Source of the DNA: Gammaproteobacteria bacterium
Lineage (GTDB): Bacteria > Pseudomonadota > Gammaproteobacteria > JAKDMP01
DNA: 43,458 bases
Direction of reading: 5' to 3'
Assembly (NCBI GenBank): GCA_027018875.1
Contig: JALUYA010000040.1
Coordinates: forward strand, 1 to 43,458
Shown here: in pieces, positions 1 through 43,458 of the stretch
Position numbering within the stretch: position 1 is the first letter of the stretch
How the letters are laid out: every line of letters starts with the position of its first letter
Translations under genes and position numbers: made by a program
The notes under the pieces: generated by a model
The model's input: the letters and a program-made list of their open reading frames with translations, nothing else
What the model was told of the DNA's origin: nothing
The model's database searches: none

Positions 1-160
1 TCAATAATGAAGTGTCTCATAACTCACTCTATGGGTGACTTATTTGGAATCGCTATTTTAGCTAAAAAACACCATAAGTTACTGCTGATAATGCGTTTTC
101 ATGGTAGTTTAAATCACGGATTCAGGTGATAATAAAGTCATACATGTCCTCCTCCGGCTT

Positions 161-1075
161 ATGAATTCGCGGGCACGGCAGAAATTGAAAGGGGAGATAG
201 GTGGCTCGGTGTTGATCCTGTCGATGGCGGAGATGATTCGCCGGACGCTGGAGGATGTTTTCGATAAAAAATTGCGGGAAGAAGATGAGCTGGGATTTGG
301 CCAGTGGATGAAGGGCGCCAGGAAGATGCTCTATGGTTCAGAACGAGTCCTGGATGCGCCGAGAAACGTCGCGAATGAGCTTATTCGGCAATATGGGCTG
401 GATTATGGCGTGCGCGTGCGTTGTTACGTTGAAGGGGACACGGAATATGGAGCGTTTGCCAGCGCTATAGCCAAGTCAAACGGGATAGAACTTGTCAATT
501 TGAGCGGCAACGTGGTCGAGAAGCGGGGAAAGGGAGTTGCTTTTCGTGAGTCACTCCGGAATGACAAGCAGTCTCGAATCTTCAGTATCGTCATCCTGGA
601 CGGTGACAGAGATGATTTTGTGCGTGCCGTAAGAACTGCGGCAGCCCAGGATGATATGTGTGGATTGTTTTTCATATCGGAGCCTGACTTCGAGCTGTAC
701 AATTTCACCTTCGATGAACTGGGTATGGTGTTGTGGGATATCGCTGCTGAATATGGTGCTCAAGAGTCGGCGAAACCGAAGTTGTTAAAAGCAATCAAAG
801 GCGTCAATTCTGGTGAAGATTTAATGAAGTCGGCGCGTAGCGCCTTGCCAGAACTTGCTCGGCTATCAAAAAATGCTGATTGGGGGAAGCGCCTGATGAC
901 GTTTGCCCTTAAACACCCGACTTGGAGGCCCAGCGGCTCCGATGAAGAACAAGATCGCCCTATTATCGAGATCACCAATATGCTGCTTAGAGGGATTTCG
1001 GCAAACTACGCAGCGAGCTGTGAGAAAAGGAAAGTTGATCCGGATACCGGGACACTGGTTCCCAGGTCTCACTGA
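161..1075 (+). CDS. Orphan Toprim-domain protein (OLD-like nuclease type)
   Basis: This 304-aa protein has a C-terminal Toprim-like fold. The signature residues are VEGDTE at 90-95 (catalytic-type Glu91), LDGDRDD at 146-152 (the DxD motif) and a following acidic EPDFELYNF block at 174-182. This order matches the Toprim domain of OLD-family nucleases and related defence effectors. It lacks the N-terminal ABC-type ATPase that OLD proteins normally carry; residues 1-85 are helical with no Walker motif. The reading frame stays open upstream to a TAA at 110-112, and no good ribosome site precedes the ATG. It could therefore be a standalone Toprim protein or the surviving 3' part of a larger gene. 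It lies directly upstream of an AbiE toxin-antitoxin pair, so a role in phage defence is likely by context. Its nucleic-acid substrate is unknown. Confidence 0.7.
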   Translation: MNSRARQKLKGEIGGSVLILSMAEMIRRTLEDVFDKKLREEDELGFGQWMKGARKMLYGSERVLDAPRNVANELIRQYGLDYGVRVRCYVEGDTEYGAFASAIAKSNGIELVNLSGNVVEKRGKGVAFRESLRNDKQSRIFSIVILDGDRDDFVRAVRTAAAQDDMCGLFFISEPDFELYNFTFDELGMVLWDIAAEYGAQESAKPKLLKAIKGVNSGEDLMKSARSALPELARLSKNADWGKRLMTFALKHPTWRPSGSDEEQDRPIIEITNMLLRGISANYAASCEKRKVDPDTGTLVPRSH

Positions 1076-1107
1076 TAGACGATGGAGGGTGGTTTCCTCC
1101 AAAAGAC

Positions 1108-1137
1108 TTGACATATATGTTGTTTAAAGGGGAATAT
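1108..1137 (+). promoter_or_regulatory. Probable abiE promoter
   Basis: A perfect -35 hexamer, TTGACA, lies at 1108-1113. It is followed after 18 bases by GAATAT at 1132-1137, a weak -10. The pair lies 43-72 bases ahead of the abiEi start in the only gap between the Toprim gene and abiEi. The -35 is clear and the -10 assignment is tentative. Confidence 0.5.
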
Positions 1138-1143
1138 ATCCCC
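1129..1143 (+). promoter_or_regulatory. Candidate AbiEi operator (inverted repeat over the -10)
   Basis: The arms GGGGA (1129-1133) and TCCCC (1139-1143) flank ATATA and overlap the proposed -10. AbiEi antitoxins are known to repress their own operon by binding inverted repeats at the promoter, so the position fits autoregulation. The arms are short, so this remains a candidate. Confidence 0.4.
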
Positions 1144-1179
1144 TGTGCCCGCAAATAGTCACAAGTTATTGGCCGACCC

Positions 1180-1983
1180 ATGGACACCAGCACATTTCTC
1201 CAAACGCATCGCGTTTTCAACCTCGATGAGGCTGTTCAGGCCCTGGCGCCATCCGGGGGGCGCAAGGCGACGCTGGAGCGTCTGAAATATGCGGCGGGCC
1301 GGGGCAAACTGAAAAAGCTGGCGCGGGGGGTCTATGCCTCGGTACCACCCGGGGTGGATGCCGCGAAATTTCAGCCGGATCGCTTTCTTGTGGCGGCGGC
1401 GCTGCGGCCCGATGCGGTCTTTTCCCATCACTCGGCGTTGGAGCTGCTGGGTGCGGCGCATTCCGAATGGCGGCTATGCACCGCGTACAGCGCCCGGCGA
1501 TCACAGCCGTTCAATGTGGATGGTCTTGAACTGCGCTTTTTGTCCCACCCGCAATCGCTGGTGCGTCATCAGGCGGTTGACCGGGGTATACGCTCCGTCC
1601 ACCGGCTTGATCGCGAGCTGCGTGTGACCGGACCTGAACGTACGTTGATCGACGGTTTCCGTCGCCCGGATCTGGTGGGTGGGCTCGCGGAGTTTGTCGA
1701 GTCGGCGGCGGGGTTCTCTGTGCTGGAATTGCCGTTGTTGTTTGAACTTCTGGACGCGTTTGGGCAGAAAGGTTTGTGGGCTGCGGTTGGCTGGTTTCTC
1801 GAAACCTACCGTGCAACCTTTTATGTCAGTGATGATGACCTCACAGTAATCGACAAACAGGTTCCAAAGGCACCGCTTTATCTTGCCAGGGATCAGCGTG
1901 GTGGTGTGCTGGTACGGCGTTGGAACCTGATCGTCCCTGATGAACTTGTAACGGGCAGGGAGCCGGATGAATCTCAGCGCTGA
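1180..1983 (+). CDS. abiEi: AbiEi-type antitoxin / autorepressor of a type IV toxin-antitoxin system
   Basis: This 267-aa protein resembles AbiEi antitoxins. An N-terminal winged-helix region (about 1-75) includes LKYAAGRGKLKKLARGVYA, the pattern 'gklkrlarGvYa' typical of the family. The long C-terminal antitoxin domain contains FSHHSALELLG and a VTGPERTLID motif near residues 148-157. AbiEi represses the operon through its N-terminal domain and neutralises AbiEii without forming a stable complex. The stop overlaps the start of the toxin gene by 17 bases, which implies translational coupling. The identification is strong because both partners are present in the usual order. Confidence 0.88.
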   Translation: MDTSTFLQTHRVFNLDEAVQALAPSGGRKATLERLKYAAGRGKLKKLARGVYASVPPGVDAAKFQPDRFLVAAALRPDAVFSHHSALELLGAAHSEWRLCTAYSARRSQPFNVDGLELRFLSHPQSLVRHQAVDRGIRSVHRLDRELRVTGPERTLIDGFRRPDLVGGLAEFVESAAGFSVLELPLLFELLDAFGQKGLWAAVGWFLETYRATFYVSDDDLTVIDKQVPKAPLYLARDQRGGVLVRRWNLIVPDELVTGREPDESQR

Positions 1984-2932
1984 ACACATTGAAAGGCTGG
2001 CGGCAGAGACCGGCTTCCGTCCGGAGACGCTGGAGAAGGTAATCCGCCTGGGCGAATTTGCGGCAGACGTCGGGCGTCATCCGCTGCTGTCGCGTGTGCT
2101 GGCCCTGAAGGGTGGTACCGCGTTGAACCTGATGTTTGGTTCTCCGGCCCGGCTCTCGGTTGATCTGGATTTCAATTACATCGGACAGGCAGACCGGGCG
2201 GTTATGCAAGCCGAGCGCCCGGAGGTGGAACGGGCCATTGCGATCATCGGAGAAGGGCAGGGATACCGGGTGCAGCAGTCACGCGATGCCCATGCCGGCC
2301 GGAAGATCTATCTTTCCTACACCAGCTCGGCCGGTACGCCTGACCGTATCGAGGTGGATCTGAATTTTCTGTTTCGCATACCCCTCGGGGAAATCACAAC
2401 CCGGCCACTCTGGCAACCACCGGGAATCGCGCGCCCGGAGATTCGGGTCGTGCCGCTGGAAGAGCTGTTTACCGGAAAACTGCGGGCCACCCTGGATCGG
2501 GCGATGCCCCGAGATTTGTTCGATACCATTCGACTGCCCGAATACGGGGCGGATATCTGGGGAAGTCGGCGATTGCGCCGGATTCACGTGGCGCTGGGTG
2601 TTGCACTGGTGCTTCCGCTCTACCAATACGGACGAGATCGCTTTGAGCGTGTGACCGACAGAAGTATCGAGGAGCAGCTCTTGCCCATGCTTCAGGCTAA
2701 CGAGCAGCCAGTTACAAGCGAGTTAAAGGAACAGGCGTGGGCCGTGTTGGAACCGCTGGTCATGCTCGATGAGGCCGAGCGGGAATATGTTGATCGTGTG
2801 CATGCCGGTGAACTGTCGCCGGAATTGCTGTTTCCCGATGACGAGGCACTGGCTGATCGGCTGGTACGGCATCCGGTATTGTTGTGGAAGATCGAAAACG
2901 TGAGACGGCATCTTTCCAGATCACGCCGGTAA
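1967..2932 (+). CDS. abiEii: AbiEii-type nucleotidyltransferase toxin
   Basis: This 321-aa protein is the toxin of the AbiE pair. The nucleotidyltransferase signature is clear: KGGTAL at 48-53, then SVDLDF with the metal-binding DxD at Asp66/Asp68. Further conserved blocks are RIEVDLNF, an FTGKLRATLDRAMPRDLFD segment with the conserved Lys, and the downstream acidic residue. Family members transfer nucleotides to target RNA such as tRNA and arrest growth, which stops phage spread. The start at 1967 has an AGGGAG ribosome site five bases upstream and lies inside the antitoxin reading frame. No disruption is visible, so the module should be functional. Confidence 0.9.
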   Translation: MNLSAEHIERLAAETGFRPETLEKVIRLGEFAADVGRHPLLSRVLALKGGTALNLMFGSPARLSVDLDFNYIGQADRAVMQAERPEVERAIAIIGEGQGYRVQQSRDAHAGRKIYLSYTSSAGTPDRIEVDLNFLFRIPLGEITTRPLWQPPGIARPEIRVVPLEELFTGKLRATLDRAMPRDLFDTIRLPEYGADIWGSRRLRRIHVALGVALVLPLYQYGRDRFERVTDRSIEEQLLPMLQANEQPVTSELKEQAWAVLEPLVMLDEAEREYVDRVHAGELSPELLFPDDEALADRLVRHPVLLWKIENVRRHLSRSRR

Positions 2933-3091
2933 GATGCGCGGTTTTTTTGTGTAGGACTTATGCTGGATTGAGTTCTGTATCGTCCTGAGTTGCCAGGAAA
3001 AAACGCGTGTGATCTAGTGAGGCGAAGTTAAGGATTGTATACTCAGGTTGCATGAGCCGGCCCTGTGGCGGAACTCAAATTGCTGAGCAAT

Positions 3092-3125
3092 TACGCCAGT
3101 TTTACGCCTACGCCAAACCTACGCC
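3092..3125 (+). repeat. Four TACGCC direct repeats next to the att-like site
   Basis: TACGCC occurs at 3092-3097, 3103-3108, 3109-3114 and 3120-3125, with start-to-start spacings of 11, 6 and 11 bases. The cluster ends about 30 bases before the tRNA-like 3' end. Short direct repeats in this position are typical of integrase arm-type binding sites. No integrase gene is in the window, so the role is inferred from position. Confidence 0.5.
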
Positions 3126-3156
3126 ACGCATAGATAACTGTTTGTTTATAAATGGT

Positions 3157-3180
3157 GTTCGATTCCGGCCCCGGGCACCA
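3157..3180 (+). other. att-like duplicate of a tRNA 3' end (probably tRNA-Leu)
   Basis: The bases 3157-3180 read as the T-loop, T-stem 3' strand, acceptor 3' strand (CCCGGGC), discriminator A and CCA of a tRNA. The matching 5' acceptor GCCCGGG and T-stem GCCGG are absent upstream, so this is not a tRNA gene. Many leucine tRNAs begin GCCCGGG, which suggests the source. Such partial copies are left when an integrative element recombines into the 3' end of a tRNA gene. The element would be the DNA to the left, carrying the Toprim and AbiE genes. The rest of 2933-3288 holds no gene that I can recognise. Confidence 0.65.
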
Positions 3181-3288
3181 TTAACCTGTTCCGGCGGCAA
3201 GGTAGTACCGCTGCACGGCAAGCGTGCGTGAGTCCTGACAGGTTGTCCGTAGCCTTCCTATGCGTTGCACTGTAATCTGTAGGTATAC

Positions 3289-3530
3289 ATGATCCGATCT
3301 TTCCGGCATCGCGGGCTTGAGCGGTTCTTCACCCGTGATGATTGGCGCGGTATTCCGGCGCGTCATGGTGCATGCCTTGAGCGGATGCTGGACCGGCTGG
3401 ACGCGGCCAAGGCCCGGCGATATGAACCTGCTGGGTTACCGTTTCCGCCGGCTGAAGGGCAAACGCAAAGGCACCTATGCCGTGACCTTGCCGAGCGCTT
3501 GGTCGGCCTGTTGGAAACCTACAAACGCAA
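3289..3530 (+). pseudogene. Broken higB-like toxin relic
   Basis: The first frame reads MIRSFRHRGLERFF and on to MLDRLDAAKA, the start of HigB/RelE-superfamily killer proteins. The next conserved block, DMNLLGYRFRRLKGKRKGTYAV, is in a different frame, so a frameshift lies near 3403-3420. The reading then runs only to about the conserved SxxW position before family similarity stops. The usual ending and a higA antitoxin gene are absent, and an IS5 relic follows at once. It is a decayed toxin gene on the far side of the att-like site. Confidence 0.6.
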
Positions 3531-3573
3531 TAAGGCACAGCCGCCGATGAAGGAAAGGCTGGATGAGCACGAG

Positions 3574-4300
3574 CGGCGCCTAATGGCGCAGGTGCACTGC
3601 AACCTGCTGTTTCGCTGGTTCATCGGGCTGGGCATGGACGATGCGGTGTAGGATCACTCCACGTTCAGCAAGAACCGGGGTCGGCTGCTCGACCACGAGG
3701 TGATCCCGGCGCTGTTCACCGAGGGGGTGGCGCTGGCGCGCAAGCGGGGGTCTGGTCAGCGACGAGCACTTCAGTGTCGGCGGGACACTGATTCAGGTCT
3801 GGGCCTCTCGCAGAAGAGCTTTCGTCCCAAGCACGATCAGGGTGGCGCCCCACCAGGGCAGGGATGCGACGCGGAGCGCGACTTTCACGGCGAGAAGCGC
3901 GGCAACGAAACCCACGCCTCTACCACCGATCCCGAGGCGCACAAGCTGCTCGCGTGCCTGCCCGGAAGACGACGCAAGACGGTGGGCACGAACAAGGGCT
4001 ACGACACGAAAGGCTTTGTCGGGGCGTGTCGAGACCGGCGCATCACCCCCCACATCGCCCGCAACACCCAGCGCCCCGGCGGCTCGGCCCTGGATGGACG
4101 AACCACTCGGCACGCCGGCTACGACAGTCGCTTGAAAGTACGCAAACGCATCGAGGAAGGCTTTGGCTGGGCGAAGACCATCGGACAGATAGCTCTCACA
4201 GGTCAAAGTCCGTGGCAAGGCCCGCGTGAACGACGTATTTCTGCTCACCTTGGTGGGCTGGAACTTGACCCGAATGCGAAATCTACAGGGGAGGTGCCTC
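3574..4300 (+). pseudogene. Degenerate IS5-family transposase
   Basis: The parts match IS5-family DDE transposases in order: NLLFRWFIGLGMDDAV, then DHSTFSKNRGRLL, EHFSV, THASTTDPEA, GYDTKGFVGACR, GRTTRH, FGWAKT and VGWNLTRMRNL. Damage is extensive. The N-terminal third is missing. A TAG at 3649-3651 replaces the usual Trp of DDPVWDHS. Frames shift near 3750, again near 3800 and near 4200. The catalytic Asp of the SVDGT motif is now Gly. About 45 residues between DPEA and LPGRRR are deleted. It cannot make an active transposase. I could not recognise the terminal inverted repeats. Confidence 0.85.
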
Positions 4301-4487
4301 CGATGGCCGGCCAAGGCCGGGGGAAACCCTCTTTCCCGGATCGGATCGGGCCGAAATACGCAAAATTCGATCTATTTTCGATCAACCCGCTCTCAAAATA
4401 ACCCATTCGATGAAATCAAGTCGATCAGCTCGGCACATTTCAACAGCCTGTTAAGGTGGTTCCCTGGCGGGGGTGTGGCTCTTGGGG

Positions 4488-4889
4488 CTAGATTCGGCGT
4501 GGGCTGTCCGGGGCACCGTATTCGCGTTCATGGCGAGATTGGCAGGGGAGGCAGCGGGCTGCGGCGGGTTGCGCCCGAAGCCGGGCGAGGGCGATCGGTT
4601 CGCCGCAGTCGATGCACCACCCATAGGAGCCTTCCTCCATTCGCCTGAGCGCCTTGCGAATATCCTTCAATTCCTCAACGTCGCGCTGAATATCGAATAT
4701 GCGCGCATCGATCAGTACATCCGCCGTGGCCGCGTCACCCAGGTCGCGTACCTGCTCGGAGACCTCGGTGTACTCCTGGTTTTTCCCAGTTTCAAGGTTA
4801 CTGCGAATTTCTTTGATCATCACCGCCAGGCGATCCTGAAGCGCGGCACGCCGGGAAGCGAGTTCCGGCCGGGATAGTTGCTCGTTCAT
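4488..4889 (-). CDS. DksA/TraR-family zinc-finger RNA polymerase regulator
   Basis: This 133-aa protein has an N-terminal coiled coil and a C-terminal C4 zinc finger with Cys92, Cys95, Cys113 and Cys116 (CIDCGEPI and CLPCQ). DksA proteins insert the coiled-coil tip into the RNA polymerase secondary channel and modulate transcription with ppGpp. The tip motif DxxDxA is present as Asp49-Asp52-Ala54, so activity is plausible. It is shorter than the 151-aa E. coli DksA and may be one of several paralogues. An AGGA ribosome site lies about ten bases upstream of the start. The gene stands alone, separated from its upstream neighbour on the same strand by 57 bases. Confidence 0.88.
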   Translation of the reverse strand: MNEQLSRPELASRRAALQDRLAVMIKEIRSNLETGKNQEYTEVSEQVRDLGDAATADVLIDARIFDIQRDVEELKDIRKALRRMEEGSYGWCIDCGEPIALARLRAQPAAARCLPCQSRHEREYGAPDSPRRI

Positions 4890-4946
4890 GGAGAGATTTC
4901 CTGTCTTGGTGAATCAAGGTGAATATGGGTGGCGCAATACCAAAGA

Positions 4947-5666
4947 TCAACCGTGAATTAGCAGGGAAATCCAGCCCGCAATCACCGCGACCGCGGCAAT
5001 GATTGAAAGCTGTGCCCGAAGTGCCCGGTACCAGCCGGGTAACCCAGTGGCAAACCAGCGTCTTTCCGCATACCATTCACCCGCCAGCCCCAGCGCCAGC
5101 AGGGGCAGGCCGATCATGACGGGAAGCGAGGCGAGGATCCAGGCAATCAGCACCGGAAGCAGTGCCCACAGGTAGATCCGGGAGCCGGTCTGGCCCGCGA
5201 TACCGCGACCCCAATGCACGGCGGCGGCGAAGCCGATGATGAGGGCGGCGTAGATCGCCAGAACCCGTGCGGCTGGTTCGGCGGTGCGCAGCCACATCCA
5301 GGCCGCAAGGCCTACGAAGGGTAGCAGGCCCGCATAGGTTGCCGCGGTTGCCGTGACCGAAAGCCTGGGGGTGCCGCCCGGCGGGATTGCCGTTTCCGGG
5401 GTGAAGTGTTCAAGGCTGGTTTCGATTCCGCCGATAAAGTGGCCGTCGGCAAATACCTGGGGCAGGGTCGTGGCGCCGGTGTGATGGCACAGTTCTGTAA
5501 ACCGTTCCCGCATGGGCGCATCGATTGGGTCGAGCATGACGGCGCGCCAGCGTATGCCAAGGCGGTCCAAAAGATGATTCAGTCCGCCAAGATCGGTGCT
5601 CGGCGAGCGGAACACCACTACCGGCGCCGAGCGGCTCAAAGCGGTGATACCGTTTTTCGGATCCAT
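4947..5666 (-). CDS. Glutaredoxin-like domain (no redox cysteines) fused to DUF3429 membrane protein
   Basis: From the ATG at 5666 the protein has 239 aa. Residues 14-85 read like a glutaredoxin: VVVFR, a helix, then TTLPQVFADGHFIGG, which carries the conserved T-x-P glutathione loop and the GG. At the place of the CPxC active site it has SPSTDL, and the only cysteine in the domain is Cys60. Residues 105-238 form about four or five membrane segments with LPFVGLA and AAVHWGRGIAG, the hallmarks of DUF3429. The domain is probably a glutathione-binding or structural module rather than a reductase. The reading frame continues upstream to 5810, but that extension is basic, proline-rich and lacks similarity, so I used 5666. 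Confidence 0.72.
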   Translation of the reverse strand: MDPKNGITALSRSAPVVVFRSPSTDLGGLNHLLDRLGIRWRAVMLDPIDAPMRERFTELCHHTGATTLPQVFADGHFIGGIETSLEHFTPETAIPPGGTPRLSVTATAATYAGLLPFVGLAAWMWLRTAEPAARVLAIYAALIIGFAAAVHWGRGIAGQTGSRIYLWALLPVLIAWILASLPVMIGLPLLALGLAGEWYAERRWFATGLPGWYRALRAQLSIIAAVAVIAGWISLLIHG

Positions 5667-5707
5667 ATTGCCATTCCGTAGCAGAATGAAGTCCCATCCT
5701 ACCCGCA

Positions 5708-6493
5708 ATGGCCCCGGGGAGTCACGCAGCCTGCCGGGCGAGCGCCTATGTTTGCATCGACTATGCGGAGCCGCGCACCGGGTTGTTGGTGCCGGACAGG
5801 GTGGGCGCATTTTTTCGCCGGCGTTATCCGGGGGCGTGCCGGGTCGTATTCGGCGATGCCGTTCGTGCCATCCTTCCGGCGGCGCCGGCGGGGGTCTATA
5901 TCGTGGCCACCGGGTCGGCCGATCCCGGGCGTTGGTACGGGACGAAGGTCACCGCGCCGGATCCGGCCTCGTCCCGGCCGGCCGGTCCGGGCGCCGGCCC
6001 GGATGGGGTCATCTTTGCGGCCCGGGTTCGCAGCCATTGGTGTATGCCTTCTATAAAAACGCCGCGGCTGATCCGGGGCAAAACGATGCCGGGAGTGCAT
6101 TGCCCCGGATTATCACTCCCGGCGCGGGTGCTCCATAAGGGACAACGCCTCCCGTGCCCGAACGATCACTTTATGCCCACGCCTTCTTCCCTTACCTTGA
6201 CCGCCAACCAGTCGAGCAGGAGATCGGAACAAATTTCCCCTTTCTCGCCGCCGGTGTGGATGCAACGATGCCACTGGGCGACTTCGGAATCCCCTAAGCC
6301 GCGGCTTGCAAAAAAGGCGGTGAGCGGGCAATCGGCATACCCGGTGAGGGACGTGGCATGGGTATGCTGCCACGCCCAATGTCGGCTCAGGGCACCGGCG
6401 AAGGTAGTGATCCGCCCGGGAAGAACCGGTAGCGTGAACGTCTCGGCCCAGCCCGGAAGTTCGTCTGCCGGCATCGGTCGGGCAATGTCGTAA
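5708..6493 (+). CDS. Possible hypothetical protein of uncertain reality
   Basis: An open frame of 261 codons runs here. Its first 125 codons lie in the gap between two minus-strand genes and look protein-like, for example CIDYAEPRTGLLVPDRVGAFF and VYIVATGSADPGRWYG. I recognise no family. The last 110 codons run antisense through the end of the 1310-aa c-di-GMP gene and look like shadow sequence. If real, the gene may be a remnant that once ended earlier, or the true product may be only the first half. No convincing ribosome site is visible. No other gene occupies 5667-6165. Confidence 0.22.
   Translation: MAPGSHAACRASAYVCIDYAEPRTGLLVPDRVGAFFRRRYPGACRVVFGDAVRAILPAAPAGVYIVATGSADPGRWYGTKVTAPDPASSRPAGPGAGPDGVIFAARVRSHWCMPSIKTPRLIRGKTMPGVHCPGLSLPARVLHKGQRLPCPNDHFMPTPSSLTLTANQSSRRSEQISPFSPPVWMQRCHWATSESPKPRLAKKAVSGQSAYPVRDVAWVCCHAQCRLRAPAKVVIRPGRTGSVNVSAQPGSSSAGIGRAMS
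6071..6123 (-). repeat. Two interlocked perfect inverted repeats
   Basis: Arm A (6071-6081) is complementary to A' (6100-6110) over 11 bases. Arm B (6088-6097) is complementary to B' (6114-6123) over 10 bases. The order is A-B-A'-B', so the pairings cross. The element begins 43 bases past the stop of the 1310-aa protein gene on the minus strand. It could form two alternative hairpins in the 3' transcript, acting as terminator or stabiliser, or be a protein-binding site. No T-run follows, so it is not a standard terminator. Confidence 0.75.
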
Positions 6494-9400
6494 CCCTGCC
6501 CCAGCGGCACCCCAAGTTGCTGCGCTGCTTCGATTAGTGCCGGAGTCTCCAGTCCTTCGGTAACCAGCCCACGTCCGATATTCCGTGCCAGGTTAATCAG
6601 CGTCCATAGCAGCACCAGGGTGGACAGCGGTTCTTTAGGCAATTCGCGTATCAGATTTTGATCAATCTTTAATACATCCAGTGGATCGCGAACGACACGC
6701 AACAGGCTGGCGTAACCGGATCCCAGGTCATCCAGCGCCAGCCCGACGCCGGTGGTCTTGAGCGCACGGAGGGCGGCCTCTTGTTGTGGCTGGGTAATGT
6801 TTTCCGACTCCAACACCTCCAGGGTCAGTAGCTCGGCCGGGCAGTTGTTTGCTTTTAACCGTTCTTCGATATGCGCGGCTAAATTCGGCTCCAGCAGGCT
6901 CGAGGGTGCCAGGTTGATACTGATGGACCAGTCCAACCCCCGCTTTCTCCAATCGCCGAGATAATCGATGGCCTGGGCAAGCGTTAGCCAGAATAGCTGG
7001 TAGAGTTCATTGGCTCCCAGCAGCGGCAAAAATTGCCCGGGAAGGATCAGCGTGCCATCCTCGCATAGCAAACGGGCCAGCCCCTCGGCCTTGATCACCC
7101 GGCCACTTTCCAGATCGACGATGGGTTGCAGGTACAGGCGCAGACCGCCAGTGAAAAGACGCTCTCGCCACATCGCAGCCTGGTCGGCGGGAATCACCAG
7201 CGTGCTGCTTTCCCGTTGCCCCCACAGAACTTCGTACCGGTGTTGCAGGCTTTCCCCCCAGCGCCGGAAATCGTTGCCACTGAACTGATAGGGGTAGATG
7301 CCGAAAAGCTCCAGTACGACCGCGGCATGGCCCTGCTTGTCGCGGATAGGAATGGCCAGGGCGGAACGTGCGCCATGTTTTTGGGCAACCTTGCGCCAGG
7401 GGCCGAGGCCTTCTCCCACCAAGTAGTCGGCCACGTCATGGATGGTCAGATCCCGCCAGGCGCGTGCGACTATTCCCTGGCCACGTGGATGCTGCGGATC
7501 GGTCAGGATTTGATAATCGGGGCGGCTGACGACTTTCGCCGCGATCTTGCCGCTGACGCCCGCCATGGCCTCGATGATAAAGCGCCCCAGCGCATCGGGG
7601 CGCATCAACAAAACGGCCAGGACTCCGGGTAGATTCCCCAGGCGATCCAGCTCGGACTGGAGTAGATCGTGCCAGTTATGCATGGCCTCCTCGGGTAAGG
7701 GCTCCGTCAGGACACTGTAGTAGGCATCATGCACCATCGTTATAGAACGGATTTGGCCTTGCAGGTTAATATCGTGGCGGGCGACGATGACCCTAAGCAG
7801 CCGGTAGCGATCCTGGGAGTGCAAGGTGGAGCGATCCAGGGCTTCCACCAGTTGTTGCTGGTAGAATTCAAAATTACTCACCATCAGAGCACTGTCTACA
7901 CCCATCAGTGCCAGGACCCGGCCACGCTGGCGCGAGCGCTCGCACAGGGCTTCACGCGTGGTCTGCGGCGAAGTGATAAAGCGCAGGTGTTCAGCCTGGT
8001 CACGCCGCCAGCGTGCAAGGTCGTTCTCGTCTAGGCTGGAGAGGATTTTCGCGGCTTTGGGAACGGACTGGAAATGCCCGTAGAAGGCATCCATAAAGCT
8101 CTCGATCAAGCGATTGATGAAGTACTCATGGTTGGTCAACAGCGCCTGGGCGATGGGGCCGAAGGGGTCGATCTCGGCCTGCGGGGCTTCCTGGATCGCG
8201 GTGGTTCCGGTCAGCCACCACCAGCAAGTGCGTTCGGCCTTGTGCTGCTTGGCCTGATACATGGCGGCATCGGTCTGGCGCAGCAGGGCATCAATGGTAT
8301 CTCCCTTGTCAGCGATGGCCAGCCCCATAGTCATATCAATCAAAGTCTGGTGTTCATCACCCAAATCGAAGGGCGTCTCCACCACCCGATGCAAACGCTC
8401 AAGCAGGGTACGTAATTCGGCCAGATGGTTTTGGGGGTCAAGATTTTCGAAGACCACTACGAACTCGTCGCCGCCCAGACGGGCGACAAAGTCCGTTTCA
8501 CGCAAGATTTCGCGTAAACGCCCGGCCAGCTGCTTGAGTAGCTTATCCCCGGCCTGATGCCCCCAACGGTCATTGATCGGCTTGAAGTTATCCAGATCAA
8601 TGAAACCAACGGCGTAGCGTTTGTGATAACGCTGAGCACGAGCGGCGGCTTTGGGCAGATATTGTTCCAGGGTGTGCCGATTGGGCAACCCGGTAAGGGA
8701 ATCGTAAAAGGCAAGCTGCTGGATATGCGCCTCGGCCTGCTTGCGTTCGGTGATGTCGAGCTGTGCCACGACGGCACCTAGCAGGCGCCCATCGCCGGTG
8801 CGCAACTGCGTGGCGTTGCACAAGATGGAACGAGGCGGGTGCCCCTTGGGGATAATCGTTATTTCTTCGTCGCGGACCGTTTCGCCGTGCAGCGCCCGAT
8901 ACAGCGGGATGCGCTCGGTGGCCAGCGGCGTGGTACCGTCCGCCTCGTACAGATTGTAGTACCTGGCCCATTGCTGTGGCGGCAGATTCTGAAAATTGAC
9001 GATATGCCAGCGCTTGGCGGTTTCGTTGAACAGGAAAAGCCGCCCTTCCCCATCACAGGCCACCACCCCTACCGGCAAGGTTTCCAACAGGCGCCGGGTC
9101 ATTTCGCGCTCGGCCTGCAGGGCCTGTTCCTGGCGCTTGCGCTCGGTGATATCCTCGATCATCGAAACCGCGTAGGCCAGGCTGCCGTCCTCGTTGCGTA
9201 CCGCGCGTGGTGCGATGCGAACGTAAACCAGGCTACCGTCCTTGCGGATCAGCCGTTTTTCCAGGCTGTATTCTTCGTCTTTCCCGTTCACCAGGCGATT
9301 GAACGCAACTTCGCTTTCGGCGAGGTCATCGGGATGATGCAGATCCACCCAGGAGCAGGCATACATCTCCTCCTGGGTATAGCCGAGCATCCTGCAAAAC

Positions 9401-10098
9401 GATTCGTTGACTTCCAGCCAGGTGCGGTCCGGGCGCAATGCCGCCATGCCCACCATGGAACGATCGAAATAGGCGCGAAAGTGGCGTTGACTGGCTTGCA
9501 GCGTCTCAAGCGCCTTCCGGCGTTGCTGTTCCCGGTCGAAGTTATCGAGCGCGAAGCTGATATCCCGCGTCATTTCTTCAAACAGGGCGACGATCTCGGT
9601 GTCGAAAAATCCCTCGTCACTGTGGTACAAGGACAATTGTGCATAAGGTTGCGAGCCGCGCTGGATCGGGAAAGCCCCGCTGCTACCCCAGCCAAACCGC
9701 CGGCCCTGCTCGTGCCAGGGAGCGGTTCTTGGGTCTTGTGTGAAGTGATTGATGACAACCGAGCGGCCCTCCCGGAAGGCTGTGGCCGATGGCCCGTGCC
9801 CCTGCGGGGACGATGCGTTCGTGGAGGTTACGATGTGCTCGGCATATTCCGTCCCGATGCCATAGGCCTGCACCGCGACAAGGCACTCGGTTTTGGGCTC
9901 ACGCATGCCGATCCAGGCCATGCGTGCACCACCGAGATCCACCGCGACACGGCAAACGAGGGGGAACAACTCGGCCTCGTCGTGCATCCGCATGATGGCC
10001 TGGTTGATCTCGCTGAGTGCCTTGTAAAGCCGGGTAAGACGCAAGTATTGCATAGGAGAGCATGCCTCGGCGGGATGGTTGGGTGTTTTTCTATTCAT
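6166..10098 (-). CDS. GAF-PAS-PAS-GGDEF-globin-like-GAF-EAL c-di-GMP protein
   Basis: This 1310-aa soluble protein has GAF (about 30-190), PAS (205-320), PAS (330-452), GGDEF (460-625), a globin-coupled-sensor-like domain (650-800), a second GAF-like region (810-960) and EAL (970-1220), plus a tail of about 85 residues with a Trp/His/Cys pattern. The cyclase site GGDEF is intact at 542-546, with an inhibitory RxxD (RETD, 533-536) five residues before it. The phosphodiesterase residues are present: EGL at 1005-1007, the INLAPSSL Asn, ESEN, DDLGSG near 1123, KID and EGLET. Both activities are therefore possible. The globin-like domain has Leu729 where the heme-binding proximal His belongs, so it may not bind heme. 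The N-terminal coil plus GAF is closely similar to that of the 964-aa protein encoded at 21675-24569. Confidence 0.92.
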   Translation of the reverse strand: MNRKTPNHPAEACSPMQYLRLTRLYKALSEINQAIMRMHDEAELFPLVCRVAVDLGGARMAWIGMREPKTECLVAVQAYGIGTEYAEHIVTSTNASSPQGHGPSATAFREGRSVVINHFTQDPRTAPWHEQGRRFGWGSSGAFPIQRGSQPYAQLSLYHSDEGFFDTEIVALFEEMTRDISFALDNFDREQQRRKALETLQASQRHFRAYFDRSMVGMAALRPDRTWLEVNESFCRMLGYTQEEMYACSWVDLHHPDDLAESEVAFNRLVNGKDEEYSLEKRLIRKDGSLVYVRIAPRAVRNEDGSLAYAVSMIEDITERKRQEQALQAEREMTRRLLETLPVGVVACDGEGRLFLFNETAKRWHIVNFQNLPPQQWARYYNLYEADGTTPLATERIPLYRALHGETVRDEEITIIPKGHPPRSILCNATQLRTGDGRLLGAVVAQLDITERKQAEAHIQQLAFYDSLTGLPNRHTLEQYLPKAAARAQRYHKRYAVGFIDLDNFKPINDRWGHQAGDKLLKQLAGRLREILRETDFVARLGGDEFVVVFENLDPQNHLAELRTLLERLHRVVETPFDLGDEHQTLIDMTMGLAIADKGDTIDALLRQTDAAMYQAKQHKAERTCWWWLTGTTAIQEAPQAEIDPFGPIAQALLTNHEYFINRLIESFMDAFYGHFQSVPKAAKILSSLDENDLARWRRDQAEHLRFITSPQTTREALCERSRQRGRVLALMGVDSALMVSNFEFYQQQLVEALDRSTLHSQDRYRLLRVIVARHDINLQGQIRSITMVHDAYYSVLTEPLPEEAMHNWHDLLQSELDRLGNLPGVLAVLLMRPDALGRFIIEAMAGVSGKIAAKVVSRPDYQILTDPQHPRGQGIVARAWRDLTIHDVADYLVGEGLGPWRKVAQKHGARSALAIPIRDKQGHAAVVLELFGIYPYQFSGNDFRRWGESLQHRYEVLWGQRESSTLVIPADQAAMWRERLFTGGLRLYLQPIVDLESGRVIKAEGLARLLCEDGTLILPGQFLPLLGANELYQLFWLTLAQAIDYLGDWRKRGLDWSISINLAPSSLLEPNLAAHIEERLKANNCPAELLTLEVLESENITQPQQEAALRALKTTGVGLALDDLGSGYASLLRVVRDPLDVLKIDQNLIRELPKEPLSTLVLLWTLINLARNIGRGLVTEGLETPALIEAAQQLGVPLGQGYDIARPMPADELPGWAETFTLPVLPGRITTFAGALSRHWAWQHTHATSLTGYADCPLTAFFASRGLGDSEVAQWHRCIHTGGEKGEICSDLLLDWLAVKVREEGVGIK

Positions 10099-10722
10099 CC
10101 CGAAAACCTTTTATGCAATGGATCTTTCCCCTTGCATCGCCGGATTGAGCATCCGGGATCATATCCACCCGGTACTTATAGCTTATAGCCGGAAAATCAT
10201 CCCCCTTTGCCCGCTTTCCGAATTGGCAGGCAAATTCACCCGCTTCGGGGGGCAATGTCTCTCTGATGCCATCCATGCTATTTTTCCATTCGATCTTCCG
10301 GCTCCTCGTACTGGATTCCAGGCTAGGCTTCAACTCACCCTACCACTTTTCCTTTTGCTTGTCAGCGACTTTTGAGTTTTTCGTAATCGAGCATCCATGC
10401 GCCGGGTGGCCCGGATGAGCCCGGATGATGCCCGGGCTCATTCACCCTTTGCCGCGCCGGTGTGATCCGCGCTCTCGGGTCACGTTATTGCCCGTACCGA
10501 ATTCCTCTCCCACTGTCCGGACTTAAATATCCTATGCCAGGTTTCCTCGCGGGGAAAACAGCCGCTCGGAGGCCCGTCCCGGTAGCGGACCATGCAGGGA
10601 TTTATTCCGTCGAATCGCCGCCGCGGACGCGTTATCGGCGCGGTGCCGAAAAGTCCTGAAAAGATGCTCCGTAAAGGATGATGCCCCTTTATCCCCGGTG
10701 GCGTGACCCACTGCGGGAAATG
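10099..10722. other. Intergenic region with two hairpins
   Basis: These 624 bases lie between two minus-strand genes and contain no recognisable gene. CCGGAT (10140-10145) pairs with ATCCGG (10151-10156) in the leader of the 1310-aa gene. GAGCCCGG (10416-10423) pairs with CCGGGCTC (10431-10438) downstream of qmcA, with no T-run after it. The second could end the nfeD-qmcA transcript or be a repeat-type hairpin. Confidence 0.45.
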
Positions 10723-11652
10723 TCAGGAGCCGGTGCGTATGCCATCGACGATCCGAAAGGCCGTTCCCACGACCTTGGACAGGTCGCCCATATCGGCTGG
10801 GACGATCATCACGTTCGCCTCCTTGGCAATGCCCCCCCATTTCTCGATGAAGGCTTCGGCAACCTGCATCTGCATGGCTTTCTGTGCCCCCTCGTCCTGA
10901 TTGATGGTTGCGCCGATGGTCGACAAGGCCTTGGCGGTGGCCTCGGCAACCGTGAGTATGGCCTTGGCTTGCCCCTCGGCGCGCAGCACCTGGGATTGAC
11001 GCTCGCCCTCGGCGCGATTGATCTGCTGCTGGCGCTCGCCCTCGGACACATTGATGGCCTGTTGTTTTTCTCCCTCGGATTTGGCGATCGTGGCGCGCTT
11101 CTGGCGCTCGGCGGTGATCTGTAACTCCATGGCCCGGATCACATCCTCGGGTGGGGTGATATCGCGGATCTCGTAGCGTAGAACCTTCACCCCCCAGTTC
11201 GTCGCCGCGGCGTCGAGTTCCGAGACGATCGAGGCGTTCAGCGCGGTGCGCGAGGACAATACCTCGTCCAGTTGCCGCTTGCCGACGTCCGAACGCATGA
11301 TGGTCTGCGCCAATTGCTCGATCGAGGCGAAGGGGTTGGAGGTACCGTAGGCGGCCGCCCTGGCGTCGGTAATCTGCAAGTAGAGCACGCCGTCTATCGA
11401 GATCTGGGTGTTGTCCCGGGTAATGCAGACCTGCTTGTTGACGTCCATCGGCGTCTCGCGCAGATCGAACTTATAGGCGACGTTGTCGATCAGGGGAATA
11501 ATAAGGTTCAGCCCCGGTCCGAGTTGTTTTTGAAACCGCCCGAGGCGCTCCACCACCCAGGCGTGCTGCTGGGGCACGACCCGCAGGCCCCGGCTGATGA
11601 TGGCGATGGCAATGACCACGACGATAATGGCGATAATGACGCTGACGGGCAT
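10723..11652 (-). CDS. qmcA: SPFH/stomatin-family membrane protein QmcA
   Basis: This 309-aa protein starts with one membrane helix (about 3-22) and continues with an SPFH/band 7 domain: RVVPQQHAWVVERLGRF, NVAYKFDLRE, YGTSNPFASIEQLAQT and EVLSSRTALNASIVSELD. A long coiled coil rich in EGE-QQ-INRAEGE repeats and a C-terminal VAEAFIEKWGG segment follow. SPFH proteins build membrane-associated rings that organise lipid domains and regulate FtsH-type proteolysis. The start at 11652 is set by an AGGAG site eight bases upstream; a longer frame to 11829 overlaps nfeD and has no similarity. It follows nfeD by 25 bases, the usual operon partner. Confidence 0.9.
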   Translation of the reverse strand: MPVSVIIAIIVVVIAIAIISRGLRVVPQQHAWVVERLGRFQKQLGPGLNLIIPLIDNVAYKFDLRETPMDVNKQVCITRDNTQISIDGVLYLQITDARAAAYGTSNPFASIEQLAQTIMRSDVGKRQLDEVLSSRTALNASIVSELDAAATNWGVKVLRYEIRDITPPEDVIRAMELQITAERQKRATIAKSEGEKQQAINVSEGERQQQINRAEGERQSQVLRAEGQAKAILTVAEATAKALSTIGATINQDEGAQKAMQMQVAEAFIEKWGGIAKEANVMIVPADMGDLSKVVGTAFRIVDGIRTGS

Positions 11653-11677
11653 GGGCGATTCTCCTGGGTAAGTGCGT

Positions 11678-12127
11678 TCAGGCTGTGGATGGGGCCGGGG
11701 TCGGTGGAGGTGGCTCCAGAATGAGGGTGTTCCCTTGTCTGTCGGCGATGACGAGGGTGTCCCCGGGGCGCGGGTCGGCGGTGACACTCGGGGCCAGGCG
11801 GGCATCCCAGGTGGTGCCGCGGTAGGCAACGCGGATCGAACCCCGCTCGAGACCGACTACCGAGACGAAATTACCGACATCATCCCGAGTGGTTTTATCC
11901 GCCGCGGAATTTTTCAGTTTTTTACGCAACCCGTACGCCAGCGGCAGGCCGAGCAAGGTCACCGCCGCCAGTACTGCGAGCGTTGGGGCGAGGCCCACTC
12001 CGGCCACGGAGACGGCACCGGCGGCGAAACACGCAATCGAAACGGCCAGCAGGTAGAGGGTCAGGGTATGAATCTCTGCCAGCATCAGGATACCGCCGAG
12101 TATCAACAAGGCGATACCCAGGGTCAT
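11678..12127 (-). CDS. nfeD: NfeD-family membrane protein
   Basis: From the ATG at 12127 the protein has 149 aa, with a GGAGG ribosome site seven bases upstream. Residues 1-70 form several membrane helices (TLGIALLILGGILMLAE and the following segments). Residues 80-138 form an OB-fold domain of the NfeD type (VGLERGSIRVAYRGTTWDA, PRPGDTLVIADRQGNTLIL). NfeD proteins act with SPFH partners at the inner membrane. The gene precedes qmcA on the same strand, which fits a two-gene operon. Confidence 0.87.
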   Translation of the reverse strand: MTLGIALLILGGILMLAEIHTLTLYLLAVSIACFAAGAVSVAGVGLAPTLAVLAAVTLLGLPLAYGLRKKLKNSAADKTTRDDVGNFVSVVGLERGSIRVAYRGTTWDARLAPSVTADPRPGDTLVIADRQGNTLILEPPPPTPAPSTA

Positions 12128-12235
12128 GAGCTTGCCTCCATTCAACGATCCATGCAGACTTTCATCAATTTATTATAGCCATGGTTCGGCAGATGACACT
12201 TGTGGAGGAGGGCGGAAATTTTCGATTCCTGTAGG

Positions 12236-12706
12236 ATGACGGTGAAACCTCCCCGCGATAGCCAGCGCGCGCGCCTGTATGCCGCCGAGCGGGTGGCCTT
12301 CGAGGCCGAGTACCGGGTTCTACGGCTGGAAACCTTGCCGGCGGTACGGGCGTTTCTCGATGGGGTGCTCGCCGATTCCCGATTCCGGGCCGTGTATGGG
12401 CATTTCTCTTCGGTGCGGCTCAAGGATGGGCGGGGTACCCGCCATGCCTATGCCGCCTATGATCAGGAAACCCGGGCCGTGCTGTTTTCCTTGCCGCGCT
12501 GGTCGCGTACCCGCCCGATTGTTCTGCACGAGTTGGCTCATGTGGCAAGCCTGCATCGCCATGGACGGATTGCGCCCCACGGACCCGAGTTTGCCGCCGT
12601 CTATATCGAGTTGGTCGAGCGGCACCTGGGGCGTATTGCCGCCTTACGGTTAAAACGGTTGTTTCGGGTGCATCGGGTGCGCTTCGGAAGTACCGACCCG
12701 GGATGA
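12236..12706 (+). CDS. Putative HExxH zinc metallohydrolase
   Basis: From the ATG at 12236 the protein has 156 aa. It contains HELAH at 98-102 followed by APHGPEFAAVYIELV at 113-127, giving the two zinc histidines, the catalytic Glu and a third candidate ligand His115. The layout resembles the small putative metallohydrolases related to SprT-like enzymes. No signal peptide or membrane segment is visible, so it is probably cytoplasmic. The substrate is unknown. An AGGAGG lies far upstream (about 12205-12210), so the exact start is uncertain. It is divergent from nfeD and ends just before the regulated DUF2892 operon. Confidence 0.65.
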   Translation: MTVKPPRDSQRARLYAAERVAFEAEYRVLRLETLPAVRAFLDGVLADSRFRAVYGHFSSVRLKDGRGTRHAYAAYDQETRAVLFSLPRWSRTRPIVLHELAHVASLHRHGRIAPHGPEFAAVYIELVERHLGRIAALRLKRLFRVHRVRFGSTDPG

Positions 12707-12725
12707 CCTCGGGGTTTGCTGGGCC

Positions 12726-12755
12726 TTGTAAATTATATTATTCTAATATTAGAAT
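12726..12755 (+). promoter_or_regulatory. Predicted promoter of the DUF2892-arsR-efflux operon
   Basis: TTGTAA at 12726-12731 and TAGAAT at 12750-12755 are separated by 18 bases. The -10 differs from consensus by one base. The operator palindrome covers the spacer and the -10, so bound repressor would exclude RNA polymerase. Transcription would start near 12762. Confidence 0.5.
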
Positions 12756-12756
12756 A
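12739..12756. promoter_or_regulatory. ArsR-family operator, ATTC-N8-GAAT palindrome
   Basis: An 18-base perfect palindrome is centred at 12747/12748. Its core at 12740-12755 is ATTCTAATATTAGAAT, which is ATTC-N8-GAAT, the site recognised by the BigR/SqrR/YgaV group of ArsR repressors. It lies in a strikingly AT-rich patch of otherwise GC-rich DNA. The second gene downstream encodes a repressor of that group. Confidence 0.75.
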
Positions 12757-12824
12757 TACATTGTGCGGTGCTCGAATGAGCACTGCGAGGCAGACAATTT
12801 TTATCTATCAGCGCCTTTAGGTGC

Positions 12825-12830
12825 AGGAGG
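12825..12830 (+). promoter_or_regulatory. Ribosome binding site that decides a GTG start
   Basis: AGGAGG ends one base before an ATG at 12832, too close to serve it, and seven bases before an in-frame GTG at 12838. The GTG is therefore the likely start of the DUF2892 gene. Confidence 0.65.
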
Positions 12831-12837
12831 TATGGCA

Positions 12838-13077
12838 GTGAATACGGATCGATGGGTACTTTTCTTCGCCGGGATCATGGTGCTGGCGAGCGTGGTGCTC
12901 GGCGTATGGGTGAGTGAATGGTGGCTGATTCTGGCCGGGTTCGTCGGTTTGAATATGTTTCAGGCCTCGATGACCGGCTTTTGCCCGCTGGCCAAGCTGA
13001 TGTTCAGGCTGGGGGTGAAATCCGGCTCGGCCTTCACCTGTAGTGTGAATACGGCAAAGCAGGCGCAAGACGGTTGA
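12838..13077 (+). CDS. DUF2892 (YgaP-like) inner membrane protein
   Basis: This is a 79-aa protein with two membrane helices (RWVLFFAGIMVLASVVLGVW and WWLILAGFVGLNMFQAS) and the family motif TGFCPLAKLM, with a conserved Cys in the TGFCP turn. The same domain forms the C-terminal membrane part of E. coli YgaP, whose N-terminal half is a rhodanese; here the rhodanese is absent. It is the first gene after the ArsR operator and ends four bases before the repressor gene, a ygaP/ygaV-like pairing. A role in handling sulfane sulfur at the membrane is a reasonable inference but not shown. Confidence 0.82.
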   Translation: MNTDRWVLFFAGIMVLASVVLGVWVSEWWLILAGFVGLNMFQASMTGFCPLAKLMFRLGVKSGSAFTCSVNTAKQAQDG

Positions 13078-13081
13078 AGCA

Positions 13082-13408
13082 ATGGGAAACATGAGCCGTT
13101 TCGGAGAGCGGGAGCTGCGCCTCATGGAGACTCGCCTGGATGAGGCGAGCGCGCTGTTGAAGGCGATGGCAAGCCCGCACCGGCTGATGGTGTTGTGCAA
13201 TTTGGTGGGTACTGAATGTACGGTGAGCGAGTTGCAGATGCACTTACCGTTGAGTCAATCCGCGTTGTCCCAACATCTTGCCGTACTCCGCCATGAACGG
13301 TTGGTGCAGACCCGCCGGGAGGCCCAGTCGGTGTATTACCGGCTGGTGCCCGGTCCCGCGTTGAAGCTGATCGAACAACTGCATGATGCCTATTGTGTGC
13401 GTGAGTGA
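13082..13408 (+). CDS. ArsR-family repressor of the YgaV/BigR/SqrR persulfide-sensor type
   Basis: This 108-aa winged-helix repressor shows LLKAMASPHRLMVLCNL, ECTVSELQ, SQSALSQHLAVLRHERLVQTRR and SVYYRL. Cys39 in the LC motif and Cys105 near the C-terminus match the cysteine pair that forms a sulfur link in BigR, SqrR and YgaV when reactive sulfur species are present. A third cysteine, Cys46, is extra. It lacks the CVC metal site of ArsR/SmtB metal sensors. The ATTC-N8-GAAT operator upstream supports autoregulation of the operon and control of the efflux genes behind it. Confidence 0.85.
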   Translation: MGNMSRFGERELRLMETRLDEASALLKAMASPHRLMVLCNLVGTECTVSELQMHLPLSQSALSQHLAVLRHERLVQTRREAQSVYYRLVPGPALKLIEQLHDAYCVRE

Positions 13409-13438
13409 GAACCGCAGAGGATTGGTAGAGGTATGCAA

Positions 13439-14917
13439 ATGAGAATACGACGAATGGGGGTCGCGCTGGGCGGCGGCTACCTGGTATTGGCGGTTGCCGG
13501 TATCCCGGCGGCCTGGGCCGTGACGCCTGTTCCGGCGCCGGTTTTCCCGGCTGCCGCGGCGAGGACGGGCCGGGTACAGCGGCTGAGTTTTGTCGCCGGC
13601 GTTATCCGGGCCCTGAAGGGGAGTCCCGCCGCGGCCCGGGCGGCGGCGCGGGTACGCGAGGCGCAATCGGCCATCACGCAGATCCGCGGGTATCGCCTGC
13701 CGCGACTGGTTGCCGGCGTGACCGGCATGCGCACCAATAACGCCTTGAACGTATTCGGCTCCAAGCTGCAGCAGCGGCGGGCGAGCTTTAATGATTTTGG
13801 ATTTGCCGAGTTCAACCCGAACAACCCGGCGATTGAGCCGCGGGCGTTGAATTATCCGGGGGTTTACGATAATTTCAATACCCGGCTCACCTTGCAGATT
13901 CCGCTTTGGGAGGGCGGTCGGCTCACGGCCATGGCCGCCGCGGCCCGGGACGGCCTGGCGGCCGCTCGGGCCGGGGATCGGGCCGCGAGACAGCAACTGA
14001 TCTTCCGTTTATTGCAGGCCTACGAGGGGGTGCGCGCCGCGCGGGCGTTTGTGCGGGTTGCGATCCAGGGTGAGAAGGCCGCCGCGGCCTACGCCGGGAT
14101 AAGTCGGCAAATGTATGCCCGCGGTATCGTCGTAAAGAGTAACCTGTTGACCGCGCAGGTCCACCTGGGGGATGCTCGCTTGCGGGTCGCCGCGGCCCGC
14201 AACGCCGCGGCCAGGGCACTGGAAGTTTTTCATATCGTCATGGGGGAACCGGCCGACGCTCGCCTGGATGTCGGAGCGGAATTTCTGCCGCCGATGCCCC
14301 GGATATCCTTGACGGAACTCCACCGCGAGGCCCTGGCGGCCAATCCGGCATTCCGGGCAATCCAGGCCCGGCGGGCGATGCGCGCGGCCGGGGTCTCCCA
14401 GGCCGGAGCGGCCTATTGGCCGCGGATCAATCTGGCGTTGATGGCGAACTGGAACCGGGAAACTCCGGGGCTCGGTGCGCGCTCCTATACGGCAGTGGCC
14501 AACCTGTCTTGGCAGCTGTTCGATCTGGGGGCCCGCCGCGGTGCCGTGGGCCGCGCCCTGGCGGTTGAGGATCAGGCCCGGGCCGAGCAGCGGGCGTTTC
14601 GGGAAAGATTGATCCACCGGCTCGATAACGCCTACCGCAATGCCTTCCTGGCGCAGCAACAGATCACGGTGCGCACCCTGGCGGTGCGCCAGGCGGGAGA
14701 GGCCGAGCGAATCCTCGCCGCACGCTATGGCCGGGGGATTACCACGCTCGCGACACTGCTCGCCGGGCAGGCGCGCCTGGACAAGGTACGGGCGGACCTG
14801 GTTCAGGCCCACTATCGGCTGGCGGTGGCCCGGGCGGCGATTTGGCTGTCGATTGGGCGATTGAATTTGGCTCAGGTTCAACACTGGGCCGGTATTTCTT
14901 CGAAGGGAGAGCAATGA
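13439..14917 (+). CDS. TolC-family outer membrane efflux protein
   Basis: This 492-aa protein has a signal peptide (MRIRRMGVALGGGYLVLAVAGIPAAWA) and two repeats of the outer membrane efflux fold with long alanine- and arginine-rich helices. Characteristic pieces are QIPLWEGGRLTAMAAAARDGL, ISRQMYARGIVVKSNLLTAQVHL and ANLSWQLFDLGARRG. Trimers of such proteins form the outer membrane exit duct of tripartite pumps. The ATG at 13439 has an AGAGG site seven bases upstream; the ATG at 13433 is only one base from it. The adaptor gene follows after one base. Confidence 0.9.
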   Translation: MRIRRMGVALGGGYLVLAVAGIPAAWAVTPVPAPVFPAAAARTGRVQRLSFVAGVIRALKGSPAAARAAARVREAQSAITQIRGYRLPRLVAGVTGMRTNNALNVFGSKLQQRRASFNDFGFAEFNPNNPAIEPRALNYPGVYDNFNTRLTLQIPLWEGGRLTAMAAAARDGLAAARAGDRAARQQLIFRLLQAYEGVRAARAFVRVAIQGEKAAAAYAGISRQMYARGIVVKSNLLTAQVHLGDARLRVAAARNAAARALEVFHIVMGEPADARLDVGAEFLPPMPRISLTELHREALAANPAFRAIQARRAMRAAGVSQAGAAYWPRINLALMANWNRETPGLGARSYTAVANLSWQLFDLGARRGAVGRALAVEDQARAEQRAFRERLIHRLDNAYRNAFLAQQQITVRTLAVRQAGEAERILAARYGRGITTLATLLAGQARLDKVRADLVQAHYRLAVARAAIWLSIGRLNLAQVQHWAGISSKGEQ

Positions 14918-14918
14918 G

Positions 14919-16001
14919 ATGAAATTCCATGTAAAAGGGATGGTTTACGGGTCGGCAATAGGGCTCGTGGCGTTGAGCTTGGCAGGCTGCGGCGGCGCTC
15001 GCCCGGTGGGGCAAGCCGGCGGCAAGGCCGTCGGGGTTCAGGTTCGGACGGTGCGCCCCGTGCCGGTCCAAGCCTATGCCACGATGCCCGGAACCGTCGT
15101 ATCGGCCAATCGGGTGGCGGTTGCTTCGCGCCTGATGGGCTATATCCGCACAATGGCGGTGCATGTGGGCGAGAAGGTTCATGCCGGCCAGCTCTTGTTC
15201 CGCGTTGATTCGACCTCGGTACGGGCCAGGATCCGCCAGGCGGGCGCCGGTCTGGCGCGGGCGCAGGCTAATTGGTCCGCGGCGGAATCAACCTATCGGC
15301 GTTTCGCTCCATTGGTAAAGACCGGTGCGGTATCCCCCCAGGAATTCGACCGGATCCGCGCCGCTCACCGGGCGGCCCGGGCCGGTGTCGCCGCGGCCCG
15401 GGCGGGGCTTAGCGCGGCCCGATCACAATTGAGTTATGCCCAGGTGCGGGCGCCGGTCGATGGGATCGTTGCGGTCAAGTTGGCGAATGTGGGCGATATT
15501 GCGGCGCCGGGACGGCCGATCCTGATGCTTGAAAACCCGGCGCATCGCCAGGTTCGGTTTACGGTAACCGGAGCAACGTTTGCCCGGATGCGCCTGGGTG
15601 AGACGGTCGAGGTACAGGGAGAGTCCGCCGCGCCGATCGAGGCGGTGCTCGAGCGCTTGGTCGCGGCGGCCGATCCGGTGACGCATACGCATCTTGCCAA
15701 GGCCGGATTGATGCCCGGGGCGCCCTTCGACGTGGGTTCCTATGTCACCGTCCGGGTGCCGGTGGGGCGGACGGAGGCGATCGTGGTGCCCGCGGCGGCG
15801 GTGGTGCTACGGGCCGGGTTACGCGGCGTATTTGTCGTCACCGGTAAGAGTCGGGCCCAATTCCGCATGGTAAGAACCGGCCCGGCGGTTCCCGCGGGGG
15901 TTATCGTGCTTGCGGGGCTTGCCGCGGGGGATCGGGTGGTGGTTCATAGTACCCGGCCACTGGCCAACGGGGACCGGATCCAGGTGGAGGCCGGCCGATG
16001 A
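14919..16001 (+). CDS. RND periplasmic adaptor (membrane fusion) lipoprotein
   Basis: This 360-aa protein begins with a lipoprotein signal ending in LAGC (Cys24). A barrel-sandwich domain (VASRLMGYIRTMAVHVGEKVHAGQLLF and VRAPVDGIVAVKLANVGDIAAPG), a helical hairpin (about 100-165), a beta-barrel (FTVTGATFARMRLGETVEV) and a membrane-proximal part follow. Adaptors of this kind link the inner membrane pump to TolC. The start has an AGGGAGAG site. The stop overlaps the RND gene by four bases (ATGA). Confidence 0.92.
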   Translation: MKFHVKGMVYGSAIGLVALSLAGCGGARPVGQAGGKAVGVQVRTVRPVPVQAYATMPGTVVSANRVAVASRLMGYIRTMAVHVGEKVHAGQLLFRVDSTSVRARIRQAGAGLARAQANWSAAESTYRRFAPLVKTGAVSPQEFDRIRAAHRAARAGVAAARAGLSAARSQLSYAQVRAPVDGIVAVKLANVGDIAAPGRPILMLENPAHRQVRFTVTGATFARMRLGETVEVQGESAAPIEAVLERLVAAADPVTHTHLAKAGLMPGAPFDVGSYVTVRVPVGRTEAIVVPAAAVVLRAGLRGVFVVTGKSRAQFRMVRTGPAVPAGVIVLAGLAAGDRVVVHSTRPLANGDRIQVEAGR

Positions 16002-19000
16002 ACCACTCGGAGCAGTCGCCTCGACGGTCGGAAAAGGATACGGGTATGCCCGGGGAGCTTAATTCGGCGGGGCGGCTGGCGAAGCTGTTCCTGCACACCA
16101 AGATCACGCCGTTGATCATGCTTGCGATTACCCTCTTCGGTCTGCTTGCGGTGGCGGCCACACCTCGGTTGTATAACCCGGAAATCGTGGTTCCGGCGGC
16201 GCAGATTATCGTCGCCCGCCCGGGCAATTCGCCGGAGCAGATCCTGAACCAGGTGGTGCGCCCACTCGAGCAGCTGATGGCCTCGATCAAGGGGGTCAAG
16301 CATACCTATGGCTATGCGACCAACGATGTCGGCGTGGTGACGGTACAGTTCAAGGTGGGGGCCAACGAAACCTCGAGCCTGGTGTATCTCTATAACGAGC
16401 TGCAGCGAAATCTCGATCGCTTGCCGCCCGGCACGCGCATGCCGCTGGTCAAGAGTATCGGCATCAATGATGTGCCGATCATGGCGATTACCCTCAGTTC
16501 CAAAACCGTACCGCCTACCCGGCTGCGGCGGGTCGCCGAGCGGTTTCTGGCCCAGTTGCATACGGTGCCGAATGTGGGCCTGAGCCAGGTTATCGGCTGG
16601 CAACCCGAGGCGGTGCGGATCGAGGTGAATCCCCAGCGGCTGGCGAGTGCCGGGATCGCGCTGAACCGCTTGCTCGATGTGCTGCGCGGCTCGAACGTGG
16701 TATTGCCGGGGGGACGGTTGGTAACCGGCGGGAAAGTGATTCCGCTGCGGGTCAACGCAACCTTCGGTTCGATCCGCAATCTGGGTGATATCGTAATCGG
16801 CGCCCATAACGGGCGGCCGGTCTTTCTCAAAAGCGTGGCCCGGATCGTCAAGGGACCGCGAAATCTCGATGAGACCTCTTGGTTTGCTTATGGTGCGGCC
16901 GCGGATGGCCATGTCGCGAACGCGGCCCGGGCCGCCATAACGATTACTCTCGGCAAGCGCGCCGGGACCAACGCGGTGACGGTGGCCCGGGCGGTGAAGA
17001 GCAAGCTGGCGCTGCTCGAGCGCGAAGCGCTGCCGGCCGGGGTTACGGTACACATCACCCGTGACTACGGCCGCCGGGCCAATGAGGCGGTCAACGCCTT
17101 GCTCGAACACCTGCTGGTTGCGATCGGGGTGGTGCTGATTATCCTGTTTTTCTTCCTCGGGTGGCGCGAGGCCCTGATCGTGACCGCGTTGGTGCCGCTA
17201 ACCCTGTTCGTCGTGCTGGGCATCGGCATGGCCATAGGCCAGACGATCAACCGGATCACCCTGTTTGCACTCATCTTGTCGCTGGGTCTGTTGGTCGATG
17301 CCGGCATCGTGGTGATCGAAAATATCCATCGCCACATTCACCTGCGATCGCGTCTACCGGGGCATTTCTCGGGGCTGGTGGTGCGGGCCACCAACGAGAT
17401 CGGCAATCCGACGAATATAGCCACCCTGGCGGTGATTTTGGCGTTTTTACCGATGCTGTTCGTCACCGGGATGATGGGGCCGTTCATGCGTCCGATCCCG
17501 ATCAATGTGCCCATCGCCATGGTGGCCTCGTTGCTGCTTGCCTATATCGTGGTGCCCTATGTCGCCGTGCGCTGGTTGCATCGCAAGGCGGCCCAGGAAG
17601 ATGCCTTGCGTCGCCACGCCCTCGATGAGGAGGAGCCGGAGCAGGCGGATCGGCTCCAGCGCTGGTACAAGGCGGTCTTCGTGCCGTTGCTGGACAGCCG
17701 GAGTAAGCGCAACATTCTGTTTGCCGTGGTGGCGCTGCTGTTGCTCGGCTCGATGTTGATGCCGCTGTGGCAATTCATTCGCCCGCAGGGGGTGAACGGA
17801 GCGGAAAGCTTGCTGGGGGTGAGCCTGAAGTTGTTGCCCGAGGGTAACGTGAATACCTTTACCTTGCAGATTAAAACGCCGGCCGGAACCGCGCTCGATA
17901 ATACCCAACGGGTCGCCCAGGCCGTGGGTGAGGTGATCGGGCGCAACCGTTATGTCCGGGATTACGTAACCTACCTGGGACGCACCGGTCCGCTGTCGTT
18001 TGCCGGCATGGTACGTGGCGACCAGATGCTGCGGGGCGCAAATGTCGCGCAGATCGTGGTTAACCTGGTTCCCAAGGAAGAGCGCCCGCATACCGCGGTC
18101 ATTGCCGATTCGCTCTGGCGCACCCTGGCACCGGTGCGTAAACGCTTTCTCTCCACGCACATCATGCTGTTTCTCACGCCACCCGGTCCGCCGACCCGGG
18201 CGCAGGTGGTGGCGCGCATCTATGGCCCGAATTACCAGACCCTGCGTCGGATCGGGCGCTCCGTGGAGACCGATTTCCGCAAGGTCTACCAGATGACGGA
18301 TGTGCATACCAGCATTACCACAACCCGGCCCGAGTATCTGATTCGTGTCAACCAGGAAAAGGCCATGCTCTCGGGGGTTGCCCCGGCCCAAGTGGCGGGA
18401 CTGGTCCATGAGTATGTTGCGGGGACGACCATCGGTTCGGTATTTACGCCGAGCGTCGAACCCGAAAATATTATCGTGCGCCTGAGCCGTGAGGATCGCG
18501 CCTGGATTCAGCAGATGCGGGATCTGACCATCCGCAACGCGATGGGCAAGGCGGTGCCCCTGGGCGGACTGGTCACGATTCGCCAGGCTACGGTGCAGAA
18601 ACCGATTCTGACTCAGGATGGACATCCGGTGGTGTATGTGATGGGCGATACCCTGGGGTTCTCTCCCGAGTATGCCGCTCTGGCGCTGGATAAGTGGCTG
18701 GACGGGAAACGCCTCGCGGGCGGGGTCAAGCTAACCACGGGTAACCTGGGGTTCACCGATAGCCAGCCGAACGGCATCAGCCGTTACCAGATCTTGTGGG
18801 GCGGCGACATGCGCCTCACGCTGGATGTATTCCGCGATTTGGGGGCGGCCTTTATCGTTGCGGTAATTTTCATCTACCTGCTTCTGGTGGCTTACTACCA
18901 GTCATTTATTTTGCCGTTAATCGTCATGGGCGCCATGCCGTTGACCCTGGTCGGGATCTTTCCGGGGCACTGGATTTTCCACATGCCCTTTAATGCGACT

Positions 19001-19330
19001 TCGATGATCGGGTTTATTGCTCTGGCGGGTATCGTGGTGCGTAATTCTCTATTGCTGATTGACTTTATTCTCGATTACCGCAAGCGTGGCTACAGCCTGC
19101 GCGAATCGGTCATCGAGGCCGGTGCCGTGCGGTTCCGCCCAATTCTTTTGACCGCCCTGGCGATTATTTTCGGCTCCGCGGTCATGGTGAGCGATCCGGT
19201 ATTCGGTGGGCTGGCCATCGCCCTGATTTCCGGGACGTTCGCCTCGACCGTGTTGACCCTGATTATCATCCCACTGTTGTACCTGCTGTGGCAGCGCCGG
19301 GAGGGCGGGCACCCGCCCCGGATGGAGTGA
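15998..19330 (+). CDS. RND-superfamily efflux transporter permease
   Basis: This 1110-aa protein has the AcrB-like plan: one helix, a large periplasmic loop, six helices, a second loop and five helices. The first loop includes ARPGNSPEQILNQVVRPLEQ. In helix 4 the usual Asp-Asp pair is Asp434-Ala435 (GLLVDAGIVVIEN), and near helix 10 the usual Lys is Arg1015 (GIVVRNSLLLIDF). This marks a subgroup different from AcrB/MexB drug pumps and without the heavy-metal (CusA) pattern. The substrate cannot be read from the sequence. Control by the sulfur-sensing repressor suggests export of sulfur-derived or sulfide-induced compounds. Confidence 0.92.
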   Translation: MNHSEQSPRRSEKDTGMPGELNSAGRLAKLFLHTKITPLIMLAITLFGLLAVAATPRLYNPEIVVPAAQIIVARPGNSPEQILNQVVRPLEQLMASIKGVKHTYGYATNDVGVVTVQFKVGANETSSLVYLYNELQRNLDRLPPGTRMPLVKSIGINDVPIMAITLSSKTVPPTRLRRVAERFLAQLHTVPNVGLSQVIGWQPEAVRIEVNPQRLASAGIALNRLLDVLRGSNVVLPGGRLVTGGKVIPLRVNATFGSIRNLGDIVIGAHNGRPVFLKSVARIVKGPRNLDETSWFAYGAAADGHVANAARAAITITLGKRAGTNAVTVARAVKSKLALLEREALPAGVTVHITRDYGRRANEAVNALLEHLLVAIGVVLIILFFFLGWREALIVTALVPLTLFVVLGIGMAIGQTINRITLFALILSLGLLVDAGIVVIENIHRHIHLRSRLPGHFSGLVVRATNEIGNPTNIATLAVILAFLPMLFVTGMMGPFMRPIPINVPIAMVASLLLAYIVVPYVAVRWLHRKAAQEDALRRHALDEEEPEQADRLQRWYKAVFVPLLDSRSKRNILFAVVALLLLGSMLMPLWQFIRPQGVNGAESLLGVSLKLLPEGNVNTFTLQIKTPAGTALDNTQRVAQAVGEVIGRNRYVRDYVTYLGRTGPLSFAGMVRGDQMLRGANVAQIVVNLVPKEERPHTAVIADSLWRTLAPVRKRFLSTHIMLFLTPPGPPTRAQVVARIYGPNYQTLRRIGRSVETDFRKVYQMTDVHTSITTTRPEYLIRVNQEKAMLSGVAPAQVAGLVHEYVAGTTIGSVFTPSVEPENIIVRLSREDRAWIQQMRDLTIRNAMGKAVPLGGLVTIRQATVQKPILTQDGHPVVYVMGDTLGFSPEYAALALDKWLDGKRLAGGVKLTTGNLGFTDSQPNGISRYQILWGGDMRLTLDVFRDLGAAFIVAVIFIYLLLVAYYQSFILPLIVMGAMPLTLVGIFPGHWIFHMPFNATSMIGFIALAGIVVRNSLLLIDFILDYRKRGYSLRESVIEAGAVRFRPILLTALAIIFGSAVMVSDPVFGGLAIALISGTFASTVLTLIIIPLLYLLWQRREGGHPPRME

Positions 19331-19468
19331 GGGCGATCCGGGGTGGCAGGCGGCGGGCATATCCGGCCCGCCGCTCTTTCCCGGATTTTTACCGTGCCCC
19401 ACGCAAGCGCGAGAACTCTGGGAGTTACTATAGAGGCATTCCCGTCATTTTTAATCGGGCAGGGTGCC

Positions 19469-21286
19469 ATGCGTGCTGTATTGACTCTTATTCTGATTTT
19501 TATTGGTGTGTCTCCGTTTTTCGCCACCGCTGCGGCCCCTGGAGCCGGGCAGCAACTGCAGGCGCTGATCGCCCGTGCCTGGCGTCAACACCTGGCGAAT
19601 AACCCGCTCGAGGCGTCGCTCGAGGGCTATCACCGTTACGATGGCCTGTGGCCGGATCCGAGTCTTGCCCGGCAACGGCGGGAAGCGCGCGAAGCAGGGG
19701 AAAATCTCGCCGCCTTGAAGCGCATCGAGCCGGCGGATCTGACGCCCGCGGAACAACTCGATTACCGTCTGTTCGAGTACCGGCTCCGCGACGAGATTGC
19801 CGGCTACACTCAGAAAGATGGCGCCCTGTTGCTGATAAACCAGTTATGGGGGCCGCAGCTTCTCGGTACTACCGCGAAGCAACTGCGCTTCGAGACTCCC
19901 GCAGATTACCACAACTGGATCAAGCGCTTGCGGACTATCGGGCACTACCTCGACGCGTTCACCCGGCGGTTGCAACGCGGGTTGCGCCGCGGCGTGAGTC
20001 AACCGCGGAGCATCATGCAACGGGTTCCGGCGGAGATCGCGGGGGAGATCTCGCCTGATCCGGAGAAAAGCCCCTTTTACGCTCCCTTCAGGAGGATGCC
20101 GGAGACGATCTCGGCGGCCCGGCAGAGCTGGCTTCGGGCGCAGGCAAAGGCCGCCATCGTGCAGGAGGTCAATCCCGCCTACAAGCGCTTCGCCAGGTTC
20201 ATCAACAAGGTCTATATTCCCCGCGCCAGAACTTCCGTCGGCGTGGCGGCATTGCCGGGGGGCCGGGCGTACTACCGCTACCTGGTGCAACACTTCACGA
20301 CAACCACCATGACTCCCGCGCAGATCCACGGACTGGGCTTGCGCGAAGTCGCACGGATTCGGGCCAAGATGGAGCAATTATTTCATCACATCGGCTTTAA
20401 GGGGAGTTACCGGGAGTTCCTGCGGTACCTGCGTACCGACCCGAAGTTTTATTATGCGCGGCCTGCCACCCTGCTCGAGGCCTATCGCGCGGCGGCCAAG
20501 AAGGTGGATCCGTACCTGGTGAAGATTGTCGGGACCTGGATGTTACCGCGCGTACCCTATGGCGTGCGCCCGATTCCCGCGGCACTGGCCCCCAACACGT
20601 ACCCCGCGTACTCGGTGCCGCCCGCCGGTGACGGCAGTGTTGCCGGCTATGTGGGCGTCAACCTTTATCGACCCCGGACCCGGCCCAAGTATGACATCCA
20701 GGTCCTCATGTGCCACGAGGGTCGTCCCGGGCATCAGCTTCAAATCCCACTGGCGATGGCACTACGCCATTTGCCGCCGTTCCGGCGTTTTGCCTATTAC
20801 AACGTCTACGGCGAGGGCTGGGCCCTGTATGCCGAGACCTTGTGCAATGAACTCGGGCTTTATGACAATCCTTACTCGCGGTTCGGCTATCTGAACTACC
20901 AGATGTGGCGTGCCGTGCGGCTCGTCGTCGATACCGGCATTCATTCCGGCGGCTGGAGCCGCGAACGCGCGATTCGCTATATGGAAGAAAATACGGCGCT
21001 TTCCGACCAGAACATCACCAACGAAGTGAACCGCTATATTGCCTGGCCGGGCCAGGCGCTTTCCTACCTGATCGGGGAGCTGCATATCCTCAAGCTTCGC
21101 GATGAAGCGAAGCGGGAGCTGGGCACGAAATACTCCCTGCGCGACTTCGATGACGTGGTACTCGGCGAAGGCAGCCTGCCGATGCCGGTTCTTACCGATG
21201 TCGTGAACCGCTGGATCGCCCATACGCTCGCCGGTAGGCCGGCCGAGCAGTTGCCCTATGCGAGGCGGCCCCGCAGCCTGAATTAA
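19469..21286 (+). CDS. Secreted DUF885-family peptidase-like protein
   Basis: From the ATG at 19469 the protein has 605 aa with a signal peptide (MRAVLTLILIFIGVSPFFATAAA). The family hallmarks are HEGRPGH at 416-422, EGWALYAE at 449-456 and GGWSRERAIRYME. These give the HExxPGH-like metal site and downstream Glu seen in DUF885 proteins, which are related to M32-type carboxypeptidases. It is likely periplasmic and zinc-dependent. The longer frame from 19343 lacks family similarity, and the signal peptide supports the chosen start. It lies 138 bases after the RND gene, so it may be co-transcribed or independent. Confidence 0.85.
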   Translation: MRAVLTLILIFIGVSPFFATAAAPGAGQQLQALIARAWRQHLANNPLEASLEGYHRYDGLWPDPSLARQRREAREAGENLAALKRIEPADLTPAEQLDYRLFEYRLRDEIAGYTQKDGALLLINQLWGPQLLGTTAKQLRFETPADYHNWIKRLRTIGHYLDAFTRRLQRGLRRGVSQPRSIMQRVPAEIAGEISPDPEKSPFYAPFRRMPETISAARQSWLRAQAKAAIVQEVNPAYKRFARFINKVYIPRARTSVGVAALPGGRAYYRYLVQHFTTTTMTPAQIHGLGLREVARIRAKMEQLFHHIGFKGSYREFLRYLRTDPKFYYARPATLLEAYRAAAKKVDPYLVKIVGTWMLPRVPYGVRPIPAALAPNTYPAYSVPPAGDGSVAGYVGVNLYRPRTRPKYDIQVLMCHEGRPGHQLQIPLAMALRHLPPFRRFAYYNVYGEGWALYAETLCNELGLYDNPYSRFGYLNYQMWRAVRLVVDTGIHSGGWSRERAIRYMEENTALSDQNITNEVNRYIAWPGQALSYLIGELHILKLRDEAKRELGTKYSLRDFDDVVLGEGSLPMPVLTDVVNRWIAHTLAGRPAEQLPYARRPRSLN

Positions 21287-21355
21287 CATCGATTCCGCGG
21301 CGGGCCGTACTCCTCCGGTGCCGCCCGGCGGTAACCGTCGGGCGGTGTCCGGTTG

Positions 21356-21553
21356 CTACGGTCGGGGGATCTCGCGGCGCCCGTCCTCGGTGTAGAAATA
21401 GGTCTTGCCGGGCTGTTCGTCGCGGGTGCGGCGGTGGCTGCCATCGCACCAGGGCCGCTTCTTGCTCAGGCCGCAGCGGCACAGCCATTTACTCTCTTCG
21501 CCGCATTGGATCTTTAGCGGTTCCTGTTCCTCGTATATGACCAGTCTGGCCAT
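21356..21553 (-). CDS. Small CDGSH-type [2Fe-2S] protein
   Basis: This 65-aa protein has the CDGSH zinc-finger-like signature CRCGLSKKRPWCDGSH, giving three Cys (25, 27, 36) and His40 as ligands of a [2Fe-2S] cluster. Bacterial members are small redox or Fe-S transfer proteins. The ATG at 21553 has an AGGAGG site seven bases upstream; a TTG six bases earlier is too close to it. No partner is obvious; the next gene on the strand is the membrane c-di-GMP protein. Confidence 0.88.
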   Translation of the reverse strand: MARLVIYEEQEPLKIQCGEESKWLCRCGLSKKRPWCDGSHRRTRDEQPGKTYFYTEDGRREIPRP

Positions 21554-21674
21554 CGTCAATCCTCCTTTTCAGTATTCGGAAAACCCCTCATTGCCTATCG
21601 GCGATACGGTGACACCAATTTCCGCCGGTCATGTCCCCATCGTGGTTGCCTCCGGCCCGCGCTACAGTCGGCTC

Positions 21675-24569
21675 CTAACCCCGCGTGGGCGGATCGGGCG
21701 GGGGCTCCGCATTGGGTGTTCTCCGGGCACGTTGGCGCAGCCACGCTTCGAATGCCGGCACTTCAAGCGGCCGACTGATGAGATACCCCTGGGCGGTGTC
21801 GCAGCCGAGCGCCCGTAGCGCCTCGCACTGGGCCGTGGTTTCCACGCCTTCGGCGATCACCTGGAGTCCGAGTCCGTGCCCGAGTGCAATCGAGGCCTCG
21901 ACCACGCTGCGCGCCGCCGGGTTCTCGAACATCGCACGGATAAAGCTGAGGTCGATCTTGATGGCATCCAGCGGCAGGGCTATCAGGTGGCTCATGGTGG
22001 CGAAGCCGGTACCGAAGTCATCGAGATAGAGCGAAAAACCGAGTGCTTTAAGCGTCTGTAAAACGCCCGCCGTATTTTCGACATCGGTTACCGCAGCCGT
22101 TTCGGTGAGTTCTACGGCGATTCCGACCCGCTTCGGGTCCAACCCGGAGTAAGCCAACCGTTCACGAACCAAGGTGACGAATTCGGTGTCGGCGCAATCC
22201 CGGGCGGATAAATTGATCGAGATGACGCCGGGTTCGACTCCCGCCGTCTGCCAGGCATGCAGCTGGGCAAACGCCGCTTCCATGACCCACTGGCTGATGC
22301 GCCGGATTTGCCCGGACTGCTCGGCCGCCGGAATAAATTCCCCCGGGGGTACATCGCCGAGCGTCGGGCTGCGCCACCGCAACAGGGCCTCGGCACCGAG
22401 TACCCGCCCGCTCGCCAGATCGACGTGGGGTTGATATACCAGGCGGAACTCCTCGTCGAGATGGGCCCGCTCCAGGGTTCGCAGAAGTTCGAATCGATGT
22501 TTTTCCCGGGTCTCGAGCGTGGCGGAGTAAAAGGCCAGCCGGCGCTCGGTCGTCGGTGCCAGGGAGCGCACGGCGAGGGCGGCGCGGTGGATCAGGGTTT
22601 CGATGTCGACACCGGCGGTAAACGGCTCGATGCCCAGCCGTGCGCTCAGGCGGATGGGTTCGCCCGCGACCGATAATTCGAGTGGAAACACCGAAAGCAG
22701 ATTCAGGGCGCAGTCGGTTACCTCCCGCTCCGGGCGGGTGCGCCAGGCGATGAGAAAATCATCCTCGCCACGGCCGGCGAGCAGGTCATCGGTTGTCAGC
22801 CGGGTGGTGAGGCGGGCGCCAATCTGGCGCCGCAGGCCATCGACGGTTGCCCGACTGTGGCGGGTGCGCAATTCGGCCATCTGCTCTACTTGGAGCACGC
22901 CCACGGCAAGATTTTCTTCGGTATCGAGAGCGGCCTCTGTGGCGGCGAACCATTGGGAAAAACGGTGGTGGTTCACCAGCCCGGTGGCGGCGTCATGGTT
23001 CATCAGCCAATCGCGCTGGCCCTCGATTTGCAGGAAGTTCATCCCAAAGGCAATATCCTTGGCCAGTTCGCGGTACACATTGAACGAGGCCTTGTCAAAG
23101 GCGTTTACCGTCGCCGCGTACAGGGTCAGATTGCCGAAAATGTGTTCCCCATAGGCCAGGGGAAAGGTCAATGCCGCACGGCAGTCCAGGGCGAGGAGCG
23201 CCTCGCGCCAGGGTGTCATCCGCGGGTCGGACTCGATGTTCTGTACTACCTGGGGGGCTCCCAGCCGCAATGCCGGGCCGACGGTGCCACTGCCTTCGGG
23301 GACGGTGTCGTCGGCGGAGACGGTCAGTCCCTCGAGAATTTTGCGGCCCGGACCCGCCTGGGCCGCGACCCGCACCCGCCCGGTGGTGGGTTCCACCTCG
23401 CCGATCCAGGCCATGCGCAGGCCGCCTTGCTCGACGGCGATATGACAGGCCTCCTGGAGGAATTCGCTCCGGTCGTGCATACGCAGGAGCACCTGGTTGA
23501 TCCCGCTGAGCGTTTGGTAGGCGCGGCTCAGCCGCTGGATCTGCTCCAGTTGATCCTCGAGGGTTCGGCGGCTCTGCTTTATGCGCGCCGCCAACCGGTT
23601 GAATCCCCGGGCGAGGGTGCCGAATTCGTCGCGGCGGGTGCCGAGGGGGCTTCTCGCCGTTTCGTCGCCGGCGCCGAACCGCTCGATGGTATCGAGCAAT
23701 CCCCGTATCGGGCGGTCGATCCAGATTTTCCCCATTAAGGCAAAAATCGTCAATAATGCTATCAGGATCGCTACTCCCAGCCCCAGGGTTTCAAGCATAA
23801 TCCGGTGGACCGGGCCGAACAGGTACGCCTCGGGAATTCCCACGAGCAGGTAGGCGACCGACTTGTTGCCGAGGCGCAGGGGGGTGCTGATGTAAAGGCG
23901 GCGGATGCCGTCCACTCCCGTGGCCGGGAGCGCGTGAAGCGTGGCGGTGCGGCGCCGGGCCCAGATCTTTGCCAGCGAGGACGGCAGTGGCTCGCCGATC
24001 CTGCGGGGGGTGCCCGGCCAGCGGGCGCGGATCTGTCCTGCCCGGCTCACCAGGATGAGGCTCGCGCCGCGGGGCAGGAGATCCCGCGCCAGGCGCCAGG
24101 TCAGCAGCCCCGGGCGGGTATCGAGCAGGAGCCGGCCGCCGTCCGGCAGGGGGGATTGCAACAACCAGGAGGGGGGATGTTCCGCTTGCTCCGTGGCGGG
24201 GACGGTGGGGGTGGTCCCGGTGCCGGGCGCGAGCGAGCCGACACCGCAGCGCTTGCGTCCGTTCGCTCCCACCACCGCGATTCCGGTTATGTGCGAGTCG
24301 AGGTTTACTACCCGGGCGAGAGCGGCGGGACAGTGCCCGGAGGGGGCCTCGTACATGGCCGGCATTGCGGCGAGGAGCGACGCCAGGGTTTTGAGACGGT
24401 GCAGATCTTCGGTGTAATCCCGGCTTTCCGCGCGGGCGATGAGTAGGGTCGTTTTTTCGGTATTTGCGCGCAGGACGCTATGCTCGCGCCAGGCGGCGAA
24501 GAACACCGTGCCTACGGCGGGCAACGCCGCGGCGAGAATCAGCCAGGTAAATCGGCGGCGGATGTTCAT
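21675..24569 (-). CDS. Membrane sensor with HAMP-GAF-degenerate GGDEF-EAL (probable c-di-GMP phosphodiesterase)
   Basis: This 964-aa protein has a membrane helix (8-26), a periplasmic sensor region (27-257), a second helix (258-280), HAMP (280-333), a coiled segment, GAF (355-515), GGDEF-like (520-690) and EAL (700-948). At the cyclase site it reads GEDDF (601-605), so synthesis is unlikely. The EAL residues are complete: EAL at 727-729, INLSARD, ELTET, DDFGTG near 850, KID, EGVET and QGY. It should degrade c-di-GMP in response to a periplasmic signal and possibly a GAF ligand. The coil plus GAF resembles the N-terminus of the 1310-aa protein, suggesting a shared input or recent duplication. 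AGGTTGAG precedes the start. Confidence 0.92.
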   Translation of the reverse strand: MNIRRRFTWLILAAALPAVGTVFFAAWREHSVLRANTEKTTLLIARAESRDYTEDLHRLKTLASLLAAMPAMYEAPSGHCPAALARVVNLDSHITGIAVVGANGRKRCGVGSLAPGTGTTPTVPATEQAEHPPSWLLQSPLPDGGRLLLDTRPGLLTWRLARDLLPRGASLILVSRAGQIRARWPGTPRRIGEPLPSSLAKIWARRRTATLHALPATGVDGIRRLYISTPLRLGNKSVAYLLVGIPEAYLFGPVHRIMLETLGLGVAILIALLTIFALMGKIWIDRPIRGLLDTIERFGAGDETARSPLGTRRDEFGTLARGFNRLAARIKQSRRTLEDQLEQIQRLSRAYQTLSGINQVLLRMHDRSEFLQEACHIAVEQGGLRMAWIGEVEPTTGRVRVAAQAGPGRKILEGLTVSADDTVPEGSGTVGPALRLGAPQVVQNIESDPRMTPWREALLALDCRAALTFPLAYGEHIFGNLTLYAATVNAFDKASFNVYRELAKDIAFGMNFLQIEGQRDWLMNHDAATGLVNHHRFSQWFAATEAALDTEENLAVGVLQVEQMAELRTRHSRATVDGLRRQIGARLTTRLTTDDLLAGRGEDDFLIAWRTRPEREVTDCALNLLSVFPLELSVAGEPIRLSARLGIEPFTAGVDIETLIHRAALAVRSLAPTTERRLAFYSATLETREKHRFELLRTLERAHLDEEFRLVYQPHVDLASGRVLGAEALLRWRSPTLGDVPPGEFIPAAEQSGQIRRISQWVMEAAFAQLHAWQTAGVEPGVISINLSARDCADTEFVTLVRERLAYSGLDPKRVGIAVELTETAAVTDVENTAGVLQTLKALGFSLYLDDFGTGFATMSHLIALPLDAIKIDLSFIRAMFENPAARSVVEASIALGHGLGLQVIAEGVETTAQCEALRALGCDTAQGYLISRPLEVPAFEAWLRQRARRTPNAEPPPDPPTRG

Positions 24570-24630
24570 CTCAACCTGTTATTAGTGATATCCGGATAGA
24601 TGAAGTGAAATCTTAGCATTCATGCGCCTC

Positions 24631-24672
24631 GGTTGCCAGCAGCAGTCGGGATCCCGGCTGCTGCTGGCAACC
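24631..24672 (-). terminator. Long perfect hairpin after the 1224-aa gene
   Basis: Arms of 15 bases (24631-24645 and 24658-24672) are fully complementary. After one mismatched pair, a further five pairs continue to the centre at 24651/24652. The hairpin begins 27 bases past the stop of the upstream c-di-GMP gene. There is no T-run on the minus strand, so it may block exonucleases or be a repeat element rather than a classical terminator. Confidence 0.5.
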
Positions 24673-24698
24673 GGTGATGCCGGGTATTTTCGGGGCCG

Positions 24699-27600
24699 TC
24701 AGCGCGTGAGCGGCGCTTCTTCTCGACGAATGCGCTTGATTAGTGCCGCGATCAGAAGAGTGCGTGCCTGGCGATAGGCGTCGCTTTTAAGCCCTTGGCG
24801 GAATATCTCCCACGGTAGGGTATGGCGAATTATGTCAACTCCAGATCGAGCCGCGGCAAGGCCGTCAAAATAACCGCCGAGGGCGGATTTGTACTCTTCA
24901 AACGTCCGCATGGCCCCGTGTTTTCCAAGGCGAATTAGGGTATCCGAGGACCATTCCCAGGCCAGGAAGAGCGCGAGGGCACCGAAGGCGTAGCGGGGTG
25001 GGGCAGTTCGCTCGGGAGGGGGACTCCAGCCTTTCCGGGCGCGGGCGAGGAACGCTGCCGGCAGCAGTGGACGGGAGATTGTATAGCCTTGGGCGAGATC
25101 GACTCCAAGGCGGTGGATGGCCTCGAAAATACCCGGTGTCTCGACGCCCTCGGCGATCACGGTGAGATCAAGGTGGCGGGCAAGCCGGGTGATCCCGTCG
25201 ATTAGTGCAAGGATCCGCTCGGGATCGTTTCCGGCCCCGCGGACCAGGCCTTGATCGATTTTGACCGCGGCGAAGGGCAGGTGGCGAAGGCGGGCAAGCG
25301 AGCTGTAGCCGGCGCCGACATCGTCCTCGGCAAAAAGGACGCCGAGCCGGTGCCAACGATCGAAGACCTCGCTCCAGTGCGGCAGAGCCTCGGCGATAAT
25401 CTCCTCGTTCTCGAGCAGTTCGAGATACAGTACCCGCCCCGCGGGCGGCGGATGGGCTTCGAGTAGCCGGGCGGTGATCTCGAAGTAGCGGGCCTGGGTC
25501 AGCGCCGATGGCGCCAGGTTAAGTGTCATATCGATGCCGAGGCCCGCCTCGGCCCAGGTGCGGGCGTGCGTGAGTGTCTGTTCGAGCCCGCGGGCGTAGA
25601 GGTCGAAGAGATTATCCCCGTCGAAGGCTGGAAGGAAGCGATACGGGCTGACCCATTCGCCGTTGACCTTGAGCCGTGCGAGGGCCTCGGCCTTGACCAC
25701 TTGGGCGGTGGTTACATCGAGTACCGGCTGGTAGTGCATCACCAGTCCGGGGCCGGCGAGTGACTCGATCCAGCCCCGGCGTTCGGGGGCGGTTACCGGG
25801 CCCGGATCGGGCAGGAGGCTCAGGGCCGCGATCAGTTCGCTGCGAACCCGGGAGAGGAAGCTGCGCTGCGGTGTTCCCGAGAACCCCCCGGGGAAGGGAG
25901 AGAAGATCCATAGCGATCCACCGCCGGGGACTGCGGATAGATCGATCGCGGCAAACGAACGCAGCCCCGCCGCGGTCAGCCGGGCCTGCAGCATGGCGTC
26001 GAGTGGGGCGGTGTCGAGGGCGAGGCAATGGGTCAAGGCGGGCTTGTCGTCGCCCAGTGGCCGGGCCGCGGCGGCGAGGGCGTCCAGGTCCGTGTCTTGC
26101 AGCAGCGCGGCGAGATATCCCTCCGGGCAGCAGGCCGTGAGCCCCAGGCCCCCTGCTTCCCGGTGGTGTACCCAGGCGAGTACGGGATGTGCCAGGGCTG
26201 CATGCGTCGTTTGACTGAATTCGTGACATAGCGTATCGAACAATCCCAGGCGGCCGCCGTCGCGTCGCTGACAGGTGTCGGCGAGCCTGCGCAGTGTCGC
26301 ATCGCGTTCCCGGACAAGGTCGGCGTAGCCCGCCAATTGTTCCTCGGAATCGATACCGAGGCGCTTCACCAGTACCGGGAGGGCGTGAGTGGCGGCGCTA
26401 TGAGGTTGTAACTCCTGCACCAGTCGGGCGGTGTAGATCTGGTAGGACCAGACCAGGTCGGCGCTGCCGAGGCCGATGAGGCTGTGGATCTGCCCCAAGC
26501 GGCGGGCCATCGCCCGCTGTTCGGACTCTTCCAGGTGGGGGGCGACCAGGCGACGGAAGTGCCCGGCCTGTTGTGACTTGAGCCGGGTGAGCCCCCCGGG
26601 AGAAAGGGCCGCAAGCAGGCGGGACGTTTGTTCGCGGCGGGCGAGATCACGGTGAAATATTTCAATGAAACGCGTGAGGATGGCTTCCAGGGCGGGAGCG
26701 GCGCATTCGAGGGTTCGAGCGGCTTCGGGGCCGTAGGCGGAGACCAATGCAGGCGGCGTGTTCTTCCCGGTGCCGCCGGGAGCAGGATCGCCGGCGGGAA
26801 TTTCCTCCCCGTCCAGGGTCCACCAGCGTGTCCGGGTGGCCTTCGCCGCCTTGGCACGGTAAAGCGCTTGGTCGGCGCGGCGCAGGAGTAGCCCGGTGGA
26901 TGTCGAATCACCTTCTGCGCCGTCAGGGGAGGGATAAACAACCACGCCGGCACTGGCTTCAATGCGGATTTCGATATTTCCGGCGAGTGGAATCGGATCG
27001 CGGATCGATCGCTCGAGACGCTCGAGCAGGGGGACCAGCGGTTCGTGGCCGGTCAGATCCTCGAACACGACCAGGAACTCGTCGCCGCCGAGACGGGCAA
27101 GAAAGTCTTCGCGCCGCAGCACCGTACGCATTCGCCGGGCGAGGGCGATCAGCAGTTGATCCCCGGCCGCATGGCCATAGGTATCGTTGACGGGTTTGAA
27201 ATCGTCGAGGTCGAGATAGCCGAGCGCGAGGAAGTGCCCATGGCGGTTGCTGCGGGAGATGGCCCGCTCAAGGTGTTCCTCCAGGCCGCGGCGGTTGGGA
27301 AGTCCGGTCAGCGGATCGTGCCCGGCGAGGTTGGCGAGGCGCAGGCGTTGGTCGAGTTCGTCGAGGCCGTGGCCGATGAGGCGGGCGATGCGGGCCAGGC
27401 CGGCGCACATCGGTTCGTCGAAAAGCCGGCGTTCGGCGCCGGCCACCGCCAATGCGCCCCAGTGATGCCCGCCGCGATGCACCGGCGCCGCGGCCCAGGT
27501 TCGCCAGCCGAGACCGGGCGGCACCCCGGCCGCGTGAGGATCGCCCTGTACCAGCCGGTGGGCATGCAGTGCCCGCCGGGTGATGGATGCCTCGTCCAGG

Positions 27601-28373
27601 GCACGCTCGAGCGTCTGGATCCGTCCGCCGTCGACTCCGGCGCTGGCGCGCACCGCTTGGGCCTCGTGCCCGGTATCGGCGATGAGCCACACGGCCAGGA
27701 ACAGTTGGCTGTGCTTGAGGTGTTGACAAGCCCGGTGCAGTAGGTCATGCTCGTTTGCGGCGCGCAGAATCACATCCCCTTCATCGAGGAGTGCCCGGTA
27801 GAGAAGATGCAGCCGATCATGCGAGGCGCGCAGGGCATGTTCGCAGGCCTCCGCCTCCAGGCGTTCAAGCACCAGGCCGAAAACGCCCGCCAGGCGGCGG
27901 ATTATGCCTTGCCAGTGAGTGGCGGTAAAAAATCCCGGCGTGCGGGCGTACAGGCACAGGATCTCCATGAGGCCGGTGTGTCCGCCGAGGGCGATGGCGG
28001 CCACCGAGCGCCAGCCGTAGTGCCTTGCGCTATCGCGCCAGAACGCAAAGCTCGGGTCGGTATCGGTGTCGGTTACGATCTCGACCCGTCCGCTTCTCCA
28101 GGCCCGGCCGCCGGGCCCGCCGCCGGGCAGGGTCTCGTCACAGCGGATCTCGACCTCGGCGAGGTAGGCCGCCATCGCGCCGCCCGAGTCGGCAAGCGGC
28201 TTGACACTGCCGTCGGGCTCCGGGCGACCTATCCAGACCCCGTCGATGCCTTCGAGGGCCCGCAGCCGTTCGATCAGGATTGGGTGCGGGTCGGCCCCCT
28301 TGGGCAGAGACATGAGGGCCTGGAGAATCGTATCGAGTGGATCAGAACCCCCGGTATTTGATGATTGGTGCAT
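24699..28373 (-). CDS. GAF-GAF-GGDEF-globin-GAF-EAL c-di-GMP protein with intact heme His
   Basis: This 1224-aa soluble protein has GAF-like regions (about 15-170 and 190-335), GGDEF (345-515), a globin-coupled-sensor domain (555-680), another GAF-like region (690-850), EAL (865-1110) and a helical tail. GGDEF is intact at 429-433 with an inhibitory site RRED at 420-423. The EAL residues are present: EAL at 896-898, NLAPSAL, ELLENE, DDVGAG, KID, EGVET and QGY. In the globin, GQIHSLIGL places His630 at the proximal heme position, matching the HARIGI pattern of DosC, so it probably senses O2 or NO. The globin lies between the cyclase and phosphodiesterase domains, whereas in known globin-coupled cyclases it is N-terminal. 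Confidence 0.92.
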   Translation of the reverse strand: MHQSSNTGGSDPLDTILQALMSLPKGADPHPILIERLRALEGIDGVWIGRPEPDGSVKPLADSGGAMAAYLAEVEIRCDETLPGGGPGGRAWRSGRVEIVTDTDTDPSFAFWRDSARHYGWRSVAAIALGGHTGLMEILCLYARTPGFFTATHWQGIIRRLAGVFGLVLERLEAEACEHALRASHDRLHLLYRALLDEGDVILRAANEHDLLHRACQHLKHSQLFLAVWLIADTGHEAQAVRASAGVDGGRIQTLERALDEASITRRALHAHRLVQGDPHAAGVPPGLGWRTWAAAPVHRGGHHWGALAVAGAERRLFDEPMCAGLARIARLIGHGLDELDQRLRLANLAGHDPLTGLPNRRGLEEHLERAISRSNRHGHFLALGYLDLDDFKPVNDTYGHAAGDQLLIALARRMRTVLRREDFLARLGGDEFLVVFEDLTGHEPLVPLLERLERSIRDPIPLAGNIEIRIEASAGVVVYPSPDGAEGDSTSTGLLLRRADQALYRAKAAKATRTRWWTLDGEEIPAGDPAPGGTGKNTPPALVSAYGPEAARTLECAAPALEAILTRFIEIFHRDLARREQTSRLLAALSPGGLTRLKSQQAGHFRRLVAPHLEESEQRAMARRLGQIHSLIGLGSADLVWSYQIYTARLVQELQPHSAATHALPVLVKRLGIDSEEQLAGYADLVRERDATLRRLADTCQRRDGGRLGLFDTLCHEFSQTTHAALAHPVLAWVHHREAGGLGLTACCPEGYLAALLQDTDLDALAAAARPLGDDKPALTHCLALDTAPLDAMLQARLTAAGLRSFAAIDLSAVPGGGSLWIFSPFPGGFSGTPQRSFLSRVRSELIAALSLLPDPGPVTAPERRGWIESLAGPGLVMHYQPVLDVTTAQVVKAEALARLKVNGEWVSPYRFLPAFDGDNLFDLYARGLEQTLTHARTWAEAGLGIDMTLNLAPSALTQARYFEITARLLEAHPPPAGRVLYLELLENEEIIAEALPHWSEVFDRWHRLGVLFAEDDVGAGYSSLARLRHLPFAAVKIDQGLVRGAGNDPERILALIDGITRLARHLDLTVIAEGVETPGIFEAIHRLGVDLAQGYTISRPLLPAAFLARARKGWSPPPERTAPPRYAFGALALFLAWEWSSDTLIRLGKHGAMRTFEEYKSALGGYFDGLAAARSGVDIIRHTLPWEIFRQGLKSDAYRQARTLLIAALIKRIRREEAPLTR

Positions 28374-28519
28374 GACACGAGTATCCTGCCATTATTCTTG
28401 ATTGGCGCAAAACCCGTCACTGGAAAAATTTAATTTATATATTAAGACATTCGCGAGAGATGATGAGTAGTGAGAACATGGGGGTGCGGCCCGGTGATGC
28501 GTGCCGCCGCTTGTTTTGA

Positions 28520-29281
28520 TCAGGGATGTTCCACGGCTTCTTTCTGCCTGGTTCTAATACCGTGGTTGGAAGGGTTTTCCAACAGTTGTCGAATGACCGG
28601 CAGGATCCGTGCGGGGGATATGGCGTAGCTATTGATAATGACCGCGCGGATACGCCCCCGGGAGTCTACCAAGACCATCTCATCATTGTGTTGCACATCG
28701 TAATCGGGATTGGCCCGCCTGGCCAACGGATTGGCGGCATGCGGTTCCGGGGTGTAGATTCCTTTCTGTTTCTCGATATTTCTTTCTTTGGCCTCCGAGG
28801 CCAGAGAAACCTTTTGATACCCGACGTGATAGCCGCCGGTTACGATCCGGCGGATTAGCTCGGGGCGACCGGTTAAGTATTGCCATTGCCGGTTTTCGGG
28901 GTTCCAGCCATACTCTTTCATGAAGGCGCGCAGCGTTGCCGGCCCCGTGTCTTGCGGATCGACATTGAATGAGACTAGTTGCACCCGATCGGCCAGGCCC
29001 GCCCGGCGTAACGCTTTCTCGATTTTGACCAGTTGTTGCGCGATCAGGGGGCAATAGTCGGTACAGTAGGGGAATAGGAAGGTGACGATCTGTACTTTCC
29101 CCGCAAAGGCGGAAGAATCGACTTTCTCCCCCAGTTGATTCGTTAGCGTGAAAGCGGGCGCACGGCCATAGGCCGGAATCCGCCTGGTCGCGGGGCGAAT
29201 GCCGGACAGGCGCCACCCGCCATATCCGGCAATGAGCCCCGCGAGCACAAGCCAGGGGATCCAGGTGAGTCGGTGTCTCAT
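28520..29281 (-). CDS. senC: SCO1/SenC copper chaperone for the heme-copper oxidase
   Basis: This 253-aa protein has an N-terminal membrane anchor (about 8-25) and a thioredoxin-like SCO domain. The copper ligands are Cys73 and Cys77 in CTDYC and His198 in QHNDEMVLVD. SCO proteins deliver copper to the CuA centre of subunit II. An insertion rich in charged residues (about 160-195) lies before the His. The gene is last in the subunit II, subunit I, senC order, 117 bases after subunit I, and served by the same upstream Dnr-type box if co-transcribed. Confidence 0.9.
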   Translation of the reverse strand: MRHRLTWIPWLVLAGLIAGYGGWRLSGIRPATRRIPAYGRAPAFTLTNQLGEKVDSSAFAGKVQIVTFLFPYCTDYCPLIAQQLVKIEKALRRAGLADRVQLVSFNVDPQDTGPATLRAFMKEYGWNPENRQWQYLTGRPELIRRIVTGGYHVGYQKVSLASEAKERNIEKQKGIYTPEPHAANPLARRANPDYDVQHNDEMVLVDSRGRIRAVIINSYAISPARILPVIRQLLENPSNHGIRTRQKEAVEHP

Positions 29282-29336
29282 CCCGGGGACCGATCGACCC
29301 AGGCCGGGGGTGGCGTAATTCGTGCCCGCGGATCAC

Positions 29337-29361
29337 GCCCGGGGGCGGTGAAACCCCGGGC
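29337..29361 (-). other. Hairpin between oxidase subunit I and senC
   Basis: GCCCGGGG (29337-29344) pairs with CCCCGGGC (29354-29361) around a nine-base loop. It sits in the only real gap of this gene group. Without a T-run it more likely adjusts expression of senC relative to the oxidase subunits, or protects the upstream mRNA. Confidence 0.45.
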
Positions 29362-29398
29362 TCGGCGAGGGTTGTGATCGCGGCGGGGAATCCCCCGA

Positions 29399-30940
29399 TT
29401 ACTCCCCAGGAACCATGCATGCCTTGGCATCATCCTCGGGGAGGGAAAGTTCCGTGACGTGCTGCCGCTGAACGAACCCCAGGCTGACCAGGTAAAGCAG
29501 GAAACCGAGCAGGAACAAGGCGCCTAGAACCGCCCCTATTTGGGCCGTCAACTCCCCGTGCCAGGAAAGAATATGGCTGGGGAAGGGAGTGGAAATATAG
29601 TCGGAATAGCGACGGGGGACGCTCCATTCTCCCCCCAGGTAGAACATGGACAGAAAGCCGTAGCCCGCGACAACCATGAAGGCCAGGGCGCTTTTGGCGA
29701 GCCGTTCGGCGCGGCTGCCTACCAGGTAAAAGGTGAAACCAAGTATCCACAGGAACAGGCCCTCCAGATAATAGGTATGGAAATGCGCCGGAACCCATAA
29801 GGTGTTATGCAACACGAAATTGTTGGTGATAGTGGCATCGACGATCGCGGCGAAACCGCCGATTACCCAGCCGAGCGCGCCCAGGGAGAAGGTGGCGGGG
29901 ACAAACTTCCAGCGTTTGGCCCCGAGGCGGTAAATCTGCGCGATCAGGCCGAAGATGGTCACCACGGTAGCGGGTATGGCGCTTGCGTAGGAAAAGATTT
30001 CCCCCAGGTATTGCAGGGATTCGGACTGGACAAAATCCATATATAGATGGTGGAAGTAGGCCAGAAGGATGAAGATCATGGTGGTATTCCATGCGACCAC
30101 GACAATGCGGTTGGTCTTCCAGGGCCGCCCGGTGAAGCGGGGCATCAGCTCGTAAATTATTCCCACGAGGAAGTACAACGTCAGGTTGGTAAAGGTGTGG
30201 CCGAAGATAAAAATCAGGTTTTTCTCCATCAAGACGTTGTACTGCACGGCAGGATCCAGCCACTGGATCAGGTATTGAATCAGAAATGTGGCCCCGGAGA
30301 GCATGGCCACGGTACCGTCGATCAGGCAGATCATGGTGATAAGAACGATCGGACGGATTTTTACCCGTGGCTCCGTAGAGGTGAAATATTGCCAACCCAA
30401 CAGGTTCTTATAACCATATTGTTCGCCGAGAGACCTGAAGATCGAAAATAGGACTCCCGTCCAGGCGAGCCCGATAAGCAGTAATGCGGAGGTCACCATG
30501 CCGACGGACCACGACGGCCAGGTGGGGTGCAGGAACGGGATCGGGTACAGCATGTACCAGCCGGGGGCATATTTCCCGATCGTCGTCCCGATCACAACCC
30601 CGGCGACGCCGAGCACGCTGGCGAGTAGCATGAACGCCATGATCCCGGCATGCGCCCGCATGCCGGTTCTGCGTACCAGTACGTACCAGGCGCCATACAG
30701 GGCGGCAATAAACAGTCCCCCCGTCATCAACAGGCCGTGCAGCGTCATGATGCTGTAGAAACGGGCTGGATCCAGGGCCAACCATCGGCCCTGGTTCAGG
30801 CGCATGACGACCCCCAAAATCCCCATGGCGAGGAAGATGGAAAAAACGATGAACATCGCGATTGCGGTGACGCTCCAGGCGGCTTTCGTTTGATTTTCGA
30901 GATGACCGGGTGCGGGCGATTGTCGGGCGATGATATTCAT
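29399..30940 (-). CDS. Heme-copper oxidase superfamily subunit I without the helix VI tyrosine (possible NO reductase)
   Basis: This 513-aa protein has about 12 membrane helices. Conserved ligands are His68 in MTLHGLLM (low-spin heme), His248 in FGHTFT (CuB), His297-His298 in YFHHLY (CuB), and His386/His388 in VPAHFH (active-site and low-spin hemes). The HNTLWVPAHFH block resembles B-family (ba3-type) oxidases. Four residues after His248, where O2 reductases of the A and B families have the cross-linked Tyr, it has Asn252. Loss of that Tyr is typical of NO reductases in the superfamily. Gene content (CuA subunit, subunit I, SenC) matches the norSY-senC clusters of ammonia oxidisers. The start at 30940 overlaps the subunit II stop (ATGA). 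An unusual O2 reductase remains possible. Confidence 0.85.
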   Translation of the reverse strand: MNIIARQSPAPGHLENQTKAAWSVTAIAMFIVFSIFLAMGILGVVMRLNQGRWLALDPARFYSIMTLHGLLMTGGLFIAALYGAWYVLVRRTGMRAHAGIMAFMLLASVLGVAGVVIGTTIGKYAPGWYMLYPIPFLHPTWPSWSVGMVTSALLLIGLAWTGVLFSIFRSLGEQYGYKNLLGWQYFTSTEPRVKIRPIVLITMICLIDGTVAMLSGATFLIQYLIQWLDPAVQYNVLMEKNLIFIFGHTFTNLTLYFLVGIIYELMPRFTGRPWKTNRIVVVAWNTTMIFILLAYFHHLYMDFVQSESLQYLGEIFSYASAIPATVVTIFGLIAQIYRLGAKRWKFVPATFSLGALGWVIGGFAAIVDATITNNFVLHNTLWVPAHFHTYYLEGLFLWILGFTFYLVGSRAERLAKSALAFMVVAGYGFLSMFYLGGEWSVPRRYSDYISTPFPSHILSWHGELTAQIGAVLGALFLLGFLLYLVSLGFVQRQHVTELSLPEDDAKACMVPGE

Positions 30941-31512
30941 TTTACGTTGATCTCCGCATGCATAAGCTGGTGCCCCACCCCACAATACTCGAGGCACAAA
31001 ACGTAATAAGTCCCCGGTTTCGGGAAGTGGAAGTAAAGCCGGTTGACGAATCCGGGCATGGCCTGGGTTTGCCCCAGGAGTACTCCCGCCTTGTTGTAAA
31101 GGCCGAAGCCGTGGTTGACGTCCGCGGAAGTCACTTGAAATTCCACGAGTTGGTCGGAGGGTAAGATCAGGCGATTGTAGGTTTTAGCCTTGGAATAAGT
31201 GCCCTTTTGTGGTTCCTTGAGGATTTGGAAGGTCCACAACCAGTCACTGCCGGTGACCTTGACGATTATCGCTGCGGCTGGATTCGACCGATAGGAGGGA
31301 TAAGGGAGTCGCTGCAGCGTGGCGCCTAGGGTTGCCGCCAGGCCGACCGTCAGGATAAAAAAGTAAATGATTCGCAATTCATAGATGCGCTTGTGATCCT
31401 CTTTCGGGGTCGCAGATTTGCGCCGTGAACTGTGCCAGAGAAAAAATGCAATTAAAACAATGGCAACTACCGCAATGAGAGTGGCTAACCCTGCCTTAAG
31501 TTCCGTAGTCAT
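30937..31512 (-). CDS. CuA-containing subunit II of the heme-copper enzyme
   Basis: This 191-aa protein has two N-terminal membrane helices (about 8-27 and 46-64) and a periplasmic cupredoxin domain. CuA ligands are complete: His134 (VNHGFG), Cys173, Glu175, Cys177, His181 and Met184 in CLEYCGVGHQLM. The conserved aromatic electron-entry patch is present as DWLWTF. It would take electrons from a cytochrome c or blue copper protein and pass them to subunit I. A perfect FNR/Dnr-type box lies 124 bases upstream of the start. It is first in the order subunit II, subunit I, senC. Confidence 0.9.
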   Translation of the reverse strand: MTTELKAGLATLIAVVAIVLIAFFLWHSSRRKSATPKEDHKRIYELRIIYFFILTVGLAATLGATLQRLPYPSYRSNPAAAIIVKVTGSDWLWTFQILKEPQKGTYSKAKTYNRLILPSDQLVEFQVTSADVNHGFGLYNKAGVLLGQTQAMPGFVNRLYFHFPKPGTYYVLCLEYCGVGHQLMHAEINVK

Positions 31513-31627
31513 CGGTTGTTCCCCAGCGCAACAGATTTATGCTCCAAAAGTTTAGCAGGCGGTTCATGAAAGCTCAATATTTATAAACTGCCTCGCTATC
31601 TACTTTAAATTAGCTCGTATCTGCGGG

Positions 31628-31657
31628 CCTCCGCCTTGATCTGGATCAAGGCGGAGG
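31628..31657. promoter_or_regulatory. Perfect FNR/Dnr-type box inside a 30-base hairpin
   Basis: TTGATCTGGATCAA at 31636-31649 fits TTGAT-N4-ATCAA exactly. It is the core of a larger inverted repeat with 13-base arms (31628-31640 and 31645-31657) around CTGG. It lies upstream of the heme-copper gene group and just past the stop of fdxA. It can therefore be both an activator site for the oxidase genes and a hairpin ending the fdxA transcript. The neighbouring Dnr-like regulator is the obvious candidate to bind it. Confidence 0.78.
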
Positions 31658-31670
31658 GGGGCGTTGCCGC

Positions 31671-31997
31671 CTATCGGCGCTCCAGGAGCGGCAGCTTGCC
31701 GGGGACTCCATCCCACTGGGTGGCATCCAGCGGAGCTGGTTTTTTAGTGTCGATCACCGGCCACTTTTGCGCCAGCTCGGCGTTGATGGCAAGGAAATGC
31801 TCTTGCCCGGCGGGCACATCGTTTTCATCGAAGATGGCCGAGACGGGACATTCTTCAACACACAAGGTGCAATCGATACATTCCCCGGGATCGATCGCCA
31901 GAAAATTCGGGCCTTCGTGAAAACAGTCCACGGGGCATACTTCCACGCAGTCGGTATATTTGCACTTGATACAATTTTCGGTCACTACATGCGTCAT
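31671..31997 (-). CDS. fdxA: Seven-iron ferredoxin ([3Fe-4S][4Fe-4S]) FdxA
   Basis: This 108-aa protein has the full FdxA pattern: [29 protein letters not shown], then [17 protein letters not shown] and a C-terminal extension with [14 protein letters not shown]. The spacing gives one [3Fe-4S] and one [4Fe-4S] cluster. FdxA is a low-potential electron carrier and is controlled by FNR-family regulators in some bacteria. A GAGGAG site lies eight bases before the start. It diverges from the dnr-like gene, and the 208-base gap between them contains the 40-base palindrome. Confidence 0.93.
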
Positions 31998-32119
31998 GTC
32001 ACAATCTCCTCACGGTCCCGATATGACACCGGCAAGTAACGGGTTTTACCCGTTATTATGAGTGGGGTCATATTCGAACCCGATTGTCTGTCCAGGTAGT
32101 GTGCGATTTTATCTGTCGT

Positions 32120-32159
32120 CGCGCCTTGATCGGCGTCAATTGACGCCGATCAAGGCGCG
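32120..32159. promoter_or_regulatory. 40-base perfect palindrome formed by two adjoining FNR/Dnr-type boxes
   Basis: The sequence is self-complementary from 32120 to 32159, centred at 32139/32140. The left half contains TTGATCGGCGTCAA (32126-32139) and the right half TTGACGCCGATCAA (32140-32153). Each is one base away from TTGAT-N4-ATCAA, and they abut without a gap. The site lies 46 bases before the dnr-like start and 122 bases before the fdxA start, between divergent genes. Autoregulation of the regulator and control of fdxA are the likely roles. The palindrome length is well beyond that of a single dimer site. Confidence 0.78.
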
Positions 32160-32205
32160 GGCCATTGTTGGTTCGCCGGAGGCGATGTTGCCCGCAGGGT
32201 TTTTA

Positions 32206-32892
32206 ATGGATAATCAGGAAATTCTCACGCAGTTACGCCACCATTATCTATTTGCGGCACTGAATTCGGCCCAGCGCGAGCGGGTGATGGCCCATGTCAG
32301 CGTCCACCCGTTCGCACAAGGCGAGCGGGTGTTCAACCAGGGGGATGCGGCCGGTTCTTTTTACCTGTTGCTGTCCGGGGCGGTCAAGCTTTACCGGGTA
32401 TCTGCCGATGGCCATGAGAAGATCATGCGTTTCATCCGTCCGGGACAGAGTTTTGCCGAGAGTGTCATGTTCATGGACGAGCCGAAATACCTGGTTCACG
32501 GAGAAGGTCTGGCAGCCGGGACATTGGCCGTTATCGATTGCGGGACGTTTCTCGGTGTGCTGCGGGAGTCCTTCGCTACTTGTCGCGCGGTCATGGCGCA
32601 GATGACCCGCCGCATCCAGGCCCACTGGGACGAGATCGAGGCGCTGACACTACAGAACAGCCGCCACCGCGTGATGCGTTACCTGTTGGATATCGCACCT
32701 GAAAATTCGAGTGGGCGCGTTACCGTAAGGCTACCGACACGCAAGGTATTGATCGCCGCCCAGCTTACTATTACTCCGGAAACCTTCTCGCGCGTCTTAC
32801 ACGCACTTTCCGGTGAAGGTTTGATCACGGTGCGCGACGATGTGGTGGACATTCATGATCCCGAGTCTCTGCGCCGCCGTGTTTCCGGGTAG
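32206..32892 (+). CDS. dnr: Dnr-like CRP/FNR-family regulator (NO/low-oxygen response)
   Basis: From the ATG at 32206 the protein has 228 aa. The effector domain (15-125) includes FNQGDAAGSFYLLLSGAVKLYR, EKIMRFIRPGQSFAESVMFMDEPKY, and the dimerisation helix ends in DEIEALTLQNSRHRVMRYLL. These closely match Pseudomonas Dnr (for example FAEAMMFMD and DEIETLSLKNATHRVVRYLL). The helix-turn-helix has ETFSR (192-196), the ExxSR pattern that reads TTGAT half-sites. The N-terminal cysteines of FNR are absent, so no oxygen-labile Fe-S cluster is expected; Dnr senses NO through heme. Two matching boxes abut upstream. An upstream in-frame TTG at 32188 with GGAGG is an alternative start. Confidence 0.87.
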   Translation: MDNQEILTQLRHHYLFAALNSAQRERVMAHVSVHPFAQGERVFNQGDAAGSFYLLLSGAVKLYRVSADGHEKIMRFIRPGQSFAESVMFMDEPKYLVHGEGLAAGTLAVIDCGTFLGVLRESFATCRAVMAQMTRRIQAHWDEIEALTLQNSRHRVMRYLLDIAPENSSGRVTVRLPTRKVLIAAQLTITPETFSRVLHALSGEGLITVRDDVVDIHDPESLRRRVSG

Positions 32893-33003
32893 CTCGCCGG
32901 GCTGAGGTACCCGTACCAGCATAGTGGGGGTGCCATCATCCGATTACCGCCTATACTGTGGCGCGGAAGCCATGTATAAACATACGACCTTCAGGTGAAT
33001 ATT

Positions 33004-33831
33004 ATGACCACACTGGCCAATAAAACCTTATTCATTACGGGAGCGAGCCGGGGTATCGGCGAGGCCATTGCCTTGCGGGCCGCCCGCGATGGGGCCAACA
33101 TCGCCATTGTCGCCAAAACGGCACAACCCCACCCCAGGCTCCCCGGCACGATCCATACCGTTGCCGCGGCCGTTGAGCGCGTCGGCGGCAGGGCCTTACC
33201 CCTGGCCGTCGATATTCGTGATGCCGCGGCGGTTGCCGCCGCCGCCAGGCAAACCGCGGAGACTTTCGGTGGCATCGATATCCTGGTCAACAATGCCAGC
33301 GCCATCTGGCTCTCGAGCACGCCGGATACTCCCGTCAAGCGACTGGACCTGATGCTTGGTGTCAATGTGCGCGGAACCTTTGTCTGCTCCCAGGCCTGCC
33401 TGCCCTGGTTACGCAAGGCCGATAATCCGCATATTCTCAACCTGTCTCCACCGCCGGATCTCAGCCCCAAGTGGTTTCAGAACCATGTCGCCTATACCAT
33501 TAGCAAGTACGGGATGAGTCTGTGCGCGCTGGGGATGGCCGCGGAGTTTCGTCGCTACGGCATCGCCGTCAACACCCTGTGGCCGCGCACGGTGATCGCC
33601 ACCGCGGCGCTGGCGATGCTGGGTGGGCTGGTCAAGCCCGAGCAATGCCGCAAGCCCGAGATCGTTGCCGATGCCGCCCATGCGATCCTGACTCTCCCCG
33701 CGCGGGAACATAGCGGCCGTCATTATATCGACGAAGAGGCCCTGGCCGAGGTTGGAATCACCGATTTCGAGGCCTATGCCGTCAGCCCCGGAACCCCCCT
33801 GGCAACGGATCTGTTCGTTGAGCCAAGCTGA
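33004..33831 (+). CDS. Short-chain dehydrogenase/reductase, HSDL2-like
   Basis: This 275-aa protein carries the classical SDR features: TGASRGIG at 12-19 for the cofactor, NNAS at 97-100, Ser148, and Tyr164-x3-Lys168 (YTISK). The overall pattern (AKTAQPHPRLPGTIHT and DVRGTF-like blocks) is that of the hydroxysteroid dehydrogenase-like 2 group, whose substrate is not settled. The ATG at 33004 has AGGTGA five bases upstream; the GTG at 32995 lies inside that site. It ends 12 bases from the convergent DUF4389 gene. Confidence 0.88.
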   Translation: MTTLANKTLFITGASRGIGEAIALRAARDGANIAIVAKTAQPHPRLPGTIHTVAAAVERVGGRALPLAVDIRDAAAVAAAARQTAETFGGIDILVNNASAIWLSSTPDTPVKRLDLMLGVNVRGTFVCSQACLPWLRKADNPHILNLSPPPDLSPKWFQNHVAYTISKYGMSLCALGMAAEFRRYGIAVNTLWPRTVIATAALAMLGGLVKPEQCRKPEIVADAAHAILTLPAREHSGRHYIDEEALAEVGITDFEAYAVSPGTPLATDLFVEPS

Positions 33832-33843
33832 AGCCCTCCCGGT

Positions 33844-34347
33844 TTATCCCGGTTGTTTATCCGGCCCGGAATCCGACTTCGAACCGGTTTGCGGGTTATC
33901 CGCGGATGAATCCGGAGGCTTGGTTTCCGGTTGGGATTCCGTGGCGGGCGCTGCATCGCCGCCCGTGGCCTTCACGGGTGGCGGGCGGCGGGAATGGCGG
34001 CGGGGACGCGGCGTAGCCCGGCGGCGATGGGGGCCCTTATGGGGCTCAGCGCCCGCTTTTTCGCTCCTGCCGGCTCCGTTCCAGGAAGAAAAAGGGAATG
34101 GGCGGCGCTCGGTATTGTAGGTCAGGTATTCGATGATCGCCGCGCAGAAGCGGGCCAATTCGGATCCAAAGTTGCGTAATTGGAGATTGGCCTCACCGCT
34201 GGCCAGGACCCCGAAGAACTGAAACAGCGCCGTCAGCAGGATCAAAAATCCTGCACAGGCCAGTATCGGCAGGAAAATCAGCATGAACCCGAAACGCCGC
34301 CATGCCGAACCGGAGCTTACATGATCTATCCAGCTTGGTTCGCTCAT
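33844..34347 (-). CDS. DUF4389-family membrane protein
   Basis: This 167-aa protein has a membrane region (about 18-50: FGFMLIFLPILACAGFLILLTALFQFFGVL) followed by GEANLQLRNFGSELARFCAAIIEYLTYNTERRPFPFSSW, the family signature. The last 70 residues are basic, then proline- and acid-rich, and look disordered. No function is known for the family. It diverges from tatD with a 42-base gap. Confidence 0.82.
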   Translation of the reverse strand: MSEPSWIDHVSSGSAWRRFGFMLIFLPILACAGFLILLTALFQFFGVLASGEANLQLRNFGSELARFCAAIIEYLTYNTERRPFPFSSWNGAGRSEKAGAEPHKGPHRRRATPRPRRHSRRPPPVKATGGDAAPATESQPETKPPDSSADNPQTGSKSDSGPDKQPG

Positions 34348-34389
34348 ATACGATTCTGCTACCCTTTTGGGGGTACCAGCTTAGCAAAC

Positions 34390-35220
34390 ATGACCTTGGA
34401 ATACAGCCTCCAACCCGGCCTGATCGATATCGGGGCCAATTTGACTCACCCCAGTTTCGATCCGGATCGGGATACGGTACTCGCTCGTGCCCGCAACGCC
34501 GGGGTGAGTAGAATGATCGTCACCGGGGCGGATCCCGACCATAGCCACGGCGCGGCAATATTGGCCGCACGATATCCGCTGATCCTTTACGCTACCGCCG
34601 GGGTCCACCCGCATCATGCCGATCGGTTTACTCCCGAAGCGCGCGCCGAACTCAGCGCGTTACTCGCTCGGCCCGAGGTCGTGGCGACGGGAGAATGCGG
34701 GCTCGATTATTACCGGGATTTTTGCCCCCGGAGCATCCAGCGCAGGAGTTTCAGGGAGCAGATAAAATTAGCGATTGCATGTGCCCGGCCCTTGTTTTTG
34801 CATCAGCGCGAGGCGTACGCGGACTTTATATCCATTCTTGACGAATTTTCCACCGGTCTGCCGCCGGTGGTGGTGCACTGCTTTACCGGCGACGCCGGGG
34901 AGCTGGAAGCCTATCTCGAGCGGGGATTCCATATAGGCATCACCGGCTGGATTTGTGATGAACGCCGGGGAAGCCATCTCCTCGATCTGGTCGCGAGCAT
35001 TCCTTCCGGGCGGCTGATGCTGGAAACCGATGCCCCGTACTTGTTGCCGCGCGACCTGATGCCCCGTCCCCGAACCCGGCGCAACGAACCCTTCCGCCTG
35101 GCGCATATCGCCGCAGTCGTTGCCCGGGCTCGGGGGCAGACACTGGCGGCACTGGCGGCCGAGACCACGGCTACGGCCGAGCGGTTCTTCCACTTGGCCG
35201 CCGCCGACGCCTTACAATAG
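34390..35220 (+). CDS. tatD: TatD-family metal-dependent DNase
   Basis: From the ATG at 34390 the protein has 276 aa, close to the usual length of about 260. Family motifs occur in order: LIDIGANLTHPSF, ATAGVHPHHADRF, ATGECGLDYYRDF, VVVHCFTG and LMLETDAPYLLPRD, giving the TIM-barrel metal ligands. The DIGANLT form at the N-terminus is that of true TatD rather than YcfH (DSHCH). TatD has 3'-5' exonuclease activity and a role in DNA repair. No clear ribosome site precedes the ATG. Confidence 0.9.
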   Translation: MTLEYSLQPGLIDIGANLTHPSFDPDRDTVLARARNAGVSRMIVTGADPDHSHGAAILAARYPLILYATAGVHPHHADRFTPEARAELSALLARPEVVATGECGLDYYRDFCPRSIQRRSFREQIKLAIACARPLFLHQREAYADFISILDEFSTGLPPVVVHCFTGDAGELEAYLERGFHIGITGWICDERRGSHLLDLVASIPSGRLMLETDAPYLLPRDLMPRPRTRRNEPFRLAHIAAVVARARGQTLAALAAETTATAERFFHLAAADALQ

Positions 35221-35254
35221 AGATCCCATTCTTGTTATTTCGAGGGCCGGGAAG

Positions 35255-36685
35255 ATGACTATGGACAGCGCAAAGTTGAGACGACAGGTAGCAGAAACCT
35301 GGAATGAAACCATTATTCCCGCCTTGATGGATTACATTCGCATACCCGCCAAGTCGCCTCACTTCGATCCGGACTGGGAGCAACATGGATATATCGAACA
35401 GGCGGTTCAACTTGCCGCCGGGTGGTGCCGCCAGCAGGCGCCGTCCGGTATGAAGCTGGAAATTCAGCGATTGCCCGGGCGGACTCCACTGCTGTTTATC
35501 GAGATACCCGGAACCCTGCCCGGAGCCGCCGAACAACCCGGCGTGGTTTTGTATGGTCACCTCGACAAACAGCCGGAATTCGACGGCTGGCGCGAGGATC
35601 TCGGCCCCTGGGACCCAGTTATTCAGGACGGTAAGCTCTATGGTCGCGGTGGAGCCGATGATGGCTACGCCGTGTTTGGCTCGCTCGCCGCCATCCGGGC
35701 CCTGCATGAGCAGCAGGTGCCCCATGCCCGTTGCGTGATCATGATCGAGCTGTGCGAGGAGAGCGGAAGTTCCGATTTACAGCATTATTTCGAGGCGTTG
35801 TCCCGACGGATCGGGGAGATCGACCTTATCGTCTGCCTGGATGCCGAATGCGGCAATTACGATCAGCTTTGGTGCACCACTTCGCTGCGAGGCAATCTTG
35901 TCGGCACCCTGAGTGCGGAAATTTTGACCGAAGGTGTGCACTCCGGGAGTGGCGGTGGGATTGTGCCCTCGAGTGTTTGGATTCTCAGGCAATTACTGGA
36001 CCGGGTAGAAGACTTGGACAATGGCGATATCAAGCTCCGGGCGCTGCAGGTTGAGATTCCCCCCCGGCGTCTGGCGCAGGCACGAGAGGCCGCGGAAACC
36101 CTGGGTAACACGCTCTGGGAGCGGTTCCCCTTTGTCGCCGGAGCGGGCCCGGTGACGCGCGACCCCGTGCAGCTGGTCCTCGGCAACACCTGGAAGGCCT
36201 GCCTGGAAGTGACCGGGGCATCCGGGTTTCCCCCGCCATCGGCCGCGGGAAATGTGCTGCGGCCCGAAAGCCGCTTCAAATTGTCCTTTCGACTCCCGCC
36301 GACGGCCGATCCCGAACAGGCCGCGCAGTCTGTCAAACAGATTTTCGAAACCGATCCTCCCGCGGGCGCCAAGGTAACATTCACGGTGGAATCCTCCATG
36401 GGAGGATGGGATGCACCGGCCCTGGCCCCGTGGCTGAGTCAGGCCATGAGCCGGGCTTCACGCACACATTTCGGGGCCGAAGTGCGCTACATGGGTACCG
36501 GCGGAAGCATTCCTTTCATGGATATGCTGGGACGGCGCTTCCCGCGGGCGCAGTTCCTGGTGACCGGACTGCTCGGCCCGCATGCCAATGCCCACGGGCC
36601 GAATGAGTTTTTACACATCGAGACCGGCAAGCGGCTTACGGCTTGCGTGGCCGAGGTGTTGGCGAGCCATGGTGAGCAGAGATGA
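35255..36685 (+). CDS. M20-family metallopeptidase (CNDP-like dipeptidase)
   Basis: This 476-aa protein has the M20 co-catalytic zinc site: His102 and Asp104 (YGHLDKQP), the bridging Asp in GRGGADDGYA (near 135), ELCEESGS with the catalytic Glu pair, and a late GPHANAHGPNEFLHIE block with the last His ligand. The central dimerisation domain is present (VLRPESRFKLSFRLPP). It should be a cytosolic dipeptidase. The start at 35255 has GAGGG upstream; an upstream open frame overlaps tatD and lacks similarity. It follows tatD by 34 bases and could share its transcript. Confidence 0.9.
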   Translation: MTMDSAKLRRQVAETWNETIIPALMDYIRIPAKSPHFDPDWEQHGYIEQAVQLAAGWCRQQAPSGMKLEIQRLPGRTPLLFIEIPGTLPGAAEQPGVVLYGHLDKQPEFDGWREDLGPWDPVIQDGKLYGRGGADDGYAVFGSLAAIRALHEQQVPHARCVIMIELCEESGSSDLQHYFEALSRRIGEIDLIVCLDAECGNYDQLWCTTSLRGNLVGTLSAEILTEGVHSGSGGGIVPSSVWILRQLLDRVEDLDNGDIKLRALQVEIPPRRLAQAREAAETLGNTLWERFPFVAGAGPVTRDPVQLVLGNTWKACLEVTGASGFPPPSAAGNVLRPESRFKLSFRLPPTADPEQAAQSVKQIFETDPPAGAKVTFTVESSMGGWDAPALAPWLSQAMSRASRTHFGAEVRYMGTGGSIPFMDMLGRRFPRAQFLVTGLLGPHANAHGPNEFLHIETGKRLTACVAEVLASHGEQR

Positions 36686-36701
36686 TGCCCCGCATGGCGG
36701 G

Positions 36702-37199
36702 CTATGGCGGCACCTGACCCGCCTTTGCGGAAGCTTCGATCAGCCTGGCCCATCCCCGGGCCAGATCCGGGGTAACCGCGGCATCTCCGGGTAGTGGCGG
36801 CAGACGCTTTTCCAATGTGGCCAGATCCACGGCTATGGAGGGGCGTACCCGGGGCAGGTCCAGCCCATTAGACAGGACTAAAAGCGTTTTGGCCGGTTGC
36901 CCGGCACCGCTGCGGCGCACCGCGGCAAGCTTTGACGCCATCCCCTGTACCGGGTTGGGAAACACGAACCGGCGTTTGCCCAGCAAGGTCCATTCCCGCA
37001 GATTGTCTCCGGCCAGCAACGCGCCCTCTCCCTCCAGGATATCGATCAGGTACAGTCCTTCGGGGCGCAGCAGCAACCAGTCCAGGTGAACAAATCCCTC
37101 CAGCCCGTCTTCCAGAACCAGGTTGGCCCGAACCTCGACTGCGGACTTGCGCAAGGTCCGGCGTAACCGCGCGTGCCAGCGCCAGCGTGACGGGCTCAT
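36702..37199 (-). CDS. NERD-like domain protein
   Basis: This 165-aa protein resembles NERD (nuclease-related) domains: VHLDWLLLRPEGLYLIDI, then GEGALLAGDNLREWTLLGK, RRFVFPNPVQGMASKLAAVR and TLLVLSN. The order hhD-hhh-x-G-hhhID followed by W and fpNP-Q is the family pattern, although the usual E-x-K catalytic pair after the second strand is replaced by ILEGEG, so nuclease activity is doubtful. The C-terminus has no other domain. It is convergent with the M20 gene with 16 bases between stops. Confidence 0.55.
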   Translation of the reverse strand: MSPSRWRWHARLRRTLRKSAVEVRANLVLEDGLEGFVHLDWLLLRPEGLYLIDILEGEGALLAGDNLREWTLLGKRRFVFPNPVQGMASKLAAVRRSGAGQPAKTLLVLSNGLDLPRVRPSIAVDLATLEKRLPPLPGDAAVTPDLARGWARLIEASAKAGQVPP

Positions 37200-38153
37200 C
37201 GAAGCGCGGCTCCGAAAGGCCGGCCAGTGAAGGATATGAGCCGAGAAGGTTTGCTGGCGGCGGTGCAGGGTGTTCCGCGCAGAATACCCGGGATGGCCCC
37301 GGTCCGGCTCCCCGCAGGCTCGAATCCAGCGTCACCAGCAGGCCCCGTCACTTGCCATAACTCAATTCTAAACAACGATAGGTAACCTCGAAAAACCTGT
37401 TCTTGCGATTCACATGGGTTTGGCCGTGGCGTACAAACATACACGCCTGCGCCCTTTGGCACGCCGCAGAGGTAACTCCCCCGCGCTCGGAGCACGGACT
37501 CATCCAGCGCTCGGGCTTGACCCCCGACGGTTTCGCCGTGCTTTGAAATTACGCCCGGGCCGGACTATTGTACGAACCTATTGCCTTCCCGTGTGAAAAT
37601 CATGGGCTCAAGCCCGGCGGTTCGGATACTGTCGCAACCGCTGCGAGCGGACCTTGGGCCGCTGGCGCACGTTGAGGATGATGGCGCCGGAGCTGGCGTG
37701 GCCGCTCAATCCGCACTCCCGGGTAATTGTCTCCAGGCACATGCCACCCACCTTCCGGCATGGGTATATGGACGCTGTGTGCGGGGCTTCGGGTGCCGCA
37801 CCCGCGAGTGGGGCACTGCAGGGGGTGCACGGGCGACAGGCTATTGCAATGGTTCATTAAGTAACAAAGGCGCGGTTAGGTGTCGTAACCCACCCTGTCT
37901 GCCGGTCTGGTAGCGGGATCGGATCAAATTGTGGATAGATCAGAACACCGTCGGTCTATCCGCATCCCGCCAAGGCCTCAGCAGGGCGCCGAGTAAGTGG
38001 CCCCGAGGGTATTTCACTCGCTGCCGTGCTGCTCGTCGGCCTCACGTTTGGCACCGGCGTACATCGCTTGCCGCCGCCTCGCGCGCACGGGAAGTCCTCG
38101 ACCCACACATCATCCGGGTATGCCTACCCCGGTCTTCTCATCTACACCGGTAT
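37200..38153. other. Gene-poor stretch of 954 bases
   Basis: I see no credible gene here on either strand. The candidate frames have unlike codon use, many Cys/Arg/Pro runs and no family pattern. The stretch separates the end of the por operon from the start of the NERD-like gene, both on the minus strand. It may contain decayed genes; around 37612-37660 one plus frame reads weakly like a zinc-ribbon of a transposase, but not enough to call. Confidence 0.4.
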
Positions 38154-39194
38154 TTATGGGTTGGTGTTCGTACGGCTGGTCATGGCCGGCGCCGGCCGGG
38201 CGGCGCTACCCGTCCATTCTTTCGCTAGTCGCTCACTATGCCGGGCAAACCACTGCGCATCCGCTTCACTACGGCGCTTGAGATTATTCCAGTCGCGGTC
38301 CACTTCGCGTTGGATCCGTGCCAACACTTCGGCGTCCTCATGCTGGAAGAGATGTTTGAAGCGCACCTGATCCTCGAGCCAGGCGCGGATCGGTAATGAG
38401 GGATCGAGTGGCTGTTCGGTGATGCGGTAGTGCCCCTCGATAACCTCATACAGCGGCCAATAGCGTGTTTCCGTCGCCAACCGGGCAAAGCGTACGGTTT
38501 GGTTGGGTTCCAGTCCCCAGCCCAGCGGGCAGGTGGAGAGCACGTTGATGAACGAAGGACTGGCAAGGCGGGTAGCCGCGACAACTTTATCGGACAGATC
38601 CTGCCAGTGGGAAATCGAAGCTTGGGCCGCGTAGGGAATATGATGCGCCACAACGATAGCGGTCAGATCCTTGCGTTTTTGCAGTTTTCCGAAGCTCTGC
38701 TTGCCAGCCGGCGAAGTGGTGGTGTTGGCGGCGAAGGGCGTGGCGCTCGAACGCTGGATGCCGGTATTCATGTATGCCTCGTTGTCGTAACAGACGTAGA
38801 GAAACCGGTGGCCCCGCTCGAGTGCGCCGGAAAGGGCCTGCAAGCCGATGTCGTAGGTGCCTCCATCTCCGCCGAAGACTACAAAAACGATGGGTTCGTC
38901 GGGAAGGCGGCCCCGTTTGACCAGTGCCTTGTAGGCCGTCTCCACGCCGCTGGCGGCGGCGGCGGCGTTTTCAAAGGCGATGTGCAGCCAGGGCACCTGC
39001 CAGGTGGTGTGTGGGTAGCGGGTGGTCGCCACCTCCAGGCACCCGGTGGCATTGATTACCACTACCGGGGCCTCGATGCTGTTCAACACGGTCCGTACCA
39101 CGACAGGGATACCGCACCCACGGCAGAGCGAGTGTCCGCTTACGAAACGGCTGGATGCCGCTTCGTTTCTTGCGATCTGCTTGATACTTGGCAT
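38154..39194 (-). CDS. porB: Pyruvate:ferredoxin-type oxidoreductase, beta (TPP-binding) subunit
   Basis: This 346-aa protein has Cys24 and Cys27 (CRGCG) and Cys52 (GCLEV), ligands for a [4Fe-4S] cluster, and a thiamine-diphosphate motif GGDGGTYDIG (108-117) ending in YDNEAYMNTGIQRS. These are the standard PorB features. With the alpha, gamma and delta subunits it interconverts 2-oxoacid plus CoA and acyl-CoA plus CO2 with ferredoxin. The sequence cannot prove pyruvate as substrate over 2-oxoisovalerate or 2-oxoglutarate. It starts three bases after the alpha subunit stop. Confidence 0.92.
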   Translation of the reverse strand: MPSIKQIARNEAASSRFVSGHSLCRGCGIPVVVRTVLNSIEAPVVVINATGCLEVATTRYPHTTWQVPWLHIAFENAAAAASGVETAYKALVKRGRLPDEPIVFVVFGGDGGTYDIGLQALSGALERGHRFLYVCYDNEAYMNTGIQRSSATPFAANTTTSPAGKQSFGKLQKRKDLTAIVVAHHIPYAAQASISHWQDLSDKVVAATRLASPSFINVLSTCPLGWGLEPNQTVRFARLATETRYWPLYEVIEGHYRITEQPLDPSLPIRAWLEDQVRFKHLFQHEDAEVLARIQREVDRDWNNLKRRSEADAQWFARHSERLAKEWTGSAARPAPAMTSRTNTNP

Positions 39195-39197
39195 TTC

Positions 39198-40385
39198 TTA
39201 CCCCCTCAGGCCGATGAAGCGGGGTTGTTCCAGCCCCTCGGTGGACTCCAGATCGTGGAAGACCGCGGCGATCTGTTCGGGAAACAGCTCGCGTCCACCC
39301 AAACCATAGACCTGGCTGGACAAGGAGACGGTTTGACCGAACAGGCCGGCGGCCACCTCGGCGAATAACGGCGCGGTTCCACCGAAGGAGAGCGCGCGAT
39401 CCAGGACGGCTACGGCGCCCACGCCCGTCAACATCTCCCGCAGGGCCGCGGCCGGGAAGGGTCGAAACAGGCGAACCTGGGCCAGGCCGACTTTTTCTCC
39501 TTTGGCGCGCAGCTCGTCCACTACCTCCTTGGCGGTGCCTGCGCTCGATCCCATCAGGATCAACGCCCGATCGGCATCGTCCAGCCGGTAGCCTTCGACC
39601 GCCTGGTAGCGGCGGCCGGAACATGCCTGATAGGCTTCACTCAACTCATCAAAGACCTGCGCGGCCGCTCGCATGGCACGGACCTGTTGCGCCTTGATTT
39701 CGAAGTAATAGTCGGGCATGGCAAAGGGCCCCTGGGTGACTACTTCACCGGCGAGCAGGGGGTAGGGAATTCGGTAATCACCCACGAAACGGCGCACCTC
39801 TTCATCGGGTAGCAGGGACACCGGCTCGGCGGAATGGGTGATGGTGAAGCCATCCTGGCTTACCAGGACCGGCAGCATGACCTCGGGGTGTTCGGCCAGG
39901 CGGGGAGCCATGACCATGAGGTCGTAGGCTTCCTGGGCGTTTTCAGTGAGGATTTGCACCATCCCGCTGTCGCGCGCCAGCATGCTGTCGGCATGATCGC
40001 AGTGGATGTTGATCGGCCCCGAGAGCGCGCGGTTGCCCACCGCCATGACGATGGGCAGGCGCATGGAGGCCGCAATGTAGACGATTTCGATCATCAGCGC
40101 CAGGCCCTGCGAGGCGGTGGCGGTCATGGTGCGAGCCCCGGCCTGGGCGGCGCCTACCGCGGCGCTCATGGCCGAATGCTCGGATTCGACGTTGATGATT
40201 TCGGTATCGGTCTCGCCGTCGGCCACGAACTTGGCGAAGGTCTGGATGATGGGGGTCTGTGGCGTGATGGGGTAAACCGAGACGACGTCGGGGTTGATCT
40301 GGCGCATGGCATGGGCCGCAGCCTCCGCCCCGGTCAAGAGTCGCATCCGGGCGGATGGAGCGATTTTGGGGGCTTTAAGCGGCAT
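39198..40385 (-). CDS. porA: Pyruvate:ferredoxin-type oxidoreductase, alpha subunit
   Basis: This 395-aa protein shows YPITPQTP (38-45), ESEHS (67-71), GARTMTATASQGLALM, GPINIHCDHAD and the C-terminal domain with GSSAGTAKEVVDELR and LRLFRPFP-like LAQVRLFRPFP. These define the Por alpha subunit, which binds 2-oxoacid and part of TPP. A GGAGGAG site lies upstream of the start, which is inside the delta subunit gene (11-base overlap). Coupled translation of the four subunits is likely. Confidence 0.93.
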   Translation of the reverse strand: MPLKAPKIAPSARMRLLTGAEAAAHAMRQINPDVVSVYPITPQTPIIQTFAKFVADGETDTEIINVESEHSAMSAAVGAAQAGARTMTATASQGLALMIEIVYIAASMRLPIVMAVGNRALSGPINIHCDHADSMLARDSGMVQILTENAQEAYDLMVMAPRLAEHPEVMLPVLVSQDGFTITHSAEPVSLLPDEEVRRFVGDYRIPYPLLAGEVVTQGPFAMPDYYFEIKAQQVRAMRAAAQVFDELSEAYQACSGRRYQAVEGYRLDDADRALILMGSSAGTAKEVVDELRAKGEKVGLAQVRLFRPFPAAALREMLTGVGAVAVLDRALSFGGTAPLFAEVAAGLFGQTVSLSSQVYGLGGRELFPEQIAAVFHDLESTEGLEQPRFIGLRG

Positions 40386-40704
40386 CCGCCTCTCCTCCGA
40401 TCCGCCCGAACGGCGGTAGCGCCAAGTCCTCGGCGATCATCTTGATTGCACCGGTGGGACAAACCTCCTGGCAGATACCGCAACCCTTGCAGTAGTCGTA
40501 ATCGAAGCCCCAAAGGGCCTCATCCTTGATCTTGATCGCGTTATCCGGGCAGTAGATCCAGCACAACATGCAGTTGACGCAACTATCAAGTTGTATGCGG
40601 GGTTTCTCGCCAACCCGCCAACCCCCCGTGTGCGGTGGCTCCGCGCTTCGGGCCAAGACGGCTCCGCCGATGGGGAGTTGATGAGAGGATTTCAGTTCAC
40701 GCAT
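40375..40704 (-). CDS. porD: Pyruvate:ferredoxin-type oxidoreductase, delta (2[4Fe-4S] ferredoxin) subunit
   Basis: From the ATG at 40704 the protein has 109 aa. Two CxxCxxCxxxC motifs bind two [4Fe-4S] clusters: Cys42, 45, 48, 52 and Cys72, 75, 78, 82, the second followed by PTGAIKMI. Residues 1-35 are the usual PorD N-terminal extension. It carries electrons between the catalytic subunits and ferredoxin. AGGAGG lies four bases before this start, and the gene overlaps the gamma subunit end by eight bases. Confidence 0.92.
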   Translation of the reverse strand: MRELKSSHQLPIGGAVLARSAEPPHTGGWRVGEKPRIQLDSCVNCMLCWIYCPDNAIKIKDEALWGFDYDYCKGCGICQEVCPTGAIKMIAEDLALPPFGRIGGEADAA

Positions 40705-41266
40705 AGACCCTCCTCTGGGTGTCAATGGCCGCGTAGCCGGAACGAATGGCCCGGATGCTGGCCTCTTGAGCGGCTTGGCTCAGCTTGCCCATGCCATCGC
40801 GCGCCGCCTGGACCAGTGTTTCCAGGCCCGGCTCGGCCAGCACCCGTGAGGCGGCACCCAGTAGCACCACGTTGGCGAAGCGAGTACCCGCGGCTGCTGC
40901 CAGGCGATCGCCGGGCACGGTAATAATCCGCCCTCTAAAGTGTAAGCGTTCACCGATCTGCGAGGCTGTGGCCGCTGAGTTGATCAACAGCAAGCCATCC
41001 GTTGCCAATCCCTTGGTGACCGGCACTTCGGTCAACAGGCCCGCATCCAGCATTACCACCAGGTCCGGATGGGTCACCGCACAATGGAGGCGGATGGGCT
41101 TGTCGTCGATACGGTCGTAGGCCTGGACCGGCGCGCCGGCGCGCTCGGGACCGTATTCCGGAAAAGCCTGCACGTAGTGCCCCTCGGCCAGCAGGGCCAC
41201 GGCCAGGAGCCGCGAGACGGTTTTCGCCCCCTGTCCTCCCCGTCCGTGCCAGCGAATCTCCTTCAT
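40697..41266 (-). CDS. porG: Pyruvate:ferredoxin-type oxidoreductase, gamma subunit
   Basis: This 189-aa protein has IRWHGRGGQGAKTVSRLL (GRGGQGA at 8-14) and AFPEYGPERAGAPVQAY, the two hallmarks of the gamma (CoA-binding) subunit. It continues with PDLVVMLDAGLL and NVVLLGAASRVL. Its start overlaps the stop of the GltD-like gene by four bases (ATGA). Subunit order gamma-delta-alpha-beta is the common four-subunit arrangement. Confidence 0.93.
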   Translation of the reverse strand: MKEIRWHGRGGQGAKTVSRLLAVALLAEGHYVQAFPEYGPERAGAPVQAYDRIDDKPIRLHCAVTHPDLVVMLDAGLLTEVPVTKGLATDGLLLINSAATASQIGERLHFRGRIITVPGDRLAAAAGTRFANVVLLGAASRVLAEPGLETLVQAARDGMGKLSQAAQEASIRAIRSGYAAIDTQRRVYA

Positions 41267-42609
41267 CGTCCGCCTCCCTGCAGCCAGGCGTCGATGCCTT
41301 TCGCGGCCAGCCTGGCCATGCGCACGGCTTCCACCACCGTGCCCCCGCCGTTTACTGCGTCGCCTCCGGCAAAGTAGCGCGGATTGCCCGTTTGCATCGT
41401 CTCGGGGTCGACCTGCACGACGCTGCCCTGGAGTTCAAGCCCTTCAATCAGATCAAACAGCTCGATTCGCGGCTGCTGGCCAATGGCCTTGACGGCGGTA
41501 TCGGCCGGGTAGATGAACTCGGTTCCAGCCACCGGTTCCGGCCGCCTGCGGCCGCTGGTGTCGGGATCGCCCAGTTTCATGTAGCGGCACTTTATGCCGG
41601 TGAGTTTTTTCTTGCCGAGAAAACTCACCGGCTGGGTAAGCCACTGAAAATGTACGCCCTCTTCCCGGGCCTCCTCGATCTCCAGGGGAAAAGCCGGCAT
41701 CTGCGCCTCGGTACGGCGATAGAGGATGGTGACCTCCAGCGCCCCCATGCGGACCATCTCGCGGGCTACGTCGATGGCGGTGTTGCCGCCGCCGATCACC
41801 ACTACGTGGTCACCGATTTCGGGTGGGGAACCGCTTTTGAGTGCCTCGATGAAGGGCAGGGAGTCCCAGACTCCGGCCAGGCCGTCGTTCTCGAAGTCGG
41901 CATCGACATCCTTACCCATGCCTACACCGAGAAAAATGGCGGCATAAGTTTGTTCGAGTTCCTTGACCCGGGCCTTGGTTGCAATGGGCGTTTTGAAGGC
42001 GAAGTGTACCCCCATGCGCTGGATGCGCCCGAACTCCTCGGGGATCGGCTCTACGTTCTGACGGTAGGGCGCGATTGCGTAACGCACCAGCCCTCCGGGT
42101 TCGTCGCGGGCGTCGAATACCGTGACCCGGTATCCGAGTTGGGCCAGCTCTCCCGCCGCTACCAGCCCCGCGGGGCCCGCGCCGATCACCGCGACCTTGA
42201 TCCCGTTCTGCGGGGGCGGCTCGGGGCGTAGTGCAAGGTCTTGCGCGAAGGCCTGGTCGGTGGCGAAGCGCTGCAGGCGGCCGATCTCGACCGGGCGCCG
42301 GCCTTCGTGGTGCAAGACGCAGGCCCCTTCGCAGAGCATCTCGGTGGCGCAAACCCGGGCGCAGGTACCGCCGAGCAGGTTGGTGGAAAAAATTTGACGG
42401 GCGGCCTCGTCGGTATCACCGCGGGCGATAGCAGCCACAAACTGAGGTACCGGTACCTCGGCCGGACAGGCCACCGAACATGGAGCGGGGGCATACGGCC
42501 CGCCGCACTCCAGGCAGCGGGCGGCTTCCACGCGCACCGTGGCCGAAGCCAGCGGCGGTTTGATCTCAGCGAAAACCCCGCCGGCTACGGTATGCTGCAA
42601 AGATTTCAT
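41263..42609 (-). CDS. GltD/NfnB-like Fe-S flavoprotein oxidoreductase
   Basis: This 448-aa protein has eight N-terminal cysteines for two [4Fe-4S] clusters (Cys32, 35, 44, 48 and 83, 87, 93, 97), then an FAD-binding GAGPAG (143-148) and a second dinucleotide site around VVVIGGGNTAID for NAD(P)H. The end NPRYFAGGDAVNGGGTVVEAV is the FAD C-terminal motif. This is the small-subunit glutamate synthase fold used by GltD, NfnL and PreT. There is no GltB nearby. Overlap with porG suggests that it couples NAD(P)H with ferredoxin for the Por enzyme. Direction of electron flow is open. Confidence 0.88.
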   Translation of the reverse strand: MKSLQHTVAGGVFAEIKPPLASATVRVEAARCLECGGPYAPAPCSVACPAEVPVPQFVAAIARGDTDEAARQIFSTNLLGGTCARVCATEMLCEGACVLHHEGRRPVEIGRLQRFATDQAFAQDLALRPEPPPQNGIKVAVIGAGPAGLVAAGELAQLGYRVTVFDARDEPGGLVRYAIAPYRQNVEPIPEEFGRIQRMGVHFAFKTPIATKARVKELEQTYAAIFLGVGMGKDVDADFENDGLAGVWDSLPFIEALKSGSPPEIGDHVVVIGGGNTAIDVAREMVRMGALEVTILYRRTEAQMPAFPLEIEEAREEGVHFQWLTQPVSFLGKKKLTGIKCRYMKLGDPDTSGRRRPEPVAGTEFIYPADTAVKAIGQQPRIELFDLIEGLELQGSVVQVDPETMQTGNPRYFAGGDAVNGGGTVVEAVRMARLAAKGIDAWLQGGGR

Positions 42610-42743
42610 GGTTGGCTGCGGCGGATAAGCCGCCCCAGCGCAGGCGGATGGGAGACCGTTCGCAGGAATTGCCTGAATCTGCGTAGCGGTTTACCCTTGC
42701 CGAATGTGGCTTCAACCATGGATTTGCATTTTGCGTAAAGCAC
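42606..42743 (-). CDS. Predicted 45-aa basic small protein heading the por operon
   Basis: A GTG start at 42743 has a strong AGGAGG site five bases upstream (42749-42754). The frame runs 45 codons and its TGA overlaps the ATG of the GltD-like gene (ATGA), like the junctions further down the operon. The product is basic (LYAKCKSMVEATFGKGKPLR, then RFRQFLRTVSHPP and LIRRSQP) with one Cys. I recognise no family. It may be a small accessory subunit or a leader peptide that couples translation. The ribosome site and overlap are the main support; there is no homology evidence. Confidence 0.5.
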   Translation of the reverse strand: MLYAKCKSMVEATFGKGKPLRRFRQFLRTVSHPPALGRLIRRSQP

Positions 42744-43458
42744 TTTTCCCTCCTGGGTCTGCATTCGATGCCTCAATGGTGCATCGAGTGGGGGTTTTGT
42801 GGCGGTTCAGGGTGTTCCTTGAAAGCACTCCCTTAAAAAATGAGTGGTTGTGCCGCTCAGGTTTTTCAGGCATGAGCGGTTTCCTGCCTGCAGGGTGCCG
42901 GATGAGGTGTGTCCCGGTAATCCGCGCCGGCTTAAATGTTCCCGGCCGATGCAACCCCACGGCTGACGCTTGGCATAATACATGATTCCCCGGCCGCCGG
43001 GTTGAGCGGATTTCTAACGTAGACCGCTTCTCCGGCCGGTTCGCGTATTCCCGGTTCAGCGCCTGTTTGCCTAATTCTAACACTCCATCCAGACGGGTAA
43101 TGCCGCACTTTTTATCCGCTTTTCCCCCACTGCGGGGCATTACCCGGAGCACGGCGAGCAAAGTCCTTCCGACCCTTGTGGAAATCGCTTCGCGGAACCG
43201 GCAATCGGAGGGATGTGTCGGCGCCGATACGCCGTTAGGCGGTAGCGCTACAGGCTGCCTCGGGATGGGTTCGTATCCGCTGGGTCCGCGGCAGGGTTTT
43301 TGGGAAGGGTTATTGGCCAATGGATAAGTCCCGAATATGGTCAAGAGTGTTTTGCTGGTAAGAGTATTTTCCAAACCATAAATGAGTCTGAAGCAGGGTA
43401 ATAGAAGTAGGTCTGTCGGCCGGTTTTCAGAGTCCGTCCATGAATGGTTTTGAAGAGT
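42744..43458. other. Upstream region of the por operon without a recognised gene
   Basis: These 715 bases up to the window end contain a 220-codon minus frame (42712-43374), but it is Pro/Arg/Ser-rich, overlaps the small por-leading gene in another frame and resembles no family. I regard it as unlikely. The por promoter should lie here. CACTC and GAGTG (around 42824-42846) form a short inverted repeat around an A-rich loop, perhaps a regulatory site. Confidence 0.35.

Follow-up and report, generated by a model that had tools for sequence, protein, structure and literature searches.

Characterized ArsR-family repressors with two reactive cysteines that sense sulfane sulfur (SqrR, BigR, HlyU, YgaV, SoxR, and sHdrR) respond to persulfides by forming a polysulfide bridge and releasing their DNA (PMC10509353, PMC12423496). 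HlyU is reported to gain about 62 Da on forming a tetrasulfide. The site deduced for SqrR is ATTC-N8-GAAT, which Balasubramanian et al. 2022 (PMC9774250) quote. In Escherichia coli ygaVP, a repressor of this family stands beside YgaP, a transmembrane protein with a rhodanese domain, whereas the BigR operon carries, along with bigR, genes for a persulfide dioxygenase and small membrane transport proteins; neither operon contains a tripartite pump. RND efflux pump genes have already been listed among the neighbors of two-Cys sulfane-sulfur ArsR genes by Li et al. 2025 (PMC12423496, section 2.1), so the association between such an ArsR and an RND pump is not new. In the searchable open-access literature, we found no earlier report of such a pump, of the operator, or of the regulon described below; what the present analysis adds is this operator, this regulon, and the relatives of the pump that are regulated in trans.

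The window analyzed here, a stretch of 43,458 nucleotides from contig JALUYA010000040.1 of a gammaproteobacterial assembly, carries between positions 12832 and 19330 a single tight operon of five intact genes, separated in gene order by 4, 24, and 1 bp and, at the last junction, overlapping by 4 bp (Table 1). The order proposed in the first-pass annotation, DUF2892, repressor, TolC, adaptor, and RND permease without real gaps, was borne out by Pfam and NCBIfam models, and the permease, the periplasmic adaptor, and the TolC-type channel together make up a complete tripartite RND pump within one operon. The locus shares with the two-Cys sulfane-sulfur ArsR systems the fold and Cys pair of the regulator, an A+T-rich dyad operator over the promoter, and sulfur-type neighbors; unlike them, it combines DUF2892 and the repressor with a pump and lacks a sulfur-oxidizing enzyme. 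Its likeness to the BigR operon lies in the type of regulator. With ygaVP it has in common a family repressor next to a YgaP-type transmembrane protein, although the DUF2892 protein of the window is devoid of the rhodanese domain. This protein has a Cys in a GFCPL motif that is present in all 20 aligned copies, the window copy among them.

Table 1. Features of the operon and its control region in the window
Feature	Position	Strand	Remarks
Promoter-like site TTGTAA-18-TAGAAT	12726..12755	+	Sigma-70-like; 9 of 12 consensus positions; both operator elements overlap it
Conserved predicted operator element AAATTATATTATTCTAATAT	12730..12749		ATATTAG-N6-CTAATAT with 2 mismatches
Perfect 18-bp palindrome TATTCTAATATTAGAATA	12739..12756		ATTC-N8-GAAT, deduced SqrR site
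DUF2892/YgaP-like transmembrane protein	12832..13077	+	81 aa; PF11127, 41 bits, above cut-off
Two-Cys ArsR repressor, SqrR/BigR/HlyU/YgaV type	13082..13408	+	HTH_5, 42 bits; C39, C105
TolC-family outer-membrane channel (TolC/OEP)	13433..14917	+	494 aa; PF02321
RND periplasmic adaptor (RND_mfp)	14919..16001	+	360 aa; TIGR01730 above cut-off
AcrB-type RND permease	15998..19330	+	1110 aa; PF00873, 509 bits

The predicted ArsR fold of the repressor is settled by its similarity to the solved structures of HlyU, BigR, and SqrR, which are its nearest matches, followed by NolR and YgaV, with the metal sensors well below. The two cysteines pointed out earlier, C39 and C105, are indeed there: they are invariant in an alignment of 14 ArsR proteins that includes YgaV, correspond in alignment to the reactive cysteines of HlyU, BigR, and SqrR, and occupy the alpha2 and alpha5 positions, as in the persulfide sensors of ArsR SSN cluster 4. 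Conservation does not extend to the third Cys, C46. Since the protein scores below the strict BigR equivalog cut-off of NCBIfam (NF040642; 89.8 versus 155 bits), we refer to it as a two-Cys ArsR of the SqrR/BigR/HlyU/YgaV type and not as BigR. Its nearest paralogue in the same genome, 46% identical, has both cysteines and is encoded directly before a TauE/SafE gene. From the behavior of the family, we infer that the repressor would undergo persulfide chemistry and be derepressed by it.

Two other readings of the sensor have to be weighed. The repressor might detect a metal, a metalloid, or an organotin, and the pump might remove that toxicant, as could be suggested by a score above the cut-off of the generic metalloregulator model NF033788 and by the induction of ygaVP by tributyltin (cited in PMC9774250); NF033788, however, is a broad ArsR/SmtB subfamily model, and ArsR proteins with the alpha2/alpha5 Cys pair of the reactive sulfur species (RSS) sensors (cluster 4) are described as not obviously metal sensing. 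Alternatively, peroxide or disulfide stress might be perceived through a C39-C105 disulfide instead of persulfides. Disulfide formation is reported for XfBigR (quoted in PMC9774250), and thioredoxin and glutaredoxin genes near some pump loci or sites would suit this reading, but neither H2O2 nor disulfides react with HlyU, SqrR, or AbBigR, which do react with persulfides (PMC10509353), and the adjacent alpha3 cysteines of the peroxide sensors of the RexT cluster are absent from the window ArsR, so that we hold peroxide or disulfide sensing to be quite unlikely.

The ATTC-N8-GAAT sequence claimed as operator for this region was confirmed: ATTCTAATATTAGAAT, at 12740-12755, sits within the perfect palindrome at 12739-12756 and overlaps the promoter, and we regard it as a predicted SqrR-type operator. 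The bare pattern was found twice in the window, where 0.56 occurrences are expected, and at 35 places in the genome, of which the window copy alone is palindromic throughout its A+T core. As the promoter scan returned five sites in 10 kb, against 3.0 expected, the promoter call is weak by itself. The claim also needed refinement. ATTC-N8-GAAT alone was tried as a shared operator and dropped, because the search of relatives gave almost nothing; the half-site common to them was CTAATAT/ATATTAG, which led to the full element ATATTAG-N6-CTAATAT, met in genomes across Gammaproteobacteria. In the window, this element is AAATTATATTATTCTAATAT, centered 8 bp upstream of the palindrome, with a right arm that runs into the left arm of TATTCTAATATTAGAATA. 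It is the sole match with two or fewer mismatches in the 2.2-Mb genome and the best genome-wide. Sites with three mismatches are at chance level there (21, compared with 29 for the control) and were discarded as a regulon of this genome, so that only the pump site was retained. TTAG-type half-sites also occur at the start site of E. coli ygaV, whose promoter has TTTAG-N6-CTTAA twice around the mapped start and is footprinted by YgaV near it, and NolR, a relative of the window ArsR, recognizes (A/T)TTAG-N9-A(T/A). An apparent tandem arrangement of operators 16 bp apart (L006, L008, L142, L146, L148, and ygaV) was rejected, since the offset profile reflected self-overlap of the motif only.

For the comparison across genomes, we used about 79 related permease loci from a permease search, one genome per species, scanned with profiles grown from the window proteins, and three further loci (L006, L008, and L030) from an ArsR-first search. 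CTAATAT or ATATTAG is present in 40 of the 77 upstream regions examined (320 bp each), compared with 4 of 1,507 other tiles. Allowing up to three mismatches, the full motif gave 60 matches in 29.6 kb of control regions versus 21 in 892 kb elsewhere, an approximately 86-fold enrichment in the regions that control related RND pumps, whether or not an ArsR gene lies beside them (15 of 24 ArsR-linked and 34 of 55 unlinked loci). It is likewise enriched 33-fold in the 350 bp upstream of two-Cys ArsR genes in 49 ArsR-anchored loci, which hold 13 sites with two or fewer mismatches as opposed to none for the reversed motif. The motif directly precedes DUF2892 genes in L010, L014, L025, and L035 and, with two mismatches, a gene in L024 whose product was recognized by eye as having a metallo-beta-lactamase fold, a further likeness to the BigR operon. 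Before the ArsR genes of L009 and L021, TATTCGTATATACGAATA shows the ATTC-N8-GAAT form seen in the window.

Among the approximately 79 loci of the permease search, 18 have an ArsR gene close to the pump and 16 a DUF2892 gene; about 0.3 ArsR-pump pairings would be expected by chance, given that such ArsR genes occur about once in 3 Mb. The pump-linked ArsR proteins have both cysteines in all but three cases (L140, L149, and L150), which are ArsR-rhodanese fusions encoded divergently from the pump, the rhodanese part being recognized by eye from its DVR/DIR and CRGxYC motifs. The ten closest relatives of the window pump (63 to 72% identity) have neither a local ArsR nor DUF2892, which counts against a reactive-sulfur role. 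On the permease tree, the ArsR link was gained or lost about ten times. Pump-linked regulators are scattered on the ArsR tree, with 13 label changes, of which at least four are forced by supported branches (the tree is built on 107 columns and many of its forks are unresolved); different two-Cys ArsR lineages have thus become joined to one pump family time and again. In the lineage of the window, the ArsR/DUF2892 pair is inside the pump operon. Thioredoxin and glutaredoxin genes were observed near some of the pump loci or motif sites.

TATTAG-N6-CTAATA, the exact core, was counted 53 times in 34 genomes (0 to 5 per genome, and absent from 8 of them), whereas the reversed pattern occurs once. 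These genomes were chosen for having the pump, so that their pump sites are not independent; about 30 of the core sites lie elsewhere. In the 33 sequence stretches that were read around exact core sites, the verified genes adjoining non-pump sites encode a sulfide:quinone oxidoreductase (SQR) with mitochondrial SQOR as its best structure match, SoxB (TIGR04486, above cut-off), ATP sulfurylase, DUF2892, thioredoxin, and cytochrome bd subunit I (CydA). Two sites (L270 and L292) precede tolC, as would suit pumps with no channel gene in their operon. Others stand before FadL/TodX-type porins (verified in L285), which belong, with citrate synthase, acetolactate synthase, and a BepA-type protease, to the genes without evident sulfur role that follow several non-pump sites. 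The products of L276 and L281 were considered as sulfur oxygenases and abandoned, as neither had a family match and L276 had no significant structure match. None of the genes at the inspected motif sites was seen to be a metal-resistance gene, which, together with the sulfur genes in the motif regulon, again speaks against a metal or organotin sensor.

A two-Cys ArsR was the top-scoring one in all 12 motif genomes tested, and both cysteines were found in each of the 31 ArsR loci checked. The motif had been expected upstream of every trans-acting ArsR gene; in the motif genomes inspected, most of these genes have a weak copy or none, an outcome that we keep as counterevidence, and we accordingly infer the binding of the ArsR to the motif in trans. 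The simplest account of these data is a reactive-sulfur regulon of two-Cys ArsR repressors of which the related pump family is a regular member. Because the operator is enriched at pumps and ArsR genes and stands before sulfide genes, and because the Cys pair is kept, membership of the pump in a reactive-sulfur regulon or sulfide-stress response is very probable, as judged from sequence. Cytochrome bd, SQR, Sox, and DUF2892 would be expected among the contents of a sulfide response, and the regulation is well supported for that reason; we consider it likely, with good confidence, that the window operon is reactive-sulfur inducible and run by its two-Cys ArsR repressor.

The substrate of the pump is a separate matter. 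In the first-pass annotation, a reactive-sulfur-type repressor in control of a complete tripartite RND pump was taken to imply the export of sulfur species: for the control, the operator, the Cys pair, the conserved neighbors, and the cross-genome regulon agree, but RSS-responsive expression alone does not imply an RSS substrate. The permease resembles AcrB/MexK/MdtB-type (HAE-1-like) RND pumps in its three-part architecture, its proton relay Asp, and the Arg of TM11; it differs from them in that its group forms a subfamily of its own, with the relay Lys replaced by Arg in 79 of 79 sequences. D434, R1015, and R1045 are invariant in these 79 permeases, as befits a proton relay, and the second relay Asp is replaced by Ala in the window permease and 16 others and by Gly in one. 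The permease remains under every curated NCBIfam permease cut-off and far below that of the heavy-metal (HME) RND model TIGR00914 (286 versus 701 bits), which further counts against a metal- or organotin-sensing repressor, a reading that we judge very improbable. The single Cys of the adaptor lies near the N terminus in LSLAGC, which by eye reads like a lipoprotein signal. The permease is Cys-free; this was discarded as a sulfur adaptation, as relatives without the ArsR link have equally few Cys. No feature tied to sulfur was found in the sequences of the pump proteins, and we know of no sequence hallmark of persulfide or polysulfide exporters.

With the same sensor and regulation, the pump might instead expel hydrophobic or thiol-reactive toxicants, or protect the envelope, in anoxic or toxic surroundings signaled by sulfide. 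The broad AcrB/multidrug class of the permease, its want of Cys or of an obvious sulfur-binding feature, the motif before FadL-type porins and TolC, the altered antibiotic tolerance of YgaV mutants (PMC9774250), and the derepression of ygaVP by tributyltin (cited in the same paper) all point in this direction, whereas the persistent pairing with DUF2892 and the regulation in common with SQR, SoxB, ATP sulfurylase, and cytochrome bd suggest a more specific sulfur role; we give a non-sulfur substrate nearly an even chance. A sulfur species as the pump substrate is a tentative proposal that we would sooner doubt than accept. More tentative still is the fuller version, in which a distinct RND subfamily of Gammaproteobacteria and a few other Proteobacteria would be a dedicated way out of the cell for reactive sulfur (polysulfide, low-molecular-weight persulfides, S8, or S-conjugates), held together with its TolC, SQR, Sox, and cytochrome bd in a single RSS regulon through ATATTAG-N6-CTAATAT.

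Under reactive-sulfur control, a dimer of the two-Cys ArsR would sit on the A+T-rich operator that covers the -35 and -10 elements (12726-12756) and block its own operon. Sulfide stress would raise persulfides and polysulfides, by which C39 and C105 would be joined through a polysulfide bridge, and the bridged repressor would leave the DNA, so that DUF2892, the repressor, and the TolC-adaptor-RND pump would be made together. By conjecture, the pump may then rid the cell of something that sulfide stress produces (polysulfide, low-molecular-weight persulfide, S8, or S-conjugate), and DUF2892 may act on the same chemistry in the inner membrane.

To our knowledge, the disposal of polysulfides and persulfides by means other than oxidation is poorly known. 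At this locus, the regulator, the operator, the pump, and the companion genes can all be named. The operator recurs at sulfide genes and related pumps across many genomes, and of all the findings it most deserves following up. It raises the question of RND pumps as part of sulfide tolerance. If the pump serves sulfide tolerance, sulfide exposure would be tied to efflux capacity, which would bear on reports that H2S changes antibiotic tolerance.

In the genome carrying the pump operon, a second two-Cys ArsR gene, on contig C32, is directly followed at its 3' end by a TauE/SafE exporter gene, and elsewhere a rhodanese gene is immediately preceded by a three-mismatch copy of the operator. Since three-mismatch matches occur at chance level across the genome, we regard the rhodanese site as a lead only.

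Coordinates of features in the window and in fetched loci (L)
Feature	Location	Remark
AbiEii-type nucleotidyltransferase toxin, upstream partner ORF	window 1180-2929	PF08843
Very large signalling protein	window 6166-10098	GGDEF/EAL-like sequence by eye
DUF885 protein	window 19343-21286	downstream of permease, same direction
Very large signalling protein	window 21675-24569	GGDEF/EAL-like sequence by eye
Very large predicted signalling protein	window 24699-28373	
Second two-Cys ArsR, TauE/SafE exporter gene	L164:6984-8118	contig C32
Operator copy (3 mismatches), rhodanese gene	L205:1386-1827	contig C46:10307-10748
ArsR with C-terminal rhodanese-like domain	L140:2726-3430	
Same	L149:2725-3405	
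Same	L150:8830-9510	
140-150 aa protein family	L276:1279-1698	
Same	L281:1227-1676	

The ArsR-rhodanese fusions of L140, L149, and L150, each encoded divergently to an RND pump with DUF2892, lack the two ArsR cysteines and harbor a CRGxYC loop in the rhodanese-like domain, whose Cys possibly serves sensing.

Very large predicted signalling proteins flank the operon in the window. The DUF885 gene was left out of the operon because a scan of related RND permease loci with the DUF885 protein found no such gene next to the permease. The AbiEii-type toxin and its upstream ORF probably form a type IV toxin-antitoxin pair.

The operator also lies directly 5' of a small-protein gene in two distant genomes (L276 and L281); Pfam and NCBIfam scans matched neither protein, and PDB comparison of the L276 protein gave no significant match. 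In four loci from relatives of the window pump (L284, L285, L286, and L287), a FadL/TodX-type outer-membrane porin gene stands behind or beside the exact operator core, and such porins could conceivably mediate uptake or export of hydrophobic sulfur.
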